A DNA stretch of 64,000 nucleotides from Bacteroidota bacterium. GTDB lineage: Bacteria > Bacteroidota > Bacteroidia > Chitinophagales > Chitinophagaceae. The position numbers were made by a program, and so were the translations under genes. Location of the stretch: contig JABDAN010000007.1 in assembly GCA_013289175.1 (NCBI GenBank), forward strand, positions 1-64,000, in the 5' to 3' direction. Below the pieces are notes generated by a model. It was not told the origin of the DNA and searched no databases. It saw only the letters and a program-made list of their open reading frames with translations. This document shows positions 1 to 64,000 of this stretch, in pieces. Each line of letters opens with the position of its first letter. Position 1 is the stretch's first letter.

Positions 1-2023
1 AATCGCGTCCACCGTTTATCAATTGTCCGGGGCGGTGGAAGAAATGAAAAAGGTATCAACAGACGAGAACCTGATCAAAGAAATCAACTTGCATCTTACC
101 AAGCTGGAAGAGCAGCTAACACCCGTCAGCCGGAAGCTGATCCGTCACTGGCCCGAAAAAATAAAATCCTATGAGGCGGATGAATACGTATACCGGGTAA
201 GGGATGAGGAAATCAGACAGCCCCTGTTTACGGTTTCGCTCTCCGGCACCAGGATCCCGAAATTGTTGTTGCCAAAATATAAAGACTGGGGAGATATTCT
301 TCGCTGGCAGGCACAGGAAAACGTACCAGGTTCCTTTCCCTTTACTGCAGGATCCTTTCCGCTGAAGCGGGAAACAGAAGATCCCACCCGGATGTTTGCA
401 GGCGAGGGTTCACCGGAAAGAACCAACAAAAGATTTCACTACCTGTCGGCCTCACAGGTTTATAAAAGACTCAGCACGGCTTTTGACTCCGTTACACTCT
501 ATGGAGAAGATCCCGATCCCCGACCCGATATATATGGTAAGGTGGGCAACAGCGGCGTCAGTGTCTGTACGGTGGATGACGCCAAAAAATTATATAGTGG
601 ATTTGACCTCTGCGATCCGAAAACGAGCGTGAGCATGACGATCAACGGACCGGCACCGGTGATTCTTGCTTTTTTTCTCCATGCCGCCATTGACCAGACC
701 TCGGAGAAATATATCACCGAAAAAGGGTTATGGAATGAAGTCAATCAAAAACTGCTGACAAAATTTAAGGACGGCAAGACTCCGCGTTATCAGGACGCTG
801 AATCATCCGGATTACCACCGCAGCACAACGGCCTAGGTTTGAAACTCCTGGGTATCAGTGGAGCGGATGTATTGCCCGCGGAGATTTATCAGCAATTGAA
901 ATCAAAAACACTTTATCAGGTACGAGGAACCGTTCAGGCTGATATTCTCAAAGAAGACCAGGCACAAAACACCTGCATCTTTTCAACTGAATTCGCCCTG
1001 AAGATGATGGGAGATGTACAGCAATATTTCCTGGAAAACCAGGTGCGCAATTTTTACAGCGTTTCTATTTCCGGATATCATATTGCAGAAGCGGGCGCCA
1101 ACCCCATTACCCAACTGGCCTTTACCTTGGCCAATGGATTTACTTATGTAGAATATTATCTGAGCCGATCGATGCCGGTGGACGCCTTTGCTCCCAACCT
1201 CTCTTTCTTTTTCAGCAACGGCATGGACCCGGAATACAGTGTCATCGGCCGGGTAGCCCGAAGGATCTGGGCCAAGGCCATGAAGTACAAATACAAGGCG
1301 AACAAAAGAAGCCAGATCCTGAAATATCATATTCAGACCAGCGGACGCAGCCTGCATGCGCAGGAAATTGATTTCAACGATATCCGGACCACCCTCCAGG
1401 CACTCTATGCGATTTACGACAACTGCAATTCACTGCATACGAATGCATACGATGAAGCCATCACCACCCCGACGGAAGAAAGTGTCCGGCGGGCCATGGC
1501 CATCCAGCTCATCATCAACCGCGAACTGGGCACAGCAAAAACAGAAAACTTTATTCAGGGTTCTTTTCTCATCGAAGAACTGACGGATCTGGTGGAAGAA
1601 GCCGTACTAAAAGAATTTGACCGGCTGACACAAAGAGGGGGTGTACTCGGTGCCATGGAACGCATGTATCAGCGCAATAAAATCCAGGAAGAAAGCATGA
1701 TCTATGAAAGCCGCAAACACAGCGGGGAACTTCCGATTGTGGGCGTGAACACTTTTCTGAAGGAAGGTGGATCGAAAACCGTACTGCCCAACGAAATCAT
1801 CCGCAGTACCACCGAAGAAAAGGAATGGCAGATATCCAATCTTCGTCGTTTCAGGGAAATAAACTGGGATAAATCTGTATCGAGCCTACAGGAGTTAAAA
1901 CAAGTCGCCGTTCAAAACGGAAATATTTTCGCGGCGCTGATGGAAACCGTAAAATATTGCAGTCTGGGTGAAATCACCCATGCGCTCTATGAAGTGGGTG
2001 GTCAGTATCGTCGAAATATGTAG
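1..2023 (+). CDS. icmF: Fused isobutyryl-CoA mutase, mutase part (5' end outside window)
   Basis: Adenosylcobalamin-dependent mutase that interconverts isobutyryl-CoA and butyryl-CoA by carbon-skeleton rearrangement in the cytoplasm. The frame is open to the left edge, so the TTG at 23 is not a real start; the visible part is about 670 residues. It carries the substrate-binding TIM-barrel signatures [31 protein letters not shown] and [11 protein letters not shown], then [20 protein letters not shown]. These match the IcmF branch rather than methylmalonyl-CoA mutase. IcmF proteins carry a B12-binding domain and a MeaB-like GTPase chaperone before this part, so those should lie just left of the window. 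The stop at 2021-2023 faces the CsbD-like gene. Family assignment is strong; substrate range (isobutyryl, isovaleryl or pivalyl) cannot be told. Confidence 0.88.
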
Positions 2024-2074
2024 GACGGGTGGTGACGGAAAGGCAGATCCCGTTCATATTTTATGCTTCGCCCT

Positions 2075-2287
2075 TTATCCGGCCATCGATTTGTTGACAT
2101 CCAGACTTTCCAGCCAACCCCTCACCTGTTCTTTGTCCTTATGAAGTATGGACGCCAACCGGGTACAGAGTTCATCTTCCCTTCCCGGACTGTATTCAAG
2201 ATCCTGATCGGTGATTTCGACATGGGTTTCTTTTATTTTTTCTTTCAGGGATTCCCAGGATGAATGAAAATGAAGTTTTTTTTCCAT
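2075..2287 (-). CDS. CsbD-like small stress protein
   Basis: Small soluble protein of 70 residues. The pattern W-E-S-L-K-E-K-I near the N-terminus, the central DQDLEYSPGREDELCTRLASI and the Q-V-R-G-W-L-E-S-L end fit the CsbD fold, whose members are general stress proteins of unknown biochemical role. It lies 9 bp downstream of the small membrane protein gene on the same strand, so the two are probably co-transcribed, possibly with the Nei-like gene further upstream. The match is by pattern only and is moderately sure. Confidence 0.6.
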   Translation of the reverse strand: MEKKLHFHSSWESLKEKIKETHVEITDQDLEYSPGREDELCTRLASILHKDKEQVRGWLESLDVNKSMAG

Positions 2288-2296
2288 GGTATCTCA

Positions 2297-2500
2297 TTAA
2301 CTCCGGTTGGCAATATCTCGGGTGCTTCTGATCAGACCAATACCGGCAAAAAAGAAAACCAATCCCAAAATACCATATACAACGATGGAACGGATGCTGT
2401 AATTGGAATTGGTATTTCCTTGTACAAAATTATAGGCGGCCAAAATAAGGCCGGCAATGCCCAGTACGGTGAGAATTACCCCAAATATTCTTTTTTCCAT
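2297..2500 (-). CDS. Small two-helix membrane protein
   Basis: A 67-residue protein with two hydrophobic helices (about residues 5-24 and 39-58), separated by a short polar loop containing QGNTNSN, and a short basic tail. No function can be read from it. Similar tiny membrane proteins occur next to CsbD-like stress genes in this phylum, and the 9 bp gap to the CsbD-like gene supports a joint stress-related unit. The start ATG at 2500 is preceded by 68 bp after the Nei-like stop. Confidence 0.65.
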   Translation of the reverse strand: MEKRIFGVILTVLGIAGLILAAYNFVQGNTNSNYSIRSIVVYGILGLVFFFAGIGLIRSTRDIANRS

Positions 2501-2568
2501 AATGTTATTTTAAGCGGTTCCGGGTTGTCTATGCAAAGAATGTGCCCTGCCGTCCATCCGCCTAGACT

Positions 2569-3300
2569 TCAACAATATAAGATCTGGCAGGTCTCGCAGA
2601 AAAAACTGCGCCTTTTCGTCACGCCCAGATGCACTCGTTGGACGGGCGAACCATCGCGCGGACAGATTTTTTTGTTGTATACCAGCCAGTGTTTTTTCAA
2701 GACAAAATCTCTTTTCCATTTTAAGAAATCAAGACTGTAGTCCCTGGCTTCTTTTATCAGTTTTGATTTTAGCGGCCGAGGCAGCTTACCCACCCGTGAT
2801 TGAGGATGGAGGCGGATCCGGAACAACACTTCATTTTTGATGATATTACCCACGCCAGAAAAAATTTTCTGATCCAGCAACGCATCACAAACATAGGCAT
2901 CGGGTATCGATTTGAGTTTTGCAGCGGCTTTGCGCGGACTCCAGGACGCACTCAATACATCAGCGCTGAAATCATAAAGCTCCTCCAGGGGTTCTTCCAG
3001 GATCCGAAGGGAAACTGTATAGAAATTAATTTCTCCCTTTTTCAAGACTAGCGATAGACGTAGCGGGGTAGATTTTCTTTCATTGATCAGGTAAGTTCCA
3101 AACATGAGAAAATGAATCCGAAGCGTGAAATGGTCAAAACACAAGAGTAGGTGTTTGCCCCAGGTCCGGATGTCCCGGATGGTCTGATTTTTCATCCTCT
3201 TTATTTCAATCCGGCTGTTGCCGTGGACAGCCGTTATTTTTTTGCCGATGAAAGGCGTAAGTGATTCTCTGACTAAAAAAATAGACGGTCCTTCAGGCAT
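2569..3300 (-). CDS. Formamidopyrimidine-DNA glycosylase / endonuclease VIII-like protein
   Basis: Base-excision repair DNA glycosylase/AP lyase of the Fpg/Nei family, 243 residues (slightly short for the family). The N-terminus is M-P-E-G-P, giving the catalytic Pro2 and Glu3; MPEGP is more Nei-like than the MPELP of Fpg. The helix-two-turn-helix lies around DALLDQKIFSGVGNIIKNEVLFR. The C-terminal zinc finger is unusual: the second pair is CETC, but the first reads C-P-R-D instead of C-x-x-C, and the protein ends in an extra Cys. The finger may therefore bind zinc differently. Which lesion it prefers cannot be read from the sequence. Confidence 0.85.
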   Translation of the reverse strand: MPEGPSIFLVRESLTPFIGKKITAVHGNSRIEIKRMKNQTIRDIRTWGKHLLLCFDHFTLRIHFLMFGTYLINERKSTPLRLSLVLKKGEINFYTVSLRILEEPLEELYDFSADVLSASWSPRKAAAKLKSIPDAYVCDALLDQKIFSGVGNIIKNEVLFRIRLHPQSRVGKLPRPLKSKLIKEARDYSLDFLKWKRDFVLKKHWLVYNKKICPRDGSPVQRVHLGVTKRRSFFCETCQILYC

Positions 3301-3388
3301 ATTTTTCTAAATCCCATTCAAATCGTCGGCCAGGGGAGGGTGAAAACAAACTGCGCTCTGAGGGGCCAGCCATTCAGCCCCAAGCCCT

Positions 3389-3396
3389 TATTTTTG
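3389..3396 (+). promoter_or_regulatory. -7 promoter box of the amidase gene
   Basis: TATTTTTG is an exact match to the Bacteroidota -7 consensus TAnnTTTG and ends 4 nt before the ATG at 3401. No clear -33 TTG was seen. The spacing would give a leaderless or nearly leaderless mRNA. Confidence 0.5.
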
Positions 3397-3400
3397 TTGA

Positions 3401-4204
3401 ATGATAAAAAGGGTGATTTTTTTTCTATCGGTGTGTTTGGTAGCCTGCAGCCACGATCCTTACCGGGCATCCAACAAAGAATATAAAAGAGAGGTGAAGA
3501 CCTTGGGTCAGGTGATCGAGGACCAGCCGGCCAATTATTTTCCCCAGCAGGATGCACGCTGGATCGGCGCGGTGAATTTCGATCTGCGTAAACCCGATTT
3601 TGTCATCATCCATCATACCGCTCAGAACGGATGCCCCGAAACCCTGCACACTTTTGCGATAAAAAAATCCCAGGTGAGCGCGCACTATGTCATCTGTAAA
3701 GACGGAACGGTGTACCACATGCTCAACGACTACCTGCGTGCCTGGCAGGCCGGCGCCAGCAAATGGGGAAACAATGCTGACATCAATTCATCGAGCATCG
3801 GAATCGAACTTGACAACAACGGATTTGAATATTTTACCGATCCGCAAATTAACAGCCTTCTGGTCCTGCTGGATTCCCTTAAAACCCGCTACAAGATCCC
3901 GCAGGAAAACTTCATTGGTCATGGCGATGTTGCGCCGGGAAGAAAAGTAGATCCCAACTGGCGCTTCCCCTGGAAGCTCCTGGCCGATCACGGATTTGGT
4001 CTCTGGTACGGGGACACCAGCCAGGTAAAAGTCCCGGCGGGCTTTTATGATTTGCAGGCCCTGCGGGTCATTGGATATAATATCAAAGACACAACCGCAG
4101 CCATTGCTGCTTTCCGCAGACACTGGTTGCAGGATTCCACCTACCGGGCTTTCGACAGTGCGTCGGAAAAGATCCTGTATAATCTTTATTTGCGATACCA
4201 ATAA
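3401..4204 (+). CDS. N-acetylmuramoyl-L-alanine amidase, AmiD/AmpD type lipoprotein
   Basis: Zinc amidase (Amidase_2 fold) that cleaves the bond between N-acetylmuramic acid and L-alanine in peptidoglycan or its anhydro fragments. The 267-residue protein begins with a lipoprotein signal (lipobox L-V-A-C, Cys16), placing it in the periplasm on a membrane as for AmiD. Likely zinc ligands are a His of FVIIHH (71/72), His174 in GHGD and Asp184 in KVDPNW; the 10-residue spacing of the last two matches AmiD. A C-terminal helical segment of about 70 residues resembles the peptidoglycan-binding tail of AmiD. A bidirectional terminator follows immediately. Substrate choice (intact wall or anhydro-muropeptide) is unknown. 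Confidence 0.85.
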   Translation: MIKRVIFFLSVCLVACSHDPYRASNKEYKREVKTLGQVIEDQPANYFPQQDARWIGAVNFDLRKPDFVIIHHTAQNGCPETLHTFAIKKSQVSAHYVICKDGTVYHMLNDYLRAWQAGASKWGNNADINSSSIGIELDNNGFEYFTDPQINSLLVLLDSLKTRYKIPQENFIGHGDVAPGRKVDPNWRFPWKLLADHGFGLWYGDTSQVKVPAGFYDLQALRVIGYNIKDTTAAIAAFRRHWLQDSTYRAFDSASEKILYNLYLRYQ

Positions 4205-4229
4205 AAAAACCACCGTTGGGTGGTTTTTT
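4203..4229. terminator. Bidirectional rho-independent terminator
   Basis: ACCACC and GGTGGT arms around a short loop, flanked by A-runs on the left and T-runs on the right, form a long hairpin reading as a terminator on both strands. It lies between the convergent amidase and DJ-1/PfpI genes, touching the amidase stop codon. Confidence 0.85.
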
Positions 4230-4267
4230 TTCACGATAGTCTCACGATATATATAAGACGGGCCGGA

Positions 4268-4831
4268 TTAAAAAATCGGAGAATGCATGATATTGCTTTC
4301 TTCGATTTCTTCTATCAGTCTTTTGTTGAATGCTTTTAAGTCCTGCGGACTGCGGCTGGTCGTCAGGCCGTTGTCGGTAACCACTTCCACATCCATCCAG
4401 TGCGCCCCCGCATTTTCCAGGTCAGAACGAATAGAAGGGAAGGAGGTGAGATTTTTCCCGCGCAATAAACCCGTTTCAATGAGCAACTGGGGACCATGAC
4501 AAATGGCTGCCACCGGTTTACTTTCTTCTAAAAATTGTTGAGCAAAATCCACACAATCCGGATTGATGCGCATTCGATCGGGATTGAGTACACCGCCTGG
4601 AATAAATAATGCATCGTAGTCGTCTACGTTTGCATCCTCCAATTGTACATCAACCGGTATTTCGATGGTCCAGTGATCATGCTTCCAAGCCTTCACACTG
4701 TATTTCTGCGGCGAGATAATATCTACAGAAGCGCCCGCTTCCTGTAAGGCCTTCAGTGGGCTGGTTAATTCAACCTCTTCAAAACCATTCTCGGTGAGGA
4801 TGGCAACTTTCTTACCACTTAACGTTCCCAT
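4268..4831 (-). CDS. DJ-1/PfpI family protein (class I glutamine amidotransferase-like)
   Basis: A 187-residue cytoplasmic protein of the PfpI/YhbO/DJ-1 family, whose members are reported as proteases or as glyoxalases/deglycases acting on methylglyoxal adducts. The nucleophile is Cys111 in A-I-C-H-G-P, with His112 next to it and Glu19 in GFEEVE, the usual triad partners. The C-terminus has the family signature LTTSRSPQDLKAF. Length is typical. The gene stands alone on the minus strand and converges on the amidase gene across the shared terminator; the upstream gene is divergent. The enzymatic activity is not settled for the family. Confidence 0.85.
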   Translation of the reverse strand: MGTLSGKKVAILTENGFEEVELTSPLKALQEAGASVDIISPQKYSVKAWKHDHWTIEIPVDVQLEDANVDDYDALFIPGGVLNPDRMRINPDCVDFAQQFLEESKPVAAICHGPQLLIETGLLRGKNLTSFPSIRSDLENAGAHWMDVEVVTDNGLTTSRSPQDLKAFNKRLIEEIEESNIMHSPIF

Positions 4832-4948
4832 GGCTGCTTATTTAGAAATATGAAATAAATTATCCATTGATAAACTTCAAAAACAATACCAATCGTCCGT
4901 AGACTCAAAGGTCATTCCACAACTAATCCGTAATTTTAGGTTTACTTT

Positions 4949-7609
4949 ATGACCATTGAGCAGAAACGACTCATCGTAAATTCTTTTAAAAAGATTCCAC
5001 TCGAACAGTGGGGACCCTACTTGAGCGAACGCCAATGGGGAACCGTCAGAGAAGATTATGGTCCCTATGGGGACGCCTGGAACTATTTCCCCTACGACCA
5101 CGCGCATTGCCGCAAATACCAATGGGGTGAGGACGGACTGGCAGGTATCTCAGATTTTTTTCAGAACCTCTGTTTCGCCATCGCCTTGTGGAACGGGAAA
5201 GATGAGGTTTTAAAAGAAAGACTTTTTGGGCTCGGGAATAACCAGGGCAATCACGGAGAAGACGTGAAGGAACTATATTATCATCTCGATAATATCCCGA
5301 CTCATTTTTACATGGAATACCTGTACAAATATCCCCAGCAGGCATTCCCTTATCAGCAACTCATTCTGGAAAACCGGCTCCGTTCCAAGCATGAACCGGA
5401 ATATGAAATTCTGGATACCGGTGTTTTTGATGACGACGAATATTTCGATGTGCTGGTGACTTATGCCAAACAAAATTCCAGCGATATATTTATCCGGATC
5501 GATATTACCAACCGCTTTCACAAAGCCGCTGACATCACCCTGCTTCCCACCCTTTGGTTTTATAATAAATGGACGGAAGAAAAGGAAGTGAAGCCTGAAA
5601 TCAGCCTGCACCACAAAAATTCAGTGAAAGCTTCCCATCCCAGGCTGGGAGATTACTATTTATATTTTCAGACGCCTAAGGAAAAGTGGTTTACCGAAAA
5701 TGAGACCAACCTGGAAAAAGTGATCGGCGTTCCAAACAAGACACCCTTTGTCAAAGATGCTTTTCATACGGCGCTGATCAAAGGCCAACACCTGGATGCG
5801 CTGAAAAAGAAAAAAAGCGGCACTAAATTTTCACCTGTATATAAAATGCGCTTGGAAGGGGGAAAGTCCGAAAGCATCTACCTGAGGCTGTCCGCAAAAA
5901 TGATTGCCAACCCATTTACCCTGGGGTTCAAGAAAATTTTTGAGGTCCGCAAACAGGAAGCCAATGCATTTTATGAGGAAATCCTGGACCCGGCCACCCC
6001 TGCAGAATTAAAAATGCTGCAAAGACAGGCTTTGTCCGGCCTTCTGTGGAGTAAACAGTATTATCATTTTGATGTGGAAAGATGGCTGACGTCCACCGAC
6101 GGCATCACCCCCGTCAATGAAGGGAAAAAATTCGGTCGCAACCACGACTGGAAACACCTCAAAAACCAGGACATCATCGCCATGCCCGACAAATGGGAAT
6201 ATCCCTGGTATGCAGCCTGGGATATGGCATTTCAGTGTATTCCCATGGCCATGGTCGATTCCTCCTTTGCCAAAAATCAACTGCTGCTCATCATGCGCGA
6301 GTGGTACATGAAACCCGACGGACAGCTGCCCGCCTATGAGTGGAATTTCAGTGATGTCAATCCGCCGGTGCAGGCATGGGCTGCCCTGGCAGTTTACCGG
6401 CTGGAAGGAGAGAAATCAGGGAACTATGACATTGATTTTCTCAAAAGAATATTTCAAAAACTCCTGATCAATTTTACCTGGTGGATCAACCGCAAAGACA
6501 CCAACGGCAACAATATGTTTGAAGGCGGGTTCCTTGGCCTGGACAATATCGGTGTATTTAACCGGAGCAGTGAACTGCCCGGCCAGATGCAGCTGGAACA
6601 GGCAGACGGAACCAGCTGGATGGGGATGTATGCCCTCAATTTACTGGACATGGCCCTGGAGATTGCCATGAAGGATATCACTTTTGAAGACACCGCCACA
6701 AAATTCTTTGAACAGTTCGTGCTGATTGCAGAAGCGTTGAATGAACAGGGTATGTGGAACGAAGAAGACCGGTTTTTTTATGATACCCTGGCCATTTCCG
6801 GATCCGCTCCCCTGCAACTGCGTATCCACTCCATCGTCGGCATCACCACCCTGTTTGCGGTGTCCATCATAGAAAAGAAGAAACTCGATAAGCTGTCTGA
6901 CTTTCAGAAAAGAATTACCTGGTTTGAAAATTATCGCCTGAAAAATAAAAAATTCTGGCCCAATGAGGAAAAGACCGATGGAAAATCCATCCTGCTTTCA
7001 CTCATTCCCCGCGAACGACTCGTGAGCCTGCTGGTCCGTTTGCTCAACGAAGATGAATTTTTATCTCCGGGAGGCATCCGCGCCCTTTCCAAATACCACG
7101 AAAAAAATCCCTATTCTGTCCGGATCGACCACATTGATTATACGATCCAGTATGATCCGGGAGATTCCACTTCTAGTCTGTTCGGAGGCAATTCTAACTG
7201 GCGCGGACCGGTATGGATGCCCATCAACTACATCATCATCCAGTCCATTCGTAAGTACGGTTTATACTATGGGGATTCTTTACAAGTAGAATGTCCCGTG
7301 GGTTCCGGCGTATTGATGAACCTGGAGGATGTGGCAGATTTTCTCACCCAGCGGGTGATCACTTTATTCCAGCCCGATGTTTCAGGCAATGTACCCCAAT
7401 ACGGCAAATACAATTGGTTTTACCAGCAACCCGGAAATGAACACCTGCACCTTTTTTATGAATATTTTCACGGCGACAACGGCATGGGCCTGGGTGCCTG
7501 CCATCAAACCGGATGGACGGCCCTGGTGGCCGAACTGATTGCCGCCCATCAGAAAAGTGTTTTGAAACGCGAAACAAAAGAAAAAAAGGAAGCCACGGTG
7601 GTTGAATAG
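4949..7609 (+). CDS. GH63-like glucosidase (MGH1-type (alpha/alpha)6 glycoside hydrolase)
   Basis: Large (886-residue) glycosidase related to the GH63/mannosylglycerate hydrolase-like group; such genes are commonly annotated as glucosidase in Bacteroidota. An N-terminal beta-sandwich-like part (to about residue 330) precedes an (alpha/alpha)6 barrel with landmarks PWYAAWDMAF, LPAYEWNFSDVNPPVQAWAA, GGNSNWRGPVWMPINY and a final GACHQTGWTALVAELI. No signal peptide is visible, so it is probably cytoplasmic and acts on a small soluble sugar or glycoside. Acidic catalytic residues are likely within the AWDMAF and late CHQTGWT/HGDNG regions, but cannot be assigned surely. TAATTTTA at 4931-4938 is a near-match -7 box. 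The next gene follows by 23 bp on the same strand. Confidence 0.8.
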   Translation: MTIEQKRLIVNSFKKIPLEQWGPYLSERQWGTVREDYGPYGDAWNYFPYDHAHCRKYQWGEDGLAGISDFFQNLCFAIALWNGKDEVLKERLFGLGNNQGNHGEDVKELYYHLDNIPTHFYMEYLYKYPQQAFPYQQLILENRLRSKHEPEYEILDTGVFDDDEYFDVLVTYAKQNSSDIFIRIDITNRFHKAADITLLPTLWFYNKWTEEKEVKPEISLHHKNSVKASHPRLGDYYLYFQTPKEKWFTENETNLEKVIGVPNKTPFVKDAFHTALIKGQHLDALKKKKSGTKFSPVYKMRLEGGKSESIYLRLSAKMIANPFTLGFKKIFEVRKQEANAFYEEILDPATPAELKMLQRQALSGLLWSKQYYHFDVERWLTSTDGITPVNEGKKFGRNHDWKHLKNQDIIAMPDKWEYPWYAAWDMAFQCIPMAMVDSSFAKNQLLLIMREWYMKPDGQLPAYEWNFSDVNPPVQAWAALAVYRLEGEKSGNYDIDFLKRIFQKLLINFTWWINRKDTNGNNMFEGGFLGLDNIGVFNRSSELPGQMQLEQADGTSWMGMYALNLLDMALEIAMKDITFEDTATKFFEQFVLIAEALNEQGMWNEEDRFFYDTLAISGSAPLQLRIHSIVGITTLFAVSIIEKKKLDKLSDFQKRITWFENYRLKNKKFWPNEEKTDGKSILLSLIPRERLVSLLVRLLNEDEFLSPGGIRALSKYHEKNPYSVRIDHIDYTIQYDPGDSTSSLFGGNSNWRGPVWMPINYIIIQSIRKYGLYYGDSLQVECPVGSGVLMNLEDVADFLTQRVITLFQPDVSGNVPQYGKYNWFYQQPGNEHLHLFYEYFHGDNGMGLGACHQTGWTALVAELIAAHQKSVLKRETKEKKEATVVE

Positions 7610-7632
7610 GTTTTTGTAGTTTCACGACCGAT

Positions 7633-9084
7633 ATGGATCAGATCACTAAGGATATCAGCGACCTGTTTACCAGCTTTCATTCCGCGCCCATCCTTTCCAT
7701 TCTTAAGATACCCCAGTCGGGCAGCATCCGGATTTACTACCGCATCAAGACGGCCAGCCAGTCCTTTATTGCCACCTATGGTATCAATATCAAGGAGAAC
7801 CAGAGTTTTATCCAGTTCAGCCGGCATTTTAAAGCCATCCACTGTCCGGTACCGGAAATCCTGGCCGTCAACCGGGAAGGGACCCTTTATATCCAGGAGG
7901 ATTTCGGCGACGTTTCGCTCATGAACCGGCTTGAGCAATCCGGATACACCGATGAAGTCTATGACCTGTTTAGAAAAAGCCTGAAGGAACTGGCCCATCT
8001 GCAAATTCAGGGAGACAAAGGACTGGACTATGAAAACTGGACCTTGACATCCAGTGAATTTGGAAAGCAGGCGATCTTGAGTGACCTGCTCTATTTCAAG
8101 TATTATTTTCTGGATACCCTTCAGCTGCCTTATGACAAGGAGAAGCTGATAGACAACTTCGAAAACTTTTCTTCCGAGCTCAGCCAAGCCAACCACAGTT
8201 ATTTTATGTTTCGTGATTTCCAGAGCCGGAATATCCTGGTGGAAGACCAGACCGTCCATTTCATCGACTATCAGGGAGGCATGAAAGGAGCCCTGCAATA
8301 CGATGTGGCCTCCATGCTCTGGCAGGCAAAAGCAGAATTGAGTGAGGCCTGGAAACATGGTTTACTGGAATATTATATGGACTGTGTGGAAGAAGAACTG
8401 GGATCCCCGTTTAACAAAAAACAATTTGTAAAACAGTATCAGGGATATGTGCTCATCCGGCTTATGCAGGTGCTGGGCGCCTACGGCTTTCGGGGATTGT
8501 TTGAACGCAAAGCACATTTTCTAGTCAGCATACCCCTTGGACTGAAAAATCTCCGGTCTTTTCTTCTGCAATACCCCATGAGTGATCAGGTGCCGGAATT
8601 TCAACGGGTTTTAAATCTGATTGTGGAAGATCAGATCATCGCCCGTTTTATACCCGCCCGCGCTGGGGAAGACACGCCACTCGTGGTCCACATCAACAGT
8701 TTCTCTTACCGTCAATCCATTCCAGCCGATACCAGTGACAATGGCGGCGGTTTTGTCTTTGACTGCCGGTCGATCGATAATCCGGGGAGGATCAAAGAGT
8801 TTAAGTCGCAGACAGGCCGGGACAAGGCGGTGAAGGATTTTCTGGAACAACAGACCAAGATGCCCGAATACCTCAACAGTGTCTTTGACTTGGTGGATAT
8901 CTCGGTCGAAGAATATATTCACCGAGGATTCGAAAGCCTGATGGTGAATTTTGGTTGCACCGGTGGCCAACACCGCAGTGTGTATGCAGCAGATTCACTC
9001 GCACGCCATTTGAAAAACAAATTCGGTGTCAGGATCGATCTTCACCATATTGTCCAGGAGTCAAAGCATTGGAAAAACGATTGA
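7633..9084 (+). CDS. AmgK-like amino-sugar kinase fused to a RapZ C-terminal domain
   Basis: Two-domain protein of 483 residues. Residues about 1-325 form an aminoglycoside-phosphotransferase-like kinase resembling AmgK (anomeric MurNAc/GlcNAc kinase): the catalytic loop is FRDFQSRNIL (Asp195, Asn200) and the metal-binding Asp212 lies in FIDYQGG. Residues about 335-483 match the C-terminal domain of RapZ, with GCTGGQHRS at 441-449. In E. coli RapZ this domain binds glucosamine-6-phosphate and RNA; the usual RapZ N-terminal P-loop domain is absent here and the kinase takes its place. It lies 23 bp after the glucosidase gene and converges on a MurU-like gene, which supports a role in cell-wall sugar recycling. 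Substrate and regulatory role are inferred. Confidence 0.8.
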   Translation: MDQITKDISDLFTSFHSAPILSILKIPQSGSIRIYYRIKTASQSFIATYGINIKENQSFIQFSRHFKAIHCPVPEILAVNREGTLYIQEDFGDVSLMNRLEQSGYTDEVYDLFRKSLKELAHLQIQGDKGLDYENWTLTSSEFGKQAILSDLLYFKYYFLDTLQLPYDKEKLIDNFENFSSELSQANHSYFMFRDFQSRNILVEDQTVHFIDYQGGMKGALQYDVASMLWQAKAELSEAWKHGLLEYYMDCVEEELGSPFNKKQFVKQYQGYVLIRLMQVLGAYGFRGLFERKAHFLVSIPLGLKNLRSFLLQYPMSDQVPEFQRVLNLIVEDQIIARFIPARAGEDTPLVVHINSFSYRQSIPADTSDNGGGFVFDCRSIDNPGRIKEFKSQTGRDKAVKDFLEQQTKMPEYLNSVFDLVDISVEEYIHRGFESLMVNFGCTGGQHRSVYAADSLARHLKNKFGVRIDLHHIVQESKHWKND

Positions 9085-9247
9085 TGCCATCCCTTCTCAC
9101 CGGATCCCCTGAAATTTTAAAAAAGATTTGCAGCAACGACCAACAAACGGGCGATCAGCAGTCATATTCATTTTGTGAGGCTCCCAGAGATTTCAAACAG
9201 CCTGCTTTCTTCTCGCGTTTCTTTTAAGTACCTGATCTTTCCTGCTT

Positions 9248-9961
9248 TTAGGCAAACAGGGTTTCTGCAAGGGTCAAGGAGGCTATTCTGCCCACATCCA
9301 CGAGCCGGGATCCCGAATGGTCGTAGCCCAGAATCGGATGGGTCGCTGCCAGATCCAGGTAAACATCTACGATGGAGAATTTTCCCTGACGGTGCATGAG
9401 GGAAAATATATCGGGTGAAACCAGATGAATGCCGCTAAAAGCTTTTTCAAACATTGGCGAGCAGGAAAAAGAAATTTTTTCCTCCCCGGTTTGGGTATTC
9501 TTCCATCCATTCAGCCGGCTTTTTTCATCAAAGAGAAAATAACGGGAGGATTTTCTATCCGTCACGGCCAGGGTAGCCAGGGGTTTTTTCTCGTGGTGAA
9601 AAGAAATCATTCCGGATAAATCCAGGTCGGTTAAAATATCCACATTCATGAGCAGGAAAGATCCCTGATCAAAGAAATCGGCGGCTTTTTTTAGTCCACC
9701 TCCTGTTTCAAGCACTTCTTCGGTTTCATCGCTGATGGAAATATTGCTGCCCCATCCATCCTGTACAATGATGGCATGGCGTATCTGATCTGAAAAATGA
9801 TGAACATTCACCAGCACGTCTTTGATGCCCGCTGATTGCAGATAACGGATATTTCTTTCCAGCAGTGATTTGCCGTTGACCAGGGCAAGCGCTTTGGGAT
9901 GATGGTCCGTCCAGGGTTTAAAGCGAGTGCCCAGACCGGCAGCGAAGATCATGGCTTTCAT
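9248..9961 (-). CDS. MurU-like sugar-1-phosphate nucleotidyltransferase
   Basis: Nucleotidyltransferase of 237 residues that joins a sugar-1-phosphate to a nucleotide, releasing pyrophosphate. The signature AMIFAAGLGTRFKPWTDHHP (3-22) and the following KAL form the nucleotide-binding loop; NVDILTD carries the metal-binding Asp. The size fits MurU (MurNAc-1-phosphate uridylyltransferase) rather than the larger bifunctional GlmU, and no acyltransferase repeats are present. The gene overlaps the nadB stop by one base (ATGA), so it is translated from the lipoprotein-nadB transcript. It faces the AmgK-like/RapZ fusion, the expected partner enzyme. Other sugar specificities (mannose, glucose) are possible. 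Confidence 0.8.
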   Translation of the reverse strand: MKAMIFAAGLGTRFKPWTDHHPKALALVNGKSLLERNIRYLQSAGIKDVLVNVHHFSDQIRHAIIVQDGWGSNISISDETEEVLETGGGLKKAADFFDQGSFLLMNVDILTDLDLSGMISFHHEKKPLATLAVTDRKSSRYFLFDEKSRLNGWKNTQTGEEKISFSCSPMFEKAFSGIHLVSPDIFSLMHRQGKFSIVDVYLDLAATHPILGYDHSGSRLVDVGRIASLTLAETLFA

Positions 9962-11562
9962 CAGAGTACTATATTTTGTATCAGCCTGCTCTTATAAGGA
10001 TAATCGGTATTGAAATGAAGACCCCTGCTTTCCTTTCGGAACTGGGCACCTTTTACAATGAGGTATCCGGTGGTGATGAGATTGCGGACCTCACAGAGTT
10101 GCGGAGACAAAAGTGTGGTCTCATAAAGTGCTTCTATTTCTTCATGCAGCAGGTCCAGTCTTTTAATGGCGCGGTTCAGGCGGATATTGGTCCGCACGAT
10201 TCCCACATAATCGCTCATGAGTAGCTGCAGCTCTTTGATGCTTTGGGTAATGAGGATCATTTCTCCCGGTGCGGTTGTGCCCTCTGCATTCCAGTCCGGA
10301 ATGTCTTCGCGGTAAGAAACACTTTCGATTCTTTCTACCGAATCCAGGTAACACCGGTGGGCAAAAACCATGGCTTCCAACAGGGAATTGCTGGCCAGGC
10401 GGTTGGCACCGTGTAATCCGGTCGACGCACATTCCCCGGCTGCATATAAATTACGGATCGACGTATGTCCCCATTCATCGGTTTTGATGCCGCCGCAGCT
10501 GTAGTGAGCAGCCGGGGCCACGGGAATCATTTGAGTGGCCACATCAATACCCGCCGTTTTACAGGTAGCATAAATATTGGGAAAATGTTCCATGAATTTT
10601 TCCATATCCATGTGGCGACAATCCAGGTATACATGTTCGGTACCGGCTTTTTTCATTTCACTGTCGATGGCGCGGGCAACGATATCCCGGGGTGCGAGGT
10701 CTTTTCTGGAATCATATCTTTCCATAAACGCCTCCCCGTTTTTGTTCCGCAGAATCCCGCCGTCACCCCGGACAGCCTCGGTGATCAAAAAGGAAGGACT
10801 CACGCCCTGTTGATAGAGGGCCGTGGGATGAAACTGGATGAACTCCATGTTTTCGATGCGCCCCTTTGCCCGGTATACCATACCAATCCCGTCACCGGTA
10901 GCGATCACCGGATTGGTTGTGGTGCGATAGACCTGCCCGTTGCCTCCGGTAGCAAAAAGCGTGATGCGGGAAAGAATTTTAATGATCCGGTTTTCCTTCA
11001 TGTCCAGGGCATAGATGCCATAACATTCGATGTCGGGGGTGGATTTGGTAACCAGATAACCGAGGTGATGCTGGGTGAGTATATCCACCACAAAACAATG
11101 TTTGATGAGCTCAATATTTTCCTGGGCGGCGACGGTCTGCAGCAATGCCCGTTCCATTTCCCGGCCCGTTACATCCTTATGGTGCAGGATTCGGAATTCA
11201 GAATGGCCGCCCTCCCTTCCTCTTTTGAATTCTCCTTCTTCATCTTTATCAAACTCGGCACCCCAGTCGATCATCTCCTGGATGCGCAGGGGCCCCTCTT
11301 TCACCACGATTTCAACGGTATTGGGATTGCAAAGACCGTCCCCGGCAATCAAAGTGTCTTCAATATGTTTTTCGTAACTGTCGTTTTCCAGATCCGTCAC
11401 CCCCGCGACGCCCCCTTGCGCGTATTTGGTATTGGTTTCGTCAGCTATGGTCTTGGTAATAACCAGTACTTTTTTGCTGGGGCAGGCCTTGGCTACTTTG
11501 AGTGCGTAAGTGAGGCCCGCAATTCCCGATCCAACCACAAGGAAATCTGTTTTTCTAAGCAT
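9961..11562 (-). CDS. nadB: L-aspartate oxidase
   Basis: First enzyme of de novo NAD synthesis; it oxidises L-aspartate to iminoaspartate, using FAD. The 533-residue length is normal. The FAD-binding motif VVGSGIAGL lies near residues 9-17, followed by QFHPTALY, RDLAPRDIVARAI-type active-site arginines, HYSCGGIKTD and GECASTGLHGANRLASNSLLEA, all typical of NadB. The C-terminal helical domain of the flavoprotein subunit family is complete. It lies 9 bp after the lipoprotein gene and overlaps the MurU-like gene by one base. nadA and nadC are not in the window. Confidence 0.95.
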   Translation of the reverse strand: MLRKTDFLVVGSGIAGLTYALKVAKACPSKKVLVITKTIADETNTKYAQGGVAGVTDLENDSYEKHIEDTLIAGDGLCNPNTVEIVVKEGPLRIQEMIDWGAEFDKDEEGEFKRGREGGHSEFRILHHKDVTGREMERALLQTVAAQENIELIKHCFVVDILTQHHLGYLVTKSTPDIECYGIYALDMKENRIIKILSRITLFATGGNGQVYRTTTNPVIATGDGIGMVYRAKGRIENMEFIQFHPTALYQQGVSPSFLITEAVRGDGGILRNKNGEAFMERYDSRKDLAPRDIVARAIDSEMKKAGTEHVYLDCRHMDMEKFMEHFPNIYATCKTAGIDVATQMIPVAPAAHYSCGGIKTDEWGHTSIRNLYAAGECASTGLHGANRLASNSLLEAMVFAHRCYLDSVERIESVSYREDIPDWNAEGTTAPGEMILITQSIKELQLLMSDYVGIVRTNIRLNRAIKRLDLLHEEIEALYETTLLSPQLCEVRNLITTGYLIVKGAQFRKESRGLHFNTDYPYKSRLIQNIVL

Positions 11563-11571
11563 GCTTGATTC

Positions 11572-12351
11572 CTAATAAGTGACCGTGTATTCAAATTTCT
11601 CGGGATGATCAAAGACTTCGATCAGGTTGTATTGTATAATAACTTTTTTTCGATCAGGAAAAATTTTGGCCAGGTCGTTGTCTACTTTTTTTACGGGCCG
11701 GGGAACGGTAATGGTCAGTGTATAGGGGATGGAAATTCCCATATTGCCTGCATCCTTCATCTGTGCATATTGTGAAGTCTGTTGCAGGGCCTTCCATTTT
11801 TCTTGATTGAGTTTGCGGGAGAGATAACCATCCCGACTGGTAAAATCATAAATGGCATTGAACTGGTTCATATCGGGCATACCGTTGCCATTGGAAGAGG
11901 ATCCGGCCGTATCCGGTTTGCCGGCCATGCCTTTGAAGAGCTGGGTAAATCCCAGGGACTGGTTGTTCATGGAATTGTATAATTTCTGCAAGTCCGACAG
12001 GCTCTTGAAAGGAATCACGATATCGCTGTTAAATTCCTTTTGCTGCATGTTGAGCAACAGATGGACCGATCCGTCCTTGATCAGGGCTTTGTTTTCTGCT
12101 GAAATATTGGAGGCCGTATCCAACAGGGTTTTCATCATCACCGTCGTATCAATATTTCTGGTAGGCATCTGCTTATCCATTTCTTCCTTACCCAGATAAC
12201 TCTGCATGGCCTGCAACAGCTGACTCATATTGGTATGAACAGCATATACCCCGCTACCGCCTGGTTTCACATCAATATCTTCATTGATTTCAAAACATCC
12301 CGCCAGTAAAAACATACCGACCAGGGTGAATATATACTTCATCTTATTCAT
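11572..12351 (-). CDS. Predicted lipoprotein of unknown function
   Basis: A 259-residue protein with a lipoprotein signal peptide ending in L-L-A-G-C (Cys19), then a mature part starting FEINEDIDVKPGGSG. It looks like an outer-membrane or periplasmic lipoprotein with a mixed alpha/beta fold and a C-terminal beta-rich stretch. I do not recognise a characterised family. It is the first gene of a three-gene run with nadB and the MurU-like gene, but that placement gives no functional clue. The start at 12351 leaves 28 bp to the aldose epimerase stop. Confidence 0.7.
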   Translation of the reverse strand: MNKMKYIFTLVGMFLLAGCFEINEDIDVKPGGSGVYAVHTNMSQLLQAMQSYLGKEEMDKQMPTRNIDTTVMMKTLLDTASNISAENKALIKDGSVHLLLNMQQKEFNSDIVIPFKSLSDLQKLYNSMNNQSLGFTQLFKGMAGKPDTAGSSSNGNGMPDMNQFNAIYDFTSRDGYLSRKLNQEKWKALQQTSQYAQMKDAGNMGISIPYTLTITVPRPVKKVDNDLAKIFPDRKKVIIQYNLIEVFDHPEKFEYTVTY

Positions 12352-12379
12352 AAAAATAATTATTAGGAAAGATACATGA

Positions 12380-13333
12380 TTACCCGAATTCCAGTTGATA
12401 TAGCACGCTAAAACTTTGTAAATGATCTGGTTCCAAAATAATCAGGCCCATGCCGTTGTTGAAACTATCGGGCGCGGCACTCAGATTTTCTAAGGCAATC
12501 GATTTTCGGTCTGGAGGTGTATAAATCTGAAGATAGGGATAAGAGCTGTCTGGAAATAAGGACAGGCGCAGGTGATTGTCCGGGTTCTCCAGGGTGGCTG
12601 CCGGGCGCTGCAAATCCTGTTCAAGTAAATAACAATGATCAAAAGAGCGGTCACCAACCAGTGTGGGCGAATAAAAGTCGGAGGTTTCGATGACATGACC
12701 GAGGGGTATCAGCTTTTCATCAAAGGCTATATTTTTTCGGGAACGAAAGGAAAGAAGCCAGCTGTTCACCGAACCCTCCAGTGAAAAATAGGGATGCCAA
12801 CCGTCCGCCATGGGAATGGGTACAGCAGAACAATTTTGCACCGTGGTCTTCAGATAAAGATGTCCCGATGATTGCAAAGTATAGCGGATGGTCGTTTTGT
12901 ATTCAAAAGGGTAGGCCGGATCATCTTTGTTGTAATCATATTCCAGTTCGATGGATGCCTCCTCGGGCAGTATCGTCTTTTTCACTACGCGGAACGGTTT
13001 GTTGTAGAGCAGACCATGAATCGCCGAACCGTCCCCGAATTTATTTTCGAATTCAAAGGCTTTCCCACCAAAAGAATAACGAGCCTGGGCGATGCGGCAT
13101 ACGAAGGGAGAGAGCTTCGCACTTTTATAAGAAGAAGCGTAATTTTTTTTCAGGTCCGCTCCATTCTGGTATCCCTCGATGACCTGGATTCTGCGGTTGC
13201 CCCAAGGGATCGAGAATTCATGGAGGAGTGCCCCGGCTTCCGGTAAAATTCTTACCTGGATGCCGCTTGAAAAATCGGAAATCTGCAGCAGATTCAGATC
13301 TTCCTCCTTTTCTTGTGTTATATTGAACGACAT
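12380..13333 (-). CDS. Aldose 1-epimerase family protein
   Basis: Galactose-mutarotase-like beta-sandwich enzyme, 317 residues, catalysing anomer interconversion of a hexose. The proposed general acid His lies in A-D-G-W-H-P-Y-F, and the C-terminal ALENLSAAPDSFNNG carries the Asn/Asp-Ser-Phe-Asn-Asn-Gly signature of the YihR/YeaD side of the superfamily. It is divergent from galactokinase with only 26 bp between the two starts, so they probably share a control region and work together on galactose (mutarotation before phosphorylation). No signal peptide. Exact substrate (galactose, glucose or another sugar) is not certain. Confidence 0.82.
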   Translation of the reverse strand: MSFNITQEKEEDLNLLQISDFSSGIQVRILPEAGALLHEFSIPWGNRRIQVIEGYQNGADLKKNYASSYKSAKLSPFVCRIAQARYSFGGKAFEFENKFGDGSAIHGLLYNKPFRVVKKTILPEEASIELEYDYNKDDPAYPFEYKTTIRYTLQSSGHLYLKTTVQNCSAVPIPMADGWHPYFSLEGSVNSWLLSFRSRKNIAFDEKLIPLGHVIETSDFYSPTLVGDRSFDHCYLLEQDLQRPAATLENPDNHLRLSLFPDSSYPYLQIYTPPDRKSIALENLSAAPDSFNNGMGLIILEPDHLQSFSVLYQLEFG

Positions 13334-13359
13334 TTTTTCGAGGATTTAATTTCCGGCAC

Positions 13360-14502
13360 ATGTTACCAGAGATCCGTCAGCAATTTCAACAATATTTGGG
13401 AAAGGAACACGAGATTGCTGCCGCCCCGGGTCGGGTAAACCTGATCGGAGAACATACAGATTATAACCAGGGTTTTGTACTGCCTGGCGCAATTGACAAA
13501 AAAATTTTTATCGCCCTGGCAGTCAGTACCAATAACCGCCTGAACATGCGGGCCATTCAATATGGGGAAATCTTTTCCTATGGACTGGATGAAATCCGTC
13601 CCGTGAAAGGATGGCCGACTTACCTGTTGGGTATGATCCATATGCTTATGCCGGAAAAACGTCTGCCCTATGGACTGGATCTGGTGGTGGCGGGTGAAAT
13701 TCCGGTGGGAGCCGGCATGAGTTCATCGGCCGCACTCTGCAGCGCCTTCGGCCTTGCCCTCAATGAACGATTCCAGCTCGGGTTGACCAGGATGGCAATC
13801 GCCCTGGCCGGACAAAAAACTGAACAGCAGTTTGCGGGACTCCAGTGTGGCATCATGGATCAGTTTGCCAGCTTACACGGGAAAGCCGGTCATTTGATAA
13901 AACTGGATTGCCGCAGCCTTCAGTTTGAATACATACCTTTTGATTTTACAGATCACCGGATCGTTTTGGTGAACACCATGGTGAGTCATCAGCTGGCTTC
14001 TTCAGAATATAACTTGCGCCGCCAGCAATGTGAAGGGGGTGTATTCCGGCTTCAGCAATTTTATCCCGAAATAAAATCCCTGCGGGATGTGACCCAGGCC
14101 CAGCTCCTGGCCCACCAGGAGCAAATGGATCCGACCGATTTTATGCGGTGCCGTTTTATCGTGGAAGAAAACAAACGGTTGCTGGACGGTTGCGTTTTTT
14201 TAAAAGAAAAAAACCTCGAGGCTTTCGGCCGCCTGATGTATGCCTCGCACTGGGGGCTGAGCCGGGATTACCAGGTCAGTTGTCCCGAATCAGATTTTCT
14301 GGTAGAAGAGATCGCAAAAATTCCAGGTGTAAAGGGTGCCCGGCAAATGGGGGGTGGTTTTGGCGGATGTATTATAGCCCTGATAAAAACCGATCGGGTG
14401 GATGCCTGTATTTCCATCCTCCAGGAAAAATACCAAAACCAATTTCTGAAAACACCCGATTGTTATATCATGAGCATCAGCGAAGGAGCGCAGATGCTTT
14501 AG
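13360..14502 (+). CDS. galK: Galactokinase
   Basis: GHMP-family kinase that phosphorylates alpha-D-galactose at C1 with ATP, the first step of the Leloir pathway. The 380-residue protein has the GalK signature APGRVNLIGEHTDYNQGFVLP near the N-terminus, the ATP loop PVGAGMSSSAALCSA, the catalytic Asp in CGIMDQFASL, and the third motif QMGGGFGGCIIAL. Length is typical. The ATG at 13360 follows a 26 bp divergent spacer with the aldose-epimerase gene. galT and galE are absent here; a sugar porter lies far away at 42 kb. Only 15 bp separate its stop from the end of ispG on the other strand. Confidence 0.96.
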   Translation: MLPEIRQQFQQYLGKEHEIAAAPGRVNLIGEHTDYNQGFVLPGAIDKKIFIALAVSTNNRLNMRAIQYGEIFSYGLDEIRPVKGWPTYLLGMIHMLMPEKRLPYGLDLVVAGEIPVGAGMSSSAALCSAFGLALNERFQLGLTRMAIALAGQKTEQQFAGLQCGIMDQFASLHGKAGHLIKLDCRSLQFEYIPFDFTDHRIVLVNTMVSHQLASSEYNLRRQQCEGGVFRLQQFYPEIKSLRDVTQAQLLAHQEQMDPTDFMRCRFIVEENKRLLDGCVFLKEKNLEAFGRLMYASHWGLSRDYQVSCPESDFLVEEIAKIPGVKGARQMGGGFGGCIIALIKTDRVDACISILQEKYQNQFLKTPDCYIMSISEGAQML

Positions 14503-14517
14503 TCCTTGATCCAACCC

Positions 14518-16533
14518 TCACCGGGTCGCCATCAACGGCTCGGGTTCTACCCAGGCATCGCTCTCTTTTAGCAAATCAATGAGCGCTGATACGGCGGTCT
14601 GACTGCTCACATTGCGCTTCATGATTTCTTTTCCTTTATATAGGGTTATTTTTCCCGGGCCACTACCCACATAACCAAAATCTGCATCCGCCATTTCGCC
14701 CGGCCCGTTTACAATACATCCCATGATGGCAATCTTCAGGCCCTTGAGATGACTGGTCACTGAGCGGATCTTCGCCGTGGTTTCCTGGAGATCAAAAAGT
14801 GTTCTGCCGCAGGAAGGACAGGAAATGTATTCCGTTTTTGAAACCCTCGTCCGGGCCGCCTGGAGAATAGAAAACGCTGTGTTGTTTAAGAACTGATGAT
14901 TGTTTTTTGCAGCCAGATAGGTTCTACCGCTTACTTTTTCGTTGGTGATGACGCCGGAATCGTTGATGAGCCAGATCCCATCCCCCATTCCATCGACCAA
15001 GAGGGCACCGGTTTCCACGGCGTAGTGGATGAGCTGTCGGTCAATCGAGGATTCTTTGCAGGAAAGCATGAGTATGACCGGAATTTGAATATTTCTATTC
15101 ATCGCTTCGATTAGGAAACGCCGGATATCCAGGACCGGGTTCTTGTTCTCTGAATAAAGACAAAGCACGAGCCCTGGAATTTTTTCAAGTCGTGCAAGCC
15201 CTTCGGGTTCCCGGAGGCTGTCGGTATTGAGCCGCAGAAAATTTAAAGAGGCAGACCCTGCTGCCATTTGATCCATTTGATCTAGGGTAAAAAGCGGGAA
15301 ATATTTTTCCTCTCCCCCGATGGTTGTCTTGTCTGCAAGTCCCTTCCAAGTATGGTAATTGTAAATCAATTTGCAGGTCCCCGGCAACGGGAAATCCAGG
15401 ACGGTATCTCCGGTATAGATAAAATCTGCCGCCGCATCAGCGATCTGCCATTTATCCAACAAAGGATCGTACTGGTATCCGATCCTTTCCAGGGTTTCGG
15501 GGCGGATGGGGGACTCCTGCCTGAAATCGGAAACGACTACGGGCGGATGGGTAGCACCGATATGTAAGACGGCCCCTGTTTTTCTTCTTTGGTATGCAAA
15601 GGGTGAATACGGTATTTTTTCTACCGGCGGTATTCCCGTATCACGATGTTTGGAATGATAACGGGCAACCAAATCCTGACAGACAGGAATTTCAAATTCC
15701 GGATCCTCGGTCAGGGAAACCCGGATGGTGTCTCCGATGCCATCTTCCAGCAGGGTGCCAATGCCGATCGCTGATTTGATACGGCCGTCTTCCCCGTCAC
15801 CGGCTTCGGTTACACCAATATGCAGGGGATAGATTTGGTTAAATTCATCCGACATGGTTTTAACCAGCAGTCGGTAGGCTTCGACCATGACCAGCGGATT
15901 GCTGGATTTCATACTCAGGACAATCCGATGATAATTTTCCTGGCGCGCAATACGCAAGAATTCCATTGCACTCTCTACCATACCCATCGGACTGTCTCCA
16001 TAGCGGCTCATGATCCGGTCGCTCAGGGAACCGTGATTGGTACCGATTCGCATCGCCGTGCCGTATTCCTTACAAATTTTTATCAGGGGAAGAAAACGCT
16101 CCTGGATTCTTTCAATCTCTTCCCGGTAATCCTGGTCGGAGTATTCTAAAAATTCAAATTTCTTTTTATCGGCATAGTTACCCGGGTTTATCCGGACTTT
16201 TTCTACGATGCGGGCTGCTATTTCTGCGGCATTGGGGGTGAAGTGGATATCCGCTACCAAAGGTGTTTTGTATCCTCTTTTGCGGATTTCATTTTTTATA
16301 GGCAACAGGTTCTCGGCTTCCGTCTTGCTGGGCGCGGTGATGCGGATCAGTTCGGCACCGGCTTGGATACACCGGATGGATTGTTCCACGGTTTTAAGGA
16401 TATCCATGGTATCGGTGGTCGTCATGGTTTGCACCCGGATGGGCGCTTCCCCGCCCAGCAGGAGATCTCCGACCGGCACGGCAACTGTTTTCAGTCGCTG
16501 GTATGAAGTCAGGGAAGGCGTATAGAGTTGCAT
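14518..16533 (-). CDS. ispG: 4-hydroxy-3-methylbut-2-enyl diphosphate synthase, long form
   Basis: Penultimate enzyme of the non-mevalonate isoprenoid pathway; it reduces the cyclic diphosphate MEcPP to HMBPP with a 4Fe-4S cluster. At 671 residues it is the three-domain form (with a large middle insert) found in Bacteroidota, Chlamydiae and plants. The N-terminal TIM barrel carries PIRVQTMTTTDT and RINPGNYADK; the C-terminal cluster domain has S-C-P-S-C-G and IMGCIVNGPGEMADA. I chose the ATG at 16533; a TTG at 16560 would add nine residues. A -7 box at 16571-16578 leaves about 37 nt before this ATG. Confidence 0.95.
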   Translation of the reverse strand: MQLYTPSLTSYQRLKTVAVPVGDLLLGGEAPIRVQTMTTTDTMDILKTVEQSIRCIQAGAELIRITAPSKTEAENLLPIKNEIRKRGYKTPLVADIHFTPNAAEIAARIVEKVRINPGNYADKKKFEFLEYSDQDYREEIERIQERFLPLIKICKEYGTAMRIGTNHGSLSDRIMSRYGDSPMGMVESAMEFLRIARQENYHRIVLSMKSSNPLVMVEAYRLLVKTMSDEFNQIYPLHIGVTEAGDGEDGRIKSAIGIGTLLEDGIGDTIRVSLTEDPEFEIPVCQDLVARYHSKHRDTGIPPVEKIPYSPFAYQRRKTGAVLHIGATHPPVVVSDFRQESPIRPETLERIGYQYDPLLDKWQIADAAADFIYTGDTVLDFPLPGTCKLIYNYHTWKGLADKTTIGGEEKYFPLFTLDQMDQMAAGSASLNFLRLNTDSLREPEGLARLEKIPGLVLCLYSENKNPVLDIRRFLIEAMNRNIQIPVILMLSCKESSIDRQLIHYAVETGALLVDGMGDGIWLINDSGVITNEKVSGRTYLAAKNNHQFLNNTAFSILQAARTRVSKTEYISCPSCGRTLFDLQETTAKIRSVTSHLKGLKIAIMGCIVNGPGEMADADFGYVGSGPGKITLYKGKEIMKRNVSSQTAVSALIDLLKESDAWVEPEPLMATR

Positions 16534-16570
16534 AGTGTATGTTGACGGGGTGCGGTTCAATGGTCCATGG

Positions 16571-16578
16571 CAAAATTA
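16571..16578 (-). promoter_or_regulatory. -7 promoter box of ispG
   Basis: Minus-strand TAATTTTG, an exact TAnnTTTG match, 37 nt upstream of the preferred ispG ATG. No convincing -33 element. Confidence 0.4.
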
Positions 16579-16622
16579 AGAAAAGACGACGCCATTTGGG
16601 TTTCCGGCTTTCCCTTGAGGCA

Positions 16623-17303
16623 TTACCAATCCTTTTCCGGCTGGGTCAGGGTGTGATTTTTACTTTGGTTCATTTTATCCTGCACATCTTTTTCCCTTTG
16701 TTCCAGGGATTTAAGGTATTGTTCCACCTGCTGCTTACTTAGTTTGCTCTGTTGGGGTTTGGGACGATTGTCGGGATTGTTCTGATTCTGATCCTTTTTT
16801 TGTTTGTTGTCAGATTTCTTTTTGTCGGATTGATCTTTTTTATTCTGTTGCTGCTGTTGCTGGTCCTGTTTCTTTTTTTCCAGAAGCGCTTTGACCAGAT
16901 TGTCCCGCGCGGCACTGTCGCTAGGGTTCAGGCGTAGGGCATTTTTCCAGGCATCAATACTTTCATCGAGTTTTTTTTGCCGCATCATCGCTACCCCTTT
17001 GTTATAATAAGCACTTTGCCGGGTATTTTCATCTGCTTTGGACTGCAATACATCGTCATAGGCAGTGGCTGCTTTCTCATAATCATTTTTCCGGTAGAGG
17101 GCATCTCCCTGATTAAAACTGGCGTCGGGGTTGCCGGGTGATTTTTTCAGGGCCTTTTGATAATTGGTCAGTGACTGATCAAAATCCTGTTTGTTATAAA
17201 AACGATTTCCCTGCCGGATCAGCGCATCCGTTGTCTGCGCCTGAAGGGAGGAGGTGGTGCCCAGCACAAAAAAAGATAATATGGTCAATAGGCTCTTAGG
17301 CAA
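16623..17303 (-). CDS. batC: BatC-like tetratricopeptide repeat protein
   Basis: A 226-residue periplasmic protein with a signal peptide (MPKSLLTILSFFVLG, cleavage after LQAQ). About three TPR units follow (residues 25-150), for example ALIRQGNRFYNKQDFDQSLT and AYYNKGVAMMRQKKLDESID. The tail is low-complexity Gln/Lys/Asp/Asn (QQQQQNKKDQSDKK) and probably disordered. It overlaps the batB stop by 8 bp, the usual Bat arrangement, and likely forms a complex with BatB. Bat proteins support aerotolerance or stress resistance in Bacteroides and Leptospira; the mechanism is unknown. Confidence 0.85.
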   Translation of the reverse strand: MPKSLLTILSFFVLGTTSSLQAQTTDALIRQGNRFYNKQDFDQSLTNYQKALKKSPGNPDASFNQGDALYRKNDYEKAATAYDDVLQSKADENTRQSAYYNKGVAMMRQKKLDESIDAWKNALRLNPSDSAARDNLVKALLEKKKQDQQQQQQNKKDQSDKKKSDNKQKKDQNQNNPDNRPKPQQSKLSKQQVEQYLKSLEQREKDVQDKMNQSKNHTLTQPEKDW

Positions 17304-18291
17304 TTTTTCTTTTTCTTTCAGGAATGAATAGCTCCAGGATCAGCAGGACGGCTGCCAGTCCAATGAACCAGGGGAAATAATTTTTGTAGTTGATAAACTC
17401 ACTGTCCGAGAGCGCTCTTTTCTCAATACTGTCCAGCCGCTGGGAAAGCGTAAGGGTCGCATCTTCCAGGTTATCCAAATGAATATAGATTCCATTGGTA
17501 AGATCTGAAATGGAAGAGAGCTCCTGCTCATTGAGCTTGGAGATGACGGTATTTCCTTTGTCATCTTTTTTGGGTTCTTTCGTCTCCGGATCGATGATGA
17601 TGGATCCTTCGGCGGAACCAATACCCACGGTGTTGACCATGACTCCGTCGTCTGCCATTTGTTTGGCAATTTTTGCTGCGTCCGGATCGTGGTCTTCTCC
17701 ATCTGAAATAAGCACCACCGCTTTGTATTTGTGTTCATTGCGGTTAAAAGAGTTATTGGCCATGGCCAGGGCCTCCGCAAAAACGGTTCCCTGCGTGGGA
17801 ACGGCGTTTGGGCCGGCTTCAGAGATATAGAGTTTGGCCGCACTGTGATCCGTCGTCAGTGGCATTTGCATATAGGACCGGCCGGCAAATAAAATCAAAC
17901 CGATGCGGTCGTTTTGCAGGCGGTCTACCAGCCGGTAAAGAAGTTGCTTGGCTTTGTCCAGGCGGCTGGGTTTTACGTCCTGAGCCAACATGCTCTTGCT
18001 TACATCCAGTACGATCATGACGTCCACTCCCTGGCGGGAAATATTTTCAGCACTGCCTTTTGCCCGCAGGTTGGCCAGGCCCAGAACCAGCAGCAATAAG
18101 GCGATGCAGACCAGGATGAATTTGGTTGTGAAATTCTGGGGCGAAAAAGATTTAACCAGCTGGCTGACCAAAGTGGGGTCGCCGATCTTTTTCACCAGCT
18201 TTTTTTTCCAGCCGATCAGCCTATAAAAAAGCAAGATCAGCAGGGGGATGAGCAAGAAGCCGATAAAATTTTCCGGGTGCTGGAATTGCAT
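17296..18291 (-). CDS. batB: BatB-type von Willebrand factor A membrane protein
   Basis: A 331-residue inner-membrane protein. Two N-terminal helices (about 9-25 and 58-76) precede a VWA domain whose metal-ion site (MIDAS) reads D-V-S-K-S in MIVLDVSKSMLAQDV, with later Thr/Asp positions in LTTDHSA and VVLISDGEDHD. A C-terminal helix (about 306-322) returns to the membrane, leaving the VWA domain on one side. This layout is typical of BatA/BatB; the LAQDVKPSRLDKAK stretch favours BatB. batC overlaps its end. batA and batE are not beside it and batD is 7 kb away. Confidence 0.88.
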   Translation of the reverse strand: MQFQHPENFIGFLLIPLLILLFYRLIGWKKKLVKKIGDPTLVSQLVKSFSPQNFTTKFILVCIALLLLVLGLANLRAKGSAENISRQGVDVMIVLDVSKSMLAQDVKPSRLDKAKQLLYRLVDRLQNDRIGLILFAGRSYMQMPLTTDHSAAKLYISEAGPNAVPTQGTVFAEALAMANNSFNRNEHKYKAVVLISDGEDHDPDAAKIAKQMADDGVMVNTVGIGSAEGSIIIDPETKEPKKDDKGNTVISKLNEQELSSISDLTNGIYIHLDNLEDATLTLSQRLDSIEKRALSDSEFINYKNYFPWFIGLAAVLLILELFIPERKRKIA

Positions 18292-18314
18292 GTTTTATAA
18301 ATCAATCTTTTGTC

Positions 18315-18338
18315 GGCCGCCCGCCGGTGCGGGTGGCC
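18315..18338. other. GC-rich hairpin upstream of batB
   Basis: Arms GGCCGCCCGC and GCGGGTGGCC around the loop CGGT form a 10-bp stem with one G-T pair on the plus strand. It lies between the OXA-like stop and the batB start, with no T-run after it on either strand, so it is not a standard terminator. It may shape mRNA processing or partly insulate batB. Confidence 0.4.
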
Positions 18339-18375
18339 ACCACGGTTGCAAGATAACAAAGACCAGCCGGCAGAT

Positions 18376-19182
18376 TTACATCTTTCCGTTAAAAAATCCT
18401 AAATGAGCTAGGATGTCTTTGAGTAGTTTCAATCGCACTTTCATAACCCGATCGGGAACCGTCGATTCGATATTGAGAACGAAAAAATAGGGATGTTTAT
18501 TTTCTTCAATCCAACCCACTATCCAACCCAATTCCTTTCCGTTGCCGGGAAAACCCCAACCGGTCTTGTAGTAGAGCTTATAGTTGGAATTCTGTTCACG
18601 CAGCATGACCGACTGCACGATATCCTGTGTCCTTTTGAAGAAGGGAAGCTGGTCAAAATATAATTTCTTTACCAGCCCGAGTTCTTCATCCGGTTTAATT
18701 TTCAAAGTATTGTTCAGCCAGAAAGAATCGATGGGTCCGGAGATATCGCGGTTGCCGTAGCCCAAAGAGTCGATCCATAATTGCATGTTTTTACGGCCAA
18801 TGCGCCGGGCCACCTCTTGATAATAGGGAACTGCGGAAACCGCAAAAGCTTCCTTCATGGTCAGGTCCTTATTCCAGTCCTCGTTCCAGCGTTTGACACC
18901 ATCCCATTTGATCACCATGTTTTCATCGGTGATGACACCCGTCTGAATACCGATCAGTGAATTGACGATCTTAAATGTGGAGGCGGGGGTATAAGCACTG
19001 TCGCGGTAGCGGGAGAGATTGTAGATGATGAAATTATTTTCACTGTTGTTGAAAAATCCAAAACATCCTTTTACCCCCGCCCCGTCAAAATAGGCCCGGA
19101 GACTGTCATCTTCTTTGACATGATTGGAGGAGCAACTGGCCAGACAGAAACCCAGGGCCAAAGAAAGCAACATGCGCGCCAT
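18376..19182 (-). CDS. Class D (OXA-type) beta-lactamase-like lipoprotein
   Basis: Penicillin-recognising serine enzyme of 268 residues. All class D landmarks are present: S-T-F-K with nucleophile Ser68 and Lys71, S-A-V at 116-118, YGN at 142-144 and K-T-G at 206-208. The N-terminus is a lipoprotein signal (L-A-S-C, Cys17), so it is likely membrane-anchored in the periplasm. I take the ATG at 19182; the frame is open further upstream, but a -7 box sits at 19195-19202. It is upstream of batB on the same strand with an 84-bp gap. It could hydrolyse beta-lactams, or be a related peptidoglycan or sensor protein (BlaR-like domain without the membrane part). Confidence 0.87.
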   Translation of the reverse strand: MARMLLSLALGFCLASCSSNHVKEDDSLRAYFDGAGVKGCFGFFNNSENNFIIYNLSRYRDSAYTPASTFKIVNSLIGIQTGVITDENMVIKWDGVKRWNEDWNKDLTMKEAFAVSAVPYYQEVARRIGRKNMQLWIDSLGYGNRDISGPIDSFWLNNTLKIKPDEELGLVKKLYFDQLPFFKRTQDIVQSVMLREQNSNYKLYYKTGWGFPGNGKELGWIVGWIEENKHPYFFVLNIESTVPDRVMKVRLKLLKDILAHLGFFNGKM

Positions 19183-19194
19183 AGATAATTTTTG

Positions 19195-19202
19195 CAAAAA
19201 TA
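19195..19202 (-). promoter_or_regulatory. -7 promoter box of the OXA-like gene
   Basis: Minus-strand TATTTTTG matches TAnnTTTG exactly and ends 12 nt before the ATG at 19182, supporting that start. Confidence 0.45.
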
Positions 19203-19218
19203 AGCCGCCACAAACTAA

Positions 19219-19767
19219 ATGGATATGGTTATATTTAAAGCAGAGAATTTCATGCTGACCAAGACCGATATTGAAAAATATTTTGTAGCAGAAAAACAGG
19301 AAAGCCTGGTTTTTCTGGTGATCGGATTGGCGGCCGTTGCGCTGGCCCTGATCTTTCATTTTATGCTCCGATCACAAGGTTACCGGGGGGCTGCCATTCC
19401 CCTGCTCATCCTAGGACTGGTTCAGGCAATCGCAGGATATTCCGTCTACGTAAAAAGTGACGATCAGCGCATCAGCCAGGTATACGCCTACGATATGAAT
19501 CCCGACCAACTTAAAACCACGGAACTCACGCGGATGCGCAAGGTTACCATGAACTTTCTGATTTACCGCTGGATAGAAATCGGCGCCCTTGTCGCCGGCC
19601 TGGTATTGATTTTCCTGTTCCGGGGACCCACGGGCAATCTCTTTTGGTTTGGGTTCGGTATCGCACTGACCCTGATGGCAGCGGAATTATTTATTGCCGA
19701 TTTCATTGCAGAAAAAAGAGCCGTACAATATGTTTCCGGCCTAGAAGCGTTCAATAAAAAAATCTGA
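19219..19767 (+). CDS. Four-helix membrane protein of unknown function
   Basis: A 182-residue integral membrane protein with hydrophobic segments at about 30-50, 58-75, 115-135 and 140-160. The soluble stretch between helices 2 and 3 (DDQRISQVYAYDMNPDQL) is polar. I do not recognise a family. The start could be the ATG at 19219 or the one at 19252 (M-L-T-K-T-D), which leaves more room after the divergent OXA-like promoter. It is divergent from the OXA-like gene and converges on dusB. Confidence 0.65.
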   Translation: MDMVIFKAENFMLTKTDIEKYFVAEKQESLVFLVIGLAAVALALIFHFMLRSQGYRGAAIPLLILGLVQAIAGYSVYVKSDDQRISQVYAYDMNPDQLKTTELTRMRKVTMNFLIYRWIEIGALVAGLVLIFLFRGPTGNLFWFGFGIALTLMAAELFIADFIAEKRAVQYVSGLEAFNKKI

Positions 19768-19776
19768 TGGTGGGGC

Positions 19777-20781
19777 TCAGGCGTATTGCAGGCTGGCCGC
19801 TCCCATGGTCAGGCGGAGGTTTTCTAAAATTTCTTCAATTTCTTCCAGATTGTTTTTCTGTACCAGCTGTCCCCGGACTTCTTTGATATGCGGAATTCCT
19901 TTGAGGTAGTTGCTGTAGTGACGGCGCATTTCCAGGATACCGAGTACGGCTCCCTTCCACTCAACAGAACGGTGCAGATGCTCCCGGATCACGGTGATCC
20001 GCTCTTCCATGGAAGGAGCAGGGTGGTGAAGGCCCGTCTCCATAAAATATTTGATCTCCCGGAAAATCCAGGGATATCCGATCGATGCCCGGCCGATCAT
20101 GATGCCGTCCACGCCATAGCGGTTTTTATATTCGAGTGCTTTTTCCGGGCTGTCCACATCTCCGTTCCCGAAAACAGGAATGCGGATACGGGGGTTATTT
20201 TTTACCCGTGCGATCAGGGTCCAGTCGGCTTCCCCTTTATATAATTGAGCCCGGGTCCTGCCATGGATGGTCAGGGCGCCAATGCCTTCGTCCTGCAGTC
20301 GTTCGGCGACGTCCTCGATATTCTTGGAATCATCGTCCCAACCCAGGCGGGTCTTGACGGTAACCGGAAGCCGCGTCGACTGGATGACAGCCCGGGTGAG
20401 GCGGACCATGGCCGGCACGTCTTTGAGCACGGCCGCGCCGGCTCCTTTGCATACCACTTTCTTTACCGGGCATCCGAAATTGATGTCCACCAGGTCCGGA
20501 TTGGTGGCATCGATGATGCGGGCACTGAGGGCCATGGCTTCTTCATCTCCACCGAAAATCTGAATTCCGAAGTGGCGCTCGTATTCAAAAAAATCCAGTT
20601 TTTGTTTGCTTTTGATGGCATCCCGGATCAGTCCTTCTGAAGAAATAAATTCACTGTACATCAGATCGGCGCCATATTTCTTGCATACATAACGGAACGG
20701 CGGATCACTCACGTCTTCCATGGGCGCCAGCAGCAGGGGGAAATCAGGCAGCGTAATATGTTTTCCAATCTGAATCGACAT
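19777..20781 (-). CDS. dusB: tRNA-dihydrouridine synthase (DusB type)
   Basis: FMN enzyme that reduces uridines in the tRNA D-loop to dihydrouridine with NADPH. The protein is 334 residues from the ATG at 20781; the frame stays open upstream without a better start. Diagnostic elements are LLLAPMEDVSDPPFR, the catalytic Cys in NFGCPVKKVVCKGAGAA, the FMN-binding TVKTRLGWDD and TIHGRTRAQ, and GNGDVDSPEKA with IMIGRASIGYPWIF. The DusB type fits best for a Bacteroidota single Dus. It is divergent from the CPBP protease gene. Confidence 0.92.
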   Translation of the reverse strand: MSIQIGKHITLPDFPLLLAPMEDVSDPPFRYVCKKYGADLMYSEFISSEGLIRDAIKSKQKLDFFEYERHFGIQIFGGDEEAMALSARIIDATNPDLVDINFGCPVKKVVCKGAGAAVLKDVPAMVRLTRAVIQSTRLPVTVKTRLGWDDDSKNIEDVAERLQDEGIGALTIHGRTRAQLYKGEADWTLIARVKNNPRIRIPVFGNGDVDSPEKALEYKNRYGVDGIMIGRASIGYPWIFREIKYFMETGLHHPAPSMEERITVIREHLHRSVEWKGAVLGILEMRRHYSNYLKGIPHIKEVRGQLVQKNNLEEIEEILENLRLTMGAASLQYA

Positions 20782-20841
20782 AAAAATCCGGAGAATCTTT
20801 CTTTCAGCCTTATTCCATGCCGAAATTGAAGGGGGGTTGCT

Positions 20842-20849
20842 TAATTTTG
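20842..20849 (+). promoter_or_regulatory. -7 promoter box of the CPBP protease gene
   Basis: TAATTTTG, exact TAnnTTTG match, 53 nt before the ATG at 20903. It makes the longer open frame beginning at 20837 unlikely to be translated in full. Confidence 0.4.
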
Positions 20850-20902
20850 CACCACTTTCTGCCGCAAAGATACTCATAAAACCCAAAGCAGGAAGGGTCT
20901 GC

Positions 20903-21847
20903 ATGCATAGTTACCTTCGAGATAAGCCCGCCTGGATGCAATTGCTCATTTTTGGATTTCTGACAGTAGGTATTTTCTTGGTTGTTCAAATCGTCGGATT
21001 CGCCCTGGTGGCACAACTCAATCATCTCAGTACTTCACAGGTCATTTCAGCGGACTTCTCCAAACCGGAGAATGCCCCCTTGATCAAAGAACTCCTGGGC
21101 CTGCAGCTCTTTATTTTTGTACTCCCTGCCATGGTTTTTGCTTATTTGGCCGACCCAAATCCTTTTTATTATGCCGGCCTGCGGCCTCCCCAGAAAAAGA
21201 GTTTTTTATTTATTGCCTTGCTTACCATCCTGCTGTCTTATATGACGGTTGCTTTTCTGAGTATGATCAACGAAGCCATTGTTCATCAGTTGCCCCCCCG
21301 GGTCCAGAAGTGGATTATGAGTGGTGAGGACAATGCCAACGGCCCCTTGGAAAATGTATTGTCTATGAAAAGCCCGGCTGACCTGATGAAACTCATCATC
21401 CTGGTGGGTGTACTTCCAGCGGTGGGAGAAGAACTTTTTTTCCGGGGTATTTTGCAGCGCCTGTTGATACAGATTTTTAAAAAGCCCTGGCCGGGAATCA
21501 TTTTCACCGGATTTCTTTTTTCGGCTTTTCACATGCAGTTTATGGGCTTCCTCCCTCGGATGGCCCTGGGTATTATCCTCGGCGCCTTGTACTGGTACAG
21601 CGGAAGCCTGCTGGCTGCCATCCTGGGACATTTTGTTTTCAATTCGATCAACGTGCTGTTCATTTATTTTAAGGTAGCTGACCTGGATTCGAAAACCAAC
21701 TACAGCATTGGATTCGCGGCGCTGGGGATTTTTTCCGTAGTGGGCGTGATATTCCTTTTAAACTATCTCAGAAAAAATTCCCTGACCCGTTACGAAGATG
21801 AATTTCCATCTGGCCCTGATGACTTTCTAATGGATAATCCGGGGTGA
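20903..21847 (+). CDS. CPBP-family intramembrane metalloprotease (CAAX/Rce1-like)
   Basis: Integral membrane protease of about 314 residues, with some seven or eight hydrophobic helices. The catalytic motifs are G-E-E-L-F-F-R-G (the EExxxR motif), a His in FSAFH and the H-F-V-F-N (HxxxN) motif in the last helices. Family members include Rce1 prenyl-protein proteases and bacterial proteins linked to bacteriocin self-immunity or membrane-protein processing; the bacterial substrate is usually unknown. The start ATG at 20903 is chosen because a -7 box lies at 20842-20849. cdsA follows after 33 bp on the same strand. Confidence 0.85.
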   Translation: MHSYLRDKPAWMQLLIFGFLTVGIFLVVQIVGFALVAQLNHLSTSQVISADFSKPENAPLIKELLGLQLFIFVLPAMVFAYLADPNPFYYAGLRPPQKKSFLFIALLTILLSYMTVAFLSMINEAIVHQLPPRVQKWIMSGEDNANGPLENVLSMKSPADLMKLIILVGVLPAVGEELFFRGILQRLLIQIFKKPWPGIIFTGFLFSAFHMQFMGFLPRMALGIILGALYWYSGSLLAAILGHFVFNSINVLFIYFKVADLDSKTNYSIGFAALGIFSVVGVIFLLNYLRKNSLTRYEDEFPSGPDDFLMDNPG

Positions 21848-21880
21848 CATTCTATAATTCCATTTACGTAACTTCATATT

Positions 21881-22762
21881 ATGGCTCTTCAGGCAGTCAC
21901 TTTCAGGACAAGGGCGCTGACTTCCCTGGTATTTGTAGCAGTCATGCTCACCGGACTGCTCTGGAATATCTGGAGTTTTTTTGTTCTTTTTTCGATCATC
22001 CATTTTGGCTGCTGGTACGAATATCAAAAGCTGCTCGCAAAAATTGACCCGTCCTATGCGGAGATCAGCTCCTTTCAAAAATATGGTGTGATGATCGCAG
22101 GCTGGTGCATCATGATGTATTGCAGCCATCCCCAATATCCGGGCAATATGGGCAATGTGGGGCTCCACAATGCCGGTTTATACGGTGGGCTTCTTTTTCT
22201 TTTTATCCTGCCGGTCGCAGAAATTTTATATACCCGCAAAACCTACTTGCGCAATATGGGTTATTCCATGCTCGGTCTGATCTATATCTCCATCAGTCTG
22301 GGCCTGCTGCTTAACCTGCGAACCTATTATCCGGGGGTGGCCCTGGATTCAGTCAACAAATTATTGGTGCTTGCCATCATCCTGAGCCTTTGGGTCAATG
22401 ATACCATGGCTTACCTGGTGGGTTCTGTGATCGGCCGTACGCCGCTGTCATCGATCTCACCCAAAAAAACCTGGGAAGGGACGATCGGCGGAATTATTTT
22501 TGCCATCCTGGCCATGGGGGCAGTCGGTTATTATCTCAGCAGCGGTTTTGAAATGCAGGCGGTCAGCCAGTGGATGATTGTGGCAGCCATTGCCGCCATC
22601 ACGGGCACCATTGGGGATCTGTTGCAAAGTAAATTGAAAAGACTCGCCGATGTCAAAGACAGCGGACGGATCATGCCGGGTCATGGGGGATTCCTGGACC
22701 GTTTTGATTCCCTGCTTTTTGCCACACCCTTCATTTGGCTTTACATCGTTATGTTTGCATAG
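21881..22762 (+). CDS. cdsA: Phosphatidate cytidylyltransferase
   Basis: Makes CDP-diacylglycerol from phosphatidic acid and CTP at the inner membrane, the branch point of phospholipid synthesis. The 293-residue protein has about eight hydrophobic segments and the family signature near the C-terminus: SPKKTWEG, then GDLLQSKLKR-ADVKDSG, then PGHGGFLDRFDSLLF. These hold the metal-binding acidic residues. It sits between the CPBP protease gene and the phosphatidylserine decarboxylase gene; the downstream gap is 42 bp, so cdsA and psd are likely one transcript supplying phosphatidylethanolamine synthesis. Phosphatidylserine synthase is not in the window. Confidence 0.95.
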   Translation: MALQAVTFRTRALTSLVFVAVMLTGLLWNIWSFFVLFSIIHFGCWYEYQKLLAKIDPSYAEISSFQKYGVMIAGWCIMMYCSHPQYPGNMGNVGLHNAGLYGGLLFLFILPVAEILYTRKTYLRNMGYSMLGLIYISISLGLLLNLRTYYPGVALDSVNKLLVLAIILSLWVNDTMAYLVGSVIGRTPLSSISPKKTWEGTIGGIIFAILAMGAVGYYLSSGFEMQAVSQWMIVAAIAAITGTIGDLLQSKLKRLADVKDSGRIMPGHGGFLDRFDSLLFATPFIWLYIVMFA

Positions 22763-22804
22763 AACTTTACCTGTTCGAACCGATCAACGTTTAATGCATT
22801 TTGA

Positions 22805-23461
22805 ATGACTATTCATAAGGAAGGATTTAAGACCATTGCGATTTGCGCCATCATTTTTGCGGTGATCAACCTGGTTTCATTTTACGCACTGAGTTTTACC
22901 CTGCCGGCCCTCAGCTGGTTGATTTTTTTTATAACCCTCGCCTTTTTACTTTTTATCATTTCTTTTTTCCGGGTACCGGCCCGGGTGCCTTCCATCAATG
23001 AAAACTATATTGTTTGTCCCGCAGACGGCAAGGTGGTCGTCATCGAAGAAATGACCGATACCGAATATTTTCATGACCGCCGGCTGCAGGTATCGATCTT
23101 TATGAGTCCGGCCAATGTACACCGCAATGTCAATCCCGTTTCAGGCAATGTGGTCTATAGCCAATATCACAAGGGCAAATACCTGGTGGCCTGGAACCCG
23201 AAATCTTCTACGGAAAATGAAAGGCATAGTGTGGTGATTAAAAATCCAAAAGGCAGCCTGCTGGTCAAACAAATTGCAGGGGCGCTGGCTAAAAGAATAA
23301 TCAACTACCTGTCTACCGGTGAGCAGGTCGAGCAATGTGCGGAAATGGGCTTCATCAAATTTGGATCGCGGGTGGATGTTCTGCTTCCTCCCGGTACGGC
23401 TTTAAAAGTTTCTCTGAATCAAATGGTAAAGGGTGGCGTGACGGTCTTGGCGACCTGGTAG
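22805..23461 (+). CDS. psd: Phosphatidylserine decarboxylase, short form
   Basis: Converts phosphatidylserine to phosphatidylethanolamine using a pyruvoyl group formed by self-cleavage. The 218-residue length matches the short Psd subfamily. Two N-terminal helices (about 10-30 and 36-56) anchor it; the core has CPADGKVVVIEE, IFMSPANVHRN and the cleavage site G187-S188 in IKFGSRVDVLLP, where Ser188 becomes the pyruvoyl group. It follows cdsA by 42 bp. It ends 35 bp before the convergent HAD gene. Confidence 0.93.
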   Translation: MTIHKEGFKTIAICAIIFAVINLVSFYALSFTLPALSWLIFFITLAFLLFIISFFRVPARVPSINENYIVCPADGKVVVIEEMTDTEYFHDRRLQVSIFMSPANVHRNVNPVSGNVVYSQYHKGKYLVAWNPKSSTENERHSVVIKNPKGSLLVKQIAGALAKRIINYLSTGEQVEQCAEMGFIKFGSRVDVLLPPGTALKVSLNQMVKGGVTVLATW

Positions 23462-23496
23462 CCGTTTTATCTGCAACACGCAAGGGACAATCTCCT

Positions 23497-24192
23497 TTAA
23501 AAAATTTCCATCAACTCCGCTAAGGAATGAACGGTATAGGTAGCCCGCACGGGCTCTATATTGCGGGTATGATTGACATAGACCTGATCGATCCCGGCGT
23601 TTGCTGCTCCCAGAATATCTACTTCGGGTGAATCCCCGATCATGACACTTTCTTTTATGGCAGCGCCCGTTTTTGCCAGGGCAAAATCAAAAATTTCCCG
23701 GTGGGGTTTGAGGCTGTTCGATCCTTCTGAAGTAATCACTTCCTGAAAATACCGGTCAATACCCGCCATTTTTAGTTTGTGGTGCTGCGTCTTTTCAAAA
23801 CCGTTTGTAATGAGATGAAGAAAATATTTTTTGTCATGAAGATAATCCAGCAATGTTACCGTACCGGGGAAAAGCGCTGTTTTGGTCGGTAGAATTTCCA
23901 GAAAAGCCATGCCCATTTGACGGGCCAGGGCTTCATCCCCATTTTTAAATTCCAACAGTGTGACGGCCATTCTTTTCCACCGGAGCTCATCGACTTTCAT
24001 GAGGCCTTTGCGATAACGTTCCCACAGCCGTTCATTATGACCCAGGTAGAGTTTATGAAAAAGATCAAAATCGTGTATTCCGTGATCGGGCAGGGACAGG
24101 CTTTGATAGAGATCAGCCAGGGCCTCCCGGCTGTTGGTATCAAAATCCCAGAGCGTATGATCCAGGTCAAAGAAAAGATGTTTATAGGCCAT
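23497..24192 (-). CDS. HAD-family phosphatase, YjjG-type (pyrimidine nucleotidase-like)
   Basis: A 231-residue haloacid dehalogenase-fold phosphatase. Motif I is FFDLDHTLWDFD with nucleophile Asp and the acid/base Asp two residues on; motif II is the Thr of LITNGF; motif III includes the Lys of LKPHREIF; motif IV is MIGDSPEVDI. The helical cap between motifs I and II and the TLWDF sequence fit YjjG/YfnB, which dephosphorylate (non-canonical) pyrimidine monophosphates as house-cleaning enzymes. I chose the ATG at 24192; longer versions run into the divergent promoter region. It is divergent from the SDR gene across a large inverted repeat. Confidence 0.87.
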   Translation of the reverse strand: MAYKHLFFDLDHTLWDFDTNSREALADLYQSLSLPDHGIHDFDLFHKLYLGHNERLWERYRKGLMKVDELRWKRMAVTLLEFKNGDEALARQMGMAFLEILPTKTALFPGTVTLLDYLHDKKYFLHLITNGFEKTQHHKLKMAGIDRYFQEVITSEGSNSLKPHREIFDFALAKTGAAIKESVMIGDSPEVDILGAANAGIDQVYVNHTRNIEPVRATYTVHSLAELMEIF

Positions 24193-24195
24193 GTT

Positions 24196-24230
24196 GCAAT
24201 GTAAGGCATCGGCGTTAAGCCGTACATTGC
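24196..24230. promoter_or_regulatory. Inverted repeat between divergent HAD and SDR genes
   Basis: Arms GCAATGTAaGGC and GCCgTACATTGC (11 of 12 bases paired) surround an 11-nt centre. The outer TACATTGC of each arm looks like a weak -7 box (TAnnTTG) and ends 3-4 nt from the start codon on each side, so it may be a divergent promoter pair, an operator, or both. Confidence 0.45.
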
Positions 24231-24234
24231 GTGG

Positions 24235-24936
24235 ATGAAAATTGTCATATCGGGGGCCTCCCGGGGCCTGGGGTTCAGTATGGCGGAAGCCTTTGCCAAA
24301 GAGGGGCACGATCTATACCTGACGGCAAAAAATGAAGTGACTTTGTATGGAGCGCTGGCTTCGCTCATGGCCCGGTTTCCGGATCAGACGATCAAAGCCA
24401 AACCATTTGATCTGGGTACCAAACAAGGCGCGCTGGATTTTGGACAATGGATTTTAGACGCGGGTGTGGCGACCGATATACTCATCAACAATGCCGGTAC
24501 CTTTCAACCAGGGCGTATTTATGATGAGCCCGAAGGACAACTGGAAGAAATCATGCAGGTCAATTTCTTCAGTGCCTACTACCTCACCCGAACCTTGCTT
24601 CCCTCGATGATCCAGCGCAAATCGGGTCATATATTTAACATCAGTTCCATCGCGGCCCTGCAGGCCTATCCGGGTGGAGGATCCTATAGCATCAGCAAAT
24701 TTGCTCTTTCAGGATTTTCAAAAAACCTCCGCCAGGAGCTCAAAGAATTTCATATCAAGGTCACTTGCATTTATCCGGGCGCCGTATACACCGATTCCTG
24801 GGAAGAGAGCGGCGTGCAACCGGCTCGCATCATGAAAGCCTCCGATATTGCCGATTCGGTTGTTCAGATCTCCAAATTATCTCCTCAGGCGGTGGTGGAA
24901 GAGCTGGTCATTCGTCCACTGGCAGGGGATTTGTAA
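24235..24936 (+). CDS. Short-chain dehydrogenase/reductase
   Basis: Classical SDR of 233 residues. The Rossmann motif is GASRGLG near the N-terminus (residues 7-13), followed by NNAG, the catalytic Ser in NISSIAAL, and the Y-S-I-S-K (YxxxK) motif, then P-G-A-V-Y-T. The protein is an NAD(P)H-dependent oxidoreductase; substrate cannot be told, although the size and motifs resemble the FabG/YgfF group. No signal peptide. It is divergent from the HAD phosphatase gene. Confidence 0.85.
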   Translation: MKIVISGASRGLGFSMAEAFAKEGHDLYLTAKNEVTLYGALASLMARFPDQTIKAKPFDLGTKQGALDFGQWILDAGVATDILINNAGTFQPGRIYDEPEGQLEEIMQVNFFSAYYLTRTLLPSMIQRKSGHIFNISSIAALQAYPGGGSYSISKFALSGFSKNLRQELKEFHIKVTCIYPGAVYTDSWEESGVQPARIMKASDIADSVVQISKLSPQAVVEELVIRPLAGDL

Positions 24937-25032
24937 ACAGAAGTCGGGGGCCATGACCCGACTGAAAATCGCGGCTTCTAAATTAAGAAAGCTTTAAGCT
25001 TTTAGCCGGGAGCTTTCCCGATCGAGTGTTTT

Positions 25033-25040
25033 TATATTTG
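25033..25040 (+). promoter_or_regulatory. -7 promoter box of batD
   Basis: TATATTTG is an exact TAnnTTTG match ending 10 nt before the GTG at 25051. Confidence 0.45.
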
Positions 25041-25050
25041 CAACGTTCAC

Positions 25051-26940
25051 GTGGTATTATTGACTAAATCCACTACCATCGAAACCTATATACCTTTCAG
25101 AATCATCCTTTTTTGCTGGCTATGTCTGCTGCTCAGTCCGGTAATGGCCCAGGTGAAATTTTCCGCCCAGGCCAGCGCCCAGCAGATCGGTAAATCCGAT
25201 TATGTGGAAATCCAGTTTGTCATTGAAAATGCCAAAGATGTGGGCAGTGTTCAGCCACCCGACTTCCCGGATTTTAATGTGGTCCAGGGACCGAACCAGT
25301 CTTCGGGGATGAGTATTGTCAATGGCAATATGTCTCAATACAAGGGAATCAGTTATGTTTTGCAACCCAGGAAAACGGGGGTTTTGACCATCAAACCCGC
25401 GACCGCCACCATCGATGGCCAGATCATGCATACCAATCCGCTGCAGGTCACCGTACAAGCACAAAGCAGCCAGAACAGCAGCAAGGCCCCGGGTTTTAAT
25501 CCGCTCCCGGATCCTTCCTGGCCAACAGCGCAGCCACCGGTTGATATGGATGAAGTCGTACGGCCCGGAGAAAATGTGGCAGAAAAAATTCGCAAGAACT
25601 TTTTTATCAAGGTGGAAGTCAGTAAAACGGATTGCTACCTGGGCGAGCCGATCGTGGCCACCTATAAACTCTATGCAAGGCTTCGCTCGGATTCGCGCGT
25701 AACCAAACATCCATCCCTGAATGGATTCAGCGTATACGATATGGTTGACCCATCGGAAGACCGGGTGGGGGTGGAAAAATATAATGGTAAAAATTATTCC
25801 GTCCACATCATCCGCAAAACCCAGCTCATTCCCCTGCAACCCGGAGATATCACACTGGATCCGATGGAACTGGACAATGATATCTATCTGGTGAAGGCAA
25901 CCGCGGGCGCTGGTAAAACGCCGGAATCCGGTTTTAGCGGACTTTTGGATAGGCTCTTTGATTCCGAAGGCGCAGGAACACCCTTTACCCAGCACCTGGT
26001 CATCGAAAGCAAACCGGTTACCATTCATGTCAAGCCACTGCCGGAAGAAGGCAAACCGGCAGACTTTAACGGAGCGGTCGGAAAATATTCCCTGAGCGCT
26101 TCCCTGGATTCCAAAGAAGTGGATACCGGAGATGCGGCGATTTTGGCGGTGACCATCAAAGGCACCGGCAACCTTCCGGTTATTAATTCACCGGTCGTCA
26201 ACTGGCCTGCCGGCATGGAATCCTATGACATGAACAGCAAGGAAAATATTGACAAAGCCAATGCACCACTGGGCGGTTCCAAGACATTCAACTATAGTTT
26301 TATCGCTTCCAAACCCGGTCACTACGTGTTGCCAGCGGTGAAGATGAGTTATTTTGATCCCAGCGCCCGCGTATATAAGAGCATAGAAGCCGGTCCGGTA
26401 CCCATTGAGGTCAATCACCTGGCAAAAAAGAAAAATACTCCCGTGGTTCAACCCGCGCCTGAGCATTCCAGAAATCCGGAGTGGTTCCGTTATTTGGGTT
26501 GGATCGCTGCCTTCGCCGCGATTGCGATATTGACGGTTTTTATTTTCAAGGAGTCAAAAAAAGATGCCGCACTCAAGGCAGAGAAAGCCAAAGAGGCGGC
26601 TGCCCTGGAGAAAATTGCTGCTGCCTCTATCAAGACCGATCCCTTGGAAGAGTCCAGGGCTTTTCGGGTATCGGGAGACTACGGTAAATTTTATGGTTCG
26701 GTTAACCGCGCCATCTGGAAAGGCGTATCCGATAAATTGCAGCTGCCTGCCAGTGAGCTCAATAAATTAAATATTGCCAGCGGTCTTCGGGCGCGGGGAT
26801 GGACGGACGATGAAATCATTCAACTGAAGAATATCTTAAATGAGTGTGAGTTAAAATTATATACCCCCGCTTATAACACCCTGGACGTGGAGCGCCTGCT
26901 GGGGGAAGCAGAATCGGTTACCCACCGCTTGACGGTCTGA
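25051..26940 (+). CDS. batD: BatD-like membrane protein
   Basis: A 629-residue protein with a cleavable signal (FRIILFCWLCLLLSPVMAQ), a long periplasmic beta-rich region of immunoglobulin-like repeats (about 35-465), one membrane helix (about 478-497) and a cytoplasmic tail of about 130 residues. This is the BatD layout; BatD is required for aerotolerance with BatA, B, C and E in Bacteroides. The start is a GTG at 25051, 10 nt after a -7 box. It is separated from batB-batC by about 7 kb of unrelated genes. The stop faces the response regulator gene. Confidence 0.85.
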   Translation: MVLLTKSTTIETYIPFRIILFCWLCLLLSPVMAQVKFSAQASAQQIGKSDYVEIQFVIENAKDVGSVQPPDFPDFNVVQGPNQSSGMSIVNGNMSQYKGISYVLQPRKTGVLTIKPATATIDGQIMHTNPLQVTVQAQSSQNSSKAPGFNPLPDPSWPTAQPPVDMDEVVRPGENVAEKIRKNFFIKVEVSKTDCYLGEPIVATYKLYARLRSDSRVTKHPSLNGFSVYDMVDPSEDRVGVEKYNGKNYSVHIIRKTQLIPLQPGDITLDPMELDNDIYLVKATAGAGKTPESGFSGLLDRLFDSEGAGTPFTQHLVIESKPVTIHVKPLPEEGKPADFNGAVGKYSLSASLDSKEVDTGDAAILAVTIKGTGNLPVINSPVVNWPAGMESYDMNSKENIDKANAPLGGSKTFNYSFIASKPGHYVLPAVKMSYFDPSARVYKSIEAGPVPIEVNHLAKKKNTPVVQPAPEHSRNPEWFRYLGWIAAFAAIAILTVFIFKESKKDAALKAEKAKEAAALEKIAAASIKTDPLEESRAFRVSGDYGKFYGSVNRAIWKGVSDKLQLPASELNKLNIASGLRARGWTDDEIIQLKNILNECELKLYTPAYNTLDVERLLGEAESVTHRLTV

Positions 26941-26970
26941 TCAAAAATTGATCGGATCTTTTCTTTTCGG

Positions 26971-27678
26971 CTATTCGGTGTATTTATAACCTACCCCCCG
27001 GACGGAATGAAAATGCCTGGGTTTGCGGCTGTCGTCTTCGAAATATTTACGGAAGTTCAGAATAAAATTGTCGATGGTCCGTGTATTGGGGTAGACCGTA
27101 TAGCCCCAAACGGATTGCAGGATTTTTTCTCTTTTCACTACTTCGTTTTTATTTTCAATCAAGAGTTTGAGCAGCATCGTTTCTTTTTTACTCAGACGGA
27201 AACGTTCGTTTTTTTTGTTAAAGGCTTCCTGGGCTTTGAAATCGATCATATTTTTTCCGAACACATATTGATCTGAAACGCTGTTGCGTTCCTGCAGTCT
27301 TTCGTTTTTTTCGATGAGTTTTTGGACACGCAACAAGAGCTCTTCCAGATTGAAGGGTTTGTTGAGATAGTCATCGGCCCCTTTTTTTAAACCCAGTACC
27401 CGATCGGCACTGGTTGTGCGTGCACTCAGGATCAGGATGGGTACAGGATTTTGTTGCACCCGGATGGTTTCAGCTACACTGATACCATCTACACCAGGCA
27501 GCATGACGTCCAGGATGACCAAATCGAAATATTCATCCGTCAGGGCTTTGAGCGCCTGATTTCCATCGTAGGCAGAAGTCACCTGGTAGTTTTCCAGTTC
27601 CAGGTTCAACCGAAGGGCGTCGTGCAGATTTTCTTCGTCCTCCACAAGCAGGATGGATTTACGGACGGGTTCGTTCAT
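26971..27678 (-). CDS. OmpR-family response regulator
   Basis: A 235-residue two-domain regulator. The receiver domain (about 7-118) has the acidic pocket E-D-E near residues 13-15, the phospho-acceptor Asp57 in VILDVMLPG, and Lys107 in NKPFN. The winged-helix DNA-binding domain (about 135-232) ends NFILNFRKYFEDDSRKPRHF-SVRGVGYKY, typical of OmpR/RprY. The start overlaps the histidine kinase stop by 4 bp (ATGA), so the pair is cotranslated. The regulon is unknown; the pair lies next to gldH and batD. Confidence 0.93.
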   Translation of the reverse strand: MNEPVRKSILLVEDEENLHDALRLNLELENYQVTSAYDGNQALKALTDEYFDLVILDVMLPGVDGISVAETIRVQQNPVPILILSARTTSADRVLGLKKGADDYLNKPFNLEELLLRVQKLIEKNERLQERNSVSDQYVFGKNMIDFKAQEAFNKKNERFRLSKKETMLLKLLIENKNEVVKREKILQSVWGYTVYPNTRTIDNFILNFRKYFEDDSRKPRHFHSVRGVGYKYTE

Positions 27679-28664
27679 ATGTTTAATAATTTAAAACGGA
27701 CGGTGAACCGGCTTCCCTGGGGGTGGTTATCCGAAACCTGGAGTTGCATTTTATGATCCTGTGTTATTTTCCTGCACAGATAAAGACCCAGCCCGGTTCC
27801 CTGGGCGGTACGCGTATTTTCATTGCCCACCCGGTAAAATTTCTGAAATATACGCTTGCGTTCTTTTTTGGGAATGCCCGCTCCCTCGTCGGTCACCTCC
27901 AGCGTTCCTTCGTCCCCTTCTTTTTTCAAATGGACGCTAACCGGTGAAGCGGCGGGAGAATACTTCACGGCGTTTTCGATCAGGTTGTTGACCAGAATTT
28001 GCATCAGCAAGGGATCTCCGGAAACAAACAGTCCTTCCGTCCATTCTTTTTTCCAGGTTCGGTTTGGAAAACGATTTTCAAAATCATGCACCGAAGCCGA
28101 TACAACGGAAGAAAAATTCAATTCCTCCTTGTTAAAAAGATAGGAACCGCCCTCCAGTTGAGCAGAGACCAGGATATTTCCGGTCAGGGTATTGAGGCGG
28201 TTGATTTCCTCCAGGGAGGACTTGAGTATTTTTTCTCTTTTGCCGACGTCGAGTACATGTTTTTGCAGGGTTTCCATATTGAGCTTGGCAATCGAAATCG
28301 GTGTCTTGAGTTCATGGGTAATGGCCATCATAAAATTCTGTTGCTGGTTTTGTATCCTAAACTGACGCATGATGGCGCTGCGAAGAAATATGGCCCCGGC
28401 CAGGATGACCAGCAGAAATGCCAGGCCTTCACTTTTGTAAGCTGCGGAAAGCCGGTTTCTGTCGCCGTTGATTTTTTCTACTTTACTGGCATAAGCGGGA
28501 TCCTGCGGCAAGAGCATTTCCAGTTTGGCAGAAGCCATCTGGTTGTTTTGCAGGTTCAGGGCGATATACCACCAGATCAGTGCGGCCAGGACGTAGATCA
28601 ATAACAGCCAGCAAATGACCGTAGCCCGGTTGGCCCATTGTATTTTATATAGGCGATTTGCCAT
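27675..28664 (-). CDS. Sensor histidine kinase
   Basis: Membrane kinase of 329 residues, partner of the response regulator that overlaps it by 4 bp. Two helices (about 14-35 and 80-98) flank a short periplasmic loop, so the sensed signal is probably small or membrane-borne. The H-box is AITHELKTPIS (His117 with this start), and the ATPase domain has NLIENAVKYS (N-box), DEGAGIP (G1), IFQKFYR (F-box) and GTGLGLYLCRKI (G2). The ATG at 28664 (M-A-N-R-L) is preferred over an upstream start at 28724 because the extra residues do not look like a signal or domain. Confidence 0.9.
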   Translation of the reverse strand: MANRLYKIQWANRATVICWLLLIYVLAALIWWYIALNLQNNQMASAKLEMLLPQDPAYASKVEKINGDRNRLSAAYKSEGLAFLLVILAGAIFLRSAIMRQFRIQNQQQNFMMAITHELKTPISIAKLNMETLQKHVLDVGKREKILKSSLEEINRLNTLTGNILVSAQLEGGSYLFNKEELNFSSVVSASVHDFENRFPNRTWKKEWTEGLFVSGDPLLMQILVNNLIENAVKYSPAASPVSVHLKKEGDEGTLEVTDEGAGIPKKERKRIFQKFYRVGNENTRTAQGTGLGLYLCRKITQDHKMQLQVSDNHPQGSRFTVRFKLLNI

Positions 28665-28770
28665 CGGTTCACCTGGAGGGGATCCACATTTTTTCGGAAT
28701 TGAAAAAGAAACGGGGCTCATCACCCGTCAGAACTGTCTATCCATTCCTCCTTTATCTCTATACAAATGA

Positions 28771-29238
28771 TCAGGGTGTTCGTTCAACTCTAAATCCAGC
28801 CGATAACACATTCTTCAAAGGATCCTCCCGCATGAGTTGTTCAAGCCTGATCTGATAGGTACCCGCTTTTTTAAATTTGGTGGCCGACTGGATAAGAATC
28901 CGGGCGTCATAGATATCGTCCATCGCCGTCCCGATCCAGCCTTTGGCATTGGTGGCGAGCTGGAGGTCATAGTCTCCGGATCTTCCCTGAGATACCCCGG
29001 GTTCCTTTACCGTGGCCCGTACATAAATATTATTAAAATGATAGGCATCTGTGTGCCGGATGACGATGTATAAATTATAAAGGGAATTGGTATCGGTGAT
29101 GTCAAAGGAGAGATCGGGTGTAACGGATGCAGGCCAGTCATGGTCTTTGAAATCCTGGTTTTTCTCAAAAACGCCCGTGGTCCAGCTGCAGGCAGAAAGA
29201 GTAAGGAGGACTGCCAGCACTAAAATAATTCTTCTCAC
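28771..29238 (-). CDS. gldH: Gliding motility lipoprotein GldH
   Basis: A 155-residue lipoprotein, start at the GTG at 29238 (next residues R-R-I-I-L). The lipobox is L-S-A-C and the mature part begins S-W-T-T-G-V-F-E-K-N-Q, a GldH hallmark, ending with GFRVERTP. GldH is required for gliding motility in Flavobacterium johnsoniae. The frame is open upstream to 29418, but that extension looks non-coding. It lies between yicC and the two-component genes on the same strand (about 106 bp to the kinase). Confidence 0.85.
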   Translation of the reverse strand: MRRIILVLAVLLTLSACSWTTGVFEKNQDFKDHDWPASVTPDLSFDITDTNSLYNLYIVIRHTDAYHFNNIYVRATVKEPGVSQGRSGDYDLQLATNAKGWIGTAMDDIYDARILIQSATKFKKAGTYQIRLEQLMREDPLKNVLSAGFRVERTP

Positions 29239-29354
29239 ACCAGGAATTTTTGTAAAAGTAAACAGTAAAGAGATGAACCGGATGAATTTGTTGCCAGCAG
29301 GAATTTCTTTGGACAGGGGCGAGCAATCACCGGATGGGTTAGGGGTCATAACGG

Positions 29355-30230
29355 CTATAATACATTCAGGATTTGTTCCTTGGCTTTTTCGAGTTCGTCT
29401 TTCATCAGCACCACGCATTTCTGGATTTTGACATCATAAGCCTTGGAACCGGTTGTGTTGATTTCCCTGCCAACTTCCTGTAGAATGAAAGACAATTTTT
29501 TTCCCTTGCTGTCTTCGGGTTCAGCCATCACCTCCTTAAAATAAGCGCAGTGATTTTTCAGCCGGACCATTTCCTCGCTGATATCGATTTTTTCCAGATA
29601 GTAGATCATTTCCTGTTCCAGGCGGTTGGAATCATAGTTTTCCTTGCCCACATGTTCGTTCAATAATTTTTCCAGGTTTTCTCTGATCTTCAACTGACGC
29701 AGTGGTTGGAGTTTCAGGATTTCCTCCTGTTGGAAACTGATATTTTCTATGCGCAGCACCAGGTCTTCTTCTAACACCCGGCCTTCATTGAGCCGGTGTT
29801 GGTTCAAATCCTCAATGGCCATCTCGATGACTTTACTAAACTGCTGCCATTCTTCCTGGGTCAGGGTGTCTCCGGTTGGGGTGATGACTTCCGGTAACTT
29901 CAGCAGTGTACTCAATATGTTGGAGGGATCCTGATTAAGTTGTTTGGACAGATCTGCCAGGGTTTCATAATATGCTTTGGCCAGATCGGTGTTGATGCTG
30001 ACCGGTTTTGCGTTGCCGGTTTGTTTTAGACTGATCGTGCAATCCAGGGAACCCCTTCCCAGTTTTTCGGAAAGCAACTTGCGGATATCAAATTCATAGG
30101 GTTTGAGAAAGCCGGGAAGTTTTAACTGAAGTTCAAATTGTTTGCCATTCAAGGATTTTACATCTACCAGAAAGGTTTTGTCACCCACTGTTTCTTCTGC
30201 CCTACCAAAACCCGTCATCGATTTAACCAT
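29355..30230 (-). CDS. yicC: YicC/YloC-family endoribonuclease
   Basis: A 291-residue cytoplasmic protein starting MVKSMTGFGRAE, the near-universal YicC N-terminus. Conserved parts include VDVKSLNGKQFEL, the long central helical arm, and the C-terminal LSFILQEVGREINTTGSKA-D. YicC proteins are reported to be RNA endonucleases that influence small RNA turnover. It precedes gldH; guanylate kinase, often its neighbour, is not in this stretch. Confidence 0.93.
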   Translation of the reverse strand: MVKSMTGFGRAEETVGDKTFLVDVKSLNGKQFELQLKLPGFLKPYEFDIRKLLSEKLGRGSLDCTISLKQTGNAKPVSINTDLAKAYYETLADLSKQLNQDPSNILSTLLKLPEVITPTGDTLTQEEWQQFSKVIEMAIEDLNQHRLNEGRVLEEDLVLRIENISFQQEEILKLQPLRQLKIRENLEKLLNEHVGKENYDSNRLEQEMIYYLEKIDISEEMVRLKNHCAYFKEVMAEPEDSKGKKLSFILQEVGREINTTGSKAYDVKIQKCVVLMKDELEKAKEQILNVL

Positions 30231-30262
30231 AGTATCCTGTTTAAGCTGGAAAGGTAATTAAT

Positions 30263-30859
30263 TTAAATCTGCGTCAACAGGCCGAGCTTGCTGTAGACTT
30301 CGTTTTGAACCATTTCAACCATGTCGCCCGATAACATGGCGTCCAGTGTCAATCCCACTAGCCGGTAACGAATGAGACGAAGGGTTGGAAATCCGGTGGC
30401 GGCGGTCATTTTCCGTACCTGTCTGTTTTTTCCTTCGGTAATGACCAGCTTGATCCAGCTGGTTGGAATATTCTTCCTAAAGCGAATGGGTGGTTTTCTT
30501 TCCGGTATGACGATCTGCTGCGGCAGAGGGGATGCTTTGGCCGCGGCGGTGTGAAAGGGTTTTCCGTCGACATGGATCGTAATTCCGGAAGCAAGTGATT
30601 CCAGCGCTTCCCGGGTGATGAGGCCTTCTACCTGTACCCGGTATTCTCTTTCGTGCGCAAAACTGGGATGAAGCAGGCGGTGGTTGAGGGATTTGTCATT
30701 TGTTAACAAAAGCAATCCTTCACTGTCATAATCCAGCCTTCCCACCGGATAGACATCGCCCGGGACCTCGAAAAAATCCTTCAGGCAGGCTTTGTCGTTT
30801 TCGGAAGTAAACTGCGAAAGCACCTGAAATGGTTTGTATATGATAAAGTATTTATACAA
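30263..30859 (-). CDS. RluE-like rRNA pseudouridine synthase
   Basis: A 198-residue RsuA/RluB/RluE-type pseudouridine synthase lacking the N-terminal S4 domain, as in RluE. The catalytic Asp43 lies in VGRLDYDSEGLLLLTND, followed by REYRVQVEG, EGKNRQVRKM and FPTLRLIRYRL. E. coli RluE makes pseudouridine 2457 in 23S rRNA; the target here is inferred. It is 32 bp upstream of yicC on the same strand. A candidate small RNA gene lies just behind its start. Confidence 0.88.
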   Translation of the reverse strand: MYKYFIIYKPFQVLSQFTSENDKACLKDFFEVPGDVYPVGRLDYDSEGLLLLTNDKSLNHRLLHPSFAHEREYRVQVEGLITREALESLASGITIHVDGKPFHTAAAKASPLPQQIVIPERKPPIRFRKNIPTSWIKLVITEGKNRQVRKMTAATGFPTLRLIRYRLVGLTLDAMLSGDMVEMVQNEVYSKLGLLTQI

Positions 30860-30921
30860 TTCAATTCAATGAAACAGGGATGAATAAAGGGTTTGCAAAG
30901 ATTTCTATAAATATAGTTGAA

Positions 30922-30995
30922 AATAAAAAGCCCCGCTGGCGGCGAGACTTTTACTATTTGGATGGGTTAGTAAGTACAGGGACATAAATATCCCT
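30922..30995 (-). ncRNA. Candidate small RNA with three hairpins
   Basis: Minus-strand unit of about 73 nt in a 252-bp gap. From 5' to 3': hairpin AGGGA/TCCCT (30995-30978) with an 8-nt loop; hairpin TTACTA/TAGTAA (30973-30951) with an 11-nt loop containing CCCATCC; and a terminator hairpin at 30952-30926 followed by CTTTTTATTTTC. In the terminator two positions pair as G-U only if the minus strand is transcribed; on the plus strand they are C-A mismatches. TAATATTG at 31006-30999 is a one-mismatch -7 box placed so that transcription would start at the first hairpin. No reading frame is visible. Confidence 0.5.
30926..30952 (-). terminator. Rho-independent terminator of the candidate sRNA
   Basis: An 11-bp stem around a 5-nt loop (30937-30941), with two G-U pairs on the minus strand and a T-rich 3' side reading toward lower coordinates. 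No protein gene lies upstream on this strand, so it must end a small transcript. Confidence 0.6.
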
Positions 30996-31088
30996 ACACA
31001 ATATTAGAAATAATTTTGTCTATCCCGAAAAATTTTCCAAGAAATTTTATGCACAATTTTTTTTAGGGTGTGGAAAAGCACTTTAATG

Positions 31089-31096
31089 TAGGTTTG
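31089..31096 (+). promoter_or_regulatory. -7 promoter box of the lpxD-like gene
   Basis: TAGGTTTG is an exact TAnnTTTG match ending 15 nt before the ATG at 31112. It argues against the GTG start at 31070. Confidence 0.45.
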
Positions 31097-31111
31097 CCCA
31101 AAATCTGCTCC

Positions 31112-32062
31112 ATGAAGTTTCCATCACCCGTTTCTTTGTCCTGGCTTTCAGAATTCCTGGGAGCAACACTGGTTGGCAACGTCGGTGCTTCAGCGACCGG
31201 CATCAATGAAATACATAAAGTTGAACCCGGGGACCTGGTTTTTGTAGATCATCCCAAGTATTATCAGAAGTGTATACAATCCGCTGCATCCTTTATTATC
31301 ATCAATCAATCGGTGGAGTTTCCTGCAGAAAAAGCATTGTTGATTGTCCCCGAGCCTTTTGAAGCCTATCAGAAAATAGTTAAACATTTCCGGCCCTTTG
31401 AACCGGCAACTGGGTTGATCAGTACGAGTGCCGTCGTGGGCAAGACTACCTATTTATATCCAGGTGTATTCATTGGTAACCACGTTCAGATTGGCGAGCG
31501 CTGTGTAATTCATCCTCAAGTCACGATCATGGATCATTGCACAGTGGGCAACGATGTCGTCATTCAGGCGGGCACCGTTATCGGTTCGGATGCCTTCTAC
31601 TACAATTCAAAGAAGAACCGGCCGGTATGGTATAAAAGAATGTTAAGCTGTGGACGGGTAGTGATAGAAGACGATGTGGAAATAGGAGCGGGTTGCACCA
31701 TCGACCGGGGGGTGAGTGGTGATACGGTGATCGGTCGGGGCACGCGTTTGGATAATATGGTTCATATCGGACACGATACCAACTTGGGTAAAAATTGTCT
31801 TTTGGCTGCACAGGTAGGAATAGCCGGTGCGGTGGAGATCGGAAACGGGGTAATCCTCTGGGGTCAGGTTGGTGTAAGCAAGACCCTTTCGATCGGAGAC
31901 GATACGGTTGTGTATGCCCAAAGCGGGGTACCTGCTTCCCTGCAGGGGGGTAAAGTATATTTTGGATCACCGGCCGAGGAAGCGTCCGTGAAAAAAAGGG
32001 AACTCGTATGGATTAAACGGATTCCTGAACTCTGGAAGAAAGTAAAGGACTTAAACGCTTAA
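31112..32062 (+). CDS. LpxD-like UDP-3-O-acylglucosamine N-acyltransferase
   Basis: Hexapeptide-repeat acyltransferase of 316 residues. LpxD adds the N-linked hydroxyacyl chain during lipid A synthesis. An N-terminal uridine-binding-like domain (about 1-100) precedes a left-handed beta-helix with many I-G-x-x-x-x-I/V repeats, including the likely catalytic His in VHIGHDTNLGKNC. The C-terminus is a short helix (LVWIKRIPELWKKVK). lpxA, lpxB and lpxC are not adjacent, so it could be a second LpxD paralogue or a related sugar N-acyltransferase. The ATG at 31112 is chosen from the -7 box at 31089. Confidence 0.78.
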   Translation: MKFPSPVSLSWLSEFLGATLVGNVGASATGINEIHKVEPGDLVFVDHPKYYQKCIQSAASFIIINQSVEFPAEKALLIVPEPFEAYQKIVKHFRPFEPATGLISTSAVVGKTTYLYPGVFIGNHVQIGERCVIHPQVTIMDHCTVGNDVVIQAGTVIGSDAFYYNSKKNRPVWYKRMLSCGRVVIEDDVEIGAGCTIDRGVSGDTVIGRGTRLDNMVHIGHDTNLGKNCLLAAQVGIAGAVEIGNGVILWGQVGVSKTLSIGDDTVVYAQSGVPASLQGGKVYFGSPAEEASVKKRELVWIKRIPELWKKVKDLNA

Positions 32063-32136
32063 ATAGAAAAAGAGGGGAATAAAAAGCGGTTGGTCGGTGG
32101 TTCCATCAACTACGAATGGATTGTTCAGCCCCTGTC

Positions 32137-33216
32137 TTAATCGGGATTGTAATCATAGGGCACCAGCTCCGCAATTTTCTTCCAGGCCCAATAGCCCATA
32201 TTGGTAATTTCAGATTGTTCAAAAAAATATCCATTCTCTTCAATGGAAAATCCTGCCGGTATATTGAGTGCCGATACTTCCGACTTGGCACTCAGGGGAA
32301 AATGATTTTGCATCAGATAGTTTTTGTCCGGTACCTGACCGCTGTAGGTGACCCTTATGGTTCCATTGATATTGATGTCTACCGTACCGCTGTCTACAGA
32401 ATAGATGTTTCCGTCATAAGGATTTTCCAAAATGGTTCCTTTGTCTGATTCCGGAGCGTTCAGGGTTTCCACTTGGAAACCTTCTGTGGAGAGGGTACTA
32501 TCGTACCAGGATCTCATGAAATGCAGCCGGGAACCAATATAAGTGCGGTACCTGTTTTTTGACCAGCGTTGCTGATCATCGGCTGTACCGGGAAGGTTTT
32601 CAAAAAGCGGATAGCCGGTATAGCTGCTGATATGGGTGTTGTAGTCATTGACAAATGAATCCAACTGGTACTGGATTTTGTAACCCAAGGCCTGGTTTAG
32701 TATGATGATGGGTGACTTTGATTTTACTTTGAGCTTGTTGCGTTTTTTATAAAAATAAAAGACGATCGAATCTTTGTTTTCTATCGTACACTGGGATGCG
32801 TTGGTCGAAGTACCGATAAAATTATCCAGAAAAAACTGGCCGTATTTATTCCATCCGTCGGCTACCATGGCAGAACCGGTGACGGCTACCTCACCCAGGC
32901 TTTTGTTCTCTGTCCTCATTTGTATTAAAAGGGAGTCTTTGTCCTTGGTCCCATTGCTCACGCGCAAAACCTGGGTTTCATAACCCGTATAAGAAACCAC
33001 CAGGTCGTATCCTCCGTTGTTTAACCGCAAGGAGAAGTGGCCATCGTTGTCTGTAATGGTGCCGGTCGTCGTGTTCTGGCAAAAGACGGAGGCATTAAAA
33101 AGCACAACGCCCGATTTTTCATCGACTACTTTGCCATGGATGTAAAACTGCTTATCCTGGCTGAAAGCCGTCACGGAAATCAAAAGCATGCAAGCAACGA
33201 TTAAAAATAATTTCAT
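32137..33216 (-). CDS. Exported carboxypeptidase-regulatory-like domain protein
   Basis: A 359-residue secreted protein with a signal peptide (MKLFLIVACMLLISVTAFS). Residues about 24-105 form a CarboxypepD_reg-like beta-sandwich (KVVDEKSGVVLFNASVFCQ... GYETQVLRV), as found at the start of TonB-dependent receptors and in many Bacteroidota surface proteins. The remaining 250 residues are unrecognised, with aromatic and polar patches but no beta-barrel end. It may be a periplasmic or surface protein involved in binding. It is convergent with the lpxD-like gene. Confidence 0.72.
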   Translation of the reverse strand: MKLFLIVACMLLISVTAFSQDKQFYIHGKVVDEKSGVVLFNASVFCQNTTTGTITDNDGHFSLRLNNGGYDLVVSYTGYETQVLRVSNGTKDKDSLLIQMRTENKSLGEVAVTGSAMVADGWNKYGQFFLDNFIGTSTNASQCTIENKDSIVFYFYKKRNKLKVKSKSPIIILNQALGYKIQYQLDSFVNDYNTHISSYTGYPLFENLPGTADDQQRWSKNRYRTYIGSRLHFMRSWYDSTLSTEGFQVETLNAPESDKGTILENPYDGNIYSVDSGTVDININGTIRVTYSGQVPDKNYLMQNHFPLSAKSEVSALNIPAGFSIEENGYFFEQSEITNMGYWAWKKIAELVPYDYNPD

Positions 33217-33357
33217 CTCTTATCAGGTATTAAGGTTGAAAGACCAGGATTGGATGCGTTATCTCCATTGCAAAATTCCTTCTATGATAACGAACAGGAG
33301 GAGGCGGAAGTATATGTTGTTGGGAGAAGTTTGGCGGCTGTAACAAAAGAAGTAACA

Positions 33358-34347
33358 TCAGGCGTTCTTTAGGTTTTCCAAGTATCTGCTGCAAACCTCC
33401 AAAATGGAATCTTCCAGGGGACGGAAACGAAAATCCGGTAATGCGCGGAGCATTTTTTGAGCATCATACACCGCCTGTTTCTGGACGATCGCGACCGATT
33501 CTTGGGTTATGAGGGGTTTGACGTCAGAAAATCCAGATTTTATTTTTTCTATCCGCCAGGCCAGGGAGGCAATCAGGGCACCCGCTTTTTTAGCGGGCGG
33601 CTTTTTCCCGAAGCCCTTGGCCATCCAGGTAAAAATTTCCAGGTATGTTCTGTTTTCTGCGTTGATGATAAACCGTTCATTGCGTACCCCGCTGTTCATC
33701 AGGGCTACCATTGCACGGGCTGTGTCTCTTACATCAGCGAATCCGTTTCGTCCGTTCATGAACCAGGGGAATTCTTGGAAGGCTGCTTTAAACATAGCGC
33801 AGCTGGTCTCGTTCCAATCACCAAATCCCAGTTGCACCACCGGATTAACGATCAGTGGAGTAAGCCCTTCACCCATACCCCGCCAGACTTCCATTTCTGC
33901 GTAGTATTTGCTGATGCTGTAATGGGTCAGTCCGTTATTTCCGAGCCATTTTTTTTCTTCGTTGATGGGTTCGGATCCATCGGCGTTGCCGAGCGCCCCC
34001 ACCGAACTTACATGTACAAAATCAGTTATTCCCAATTCGATCGCGGTGTTGACCAGATTGGCTGTTCCTTCGATGTTGTTCTTGAATAATTTCTTCTTAT
34101 CAGAAGGATCAAAGGAAACCAGGGCCGCCGCATGAACCACCTGTTCACATCCGGCCATATTTTCAGACAGACCAACCAGGTCCAATATATCGCCCTGGAC
34201 CCAGGTTATTTTTTCTGAAAGTCCAGGTGGCATATAGGAAGGCAGGCGTCTATTTCTATAGAGTGCTTTTACGGATTTCCCTTGAGAAATCAGTTCCTCC
34301 AGAATATGAGACCCGAGAAAACCCGATCCGCCCGTTACAAATATCAT
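33358..34347 (-). CDS. NAD-dependent epimerase/dehydratase family protein
   Basis: Extended SDR protein of 329 residues with the N-terminal NAD motif VTGGSGFLGSHILEEL, a catalytic Tyr-Lys pair in HYSISKYYAEMEV, and a preceding Ser in VSSVGALG. The substrate is a nucleotide sugar, a dihydroflavonol-like molecule or a sterol-like molecule; it cannot be told. It overlaps the hydroxyacyl-CoA dehydrogenase gene by 4 bp (ATGA), so the two are translationally coupled. Confidence 0.85.
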   Translation of the reverse strand: MIFVTGGSGFLGSHILEELISQGKSVKALYRNRRLPSYMPPGLSEKITWVQGDILDLVGLSENMAGCEQVVHAAALVSFDPSDKKKLFKNNIEGTANLVNTAIELGITDFVHVSSVGALGNADGSEPINEEKKWLGNNGLTHYSISKYYAEMEVWRGMGEGLTPLIVNPVVQLGFGDWNETSCAMFKAAFQEFPWFMNGRNGFADVRDTARAMVALMNSGVRNERFIINAENRTYLEIFTWMAKGFGKKPPAKKAGALIASLAWRIEKIKSGFSDVKPLITQESVAIVQKQAVYDAQKMLRALPDFRFRPLEDSILEVCSRYLENLKNA

Positions 34348-35204
34348 TCGGATTCGGATTTATCATACTGAAAAAATCCACGACCTGTTTTTTTCCCCAG
34401 CCAGCCTTTTTTTACCAAGTCCTCCTGCAGGATCGAGGGTTTTAGGCGGGCCGGTGTACCGAGTGCATCATATAAGGATTTACTCACTGAATAGTTGATG
34501 TCGTTGCCGATTAGATCCATCAGGTGGAAGGGTCCCATCTTAAATCCAGCTGATTCCATCAACCGGTCAATCGTTTCGGGTGGAGCGATCTGAAGTTCCA
34601 CGAGGCGCAAGGCTTCCAGATAGTAAGGGCGTGCGACATGGTTTACAATAAAACCGGGTGCATCCCGGCAGACCACCGACGTTTTTTTAAGTTGAGAGGC
34701 AAATGCCCGGAGGCGCTGGATCGCCGCTTCGGTATTAAATTTTGTTTGGATGATTTCCACGAGTTTCATCCGGTTAGCGGGATTGAAAAAATGTAAACCC
34801 GCTATTCTTTCCGGGAAAGGTGTTTGGGCTGCCAGGTCGGTCACAGAAAGAGAAGAGGTATTGGTGGTAAAAAAAGTATCTGGTTTGTTTATTTGCGCCA
34901 GTTCCAAAAACAGGTCCCGTTTGGTCTGCATTTTTTCCTGAATCGCTTCAATAATAAAAGAAGCCTGGGCATCTGCTACCTGGGTCGTGAAAAGGATCTT
35001 TCGCAGGGTGTCCTCTTTTTTCTCCGGGGAAAAACGTTTTTTTTCCACCCCTTGAGCCAATTCGTTTTCGATAAAGGATTTAGCCTGGGAAAGGATTTTT
35101 TCATCCACATCATACAATATCACTGCGATGCCGCACAGGGCGGTGGTGAGTGCAATACCCCGGCCCATGGTACCGGCTCCGCAAATACAAACACTGGATT
35201 CCAT
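34344..35204 (-). CDS. 3-hydroxyacyl-CoA (3-hydroxybutyryl-CoA) dehydrogenase
   Basis: A 286-residue NAD-dependent enzyme oxidising 3-hydroxyacyl-CoA. The N-terminal Rossmann motif is CGAGTMGRGIAL; the catalytic region is AGLHFFNPANRMKLVEII (His in LHFFNP), and the C-terminal helical domain includes DAPGFIVNHVARPYYLEAL and GPFHLMDLIGNDINYSV. The length is that of single-function Hbd/PaaH. It starts the two-gene unit with the epimerase. TATCTTTA at 35216-35209 (minus strand) is a near -7 box 4 nt from the ATG. Confidence 0.92.
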   Translation of the reverse strand: MESSVCICGAGTMGRGIALTTALCGIAVILYDVDEKILSQAKSFIENELAQGVEKKRFSPEKKEDTLRKILFTTQVADAQASFIIEAIQEKMQTKRDLFLELAQINKPDTFFTTNTSSLSVTDLAAQTPFPERIAGLHFFNPANRMKLVEIIQTKFNTEAAIQRLRAFASQLKKTSVVCRDAPGFIVNHVARPYYLEALRLVELQIAPPETIDRLMESAGFKMGPFHLMDLIGNDINYSVSKSLYDALGTPARLKPSILQEDLVKKGWLGKKTGRGFFQYDKSESE

Positions 35205-35338
35205 TCAATAAAGATACGGTGCTACGGGGGAACCCTTCCTGTTTGAATCCCTGGAATCCATCAAGTATATCCCGGGGCTGGACGTTAATGGAAGGCTTGT
35301 AAAAAATTCTATGCCATCAGCCGTTACATATTAAACGT

Positions 35339-35346
35339 TATTTTTG
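35339..35346 (+). promoter_or_regulatory. -7 promoter box of ridA
   Basis: TATTTTTG, exact TAnnTTTG, ends 4 nt before the ATG at 35351, the same geometry as for the amidase and pheS genes. Confidence 0.5.
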
Positions 35347-35350
35347 GCGG

Positions 35351-35731
35351 ATGGAAAAAAGAATCATCAAGACCGCCGATGCACCGGAACCCATCGGACC
35401 TTATAACCAGGCTGTCCAGGTTGGCAATATGCTTTTTATTTCCGGTCAGGTGGCGATCAATCCTAAAAACGGAGCCATTGAAGCCAAAGATATTTTTGAA
35501 GAAACCCATCAGGTGATGCATAACCTGCGCGCCGTACTCCATGCGGCAGATATGGATTTCAAGCAAGTAGTAAAAACTACTATTTTTCTAACGGATATGG
35601 CACTCTTCCCTTCCGTCAACGAGATCTATGCCAAATATTTCATCGGAGATTTTCCGGCCCGTGAAACCGTCGCCGTGCGCGGCCTTCCCAAAAATGTCAA
35701 CGTAGAGATCAGCATGACGGCCATTGGATAA
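35351..35731 (+). CDS. ridA: RidA family enamine/imine deaminase
   Basis: A 126-residue YjgF/YER057c/UK114 protein that hydrolyses reactive 2-aminoacrylate-type enamines and imines released by PLP enzymes. It carries APEPIGPYNQAVQVG at the N-terminus, the FISGQVAINPK motif and PARETVAVRGLPKNVNVEISMTA at the end, with the active-site Arg in P-A-R-E-T-V. Length is typical; the active protein is a trimer. A -7 box sits 4 nt upstream. Confidence 0.95.
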   Translation: MEKRIIKTADAPEPIGPYNQAVQVGNMLFISGQVAINPKNGAIEAKDIFEETHQVMHNLRAVLHAADMDFKQVVKTTIFLTDMALFPSVNEIYAKYFIGDFPARETVAVRGLPKNVNVEISMTAIG

Positions 35732-35777
35732 TAATATATAGGATATGGTTCGGCAGAAAAGCAACCAGTTTTTCGTC

Positions 35778-36965
35778 CTATGCTTTTACGGGTAATTTTT
35801 CCCGGACCTTAATAAAGGAAGCGATGGCATGATCCAGGTGTTCTCTGGAATGGGCTGCACTCAGTTGTACCCGAATGCGTGCAAGTCCTTTGGGCACGAC
35901 CGGAAAGAAAAATCCAATCACATAAATGCCTTCCTCCAGCAAGCGGGCTGCGAACTCCTGGGCCAGGACCGCATCGTAGAGCATGATGGGGACGATCGGA
36001 TGATCGCCCGGCCGTATGTCAAATCCCGCGGCGGTCATTTTGGTTCTGAAATACCGGGTATTGGCTTCCAGCTTATCGCGCAGCGTAGTATCCCGACTGA
36101 GTATGTCCAGGATGGCCAGCGAAGCACCGACAATCGAGGGGGCAAGGCTGTTTGAAAAAAGATATGGCCGGCTGCGCTGACGAAGCATTTCAATGATGGA
36201 TTTGCGGCCGCTGGTAAAACCACCGTTTGCACCACCCAGTGCCTTCCCCAGGGTTCCGGTGATGATGTCCACCCGGCCCATCACCTGCCGGTATTCATGG
36301 GTACCCCGGCCTGTCTTTCCCAGAAATCCGGAGGAATGAGACTCATCGCTCATGACGATTGCTGAATATTTGTCTGCCAGATCACAGATTTTGTCGAGTT
36401 GGGCGATGGTACCATCCATGCTGAAGGATCCGTCGGTTACAATGATTCGGTCCCTGCAATCGGAAGCCGATTTCAACTGTTCTTCCAGATCTGCCATGTC
36501 ATTGTGTTTATAACGCAGTCGGCGCGCCTTGCAGAGTCTTACTCCATCAATGATGGAAGCGTGGTTGAGTTCATCGGAGATGATGGCGTCCGCTTCACCA
36601 AAGAGCGGTTCGAAGACCCCTCCATTGGCGTCAAAAGCCGCTACATATAATATCGTGTCTTCCATGCCCAGAAAAGCTGAAATCTTTTCTTCCAGTTCCC
36701 GGTGGATATCCTGGGTGCCGCAGATAAACCGGACACTACTCAGACCATAACCACGCTTGTCCAGCGTGGCATGGGCAGCCTGGATCACCGCCGGATGGGA
36801 AGAAAGGCCCAGGTAATTGTTTGCACAGAAATTGAGCACACTGCGTCCGTTTACTATGATTTCTGCGCCCTGCTCGCTGGCGATCACCCGTTCGGTTTTG
36901 AAAAGACCTGCCTCCCGGATTTCTTCCAACTGCGTAGAAATGCGGCGAACAAAAAGCTCATGCAT
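35778..36965 (-). CDS. kbl: Glycine C-acetyltransferase (2-amino-3-ketobutyrate CoA ligase)
   Basis: PLP enzyme of the alpha-oxoamine synthase family that splits 2-amino-3-oxobutyrate to glycine and acetyl-CoA in threonine breakdown. The 395-residue protein has [20 protein letters not shown] at the N-terminus, [11 protein letters not shown], the His/Asp region [20 protein letters not shown], and the PLP Lys in [13 protein letters not shown]. Close relatives (KBL, serine palmitoyltransferase, BioF) share the fold; overall length and motifs favour Kbl. The partner threonine dehydrogenase is not in the window. The convergent ridA is a sensible neighbour for a PLP enzyme. Confidence 0.9.
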
Positions 36966-37055
36966 GGTATAATTTTTAGCGGGATAAAGGTAAGCTTTGT
37001 AACTTTTTGAAGGGTCAATCGTATTACTAATGACGAAAACAACGGGGATGGGCTT

Positions 37056-37541
37056 ATGACGGCAGAGGACTACAATAACTGCGTGAAGTGGTATGCAGAC
37101 GGGCTCTACCGGTTTATGCTGAAATCTACCCGTCAGGTGGAAGATGCTAGGGACCTGGTCCAGTCTTCCTTTGAGAAATTATGGGAGCACCGGGGTGAAA
37201 TCAATCAGCTGAAGAGCAAGTCTTATCTTTTTACGATTGCCTATCACAAAATGATTGATTTAAACCGAAAAAACAGCCGAATGGAATTCCGGGAGAACCT
37301 GCCGGAACCTGTGACCGCCGATGAGCCCCACCGTCCCCGGATCAAAGAAGTGCTGGACAAAGCGCTCGGCCGCCTCAATGACCGGCAAAGGTCACTCGTG
37401 TTGCTCAAGGACTATGAAGGCTATTCTTATGAGGAAATTTCAGAGATCACAGGATTAAACGGATCGCAGGTGAAAATAACCTTGCACCGGGCGCGGCTTC
37501 AGTTAAAAGAATGGCTGGTCAGCGTGGAAAATGTACTGTAA
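37056..37541 (+). CDS. ECF-type RNA polymerase sigma factor
   Basis: A 161-residue extracytoplasmic-function sigma factor. Region 2 (about 5-75) includes [17 protein letters not shown] and [17 protein letters not shown]; region 4 (about 100-155) includes [22 protein letters not shown] and the recognition helix [19 protein letters not shown]. It is followed directly (10 bp after the stop) by an anti-sigma-like gene and an outer-membrane protein gene, so all three likely form one regulated unit. Confidence 0.93.
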
Positions 37542-37551
37542 AGAAAAGGAT

Positions 37552-38442
37552 ATGGATATCAACCGGAATAATTACGAAAACTATTTTCTTCTTTACCTGG
37601 ATAAGGAACTGAGTTCTACGGACGGGGAACTCGTAGAAAAATTCCTGCAGGAAAATACCGACCTGCAAAAGGAATTTGCCCTGCTGGAATGCACTGTTTT
37701 TTCTGCCTCGGACGTCGTCTTTGAACCCAAAACATGGCTGTATAGGAAAGAGGAAAAAAGAAGGGTTATCCCTCTGTACTGGACCCGGATTGCAGCCGTC
37801 GGGGTAGGGCTCATTTTGGGAACCTGGTTTATTCTTTCCCAGCAACACTATTTCTCCCCTCATCGGGATGCCGTTCATGCCACTGCAGAAACAGAAAAAA
37901 ACAAATTGAACCCCGGTCTTTCAAAGAAGAATGAAAAAGGGAAGCCGGAAGACAACCCCATAGAGAAAGTGCTTCTTCCCCCTGCGGTGGTAAAGACAGA
38001 AAAGAAAAAAGAACCGGTTTTAAAAAATCCAATCCTGGTAATACCCGGTGAAAAAAAATTGGCTGTAGACCAGGTAACCGTCGCATCGCAACAAGATTTG
38101 GGTTTGGAAGAATCAACGGATCCATTGCGTCTATCCCGTGCGGTGGTGGTTTTACAATCCCAACATCTTGGCCTGGCGGCCGAAACCCAACGGCTCGGAC
38201 AAATACCGGGTGTTAAGCCGGCCGCCCTGACGCTATCTGGATCTGCGATAGAAGATACACGCCGATATGAAAAGGCCACAACCGAAATGTATGATACCAC
38301 CAATGACAATGCCATCAGCGTCATTGCGCTGAACAATCAGAATAAGGGAATCGGAGGATTTTTAAAAAAACTGACCGGACGCGAACCGGCAGGTGATGAT
38401 ACAAAAAAAGTTCGCGTCAGTGTTTTTCAAATCAGCTATTAA
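37552..38442 (+). CDS. Single-pass membrane protein, probable anti-sigma factor
   Basis: A 296-residue protein with a cytoplasmic N-terminus (about 1-75), one membrane helix (about 82-104, IAAVGVGLILGTWFI) and a long periplasmic part rich in Lys, Glu and Pro. Its position right after the ECF sigma gene and this topology fit an anti-sigma factor, although no zinc-finger Cys/His set is seen. An ATG at 37531, overlapping the sigma gene, would add seven residues (M-Y-C-K-E-K-D). The outer-membrane gene follows 15 bp later. Confidence 0.7.
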   Translation: MDINRNNYENYFLLYLDKELSSTDGELVEKFLQENTDLQKEFALLECTVFSASDVVFEPKTWLYRKEEKRRVIPLYWTRIAAVGVGLILGTWFILSQQHYFSPHRDAVHATAETEKNKLNPGLSKKNEKGKPEDNPIEKVLLPPAVVKTEKKKEPVLKNPILVIPGEKKLAVDQVTVASQQDLGLEESTDPLRLSRAVVVLQSQHLGLAAETQRLGQIPGVKPAALTLSGSAIEDTRRYEKATTEMYDTTNDNAISVIALNNQNKGIGGFLKKLTGREPAGDDTKKVRVSVFQISY

Positions 38443-38457
38443 TAAATAAGTACTACC

Positions 38458-39324
38458 ATGAACAAAGCAATGATTGTGCTGGCCATCTTGTGTGTCAGCG
38501 TGAAAGGATTTACCCAAGCCGATTCAACCGCGCAGAAAAAAGACAGTGTGGGCCACCACCACCGTCCTCATTGGGAAACGATGATGGACAAACACATGAA
38601 AACGATGGATTCGACGGCCTGGTCCGAAAGGTATCCATGGCCCATGCCACCCCACCACTGGGATAACCATGCGAAACCTTCTAACCTGAGTACCAACTGG
38701 CTGATTGTGGATCTTGGATTTACCAATTATACGGACAAGACCAACTATTCCAGTGCGACGGCACAGGCATATGCGCCTGGAGGCAATTCGAACTGGTTCA
38801 ATTTGAAAAACAACAAGTCGGTGGACGTCAACATCTGGTTGTTTATGCAGCGCTTGAATATGATTAACCATGTGGTCAACCTGAAATACGGACTGGGGAT
38901 CGAGCTGAATAATTATCGCTATCAGGATAATATTGTATTCCTAACCAATCCCTCTACGCAGGCAACCTATGTCATTCAGGATACGATCTCCTTCAGCAAG
39001 AATAAAATGGCCGTCAATTATGTCACCGTACCCCTCATGCTCAATTTTAATTTTACACCCAGTCTCCGCGAAGGATTTGGTATCTCCGTTGGTATCAGTG
39101 CCGGTTATCTGTACAACTCCCATCAAAAGCTGATCAGCAGCCAGTTCGGGAAACAAAAAACCCAGGATGATTTTGATTTGAATCCCTGGAAACTTTCCTG
39201 GATCGCTGAAGCCCAACTGGGACCCATTATTCTCTATGGCTCGCTGGCGACCAAAAGCATGTTTAACTCGCAAGGACTCGATCAGATTCCCTACACTTTT
39301 GGTATCCGTCTGAGCAAATGGTAA
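38458..39324 (+). CDS. Outer-membrane beta-barrel protein with His/Met-rich N-terminus
   Basis: A 288-residue exported protein (signal to about residue 19, GFTQ) whose C-terminal two thirds look like a PorT/OmpW-type eight-stranded barrel, ending in YTFGIRLSKW with the terminal aromatic residue typical of barrels. Residues 33-71 hold eight His and five Met, for example H-H-H-R-P-H-W and P-P-H-H-W-D-N-H, suggesting metal binding. It is the last gene of the ECF sigma unit and probably its regulatory target. A terminator follows at 39392. Confidence 0.75.
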   Translation: MNKAMIVLAILCVSVKGFTQADSTAQKKDSVGHHHRPHWETMMDKHMKTMDSTAWSERYPWPMPPHHWDNHAKPSNLSTNWLIVDLGFTNYTDKTNYSSATAQAYAPGGNSNWFNLKNNKSVDVNIWLFMQRLNMINHVVNLKYGLGIELNNYRYQDNIVFLTNPSTQATYVIQDTISFSKNKMAVNYVTVPLMLNFNFTPSLREGFGISVGISAGYLYNSHQKLISSQFGKQKTQDDFDLNPWKLSWIAEAQLGPIILYGSLATKSMFNSQGLDQIPYTFGIRLSKW

Positions 39325-39610
39325 ATACGGGTTATTATAGAAATTGGATAGAGAGGATAGCGAAGGTAGACCGATAAATACAGTGAGTTCAGCACCCGAG
39401 TGGGTGCATTTTTTTTTCGATCACGACAATAAAATAATAAAAACGGAAATTATTCTTTTAAGAAAAATTTAGCTTTTAATCTGTTGATATTCATGTCCCC
39501 ATCCATTTTCCCCCCGAGGGAAAAGGATCAGAAATGGAATCTTTTCATAAAATTGTCAACACGGAAAATATATCGTCTCCATTAAGCGTTGAAAAATTAA
39601 AGATCCGGGT
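39325..39610. other. Intergenic region (286 bp) with terminator and hairpin
   Basis: AT-rich gap between the outer-membrane gene and the L,D-transpeptidase gene. It holds the terminator at 39392-39418 and a second hairpin at 39501-39528, whose arms ATCCaTTTTCCC and GGGAAAAGGAT pair over 11 bp with one bulged A around the loop CCCGA. No T-run follows the second hairpin, so it is probably a leader structure of the transpeptidase mRNA or a processing site. No small gene is seen. Confidence 0.5.
39392..39418 (+). terminator. Rho-independent terminator of the ECF operon
   Basis: GCACCC and GGGTGC arms around the loop GAGT, followed by ATTTTTTTTTT. It lies 67 bp after the outer-membrane protein stop. 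Confidence 0.85.
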
Positions 39611-40195
39611 ATGAATTTCAAAAAAAAGATGATGTGGGGAATGCTGGCCGTGGGGTTGTTTGGTTTTCGCCTGACAGACCATAAGACATCCTGCAAACGT
39701 TTTTTTCACCGGGAAATCACCGGCACCATTACCGTGGTGATTGTCAAAAGCAATTATGAATTGAAAGTATATGATGGAGACGGGTGGTTCGCCACCTATC
39801 CAGTTGTCTTTGGAAGCAAATCCCTGGATGATAAAATGATGGAGGGAGACCGGCGTACGCCAGAAGGTGTTTACCATATTGCCTCCAAAAGACCCCATGA
39901 AAAATGGGATAAGATGATGCTCATTGATTTTCCAACGAAAGCAGATCTGGATAAATTCTATGAAAGAAAATCCAAAGGGCTGATTCCTAAAAATGCAAAA
40001 ATCGGCGGAGGCATCGCCATCCACGGAACCTGGCCGCACGACGATATGGCGGTAGACTTATACCAGAACTGGACCAATGGTTGTATCGCCTTGAAAAATG
40101 AAGACGTGGATGAACTCTACAATATGTTGCCGATCGGAACCGTGGTCACCATTGAAAAGGAAGATAAAACGGATGAATCCACCAGCCTGCAATAA
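39611..40195 (+). CDS. L,D-transpeptidase (YkuD domain)
   Basis: A 194-residue exported enzyme that forms or edits 3-3 cross-links, or attaches proteins to peptidoglycan, through a catalytic Cys. The active-site motif is His138 in IAIHGTWP and Cys158 in WTNGCIAL; the spacing fits the family pattern HG...S/T-x-G-C. The N-terminus (MNFKKKMMWGMLAVGLFGF) is a signal or anchor. The leader contains a strong hairpin (39501-39528). It converges on acs. Confidence 0.87.
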   Translation: MNFKKKMMWGMLAVGLFGFRLTDHKTSCKRFFHREITGTITVVIVKSNYELKVYDGDGWFATYPVVFGSKSLDDKMMEGDRRTPEGVYHIASKRPHEKWDKMMLIDFPTKADLDKFYERKSKGLIPKNAKIGGGIAIHGTWPHDDMAVDLYQNWTNGCIALKNEDVDELYNMLPIGTVVTIEKEDKTDESTSLQ

Positions 40196-40265
40196 GTTGA
40201 TTTTATTCTGGGCGGATCAAAATCAGATGGGCACCGCGGTCTAACCAATTTGAGTCCGGTTACGT

Positions 40266-42215
40266 TCACAGCCTTCCTGCTTTGATTTCTTCCACCACAC
40301 CCGGATCCGTCAGGGTGCTGATATCACCCAGGTTATCCATTTCTCCTTCAGCAATTTTTCTTAAGATGCGTCGCATGATTTTTCCGCTTCTTGTTTTGGG
40401 TAGTCCCGAGACAAATTGGATTTTATCCGGCTTGGCGATGGCTCCGATTACCTTGTTCACCATTTTGGAAACCCCTTCTTTTTCGCCACCCTGGTTGGCA
40501 TGGCCACTTTGCAAGATGACATAGGCATATATGCCCTGACCCTTGATATCATGCGGATAACCTACTACCGCGCTTTCGACGACATCGGGATACATGTTGA
40601 TCGCATTTTCCACTTCTGCCGTTCCGATGCGGTGCCCACTGACGTTGAGTACATCGTCCACCCTACCGGTGATGCGGTAATTTCCTTCGGCGTCGCGAAA
40701 GGCTCCGTCGCCAGTGAAATATAGATCGGGATAGGTAGCAAAATAATTTAGCCGGCATCGCTCGTGATCTCCATAGGTAGTGCGGATGATGGAAGGCCAG
40801 GGAAAGCGGATGCAGAGATTTCCCGAAACAGGTTCTCCTTTTGCACCGGGGTGAAAGACCCCATCTTTCCCTGCATCAGAACCGGCGACGGGCAAACCTT
40901 TTTCATCCACCAGCAAAGGAATCACACCCGGCAGGGGCAGGGTAGCGTAAGAAGGTTTTCCCTGACTGATGCCTGCCAGGTTGGAGATCATGATGCCCGC
41001 CGTTTCCGTTTGCCACCAGGTATCTACAATCGGACAGCGACCGCGTCCAATATGTTCATCGTACCAGTGCCAGGCTTCTACATTGATGGGTTCGCCGACT
41101 GTACCCAGCACGCGCAGGGATTCCAGCTTTTTATCCTTCAAAGGATCGGTACCAAAACCCATCAGGCTCCTGATCGCGGTGGGTGCGGTATAGAAAATAT
41201 TCACGCCGTATTTATCGATGATATTCCAAAACCGGCCGGCATCCGGATAGGTGGGGATCCCTTCAAACATCACGGTCGTGGCACCGGCACTCAAGGGACC
41301 ATAGATGGTGTAGCTGTGACCCGTAATCCAGCCCACATCCGCCGTGCAGAAATAAATATCCCCCGGTTTATATTGGAAGACATTGACAAAAGTATAGGTG
41401 GTATAAATCATATAACCTGCACAGGTATGGACCACCCCCTTGGGTTTTCCCGTGGACCCGCTGGTATATAATATAAACAGGATGTCTTCCGCATCCATGG
41501 ATTCGGCCCGTGAATCGGTAGATGTAATTTTTTTTGCTTCATCCTGCCACCAGACATCCCTACCCGCCTGCATGTTCACGGTGTTGCCCAGGTGTTTGAA
41601 TACTATCACTTTTTGGATACGGCTGGTTTTCGTCAAGGCCTCATCGATGGTCGCTTTGAGTGGAATGTCTTTGGGCCCGCGGTTGCCGCCATCGGCTGTG
41701 ATCACAATCCGGCACTGGGCATCTTCAATGCGGTCGGCTATGGATTGGGCAGAAAACCCGCCGAATACGACAGAGTGAATGGCTCCCATGCGGGCGCAGG
41801 AAAGGACGGCAATGGCCAGTTCCGGAACCATGGGCATATAGATACAGACCCGGTCGCCTTTTTTTACTCCGTTGTTTTTGAGTACCTCTACGAAGCGGCA
41901 GACTTCCCCGTGTAAGTCCCGGTAATTAAGGATGCGGTTGGGAAGTGTGGGATCATTGGGTTCCCAGATGATCGCCGGCTGATCGGCTTTGTCCGCGAGG
42001 TGGCGGTCCAGGCAGTTTTCTGTGATGTTTAGTTTCGCTCCTTCGAACCACCGGACGCGGGGCTCTTTGAAATTCCATTCCAGCACTTTGTCCCATTTCT
42101 TTTTCCAGACGAAATGTTCCGCCACTTCACCCCAGAATTTTTCTGGGTGATCGATACTTTTTTTGTACTCCGTGAGGTAGTGGTCGAAACTTTGGATCTG
42201 GTAAGGGAAACTCAT
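40266..42215 (-). CDS. acs: Acetate--CoA ligase (acetyl-CoA synthetase)
   Basis: Activates acetate to acetyl-CoA through an acetyl-adenylate. The 649-residue protein has the ACS N-terminal domain (FWGEVAEHFVWKKKWDKVL), the P-loop LYTSGSTGKPKGVVHT, the acetate/CoA region YTAPTAIRSLM and DTWWQTETAG, the hinge TGRVDDVLNVSGHR, and the C-terminal catalytic Lys in KTRSGKIMRRILR, which is the usual acetylation site controlling Acs. It starts 15 bp from the first possible start of the divergent sugar porter frame. Confidence 0.96.
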   Translation of the reverse strand: MSFPYQIQSFDHYLTEYKKSIDHPEKFWGEVAEHFVWKKKWDKVLEWNFKEPRVRWFEGAKLNITENCLDRHLADKADQPAIIWEPNDPTLPNRILNYRDLHGEVCRFVEVLKNNGVKKGDRVCIYMPMVPELAIAVLSCARMGAIHSVVFGGFSAQSIADRIEDAQCRIVITADGGNRGPKDIPLKATIDEALTKTSRIQKVIVFKHLGNTVNMQAGRDVWWQDEAKKITSTDSRAESMDAEDILFILYTSGSTGKPKGVVHTCAGYMIYTTYTFVNVFQYKPGDIYFCTADVGWITGHSYTIYGPLSAGATTVMFEGIPTYPDAGRFWNIIDKYGVNIFYTAPTAIRSLMGFGTDPLKDKKLESLRVLGTVGEPINVEAWHWYDEHIGRGRCPIVDTWWQTETAGIMISNLAGISQGKPSYATLPLPGVIPLLVDEKGLPVAGSDAGKDGVFHPGAKGEPVSGNLCIRFPWPSIIRTTYGDHERCRLNYFATYPDLYFTGDGAFRDAEGNYRITGRVDDVLNVSGHRIGTAEVENAINMYPDVVESAVVGYPHDIKGQGIYAYVILQSGHANQGGEKEGVSKMVNKVIGAIAKPDKIQFVSGLPKTRSGKIMRRILRKIAEGEMDNLGDISTLTDPGVVEEIKAGRL

Positions 42216-42289
42216 ATAGCCGGCATCGTTTGAATCATAAATTTAGTGAGTATTTTTTTCATACCTTATGCTTTCATAACGATTGCCGA

Positions 42290-43648
42290 ATGAAAATTAA
42301 TGCCTTCCTTCTCCGGTGCACGCTGGTAGCCGCCCTTGGCGGATTTTTATTTGGTTTTGAAACCGCCGTGATTTCCGGCGCAGAAAAAACCATTCAGGCA
42401 CTCTGGTCTCTTTCTGATTTCAGTTTGGGATTCACGGTAGCGGCCAGTTTGATTGGAACCGTGATCGGATCGATGATTGCGGGTAAGCCGGCGCAGCGTT
42501 ATGGGAGAAAAAAAGTGCTGTCCGTGATCGCCATCATGTATCTGCTGTCAGCGCTCGGTTGCTCTCTCACTCCTACCTGGATTTTATTTATCATATTCAG
42601 AATGATTGGGGGCGTTGCCGTCGGTGCTTCTTCCGTCGTGGGACCCATGTATATCTCCGAAATATCGCCTGCAGCCGTCAGGGGCCGGCTCACCGGTTTA
42701 TTCCAACTCAATATCGTAATCGGTATCCTGGTGGCGTTTCTGACCAATTTCGCTTTTCTTCATATCGGTGCAGATTCCTGGCGCTGGATGGTGGGGGTGA
42801 TGGTCGTACCGGCAGGACTTTTCGCACTATTGCTCAGAACGATCCCGGAAAGTCCGCGCTGGCTGATCCTGAATAACCGGGATGAGGAGGCGGCGTCCAT
42901 TTTTTCCAGAACCGGCGAACCGGATGCACGGTCCGTGATCTCGGAAGAACATGCCCTACTTTCGGTAGAAAAAGTTATGGTTCACCACGCGCCGGAAGAA
43001 AACTTATTCACCGCCAAATTCAGAAAACCCATTTTATATGCCGTGTTGCTGGCGATGTTTAACCAGCTTTCCGGTATCAATGCGATTCTCTATTATGCGC
43101 CGCGCATTTTTGAAATGGCCGGATTCAGTCAGAAGTCCTCTTTTTTACCACCGATTTATGTCGGATTTGCAAACCTGATCTTCACCTTTCTGGGAATGTT
43201 GATCATCGATAAGGTGGGACGAAAGACGCTTTTGATTACGGGTGCCATCGGTACGGCAGTTTTTCTTGCCCTGACGGCTTTTGCCTTTCATCCGACCGAT
43301 GGCGGAACGGGTGCGGGCAATGGCTATGTTATTTTTTACCTGATCGGTTTTATTGCCTTTTTTGCCCTCTCCCAGGGAGCGGTCATCTGGGTTTTTATCT
43401 CCGAAATCTTTCCCAATGCCGTGCGTTCGCAAGGAAGTTCGCTGGGCAGTTTCACCCACTGGATTATGGCCGCCATCATCGCCTGGACTTTTCCCATCAT
43501 CGTCCACGGAAGCCCATCGGGGGGCTTTTATTCTTTCATTTTCTTCAGTTGCATGATGCTGGTATCCCTGATTTTTATCTGGCGCGTGATGCCGGAGACG
43601 AAAGGAAGGACTTTAGAACAGATTCAAAAAGATCTGGGAATTGTCTGA
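42290..43648 (+). CDS. Sugar porter of the major facilitator superfamily
   Basis: Twelve-helix transporter of 452 residues from the ATG at 42290 (M-K-I-N-A-F); the frame is open further upstream to 42230 but those residues are not membrane-like. Sugar-porter signatures are present: GGFLFGFETAVISGAE in helix 1, RYGRKKVLSV after helix 2, PESPRWL at the end of the first half, NQLSGINAILYYAP in helix 7 and PETKGRTLEQI at the C-terminus. It is probably a proton-coupled hexose or pentose importer (XylE/GalP-like). Substrate unknown; galK is 28 kb away. Confidence 0.9.
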   Translation: MKINAFLLRCTLVAALGGFLFGFETAVISGAEKTIQALWSLSDFSLGFTVAASLIGTVIGSMIAGKPAQRYGRKKVLSVIAIMYLLSALGCSLTPTWILFIIFRMIGGVAVGASSVVGPMYISEISPAAVRGRLTGLFQLNIVIGILVAFLTNFAFLHIGADSWRWMVGVMVVPAGLFALLLRTIPESPRWLILNNRDEEAASIFSRTGEPDARSVISEEHALLSVEKVMVHHAPEENLFTAKFRKPILYAVLLAMFNQLSGINAILYYAPRIFEMAGFSQKSSFLPPIYVGFANLIFTFLGMLIIDKVGRKTLLITGAIGTAVFLALTAFAFHPTDGGTGAGNGYVIFYLIGFIAFFALSQGAVIWVFISEIFPNAVRSQGSSLGSFTHWIMAAIIAWTFPIIVHGSPSGGFYSFIFFSCMMLVSLIFIWRVMPETKGRTLEQIQKDLGIV

Positions 43649-43719
43649 TCGTCAAAATATTCAAAAGGAAATAATAATTTTCTCTGGGGTTGCGACGTAG
43701 TATTTTGAGAGCGTATTAG

Positions 43720-44874
43720 TCATATAACTGCCACGTCTGTCCACGGCGCTACATTTATTGTACTGCTTACTGTTTGAGCGGTACTTCCTCCATACAACAA
43801 TATTGCACTACTTTTTGGTTGATTTTTTTGCCAAAAATGCAAGCCACGCAACATGGAATTGTCAAACTTTGAGGCGGATTTTATTTCTATGGCAAGTGGA
43901 CTTTCATCTCTCACTGTAATTAAATCGACTTCGTTGCCTACATTGTCCCTGAAATAGTACATTCCATCGTTTAGTCCTGAATTTAAATTGTTCTTTTTTA
44001 TTTCGGTAATTACCCAGTTTTCAAAAATGCTCCCATAAGCAATATGCCTATGCAAAGCAACATTGCTTTTTATGCCGAGCAGATAGCAAAGTAGTCCCGT
44101 ATCATAAAAGTACAGTTTCGGGCTTTTGATAATTCTTTTGTTCATATTATTATGCCAAGGTTGAAGTAGGAAAATGATATAGCTATTTTCCAATAACCCC
44201 AACCATGCTAAAACGGTTTTAGTATCTACACCTGTCTGTTTTGCCAGTTCATCACGGTTTAAAATTTGTCCTGAATAATTTGCACATAAGTTGATGAAAC
44301 GGTTAAAAGTTGCAAGATTGGTAATATTTCGTAGTAACCGAACGTCCCTTTGCACATACGTTTGTACATAGCTATTTAGCCAAATACTGGGATTTAAATG
44401 TTGGTCCCATATTTCTGGATAGCCGCCAGTAAGTATAAGTTTGTTCACGTCTTTAACGATCGTCCCTGCTTCTGCCAGCTCTGAATAACTAAATGGCAAT
44501 AGAGATAAATAACCTGCCCTTCCTGCGAGGCTTTGGGATATTTGTTCCTGTAACAAAAAATTATTCGAACCTGTCAAAATGAACTGCCCTCTTTTCTTGT
44601 CCTGATCTAAAATCTCCTGCAGATAACGAAAAATATGTGGAACTCTTTGGACTTCATCAAATACAGCCCCATTTTTATATTTTTTTAGGAATAGTTCAGG
44701 ATTTATTTCTGCTTCGTATTGAACAGAGGGGTTTTCAAAATTGATGTATGGCTTGCTCTTGAACAGTTGCTTGCTCAATGTTGTTTTGCCGCTTTGCCTT
44801 GGCCCGGTGATGCACAAAGCTCTGAATTGTTGGAGGGATTGTTTTGCATACGGCAATATCATGCGAGGTATCAT
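43720..44874 (-). CDS. DUF4143 AAA-type ATP-binding protein
   Basis: A 384-residue ATPase: N-terminal P-loop GPRQSGKTTLSKQ, Walker B-like GAVFDEVQRVP, a sensor region FILTGSNNFLLQ, then a C-terminal DUF4143 domain (about 195-370) with a PD-(D/E)xK-like look (ESPLAIEIKSASK). Such proteins are widespread, often patchy in distribution and of unknown role; toxin-antitoxin or defence functions have been suggested. The gene is clearly more AT-rich than its neighbours and is flanked by AT-rich spacers, which suggests recent acquisition. Confidence 0.85.
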   Translation of the reverse strand: MIPRMILPYAKQSLQQFRALCITGPRQSGKTTLSKQLFKSKPYINFENPSVQYEAEINPELFLKKYKNGAVFDEVQRVPHIFRYLQEILDQDKKRGQFILTGSNNFLLQEQISQSLAGRAGYLSLLPFSYSELAEAGTIVKDVNKLILTGGYPEIWDQHLNPSIWLNSYVQTYVQRDVRLLRNITNLATFNRFINLCANYSGQILNRDELAKQTGVDTKTVLAWLGLLENSYIIFLLQPWHNNMNKRIIKSPKLYFYDTGLLCYLLGIKSNVALHRHIAYGSIFENWVITEIKKNNLNSGLNDGMYYFRDNVGNEVDLITVRDESPLAIEIKSASKFDNSMLRGLHFWQKNQPKSSAILLYGGSTAQTVSSTINVAPWTDVAVI

Positions 44875-45252
44875 GGGCTATTCCATTTCTGTAAAGTTAG
44901 GTAATTTATGGAATAGGAGTCCATTTATGTAATAATTTACAAAAATGGATTTTCCAACATTAACCTTTATTTACTCAATCAAGTGGTCAGAAATGATGTA
45001 TTACTTGTTAACAGTGGGACTTAAGAAATTCAACCCAAGCGGAATAAAAAAATTTAAAACTCCAAATACCTATAAATGATTTTAGTTTTACTTAATAAAA
45101 TAACTTGAGAAATATGGGTAAAAAACGGTCTTTTTCGGTTCTCTTAACCAAATCAAAAATGACATCTATAAATATAGGCGAGAAGGAAATTGACTAATTT
45201 TTTCAATCTTCAAATTCAGCCGTAACCCATTGGATTTTCGTATTTTCGCCCA
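44875..45252. other. AT-rich intergenic region (378 bp) with an imperfect palindrome
   Basis: Gap upstream of the DUF4143 gene and of gldA, markedly AT-rich. At 44920-44949 the arms TCCATTT/AAATGGA and the inner GTAA/TTAC form a nested imperfect palindrome, 46 bp from the DUF4143 start; it may be an operator or a hairpin. The right end holds the gldA promoter. No coding frame or tRNA is recognised. Confidence 0.5.
45241..45248 (+). promoter_or_regulatory. -7 promoter box of gldA
   Basis: TATTTTCG, one mismatch to TAnnTTTG, ending 4 nt before the ATG at 45253. Confidence 0.4.
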
Positions 45253-47455
<2,203 letters not shown>

Positions 47456-47508
47456 GCCAATGAATTTTTCCTCCGGGAGAAAATTGAAATCGGTTAACTT
47501 GAAGAGGC

Positions 47509-47805
47509 ATGCGACAATATCTTGATAAAATACCCCACTGGTTGAAAAATAAATACGTCCTGACGGCGCTTGGTTTTGCCGTGTGGGTTTTATTTATAGA
47601 TGACCGGGATTTTATAACGACCCATTTTCGTCATGTAAAAGAATTGCATAAACTGGAGGCGAGAAAACTCTATTTTGAAGACCAGATTCTGACGGTCCGC
47701 AAAGAACTGGACCAACTCAAATCCAACCCGGCCACGCTGGAGAAATATGCCCGGGAGAAATACATGATGAAAAGAGACAATGAGGATTTGTTTGTGGTAA
47801 AATAA
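47509..47805 (+). CDS. DivIC/FtsB-like septum formation protein
   Basis: A 98-residue bitopic protein with one membrane helix (about 16-31, KYVLTALGFAVWVLFI) and a following coiled coil (about 42-75, VKELHKLEARKLYFED), ending KYARE-KYMMKRDNEDLFVV, the DivIC/FtsB pattern. It acts with FtsL in cell division. In Bacteroidota such a gene commonly follows eno, as here. A hairpin (CCGGGC/GCCCGG) lies 20 bp after its stop, without a T-run. Confidence 0.87.
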   Translation: MRQYLDKIPHWLKNKYVLTALGFAVWVLFIDDRDFITTHFRHVKELHKLEARKLYFEDQILTVRKELDQLKSNPATLEKYAREKYMMKRDNEDLFVVK

Positions 47806-48184
47806 TTCGGGTGAAAATATCCGGCCGGGCCACCAGCCCGGATGAAGGAAACTGGACCACCTAACGCGGAAGACCAAACGAAGCAAGTGTTTGTTTAATA
47901 TATACCGGCCATTCCCGGTTGATCGCTCCCCCAAAACCAAATTATCAATGGACCGGGCTTTATCAGTCCATTAAAAGTTGTTCCGTGTAAACCCTTTATA
48001 ATCTGTACTTTACGTACCGAAAAATGGGAGAATTGCTGATAAATGCGGGTGTTTTATCCTGTAAGTATAGACCCGAAGTGCATTAACAAAAACTTTAAGC
48101 CGAATACGCAATAACGCCGACCGAATGACGTTTTTACTATTGGACGGATTATTTTTTACTGCTTTCTGATTATTGGACATTCAA
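47806..48184. other. Intergenic region (379 bp)
   Basis: Gap between divIC and a small gene. It contains the hairpin CCGGGC-CACCA-GCCCGG at 47825-47841 near its left end, possibly a transcript end, and AT-rich sequence near the right end that could hold a promoter. I looked for SRP RNA, tmRNA, RNase P RNA and riboswitch cores and recognised none. Confidence 0.4.
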
Positions 48185-48436
48185 ATGGTTTCGCCTATGC
48201 CACTCTTTACACCGGAGGATCTTTTACGGTATTTGTATAAAGAGTCTTCCCCCGAACTAACAGCTGCCATTCAGGTTGCTTTAACCGAGAACTGGACGCT
48301 TCGGGAAGAAATGGAAGAATTACAATCTTCTGTTATTCAATTAGATATAGAAAAACAAGTAGTTGCTCCCCGCATGGAAGTGATCCAGCGAGTGCTTCAG
48401 TATGCCCGGGATACGGCCATTGAGACAACTTCCTGA
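48185..48436 (+). CDS. Small conserved-looking protein of unknown function
   Basis: An acidic 83-residue protein from the ATG at 48185 (a second ATG lies at 48197). It is predicted helical: FTPEDLLRYLYKE, then a long helix ALTENWTLREEMEELQSSV, then RMEVIQRVLQYARDT. The pattern resembles small helical partners of sigma factors, but there is no direct evidence. No signal, metal site or membrane segment. It lies 50 bp before nth. Confidence 0.6.
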   Translation: MVSPMPLFTPEDLLRYLYKESSPELTAAIQVALTENWTLREEMEELQSSVIQLDIEKQVVAPRMEVIQRVLQYARDTAIETTS

Positions 48437-48486
48437 GACCTGTTTCTCCCCATCGTTTTGGCGTAATTTCGGCTCATTTTTAATGA

Positions 48487-49161
48487 ATGACCCGCAAACA
48501 GCGTTTTGATTTCGTTTTAGCCTGGTTCAGCAAACATGCCCCCGAAGCGGAGACAGAACTCATTTACGACAATCCTTACCAATTGTTGGTTTCCGTTATT
48601 TTATCGGCCCAGTGCACCGATAAGCGGGTCAACATGACCACCCCGGCATTTTTTGCCCATTTCCCCGGACCGGGTTCACTGGCCAAAGCCAGTTTTGACG
48701 AGGTTTTCCCCTTTATACGCAGCATCTCTTATCCCAATAACAAGACCAAACACCTGATCGGCATGGCCGAAATGCTGGTTAAAGATTTTAAGGGTGAAGT
48801 CCCTTTAAAAGTGGATGAATTGATGAAACTCCCGGGGGTTGGCAGAAAAACGGCCAATGTGATTACGTCCGTCATAGACCAGCAACCCAATATGGCGGTA
48901 GACACCCATGTGTTCCGGGTATCGGCCCGCATTGGCCTGACCCTTGGAGCCAAGACGCCATTGGCTGCAGAAAAACAATTGATTGAACTCATCCCCACGG
49001 CCCTGATCCACAAAGCCCATCACTGGCTCATCTTGCATGGCCGCTATATTTGCGTGGCCAGAAAACCCAAATGCGCTGAATGCGGTTTGCGTCCCGTCTG
49101 CAAATATTATAAAAAACTGCAGCCTTCCTTGAGCAAAGCCGGGTCGCTGAAAGACCGTTAA
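48487..49161 (+). CDS. nth: Endonuclease III
   Basis: DNA glycosylase/AP lyase of 224 residues that removes oxidised pyrimidines. The helix-hairpin-helix is LMKLPGVGRKTANVI with the catalytic Lys (GVGRKT), the catalytic Asp is in AVDTHVFRVS, and the 4Fe-4S cluster is C-x6-C-x2-C-x5-C in C-VARKPK-C-AE-C-GLRPV-C. TAATTTCG at 48464-48471 is a near-match -7 box. It complements the Nei/Fpg-like glycosylase at 2.6 kb. Confidence 0.96.
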   Translation: MTRKQRFDFVLAWFSKHAPEAETELIYDNPYQLLVSVILSAQCTDKRVNMTTPAFFAHFPGPGSLAKASFDEVFPFIRSISYPNNKTKHLIGMAEMLVKDFKGEVPLKVDELMKLPGVGRKTANVITSVIDQQPNMAVDTHVFRVSARIGLTLGAKTPLAAEKQLIELIPTALIHKAHHWLILHGRYICVARKPKCAECGLRPVCKYYKKLQPSLSKAGSLKDR

Positions 49162-49236
49162 TTTTAAGGATAACCAGGCTGTCCTGTTTACCGAAAAAAC
49201 TGACGGCCTTGATTTCATGCGTCAGGTGAACCAACT

Positions 49237-51516
49237 ATGGACTACAGAACACAATACCGGAGTTTCATCAACAGCTATTACCTCAGCGAAGGTATCCGGA
49301 TAACGGTTGGTCTCACCCTGCCCACGATTATCGGAACGTTTTTACATCACGAAGAAATCGGCATCACCTTATCGATCGGAGCGATCTGCGTGACCATCGT
49401 GGACAGCGCGGGACCCATCACACACCGAAAGAATGCCATGATGGTTTGCAACGCCGTCATTTTTATTGCATCCCTGCTCACGGGACTAGCCGTTCATTCA
49501 GCCTGGCTTACCGGGATTCTGGTGGCGGGATTTTGTTTTATTTTTTCCATGATCGGAGTTTATGGACCCCGGGCGGGATCGGTTGGACTGGCCGGCCTTT
49601 TTGTGATGGTGCTCAACCTCACGCACCAAACATCCGGCACCGAAGCCATCGTGTTGAAAGCAGTTTATATTTTATGCGGGGGCATCTGGTATACGCTGCT
49701 GAGTCTTTCCCTTTATAGTTTTCGCCCTTATAAGGTGACCCAACAGGCCCTTGGTGATCTCATTCAATCCATCGGGGATTACATGTTGGGACGCACGGCT
49801 TTTTATGATAAAAATCCAAACTACGATTCCATTTACTCCCGGCTATTGGAAAAACAGGCAGAGATCAACGACAAACAAAATCTGGTCCGGGAGCTGCTCT
49901 ACAAAAGCCGGGACTTTGTAAAAGAATCAACCAATACCGGTCGGGTTACGTTGCTGATATTCATCGATATCAATGATCTTTTTGAACGGGTAATGAGTCT
50001 TCAGCTGCATCATCAAATTTTTCATGAATATTTTGACCAGTCCGACATCCTTGAATCTTTCAAAAAATTTATTTCGCTGATATCAGAGGAACTGAACCAA
50101 ACCGGTATCGCACTGAAAAGCGGACGGGCTTATCCGATGAACGATGAACTGGGGCATGCTCTTACGGCGCTCAAGAAAAAATTCGAAGACTTCAGAAAGA
50201 CATCCATCACGGCTGCCACTGTAGAAGGCTTTATCGGACTGCGGGCACTCATCGATGCCTGTGACGATTTTGTAACCCGCATCAAAACCATTCAGCAGTA
50301 CACAGCCTATGACCTTAAAAATACCAAGCAGGATAGCCGGATACAGAACTATGATCAGTTTGTTACCCACCAGGACATCGATGGCAAAATATTACTGGAT
50401 AATTTCAATTGGAAATCCAATACGTTCCGCCATGCCATCCGGGTATCTTTTGCAACCACTGTCGGATTCATCATTTCTCAGTTTTTCACGTTCGGACATG
50501 GCTACTGGATCCTGCTGACCATCATCGTGATTTTAAAACCGGCCTATAGCATTACCAAAAGTAGGAACCGGGACCGGTTGTTGGGAACCCTGTTGGGAGC
50601 AGCCATCGGGGTGGTGATCCTGCTGCTGGTCAAAGACCGGCATGTACTCATCGGTTGTATGATTGTGCTCATGATTCTGGCCTATAGCTTTATGCGGACC
50701 CGCTATCTGGTCTTTACTACCCTCATGACGCCTTATATCCTTATCCTTTTGTATATCTTAAATCCGGTGCATTTCCGCTTGCTCATTTTTGACCGGGTGA
50801 TTGATACGGCCATTGGTTCTGGTATCGCCCTTGCAGCGAACATTCTATTTTCTCCGGAATGGGCTTACAAACAATTTGGTGATTATCTTCAGCAGATACT
50901 TCAAGCCAACGAAAAATATTTCAGCGATGTCACTTCTTTTTTTATCGGTCAGCCAGTGGACGTCAACCAGTATAAATTGTCCAGGAAAAATGCTTTGGTA
51001 GCCCTGGCCAATATTTCAGATGCATTAAACCGGATGTTATCAGAACCGAAAAGCAAACAGAAAAATGCCGCTGCCTATCACCAGCTTGTTGTACTCAATT
51101 ATATGATGTCAACCCATATTGCGACCCTGGCTACCTTTGCCCTAGGGAAAGTACCACCCACACCCGATGCCGGATATATTCCTGTCATCCGGACCGTGAT
51201 CTCCAACCTGGAACAGGCCTTGGCAGGATTAAAGGCGGCGGGTGAAAAAGCACCACTGCCTGAGCCGGCTGACCCCGCCCATGGCGGGCACATAAGCCCG
51301 GATCCGACCCTGGCCAGTGACCTGCCGGCACAAACGGATCTGGTCAAACTCAATGAGCGGTTGGATGAAATGGTTTCTTTCCGCAAAAAGGAACTGGAGC
51401 AAGGCATTACAGAATCCAGGCGACCACAAAACCTGTCTGTTGTCAAATCCGTCAACGATCAGTTTAATTTCATATGGAAAATTTCTGAAGACCTATTAAA
51501 ATCTCTAAGGGCATAA
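49237..51516 (+). CDS. FUSC-family inner-membrane protein (YccS/YhcK-like)
   Basis: A 759-residue protein with two membrane blocks of five or six helices each (about 20-165 and 400-540) separated by a soluble coiled region, and a cytoplasmic tail of about 200 residues. This duplicated layout is that of the FUSC/aromatic-acid exporter and YccS families. A role in export of aromatic or small organic molecules is suggested by relatives such as AaeB, but not shown. It lies 1 nt from the fatty acid hydroxylase gene, so the two are one transcript. Confidence 0.85.
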   Translation: MDYRTQYRSFINSYYLSEGIRITVGLTLPTIIGTFLHHEEIGITLSIGAICVTIVDSAGPITHRKNAMMVCNAVIFIASLLTGLAVHSAWLTGILVAGFCFIFSMIGVYGPRAGSVGLAGLFVMVLNLTHQTSGTEAIVLKAVYILCGGIWYTLLSLSLYSFRPYKVTQQALGDLIQSIGDYMLGRTAFYDKNPNYDSIYSRLLEKQAEINDKQNLVRELLYKSRDFVKESTNTGRVTLLIFIDINDLFERVMSLQLHHQIFHEYFDQSDILESFKKFISLISEELNQTGIALKSGRAYPMNDELGHALTALKKKFEDFRKTSITAATVEGFIGLRALIDACDDFVTRIKTIQQYTAYDLKNTKQDSRIQNYDQFVTHQDIDGKILLDNFNWKSNTFRHAIRVSFATTVGFIISQFFTFGHGYWILLTIIVILKPAYSITKSRNRDRLLGTLLGAAIGVVILLLVKDRHVLIGCMIVLMILAYSFMRTRYLVFTTLMTPYILILLYILNPVHFRLLIFDRVIDTAIGSGIALAANILFSPEWAYKQFGDYLQQILQANEKYFSDVTSFFIGQPVDVNQYKLSRKNALVALANISDALNRMLSEPKSKQKNAAAYHQLVVLNYMMSTHIATLATFALGKVPPTPDAGYIPVIRTVISNLEQALAGLKAAGEKAPLPEPADPAHGGHISPDPTLASDLPAQTDLVKLNERLDEMVSFRKKELEQGITESRRPQNLSVVKSVNDQFNFIWKISEDLLKSLRA

Positions 51517-51517
51517 C

Positions 51518-52519
51518 ATGAGTATTGTAGAATCCATTCATGATTGGGCGATTGGTTTTTTTGGAGTGGAAGAAGTCATCCGGATAATAAAATCCGGTGA
51601 CTACCGGTCTTTGCAGACCCTTAAAGGGATTATGGCGGTCGTAGGTCCTCTGTTACCCATCGTGACGGTCCTGGAATTTTTCGTGGCCTTGTTCTATGAA
51701 AAATTTAAACTCATCGAGTATAAAATTTCCTTTTTTTCCTACCTCATCAATGCGGTGATCGGCCGGTTCATCTCGATTGCGGCCGTCGCATATATCATTG
51801 GTACTCTATCGTCGCACGCCCTTTTCAAATCCAGTTTTACCTGGTACTGGTTTATATATGGATATATTATTTGGGAACTGGGACATTTTGTATACCATTA
51901 CCTGGCCCATAAAGTCCGTCTGCTGTGGTGTTTGCATTCCACCCACCACGCACCCAGGCACATGAACCTGGCGGTATCCTTTGCCCATTTTTTTCTGGAA
52001 GCACCCTATGCCGATGTGATCAGAACGAGTACCTGTATTTTATTGGGGGTGAGCCCGCCGATCCTTTTTTTGGTCATGTTTATCGATGGATTCTGGGGCG
52101 GGTTTATTCATATAGGAGAACGGCTGGGAAAAAAAGCGCGTTGCGGATTTCTGTTTGATTATATTTTAACGCCCTCTCATCACCGCGTGCACCACGGCAG
52201 GAATCCCTTGTATATGGACACAAATTTTTGTAACCTGCTCAATATCTGGGACCGGGTATTTGGCACTTATCAGCCGGAATCTGACAAGATTCCTGTGGAA
52301 TATGGCATCACCCGGGAAATGAAAGACCACAGTTTTACGGATGCCTATTTCGGGGAGATTGTTTTTCTCATCAAAGATGTGGCCAGCGCACCTGGAATAA
52401 AAAATAAGTTGCTTTACCTGGTCAAACCTCCGGGCTGGAGCCACGAAGGCGATCACAAGACTGCAAAACGGGTGCGGGACAAAGCTCTGCAGGAAAACGC
52501 ATGGATGTCAAAAGGCTAA
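51518..52519 (+). CDS. Sterol desaturase/fatty acid hydroxylase family membrane protein
   Basis: Di-iron membrane oxygenase of 333 residues. The three histidine boxes are present: GHFVYHYLAHK, WCLHSTHHAP and SHHRVHHGR, plus a further His in FIHIGE. Several hydrophobic helices lie around 45-65, 75-100 and 165-190. Relatives hydroxylate or desaturate lipids (fatty acids, sterols, sphingolipids); since Bacteroidota make sphingolipids, that is a reasonable but unproven substrate. It follows the FUSC gene by a single base. Confidence 0.88.
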   Translation: MSIVESIHDWAIGFFGVEEVIRIIKSGDYRSLQTLKGIMAVVGPLLPIVTVLEFFVALFYEKFKLIEYKISFFSYLINAVIGRFISIAAVAYIIGTLSSHALFKSSFTWYWFIYGYIIWELGHFVYHYLAHKVRLLWCLHSTHHAPRHMNLAVSFAHFFLEAPYADVIRTSTCILLGVSPPILFLVMFIDGFWGGFIHIGERLGKKARCGFLFDYILTPSHHRVHHGRNPLYMDTNFCNLLNIWDRVFGTYQPESDKIPVEYGITREMKDHSFTDAYFGEIVFLIKDVASAPGIKNKLLYLVKPPGWSHEGDHKTAKRVRDKALQENAWMSKG

Positions 52520-52561
52520 GATTTTCAGGTGATGGATATTACGCTTCTTTAACCCTGACGG

Positions 52562-54442
52562 CTATACATTGGGAACGGGATTTTCAGCTTCTTCCATTAC
52601 GTCCCGCATTTTTTGAATCAATTCTGTGCGGGTAAAAGGAATACCCATGATCTTATTATAACCTACGGCATTGACAAAATATTGGTCCCGAATGATTTTA
52701 ATCAGCTGTCCGTTGTTGAGTTCGGGAATGAGTACCTGGTCAAAATTTTCCAGGATATGCCCCAAATTTTTAGGGAAGGGGCGGATATAACGCAGATGAG
52801 CATGCGAAACAGAAAGACCTTCTTTTTGAAGTTCCGCCACTGCAGTCTTGATGGCACCGTAGGTTGAACCCCATCCAAGGACCAACAGTTTGCCCTTCTC
52901 TGGTCCACTGTCTAGTTTCTGATGCGGAATATAATCGGCGATCTTGTCCACTTTTTCCTGCCGGAGTTTAACCATCAGCTGATGATTCTCCGGATCGTAA
53001 CTCACATTGCCTGTAATATGTTGTTTTTCCAGTCCACCAATCCGGTGTTCCAGTCCGGGTGTGCCGGGTATGGCCCAGGGTCTTACACCTTTTTCATCCC
53101 GCAGATAGGGCTGTAGTTTTTCCTCATGGTGACCCAGTTCGGTTTTGAACTTGACATCAATGGGATGGAGGTGTTCGGCATCGGGAAATTTCCAGGGTTC
53201 CGATCCATTGGCGATATAACCGTCGCTGAGTAGTATAACCGGCGTCATGTGCTGAACAGCGATGCGCACTGCTTCATAGGCTACATCGAAACAATCGCTG
53301 GGCATGGATGCAGAGATAACGGGAATCGGACTCTCTCCGTTCCTTCCGTAAAAAGCCTGCATCAAATCACTTTGTTCTGTTTTTGTCGGCAGACCGGTAG
53401 AAGGACCACCTCTTTGTATGTCACAGATCAGCAGAGGAATCTCCAGCATCATCGCCAGACCCATGGCCTCTGATTTTAGCGCCATTCCCGGCCCGGAAGT
53501 GGCCGTGACACCAAGTGATCCGCCATAGCTGGCGCCAATGGCTGCCGTGATGGCCGCGATTTCATCTTCGGCCTGAAAAGTCCGGACACCAAATGCTTTG
53601 TGACGGCTCAGCTCATGCAAAATATCGGAGGCTGGTGTAATCGGATAAGTCCCGAGAAAAATGGGCAACCCACTTTTTTCAGATGCTGCAATCAACCCAT
53701 AGGACAGGGCCTGATTACCCATGATCGAACGATAGGTGCCGGGTTGCAGTTTTGCTTTGGCTACGGTATAAGTCGTCGTGAAAGCTTCGGTGGTATCGCC
53801 GTAATTGTATCCCGCGCGCAGGGCCCGGATATTGCTTTCCAAAATATCGGGTTTTTTGCCAAATTTTTCTGTCAGGAATTGAATGGTGCTGTCCAGGCTT
53901 CGGTTATACATCCAGTAGAGAAAACCAAGCACAAACATATTTTTCGCGCGGTCTCTTTCTTTAACGCCGATCTGGATATCTTTCAAGGTTTCGCGCGTGA
54001 GTTTGGTCACGTCGATTTGGATCAGGTCAAAATGATTCAGGCTGTTGTCTTCCAGGGGATTGATGCCTTCCGGATAATTGGCCAGGCGAAGGTTCTTGGC
54101 GTCAAAGCCTTCGATATTGGCGATGATGCGTCCGCCCTTTTTGAGGCTCTTGAGGTTGGTTTTCAGGGCTGCCGCATTCATGGCCACGAGGACATCACAT
54201 TCATCCCCCGGGGTAAAAATATGATCGCTCGAAAAATGGAGCTGAAATCCACTCACACCCGGTAAGGTCCCGAGCGGGGCGCGGATTTCAGCCGGGAAAT
54301 CGGGGAAGGTAGCCAGGTCAATACCCAGCATAGCCGTATTGTTGGTAAACTGGCTTCCCGTGAGCTGCATGCCGTCTCCGGAATCTCCGGCAAATTTGAT
54401 GACCACATCTCTTAAAATCTTCTCGGTAGGCTTGGCTGACAT
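52562..54442 (-). CDS. korA: 2-oxoacid:ferredoxin oxidoreductase, fused gamma-alpha subunit
   Basis: Catalytic subunit of a CoA-acylating 2-oxoacid:ferredoxin oxidoreductase, probably 2-oxoglutarate (KorA). The 626-residue protein (ATG at 54442) begins with the gamma domain (about 10-200, KFAGDSGDGMQLTGSQF), then the alpha domain (TYPITPASDILHEL, SGPGMALKSEAMGLA, QRGGPSTGLPTKTEQSDL) and a C-terminal domain. The beta subunit (KorB), which carries thiamine diphosphate and a cluster, should be encoded elsewhere; none is adjacent. A -7 box at 54449-54456 lies 6 nt before the ATG. Confidence 0.9.
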   Translation of the reverse strand: MSAKPTEKILRDVVIKFAGDSGDGMQLTGSQFTNNTAMLGIDLATFPDFPAEIRAPLGTLPGVSGFQLHFSSDHIFTPGDECDVLVAMNAAALKTNLKSLKKGGRIIANIEGFDAKNLRLANYPEGINPLEDNSLNHFDLIQIDVTKLTRETLKDIQIGVKERDRAKNMFVLGFLYWMYNRSLDSTIQFLTEKFGKKPDILESNIRALRAGYNYGDTTEAFTTTYTVAKAKLQPGTYRSIMGNQALSYGLIAASEKSGLPIFLGTYPITPASDILHELSRHKAFGVRTFQAEDEIAAITAAIGASYGGSLGVTATSGPGMALKSEAMGLAMMLEIPLLICDIQRGGPSTGLPTKTEQSDLMQAFYGRNGESPIPVISASMPSDCFDVAYEAVRIAVQHMTPVILLSDGYIANGSEPWKFPDAEHLHPIDVKFKTELGHHEEKLQPYLRDEKGVRPWAIPGTPGLEHRIGGLEKQHITGNVSYDPENHQLMVKLRQEKVDKIADYIPHQKLDSGPEKGKLLVLGWGSTYGAIKTAVAELQKEGLSVSHAHLRYIRPFPKNLGHILENFDQVLIPELNNGQLIKIIRDQYFVNAVGYNKIMGIPFTRTELIQKMRDVMEEAENPVPNV

Positions 54443-54448
54443 AGCCGG

Positions 54449-54456
54449 CAAAGGTA
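54449..54456 (-). promoter_or_regulatory. -7 promoter box of korA
   Basis: Minus-strand TACCTTTG, exact TAnnTTTG match, 6 nt before the ATG at 54442. Confidence 0.5.
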
Positions 54457-54595
54457 GCATTTTAGCGGGAAACCATACCCGTTAAAGACTAAGGCTTTCA
54501 TAAAAGAACTTGCTGAAAAAGGGTAGGTGGAAAGAGAGATGGTGGATTGTGAATCTTTGAAAGGGGTCCGGAAGCGCACCTTCTGGTTTAATCTA

Positions 54596-54769
54596 CTAAT
54601 CGTCGTTGTCCTTGCGATAGAAATAATAAAACAGTGCACAGAATATTGCAGCCGTAACCACCCAAACCATGGCATCCGGGTAATGATAACCCAAGAACCC
54701 CAACACGAAAACACCGGCCATACTAAGCAATGACTTGAAGATGGCGGTAATTAGATTATTCTGTTTCAT
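54596..54769 (-). CDS. Small two-helix membrane protein (57 aa)
   Basis: A short frame read directly from the minus strand, starting M-K-Q-N-N-L-I-T-A-I and ending R-K-D-N-D-D. It has two hydrophobic helices (about 13-27 and 33-51) with a loop H-Y-P-D-A-M, and the charged C-terminus would face the cytoplasm. Codon choice is unremarkable. It lies 153 bp upstream of korA on the same strand, beyond the korA promoter, so it may be separately transcribed. No function is known to me. Confidence 0.6.
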   Translation of the reverse strand: MKQNNLITAIFKSLLSMAGVFVLGFLGYHYPDAMVWVVTAAIFCALFYYFYRKDNDD

Positions 54770-55095
54770 AATGCTGCTTTTACACTATTGAACCGTTAGA
54801 AAAATTGTCTTCATTTCAATATAGCCTGTTGGGGTTTGATCGGTATACGAATTTACGGTGTTTTTGAGCCAAAGAAGGAAATCCAAGGCTATATCTACCG
54901 GTAAGGCTAAACGCTAATTGTTAAAATAGATGAATTCCTGCTTCTGGCCTTTCCCTCATACCCCTTGAAGGAGTAAAAACCGTAAAATCACAAGAAAAAA
55001 TGAAGTCCAGGGCCTACCGGGAACAGGCTTTATCCCGGTTTCCCTTTTCATTGCCCGATACCGGAGCACTAGATTTGCCCAAAAAGCCAAACAGG
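54770..55095. other. Intergenic region (326 bp)
   Basis: Gap between the small membrane protein and the end of the GH3 fusion gene. A hairpin CCGGGA/TCCCGG at 55017-55038 followed by TTTCCCTTTT could be a weak plus-strand terminator, but no plus-strand gene precedes it. The region 54770-54830 should hold the promoter of the small membrane protein. Nothing else is recognised. Confidence 0.35.
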
Positions 55096-58011
55096 TTATT
55101 GCAGGGCCTGATAGATGCTTTCCATAATATTCCCCCGAACGTTCATGGTACCGAGTCTTGAACTCTCTTGGGGATTTACCCGGTTGGAAAGAAATATAAA
55201 AACGATCTGTTTAGCCGGATCGGCCCAGATACAGGTTCCCGTAAATCCTGTGTGACCAAAGGTCAAAGGAGAAGCCGAAGCGCAAGGATAAGGCTCTCTT
55301 CTGGTTTGATTGTCTTTTTCTGGTTTATCGAATCCCAGGCCACGGCGGCTGATATCACTATGGTATGCAGTGAAATACTCGATGGTTTCTTTCTTCAGAT
55401 ACTCGTGCCCACCGATCGTACCCCCGTTGAGCAGCATTTGCATAATGACGGCCAGGTCGTAGGCATCACTGAAAAGGCCAGCATGTCCGGACACTTCTCC
55501 GAACATGGCTGCTCCCGGATCGTGCACGTCACCGCGGAGAAGTTGACGCCGGAAGGGCACCTCCTGTTCAGTAGGTGCGATCCTGTTTAAAGGGAACCGC
55601 TCTCTGGGCTTAAATCCGGTGGTCGACAGGGCCATGGGGAGATAGAAATTTTTGTAGGCATATTGATCCAGGGTTTGTCCGCTCAGGGCTTCGACGATCT
55701 TACCCATGAAAATAAAATCATTGTCGCTGTATACATATTTTCCCGAAGGTCCGAGTTTGCTGGTCAGGATCCTTTTATACATCGTGTCCGTCCAGTCGTT
55801 GCGCAGGTATAAATTTTCTGCGACCCGTATCCGGTGCGCACTATCGGAAACAGAAACATAGATGCCTGGAAGGGGCGCCGCTTCCTTATCCTTTGAAATC
55901 GTTTCGGCATAAAAAGGAATATAATCCTTTAGTCCCGCCTGATGAAGCATGATATCCCATATCCGCAAACTGTCTTTGTCGGTCCCGCGCACCCAGGGCA
56001 GGTAATAACCCAGGGTCTGGTGCAGGTCCAGTTTTCCCTCATCATATAGTTTCATGACGGAAATGGTCGTGGCGCAAACTTTGGTCACGCTGGCCAGATC
56101 ATAGATGGTCTCCGGATATACAGGTTCTGCCTTATTGTATTCCAGGGTGCCGAAAGCTTTTTCATAGGCCACCTGTCCATCTTTGACTACGACGACCACA
56201 CATCCGGGAGCAGCCTGAAGTGCGATGGCCCGTTTACAAATGGAATCGATGCGTTGTAGTTTGGCCGCACTGAATCCAAGGGATTCTGCAGGTACTTCGG
56301 GCAGCACGCCCCGAAAATAGGTAATGCCAAAGCCGGCCTTGATTCCTTCGCATACGGATACGGGAAGGTGACCCTTGGTCTGAAATTTTCCATCCAACCA
56401 GTCTGCTGCTACACTTTGGGTGATGTCATTGTCATCATAACATTCCATGAGCACGGAAGCATCACAGACATATTTGAGCGCATATGGATTGCCGAAAACA
56501 AATGTCACGGCACCCGGCAGCCGGTCGAGATTTTTCATTAGCTGTAGGGCAGAAGCACTGATTCCGAAATCATGTGCGGGATAGCGGTTGATATTGTGCA
56601 GCCCGATCACGATCATATCGTAGCGGTTGCGCAGCAACTCCAGCGCCGCTGCCGCTTTCACGCTATCCAGGCCATAATCAAAATAATAGGTGTTCGCCTG
56701 AAAGTCATCCCGCATGCGTTTGCTGAAAACATTGTCGCTGGTCAGCCCAAATCCTATATAAGCCACTTTTTTGGCAGAAGGTCCTGCCAGGGGGCGATCA
56801 TTTCTTCTGACCAAGGTCAAAGCCTGTTTGGCCACATTGCGGTATAATTCTGGCACATCTTTGTTTAAGTCCTCAACCAGGTGGGTGGTATCGATGGGTT
56901 GCCAGCTGGACAACCCCAACTGATACTTTGCGGTCAGCACTTTTTTTACACGTCCGTTCAGGTCTTTCCAGCTTAATTTTTTCTCCCCGATGGCCTTGAA
57001 TATTTTTTCCATACTCAGGGATACATCCCCGGGTAGACATAGCATGTCGTTTCCGGCGATGAGGGATTCTACGGAAGCTTCCCCTTCCGGAAAATATTTA
57101 CTGACACCTTTCATTTCCAGGGCATCGGTAAAACTCAGTCCCGTAAAATGCATTTGTTTACGAAGCAGGTTGGTGACGGTATTGACAGAAATGGAACTGG
57201 CTCGGTGATCCCGGTTGTCAATGACTGGTACGAAGAGGTGACCGATCATGACGCTCCCGATACCTGCTTCAAATAGTTTTTTGAAAGGATATAATTCCAG
57301 GGTGTCGAGTTCTTGGCGGCTCTTGTTGATCACCGGCAGGTCCATATGGGAATCCACAGAAACGTCGCCGTGACCGGGGAAGTGTTTGGCGGTGGCCAGC
57401 ACGCCATTGTCCTGGAGGCCCTTCATATACTGAATACCAAATTCTGCAACCCGCTGGGGATTTTCTCCAAAAGACCGGTCGTTGATGACGGGATTATCCG
57501 GATTGTTGTTCACGTCCACCACGGGTGCGTAGTCAACCTGTATCCCCATCCGCTTGCACTGTTCGGCGACCGTTTTGCCATAACTGTAAATGAGGGCTGG
57601 GTCCTGGACGGCGCCGAGCATCATTTGTCTGGGGAGCGCTGCTACACTGTCCAACATGCGCATGCCCAATCCGTTTTCTGCGTCGATCGAAAACAAAACG
57701 GGTGTTTGTGCAATCGCCTGGAAATGGTTGATCAGTGCTGCCTGCTGTTTGGGTCCACCCTGGAACAGACAGATGCCCCCGATGTCATAGCGACGCAAAT
57801 CGGAATCTACCTGGACATCATAGAAGGTTATTTTCCCCGTCCCGGCATCGATGGACGAGAGACGCACCACGATGAGCTGTGCGATTTTCTGGGTATCGGT
57901 CAGCGTATTGAAAACTGAATCCACCCAGTGGTTGGGTGGTAGATTTACATTGTATTGGGCGCGGACTGAAATAGAAAAAGCAACTAGAATAACGAGCAGA
58001 ACATTTTTCAT
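55096..58011 (-). CDS. GH3 beta-N-acetylglucosaminidase-like enzyme fused to a serine beta-lactamase-like domain
   Basis: A 971-residue exported protein (signal MKNVLLVILVAFSISVRAQ). Residues about 30-380 are a GH3 domain of the NagZ type: KHFPGHGDVSVDSHMDLP (209-226) holds the His/Asp acid-base pair and FTDALEM the nucleophile Asp296. A GH3 C-terminal-like alpha/beta domain follows (to about 565). Residues about 585-971 are a class-C-beta-lactamase-like serine hydrolase with S-V-T-K (Ser641, Lys644), Y-S-D around 761 and an H-T-G near the end. The enzyme could remove GlcNAc from muropeptides and process their peptide side, but substrates are inferred. Such fusions are known from Bacteroidota. 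Confidence 0.87.
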   Translation of the reverse strand: MKNVLLVILVAFSISVRAQYNVNLPPNHWVDSVFNTLTDTQKIAQLIVVRLSSIDAGTGKITFYDVQVDSDLRRYDIGGICLFQGGPKQQAALINHFQAIAQTPVLFSIDAENGLGMRMLDSVAALPRQMMLGAVQDPALIYSYGKTVAEQCKRMGIQVDYAPVVDVNNNPDNPVINDRSFGENPQRVAEFGIQYMKGLQDNGVLATAKHFPGHGDVSVDSHMDLPVINKSRQELDTLELYPFKKLFEAGIGSVMIGHLFVPVIDNRDHRASSISVNTVTNLLRKQMHFTGLSFTDALEMKGVSKYFPEGEASVESLIAGNDMLCLPGDVSLSMEKIFKAIGEKKLSWKDLNGRVKKVLTAKYQLGLSSWQPIDTTHLVEDLNKDVPELYRNVAKQALTLVRRNDRPLAGPSAKKVAYIGFGLTSDNVFSKRMRDDFQANTYYFDYGLDSVKAAAALELLRNRYDMIVIGLHNINRYPAHDFGISASALQLMKNLDRLPGAVTFVFGNPYALKYVCDASVLMECYDDNDITQSVAADWLDGKFQTKGHLPVSVCEGIKAGFGITYFRGVLPEVPAESLGFSAAKLQRIDSICKRAIALQAAPGCVVVVVKDGQVAYEKAFGTLEYNKAEPVYPETIYDLASVTKVCATTISVMKLYDEGKLDLHQTLGYYLPWVRGTDKDSLRIWDIMLHQAGLKDYIPFYAETISKDKEAAPLPGIYVSVSDSAHRIRVAENLYLRNDWTDTMYKRILTSKLGPSGKYVYSDNDFIFMGKIVEALSGQTLDQYAYKNFYLPMALSTTGFKPRERFPLNRIAPTEQEVPFRRQLLRGDVHDPGAAMFGEVSGHAGLFSDAYDLAVIMQMLLNGGTIGGHEYLKKETIEYFTAYHSDISRRGLGFDKPEKDNQTRREPYPCASASPLTFGHTGFTGTCIWADPAKQIVFIFLSNRVNPQESSRLGTMNVRGNIMESIYQALQ

Positions 58012-58165
58012 GTAGGATTTTTAAAAGCCCGGTGGTCAACGTTTTCCCTCTGACGCTTCACGCATTTTAAAGGAAAGCCGGAACCACCCACCATTCCATG
58101 GTAAACCTACGAAGGAAAATGAAATTTTTTTCCACTAAATTGCCCAGCCAAAAAGGCCTCGTGTG

Positions 58166-60043
58166 ATGGATGACCTGATAAAATTATTACCGGATAATAT
58201 TGCAAATCAGATCGCTGCTGGTGAAGTAATCCAGCGGCCGGCGAGTGCCGTGAAAGAACTGATGGAAAATGCCCTGGACGCGGGCGCTACACAGGTAAAG
58301 CTGATTGTTCAGGATGCGGGAAAGTCTTTGGTTCAGGTCGTCGACAATGGACAGGGCATGAGTGTCGGTGATGCCCGTTTGGCTTTTGAACGCCATGCCA
58401 CTTCCAAGATCAGAAATATTGATGATCTTTTCCGGATCCGTACGATGGGCTTCCGGGGCGAGGCGTTGGCCTCCATAGCAGCGGTCGCCCAGGTGGAACT
58501 GAAGACCAAAAGGCCGGTGGATGAAACGGGAACCTATGTAGAGATGGAGAACAGCATTGTCAAAATGCAGGAACCGGTGGCTTTTCCCAACGGCACCAGC
58601 ATTGCGATGAAGAATCTTTTTTTCAACGTGCCGGCTCGCCGTAATTTTCTAAAAAGCAATGCGGCTGAAATGCGGCATATCGTAGATGAATTCATCCGGA
58701 TCGCGCTTTCTTTTCCTGAAATCCGGTTTATTCTCCTTCACAACGGTCAGGAAGTTTTTCACCTGGAAAAAGGTACTCTCAAACAAAGGATCGTTCAGAT
58801 TTTGGGATCCAACTACACATCTAAGCTGGTTTCCGTTCAGGAAAATACGGACTATCTCAATATTGCCGGCTTTGTCGGAAAACCCGATATCGCCAAACGA
58901 ACCCGGGGGGATCAATATTTTTTTGTCAACAACCGATATATACGAAGCGGATACCTGCATCACGCCGTGATGACGGCCTTCCAGCAAATGATTCCCGGAG
59001 ACAGTTTTCCACTTTATATTTTATTTATTGAGATCGACCCCTCCCGGGTAGATATCAATGTGCACCCGACCAAGCAGGAAATCAAGTTTGAGGACGAAAA
59101 AATCGTTTATGCATTTGTGCAGGCGGCCGTCAAACACGCCCTGGCTCAGTTCAGTATTACCCCCAGCCTGGATTTTGATCTGGATCCGGCGATTCAGCAG
59201 TTGGATGCCGTCAGTAAACCTGTGCCGGCGGAATCAGCGTCCGATATTGAATCTTCGAGCCTTTTTCAAACCTTTACCAGGAAAAACCAGGCACATTTCA
59301 TAGAACCTTCTGCCAACGCCACGCTGGCTCATTGGAGAACCACCGTGCCGGAGGAAGAAAATATAGACCTTTCTGTTTCCAGTCCATCCAAACAACCTGA
59401 CTCTCCAGAGGCCACCACATCATTTCAGTCGCTCTATGCCCGGTTTTCCGCTGAACCACTTTTCAAAGACGAGATAACCAAATTCTTTCAGCTGCAAAAC
59501 AGCTATATCGTTTGTGAAACTCAAGGAGGCTTTTTGCTGATCCACCAGCAGTCCGCCCACGAGCGCATACTCTATGAAAAAATGATGATGGCCCTTGAGG
59601 GTAAACCCTTGGCCTCGCAACCCGGGTTGTTCCCCACTACACTCACCCTCGCCCCGACAGATGGGTTGATGCTACAGGAGCTGCTGCCGGCTTTAAAAGC
59701 TACGGGTTATGTGATAGAACCTTTTGGAAAGGACAGTTTTATTGTACAGGGTACACCGGCCGGCTCATCAGAAGGGGACGCAAAAAAAGCAATCGAAGAG
59801 CTCCTGGAACACTGCAAGCATTCCGGGAGTGAAAAAATAAATTCCTTGCAGGAAAAAATGATCCGCACCCTGGCTTGGCAACAGGCCGTTAAATCGGGAA
59901 CGCCGCTTTCTGAAAACGAAATGCGGGATCTCACTGAAAATCTCTTTCGCTGTTTGCAACCCAATACTTCTCCCAGCGGGAAATCTGTGTTTGTGGAATT
60001 CAAACCCGAATACCTAGAGAAAATTTTCGGTAGAAAAGTTTGA
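58166..60043 (+). CDS. mutL: DNA mismatch repair protein MutL
   Basis: A 625-residue MutL (ATG at 58166, next to a GTG at 58163). The N-terminal GHKL ATPase is intact: ANQIAAGEVIQRPASAVKEL, ENALDAGA, DNGQGM and TMGFRGEALASIAA. A variable linker (about 340-425) precedes the dimerisation domain. The C-terminal endonuclease motif D-Q-H-A-x2-E-x4-E is altered: the aligned stretch (59543-59578) starts H-Q-Q-S, and the later C-P-H-G-R-P site reads S-P-S-G-K-S. The strand-nicking activity known in many MutL proteins may therefore be absent. Confidence 0.95.
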   Translation: MDDLIKLLPDNIANQIAAGEVIQRPASAVKELMENALDAGATQVKLIVQDAGKSLVQVVDNGQGMSVGDARLAFERHATSKIRNIDDLFRIRTMGFRGEALASIAAVAQVELKTKRPVDETGTYVEMENSIVKMQEPVAFPNGTSIAMKNLFFNVPARRNFLKSNAAEMRHIVDEFIRIALSFPEIRFILLHNGQEVFHLEKGTLKQRIVQILGSNYTSKLVSVQENTDYLNIAGFVGKPDIAKRTRGDQYFFVNNRYIRSGYLHHAVMTAFQQMIPGDSFPLYILFIEIDPSRVDINVHPTKQEIKFEDEKIVYAFVQAAVKHALAQFSITPSLDFDLDPAIQQLDAVSKPVPAESASDIESSSLFQTFTRKNQAHFIEPSANATLAHWRTTVPEEENIDLSVSSPSKQPDSPEATTSFQSLYARFSAEPLFKDEITKFFQLQNSYIVCETQGGFLLIHQQSAHERILYEKMMMALEGKPLASQPGLFPTTLTLAPTDGLMLQELLPALKATGYVIEPFGKDSFIVQGTPAGSSEGDAKKAIEELLEHCKHSGSEKINSLQEKMIRTLAWQQAVKSGTPLSENEMRDLTENLFRCLQPNTSPSGKSVFVEFKPEYLEKIFGRKV

Positions 60044-60118
60044 TCTATAAGGATTGGTATGAAAATTTGCCAACTGAGTTGACAGGTTTGCATTGGCAAT
60101 GCCGGCATCTGGTATTTT

Positions 60119-60799
60119 CTATTTCTGAATCAAGCCGAAGATTATATTTATGGTGAGCGCCAGTATAACGGTATTATAAATAAAGGAGAGCAGCGCATGG
60201 CCCAGTACAATTCTTCGGATATGTCTTGAAGTAATTTGAATATCAGAAACCTGAAAGGTCATACCAATCACAAAAGAAAAATAAGCGAAGTCAAAATAGT
60301 CCGGTGCATCGTTGGTAGTAAACAATAATCCACCGGTGGGATTGGTACCTGGATTCTTTTTTGCCAAATAATAGAGATGGGCATAGCGGATGGCAAAAAT
60401 GGTATGAATCAAGAGCCAGGATAAAATGACCGATATGATCGAGAACCCGATATGATATCTATAGCCGGCCTGCTTGGTATCGGGCAGGATTCTCAGTAAA
60501 AAAATAACTGCAAAAAGGCTAATCAGCGATGCAAAGAGGACAAAAGCGAAAATAATGACCCGGCTTGAATCCTGCTTTTCGGCGATAATTCTTACTTCAT
60601 TGGGTGTAGCCGTCACGATATTGGTCCATAAGAACAGGAGGATTGAAAAACTAAAACTGCTCCATGCTAATATAAACTGGATCGCTGGGGGCGTTTTTTG
60701 AGCCAGCAAAAATACCAGGAGTGCTACGAAGAGTGCGATCCACAGACGCGCGTGGGCAGGGATTTTATGGATTCGGTTAATTAGAGGTTTGCCTTTCAT
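60119..60799 (-). CDS. DUF1345 membrane protein
   Basis: A 226-residue integral membrane protein with about five helices (roughly 18-34, 38-58, 80-102, 118-136, 200-222). The region DYFDFAYFSFVIGMTFQVSDI is the hallmark of the DUF1345 family, which has no assigned function. No partner genes; it faces mutL and lies between mutL and the PBP4-like gene. Confidence 0.85.
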   Translation of the reverse strand: MKGKPLINRIHKIPAHARLWIALFVALLVFLLAQKTPPAIQFILAWSSFSFSILLFLWTNIVTATPNEVRIIAEKQDSSRVIIFAFVLFASLISLFAVIFLLRILPDTKQAGYRYHIGFSIISVILSWLLIHTIFAIRYAHLYYLAKKNPGTNPTGGLLFTTNDAPDYFDFAYFSFVIGMTFQVSDIQITSRHIRRIVLGHALLSFIYNTVILALTINIIFGLIQK

Positions 60800-60935
60800 A
60801 CTGCAAGTTACCTAAAGACTCGATTCAGGAAAATCCGCGTGGTTTTTCAGACATCAGAATCTTCTTAAAGAGCTGAATAACTTTTCCAAACCGTAAAGAT
60901 GGATCGCCAGGGAGCAGTCCTTTGTTTAATCCGAT

Positions 60936-62342
60936 TTAATTATTCTTCCGAAGGGAGTCGACATAATTTTCTACTTGCCTTCTGATGGCAGATCCACCTC
61001 CCTCGTTGTTGTTGACAAGGATTGAAAATTCAAGCAAACGCTTTTTGACGGTGTAGATATATCCGCTGATGCAGATTACTCCTGTCAATGACCCCGTCTT
61101 CGCGTACACCGATCCACTATCGGAATGATAGTAGTTTTTCAGGGTTCCCGTCCCACCGGTTGGCAGGATTCTTTTCATCCGGTCCATGCCGAATTCATTT
61201 TTGAACTTGACGAGCAGGGTGACAAAATCCAGGGGGCTAAACAAATTGAAGCGGCTCAATCCGCTCCCATCCACCCAGGAGGGTTTCTGGGGAAGATCAG
61301 CGAGCGGTCCGCTTAGCAGTGAATCGATTATAAGATCATCTTTCAGAATCCCCAGGCGTTTTCTGCTCACCATCAGCAGGGTCTGCTCCGCAAAAAAGTT
61401 ATCGCTGCGAAACATCATGGGTTTGAAAACCGAATCGGCCGGTCGGGAATGGATGGATTGCAGCGCATTGGAGTAACCACTCCTAATTTCAGGAGAAGGC
61501 GTTCCCTCCAAAGGCGTATAAATAAATAGTGTTTTTCCGAGGGTATCTTTCAACAATTCAACAGCTGAATTGAGGTTGTTGGTAATAAAGGGGACATCTT
61601 GGTCCTGGTGATCTTTGTATTTTTCCAGGTGGAGATGAAGTGTAAAGACATTTGAATCATAGACTCGTTTCACGAATTCCCCCTCTTGAAGTGTATCGGA
61701 TTGAAATCTGGTTTTCCAGGTAATTTCAGGAGAACTGGTTGCGGTAATGGATTCACCCAAACTCATTTTTCCCTTGTATTCGGATCTTTCCTGCTTCCAG
61801 CGAATAAAATTCCCATAAATCGGAAATTGGCTGCGTTCAACTGAGTAGTCCTCATTGTAATCGTCCCAGGACCATCCAACACCCAAAGGCGTTTCTTGCC
61901 ACCCCCAATCCACGAGATAGATCGTTTTCTTTGTCTTTTTCAGGAAATCTAATACGGGTTGGCTTTGGAAGTCCGGATGTAGAAAGCTCGGGTCACCGGC
62001 AGGATAAATAAAAAGCGCTGTATCATTTTCTGTGAAACGGATGCCAACCAAAGAATCATCCAGGTATTTCATTCCCGCATATAGTGAAAATAATTTTGTA
62101 TTGCTTGCCGGTACAAAATATTTATCGCCCTGGTAGTCTGCGATAACTCTTTTAGTGGAGTCGTCATAAACAAACACACCGACATGAGCCGACTTGAGTT
62201 CTTTGCTATCCAGCAATTGCCGCAGGGAGGGATCGGGTATCGCAAGAGATTGGGCAGACGCGATAGAAAGGGAGCACAATAGAAAAGATGAAAATAAAAA
62301 TGAAAGTCTTGAAGGATAGTTTCTTTGTCTGTGTAAAGCCAA
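60936..62342 (-). CDS. D-alanyl-D-alanine carboxypeptidase/endopeptidase, PBP4 type (S13)
   Basis: A 468-residue periplasmic penicillin-binding protein related to DacB. It has a signal peptide (LSFLFSSFLLCSLSIASA), the SxxK motif V-P-A-S-N-T-K (Ser80, Lys83), the S-x-N motif in DGSGLSRFNLFSP and the K-T-G motif in YAKTGSLTG. It removes the terminal D-Ala or cleaves 4-3 cross-links. The start used is a TTG at 62342, since no ATG or GTG precedes the signal sequence in frame. The ureohydrolase-like gene ends about 55 bp upstream on the same strand. Confidence 0.87.
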   Translation of the reverse strand: MALHRQRNYPSRLSFLFSSFLLCSLSIASAQSLAIPDPSLRQLLDSKELKSAHVGVFVYDDSTKRVIADYQGDKYFVPASNTKLFSLYAGMKYLDDSLVGIRFTENDTALFIYPAGDPSFLHPDFQSQPVLDFLKKTKKTIYLVDWGWQETPLGVGWSWDDYNEDYSVERSQFPIYGNFIRWKQERSEYKGKMSLGESITATSSPEITWKTRFQSDTLQEGEFVKRVYDSNVFTLHLHLEKYKDHQDQDVPFITNNLNSAVELLKDTLGKTLFIYTPLEGTPSPEIRSGYSNALQSIHSRPADSVFKPMMFRSDNFFAEQTLLMVSRKRLGILKDDLIIDSLLSGPLADLPQKPSWVDGSGLSRFNLFSPLDFVTLLVKFKNEFGMDRMKRILPTGGTGTLKNYYHSDSGSVYAKTGSLTGVICISGYIYTVKKRLLEFSILVNNNEGGGSAIRRQVENYVDSLRKNN

Positions 62343-62397
62343 GTTTTCAGTTTTTATTGGATTCGGGTAATGTATTTTGAATACTTCTATATTCCCC

Positions 62398-63531
62398 TTA
62401 ACGTTCTTGAGCCCTCAACCAGCGTTCCGGAACTTCATTGCTGCTGGCCAGTAAATAGTCCTGGTAGGAGCAGGCGATAAACTTCTGATCAGGCAACTGC
62501 ATCCACCACCGATTGGTTTTTTTGCTCTGCAGGAAGATGGTTTGTACTTCAGCAAATGCCGTGTGGTATTCCACGAAATATTCTTTGTCTGTGAGGCTGG
62601 CTTCCCGCTGGCCCTTGTTCCTTCCATCCACGGTATACCAAAGCATTTGGGCGATTTGTTTAGCAGTAATATCGTGCTCGTCGTTTTCCGGAATATAGCC
62701 GTAAATACCAATGCTGCTGATATTGGGACTGAGTCCGGCATAACGCATGATGGAGCAGGCTTCTTCACCCGACAGGCCATTGGGGGATAAAAAATTGGCT
62801 GGTGCAAAAGCATGGGCGATGGCAGAAACATCAAAACTCAGCATATTCGAATTACGCAATACGGGTTCCATTTCGTCGATGAATTCTTTCACCTTTCCGA
62901 CCCTGAAACAATCGAAACGGAGTTTGTCCATGGTCTCCAGCATTTTCGGATGTACATAATAACTCTGGAATCCAATGTGGTTATAGTGGTGGATGAAATT
63001 CGGTTCGTCCGTTAAGAGTTCCATCAAAAAATTCTCACTGCGCAGGGTAGAGTCTATATTAATGTCAATGAGCGCATCCACGCAGGTCACTTCTATTAAT
63101 TTTTTTCGGGAAACATAACTTTGATACTGAGCCAGGGTCAGATCGTGTGATCCCCCCAGAATGATGATGGTTTTCCCAAGGCCGAGCAGCTCACTCACCA
63201 CAGAGCGGAGGGCTGCATAGGTATCGTTCAGGGAGGCGCCGGCTTTAATATTACCTATGTCGACCAGACGCAGGTCGCTGTGCCAGTGATAGAGCTGGTA
63301 AAACTGACGCCGGATTCTGTCTGGACCGTCTAGAACTGTCCGCGAGCGGCGGGCACCCCGTTCTTCCCGGCATCCGACCAGCACCAGGTCGGCCTGGAGG
63401 AGGTCCGGGAATTCTTCTTCATATACTTCAATGAGTTTTCCAACCTGTCCGTCCTTATATTCTTCATCGTTGGAAATTTCCGGGACATTTACCGGGTCGA
63501 GGTAGTCAAGGATATGCAGACTGTACAACAT
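62398..63531 (-). CDS. Arginase/agmatinase-superfamily protein with incomplete metal site
   Basis: A 377-residue protein with the ureohydrolase fold, usually annotated formimidoylglutamase in this phylum. The metal-site motifs are partly degenerate: GGSHD keeps His129; the DAHxD motif reads D-A-L-I-D (152-156), with Leu where the ligand His should be; and the SxDxDxxDP motif reads S-F-D-V-S-A-I, with Ser236 replacing the second Asp. Two of six ligands are missing, so ordinary dimanganese catalysis is doubtful. It is divergent from pheS. Possible roles are an altered enzyme, a binding protein or a scaffold. Confidence 0.8.
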   Translation of the reverse strand: MLYSLHILDYLDPVNVPEISNDEEYKDGQVGKLIEVYEEEFPDLLQADLVLVGCREERGARRSRTVLDGPDRIRRQFYQLYHWHSDLRLVDIGNIKAGASLNDTYAALRSVVSELLGLGKTIIILGGSHDLTLAQYQSYVSRKKLIEVTCVDALIDINIDSTLRSENFLMELLTDEPNFIHHYNHIGFQSYYVHPKMLETMDKLRFDCFRVGKVKEFIDEMEPVLRNSNMLSFDVSAIAHAFAPANFLSPNGLSGEEACSIMRYAGLSPNISSIGIYGYIPENDEHDITAKQIAQMLWYTVDGRNKGQREASLTDKEYFVEYHTAFAEVQTIFLQSKKTNRWWMQLPDQKFIACSYQDYLLASSNEVPERWLRAQER

Positions 63532-63571
63532 TCACCGCGATTTGAAACAAACTTACACTTGTTTTTCCTTT

Positions 63572-63579
63572 TATCTTTG
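63572..63579 (+). promoter_or_regulatory. -7 promoter box of pheS
   Basis: TATCTTTG, exact TAnnTTTG match, ending 4 nt before the ATG at 63584; a leaderless or nearly leaderless transcript is likely. Confidence 0.5.
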
Positions 63580-63583
63580 CGCC

Positions 63584-64000
63584 ATGGAAGAATTACTGGA
63601 AAAATTGGACAGTTACCGGAAGGAAATAATCGATACGCAACTAACGGGTGCGGAGGCCGCCGAAACTTACCGGATCCGTTTTTTGGGAACCAAGGGAATC
63701 GTGAAAAATCTTTTCCAGGAAATGAAAAATGTTCCTGCAGACAGGAAGAAAGAATTTGGTCAGATTTTAAATGAATTCAAACAGCTCGCTGAATCCAAAT
63801 ATGAACAAGTAAAAGAAACCGTCGGCGGTTCAGCATCCCCAGACAGTTCAACGGACTGGACGCTCCCGGGAGATCCCATCGCTGTAGGAACCAGACATCC
63901 GATCAGCCTGGTTCGCAACCGCATCGTGCAGATATTCGGCAGGCTCGGATTTGCCGTAGCCGAAGGACCTGAAATCGAAGACGACTGGCATAATTTTACG
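63584..64000 (+). CDS. pheS: Phenylalanyl-tRNA synthetase alpha subunit (3' end outside window)
   Basis: The first 139 residues of the alpha chain, which charges tRNA-Phe together with the beta chain (PheT). The N-terminal coiled coil (MEELLEKLDSYRKEIIDTQ...YRIRFLGTKGIVKNLFQEMK) binds tRNA; the start of the catalytic domain is seen in GTRHPISLVRNRIVQIF and the motif-2-preceding FAVAEGPEIEDDWHNF. The frame is open to the right edge. The ATG at 63584 fits both the family and the upstream -7 box. Confidence 0.95.
   Translation, partial: MEELLEKLDSYRKEIIDTQLTGAEAAETYRIRFLGTKGIVKNLFQEMKNVPADRKKEFGQILNEFKQLAESKYEQVKETVGGSASPDSSTDWTLPGDPIAVGTRHPISLVRNRIVQIFGRLGFAVAEGPEIEDDWHNFT

Follow-up and report, generated by a model that had tools for sequence, protein, structure and literature searches.

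The minus strand of the window (the whole 64,000-nt stretch of DNA analysed here, which belongs to the 80%-complete genome G000) probably encodes, between positions 31006 and 30920, a trans-acting small RNA that pairs with a family of partner sites, with mutual antagonism as the most likely consequence of this pairing. In the mechanism that we propose, this RNA (RNA1, ~73 nt) would be built of a 5' hairpin, a mostly single-stranded seed of 16-17 nt and a terminator, and its seed would pair chiefly with RNA2, a tiny terminator-ended RNA produced immediately upstream of radA; some genomes would offer a further partner, a similar tag placed before the terminator of the recA, bacilliredoxin or S24-type repressor mRNA. 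Each RNA would sequester its partner or expose it to nucleases; the DNA-repair and redox loci would, through their output, determine how active RNA1 is, and RNA1 would in turn determine the abundance or the 3' ends of the tagged transcripts. We infer the transcription, the pairing in the cell and the outcome of this pairing from sequence, and the evidence points to a possible circuit of pairing RNAs with a connection to DNA repair.

RNA1 lies, as the first-pass annotation had stated for its candidate, in a gap with no protein gene (30860-31069), flanked by a minus-strand pseudouridine synthase gene (30263-30859) on one side and by a divergent plus-strand gene on the other, lpxD-like by Pfam. 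The near-consensus -7 box reported there is also real: TAATATTG (30999-31006, minus strand) departs at one of the six specified bases from TAnnTTTG, which is given as the Bacteroidota -7 consensus in the excerpted text of PMC7366714, and is the same in all 98 sequences found by BLAST; the RNA1 of G539, found by an RNA model, has TATTATTG as its -7 box. At a distance of 20 nt from this box there is a T-rich TTTC (31027-31030, minus strand), which may represent the -33 region, and in which the first three positions are T in 97/98 sequences and the fourth is T in 80/98 (C in the window). Two further boxes are conserved upstream on the same strand, namely TGTGCATAA (reverse complement TTATGCACA; 31047-31055), with TGT, A and TAA columns kept in 95-97 of the 98 sequences and two variable middle columns, and the DnaA-box-like (TTWTNCACA) TTTTCCACA (31069-31077), with the majority letter present in 56-94 of the 98 sequences per column and with a T in the window at 31075, where the majority letter is A. 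The conserved DNA extends upstream to about 31077, beyond the interval originally annotated, and BLAST conservation ends at ~30920. The computed start of the lpxD reading frame (GTG 31070) overlaps the outer box, ATG 31112 being the likelier start.

With its start placed from the -7 box, the predicted transcript RNA1 (about 73-76 nt) occupies 30920-30995 of the minus strand. It comprises hairpin 1 (30974-30999, minus strand, whose outermost bases may precede the transcription start), the seed GUACUUACUAACCCAUC (30961-30977, minus strand, whose 5' bases could also close hairpin 1) and an intrinsic terminator with a U tail (30920-30952, minus strand), a stretch of 23 nt lying between hairpin 1 and the terminator. 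The seed columns are conserved in 95-98 of the 98 sequences, except for 30977 (92) and 30961 (89). The T-tailed terminator seen at first reading ranks top among 33 terminator-like matches in 22000-40000 (22.4 expected from shuffles), and of 55 RNA1 sites, 53 have a terminator immediately after the seed.

The minus strand of 30999-30922 folds with -26.0 kcal/mol (z -3.92, equalled by 0/200 shuffles), whereas the plus strand of the region reaches -14.7 kcal/mol (z 0.06), so that the minus-strand direction, originally argued from the G-U pairs of the terminator stem, holds. In an alignment (A1) of 91 of the 97 distinct RNA1 sequences (six were omitted to shorten the list), changes on both sides are found at 7 of the 11 pairs of helix 1 (in which 87.1% of the cells are paired), at all nine pairs of the terminator stem and at none of the six pairs of the middle helix; by alignment columns, just 6/91 relatives have all six pairs of this last helix. 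When the pairing partners were slid by 1-3 columns, all covariation measures dropped, and among 500 shuffles three matched the count of pairs with both-side changes and none matched the other measures. Since the middle helix does not covary and the two others do, we describe RNA1 as a hairpin, a largely single-stranded seed and a terminator. The earlier model of three hairpins, with covariation to be looked for in all three stems, stands for the first hairpin and for the terminator, and was rejected for the middle stem. The C-rich stretch of RNA1 is a nearly invariant segment (the columns of UACUUACUAACCCAU are at 95-98/98), and in two divergent lineages (G132, and G053 with G141) hairpin 1 is reduced and the seed is retained. 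A possible RNA1 peptide of 26 codons, noticed by eye, was set aside, its ATG being absent from most aligned relatives.

By DNA search, RNA1 was recovered from 31 of the 33 genus genomes (the window's own among them), and from all 18 of those of good quality. Across the family, the strict RNA1 core is present at 74 of 80 lpxD-like loci and a relaxed pattern adds two more (L062 and L109; 76/80), while in the genomes of the remaining four loci the RNA model (R1) finds RNA1 in G539 and G540 and finds none in G538 and G541. Outside the family, the model found no RNA1 in 24 genomes (with 150 candidates scored in each, an empty answer that alone shows little). Rfam 15 gave no match at gathering score in the window, the best score at the RNA1 locus with a permissive E-value being 18.8 bits (threshold 52.1 bits), and the literature covered, mostly other than subscription papers, yielded no description of RNA1, including in a full-text search for the seed letters, whose matches had titles on eukaryotes or an animal virus. 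RNA1 appears to be a genuine small regulatory RNA that as yet has no name and is spread across one bacterial family, Chitinophagaceae (Bacteroidota); conservation, stem covariation and the partner sites described below give good support to the annotation of an unannotated small RNA having a promoter and a terminator of its own, its three-hairpin architecture apart. Additionally, possible RNA1 paralogues were seen as an extra RNA1-sense seed with a terminator at L141, L224 and L120 (in G133, G123 and G037, respectively), all in genomes that also carry the usual RNA1.

The gene downstream of RNA1 varies among relatives (pseudouridine synthase, yicC and others), and therefore RNA1 is not the leader of one gene. 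In several relatives (e.g. L055-L057) the start of the pseudouridine synthase follows directly after the terminator, as would be expected if RNA1 were a cis-acting leader or attenuator of this gene, but yicC is directly downstream at many loci, a convergent gene is found at L043 and the conserved seed has its partners elsewhere; given this variable synteny, we rejected such a leader, which we judge very improbable. A promoter, a terminator, a conserved RNA structure and a variable downstream gene, all recognisable in the DNA, are what is expected of an independent gene for a trans-acting small RNA. The endoribonuclease gene yicC (29355-30230 in the window) neighbours RNA1 in many relatives, possibly by chance.

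The upstream block of the relatives includes TTTTCCACA-like and TGTGAATAA-like boxes, which stay with RNA1 even at loci that have lpxD at a distance of 1.5 kb (L061) or in whose fetched sequence it was not found (L022 and L023), 31047-31055 being the most frequent position of loose DnaA-box-like matches. The strict pattern TTWTNCACA, on either strand, occurs in 89% of 140 RNA1 upstream regions (1.6% of shuffles and 18% of same-locus segments, which as controls can overlap RNA1 itself) and, for RNA2, in 28% of 68 such regions (1.3% and 4.0%, respectively), and the loose pattern TTWTNMACA in all 140 and in 62% of the 68; these counts are not independent, since the regions are related by descent. 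Box-like sequences precede both promoters in the window's own genome, at 31047-31077 for RNA1 and at about 1430-1450 of locus L123 for RNA2. That DnaA binds the upstream boxes is a guess, and control may be exerted by a DnaA-box-binding factor. DnaA-box-like sequences upstream of nearly all relatives examined could also mean that the conserved block is a DNA-level replication origin, with DnaA boxes and merely incidental hairpins. We give this reading almost no credence, as hairpin 1 and the terminator covary as RNA on one strand and, in the complete genome G041, RNA1 is located at 3.89 Mb, while the GC skew (20 stretches of 20 kb, one against the trend) switches near 2.8-3.05 and 0.78-1.02 Mb; the window itself has no skew switch at 31 kb. 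The origin was rejected on this GC skew.

The partner RNAs are located elsewhere in the genome, beyond what the first reading of the window could see. Five genomes searched for CTTACTAACNCAT yielded at least two copies each. The 13-mer CTTACTAACCCAT occurs in 110 of 117 genomes from the family, two copies being the commonest number (control matches turned up in a minority of genomes), whereas of 377 Bacteroidota genomes that do not belong to the family, 14 have it, each a single time. The 13-mer is above background only in this family. From the matches listed for the family search, 130 sites were fetched, of which 52 are RNA1 and 78 have the other sense or context (ATGGGTTAGTAAG), and which, as exact-pattern sites, cannot reveal variation within the 13-mer. 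Among these listed matches, most of the 78 non-RNA1 sites form a second conserved unit, RNA2, whose layout, taken from 53 pattern-fitting sequences (set A2), is a promoter-like TTTTG ... TAATTTAG, then GAATTTAATGGGTTAGTAAGTA and then a terminator. Of the 55 RNA2-type loci among the matches listed, 54 have RNA2 upstream of a radA gene that is on the same strand (two of the 55 were fetched twice, and the exception, L114, is a 601-base locus). In the window's own genome, it is found on contig 16 (locus L123, about 1490-1550), between an RNase E/G gene and radA, and is complementary to the RNA1 seed over 15 nt; the adjoining RNase E/G gene (L123 3-1199) may be there by chance. RNA1 and RNA2 are both present in 48 of 58 sampled genomes, all of them chosen for the exact 13-mer, and no Rfam family matched RNA2 at threshold when a permissive E-value was used. 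These complementary sites, together with the conservation of the C-rich middle of RNA1, give good support to the earlier suggestion that this stretch may pair with targets. A mini-ORF in RNA2 (AUG-GGU-UAG) was dropped as an explanation, since some partners have lost it (CUGGG in G053, GUGUG in G142).

The whole-transcript duplexes of 48 RNA1-RNA2 pairs have a mean energy of -31.4, against a shuffled mean of -22.8 (sd 4.6, best -43.2). Because whole-transcript energies are blurred by the terminator arms, seed-only duplex energies were used instead. Models of RNA1 and RNA2 were searched in 26 genomes picked for odd or missing seeds, giving RNA1 matches in 19 (none in G042, G068, G080, G097, G105, G538 and G541) and RNA2 matches, several of them weak, in 21 (none in G042, G097, G105, G534 and G538). 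Two matched changes of seed and partner were noticed, both after the fact and in one genome each. In G132, where RNA1 reads CAUUUACUAACCCAU and the radA-linked RNA2 reads AUGGGUUAGUAAAUG, two pairs have changed on both sides and 15 bp are kept, the cognate duplex having -22.2 kcal/mol, compared with -17.3 and -19.1 with the consensus partners; among the four genomes of its genus, G132 alone has the matched change. In G142, RNA1 carries ACACA and the recA 3'UTR carries GUGUGUUAGUAAGUAU, forming 17 bp (16 Watson-Crick) with -22.2 kcal/mol, compared with -18.2 and -16.3; this tag came up after the fact, as a weak match of the RNA2 model (E 0.009). Additionally, the duplex is preserved through G-U pairing in five genomes, namely G049, G531, G084, G532 and G533 (G531 and G532 were scored for energy).

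Conserved complementarity and compensatory changes, which are characteristic of base-pairing RNAs, are therefore both found, with exceptions. In G064, a counterexample, the RNA1 sequence CUUAAUAACCC has a middle mismatch that leaves 8 uninterrupted pairs with RNA2. In G033, G034, G054 and G142, the RNA2 is of an ATGAG type (Arachidicoccus-type), likewise a counterexample, whose A:A mismatch to RNA1 leaves 11 bp and beside whose sites radA was not found; in the first three of these genomes, no site fitting the changed seed was present among the matches listed, in a search that left recA out. The duplex of G053 and G141 has 13 bp or fewer, because RNA2 reads CUGGG, and the RNA1 of G535 and G536 (CCCAC) loses the end of the duplex. 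A second RNA1-like match in G053 and G141 (L302 and L303), complementary to the CUGGG-type RNA2, is a palindrome and was not counted as evidence. In G117 (L232 and L233), an RNA1-sense site at the lpxD/yicC locus has no TAATATTG, and its seed continues into CCCATAAATTC, a longer match to the RNA2 of that genome (GAATTTTATGGG), one bulge excepted. On the whole, the evidence supports pairing, without telling a regulator from a decoy.

The partner sites were compiled into a set of 149 distinct ones (those fetched among the matches listed, plus seed variants met on the way), comprising 68 upstream of radA, 10 in recA 3'UTRs, 13 in 3'UTRs of bacilliredoxin (BrxA/B), 2 in 3'UTRs of a repressor with HTH and Peptidase S24 domains, and 56 with no named context. 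The last group contains 33 sites of the ATGGGTTAGTAAG form (including single out-of-family matches from loci L268-L281), 19 of the ATGGGTTAGTAAA form and 4 of the ATGAGTTAGTAAG form. Eleven of the 25 proteins with a tag in the 3'UTR were named by profile and the others by tblastn. Fifteen of these 25 tags are the exact 13-mer (6 recA, 7 bacilliredoxin and 2 repressor), nine differ in the last base (3 recA and 6 bacilliredoxin) and the remaining one is the recA form of G142, so that a full 13-base match is found in only 13 of the 23 tags of recA and bacilliredoxin; among the ten recA sites, one (L255) is 190 nt past the stop codon. On the strand of the tag, a terminator comes next in 54 of 56 RNA2 sites and in 20 of 29 other sites, and on the opposite strand one is found in 6 of these 29 (89/1400 in random segments), so that the other sites are not random either. 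Over 394 family genomes, the ATGGGTTAGTAAA variant is at about background overall, though the 28 ATGGGTTAGTAAA loci that were read include some 3'UTRs of recA and bacilliredoxin. A search for GGGTTAGTAA in the window's own genome, which is 80% complete, gave no recA tag and, besides RNA1 and RNA2, two copies, one in a leucyl-tRNA synthetase-like reading frame (by eye) and one with no clear context. Seed-like matches in a plsY-like coding sequence (L164, L331 and L357; by eye) were taken as coding coincidence. From these sites, we would only tentatively propose a family-wide regulon, in which one small RNA reads the pre-terminator tags of recA, the S24 repressor and bacilliredoxin, together with a decoy RNA linked to radA, and in which the tag would co-evolve with the seed.

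Two rivals of similar weight have to be considered here, one in which the tagged transcripts are controlled directly and one in which the partners are nothing but sponges. In the first, RNA1 would act directly on the 3'-end stability or termination of recA, bacilliredoxin and the radA leader, RNA2 being an attenuator leader of radA; the downstream gene of RNA2 is nearly constant (radA), and for this reason RNA2 could indeed be a cis leader or attenuator. The tags stand directly before terminators, the G142 recA tag fits a changed seed, and RNA2 is just upstream of radA, with its terminator within 60 nt of the start codon in 10 of 59 cases (32 nt in the window's own genome), all of which agrees with direct action. 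Nevertheless, we find this explanation rather unlikely, considering that the gap between the RNA2 terminator and radA has a median of 113 nt (17/59 above 150 nt, up to 677 nt), which leaves room for a separate radA promoter, and that the paired stretch precedes the terminator stem without overlapping it. In the second rival, RNA1 would regulate further mRNAs, and RNA2 and the 3'UTR tags would be sponges, relieving RNA1 when the radA, recA or bacilliredoxin loci are active. RNA1 is mostly single, yet in 22 of the 58 genomes one or more exact sites exist in addition to those of RNA1 and RNA2 (some coincidental), and sponges derived from mRNA 3' ends are described in the part of PMC9438474 relied on here. 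Against such a role, seed complementarity is not enriched at translation starts, whose broad targeting has no support: energies under -14 kcal/mol were reached by 2 of 283 genes from 400 kb of G041 (1.9 on average for shuffled seeds) and by 1 of 48 in the window (0.6 for shuffled seeds), using crude ORF calls for these 283 and 48 genes. We likewise hold this rival to be doubtful.

Mutual titration or co-degradation, the outcome that we favour, was preferred because CrfA with SisA-D is the closest known design. In this Caulobacter system (SisA-D being alphaR8), as presented in the excerpt of PMC12559287, one RNA inactivates several siblings by pairing through a conserved single-stranded core, the siblings having unrelated promoters and being made of a weak hairpin, the single-stranded core and a terminator. 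The two systems differ in that CrfA/SisA-D, according to the same excerpt, was demonstrated in cells and is helped by Hfq, whereas RNA1 and RNA2 are known from sequence alone; in the core, a 10-nt UUUCCUCCCU there and an unrelated seed of 13-17 nt in RNA1; and in the partners, which for RNA1, unlike for SisA-D as described in PMC12559287, are tags before terminators, including those in the 3'UTRs of repair-gene mRNAs. RNA1 was accordingly rejected as a member of alphaR8 (SisA-D, Alphaproteobacteria), having the core CUUACUAACCCAU instead of UUUCCUCCCU and no Rfam family at gathering score. The pair SroC-GcvB and other sponges cut from mRNAs also resemble our system, in that an mRNA-borne RNA is complementary to a small RNA, but SroC is presented in the consulted portion of PMC9438474 as a single sponge processed from an operon; in the RNA1 system, similar tags are carried by several transcripts unrelated to one another, and in two genomes the tag fits a changed seed. 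Within the same phylum, GibS and other Bacteroides small RNAs are likewise intergenic and largely single-stranded, and the excerpted text of PMC7366714 mentions no obvious Hfq or ProQ homologue in Bacteroides and suggests extended seeds, which the 13-17-nt seed of RNA1 would fit. GibS belongs, however, to a different family, scoring 22.3 bits against RNA2 (gathering score 115) and giving no match for RNA1.

Small RNAs with complementary partner RNAs are already known. To our knowledge, a conserved pre-terminator tag that is carried by several repair-related transcripts and matches one RNA is unusual, and we know of little charting of base-pairing RNA control in Bacteroidota outside Bacteroides. 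If our reading is true, 3'UTR target sites common to several genes would be read by a single RNA, and such a regulon would exist in a phylum in which at least Bacteroides has no obvious Hfq. The system offers an RNA pair with a long near-invariant seed, natural compensatory mutants and tagged transcripts (radA leader, recA, bacilliredoxin and an S24-type repressor), so that a possible involvement of a small-RNA circuit in the DNA repair of this family becomes directly testable.

Finally, some of the sites may represent a further class of tag RNA (L147, L148, L193, L210, L214, L246 and L250), with a TAnnTTTG-like promoter in front. In three of these (L147, L148 and L250), ACTTAC and GTAAGT flank GATGGGTTA, an arrangement in which the complementary site could occupy the loop of a hairpin.
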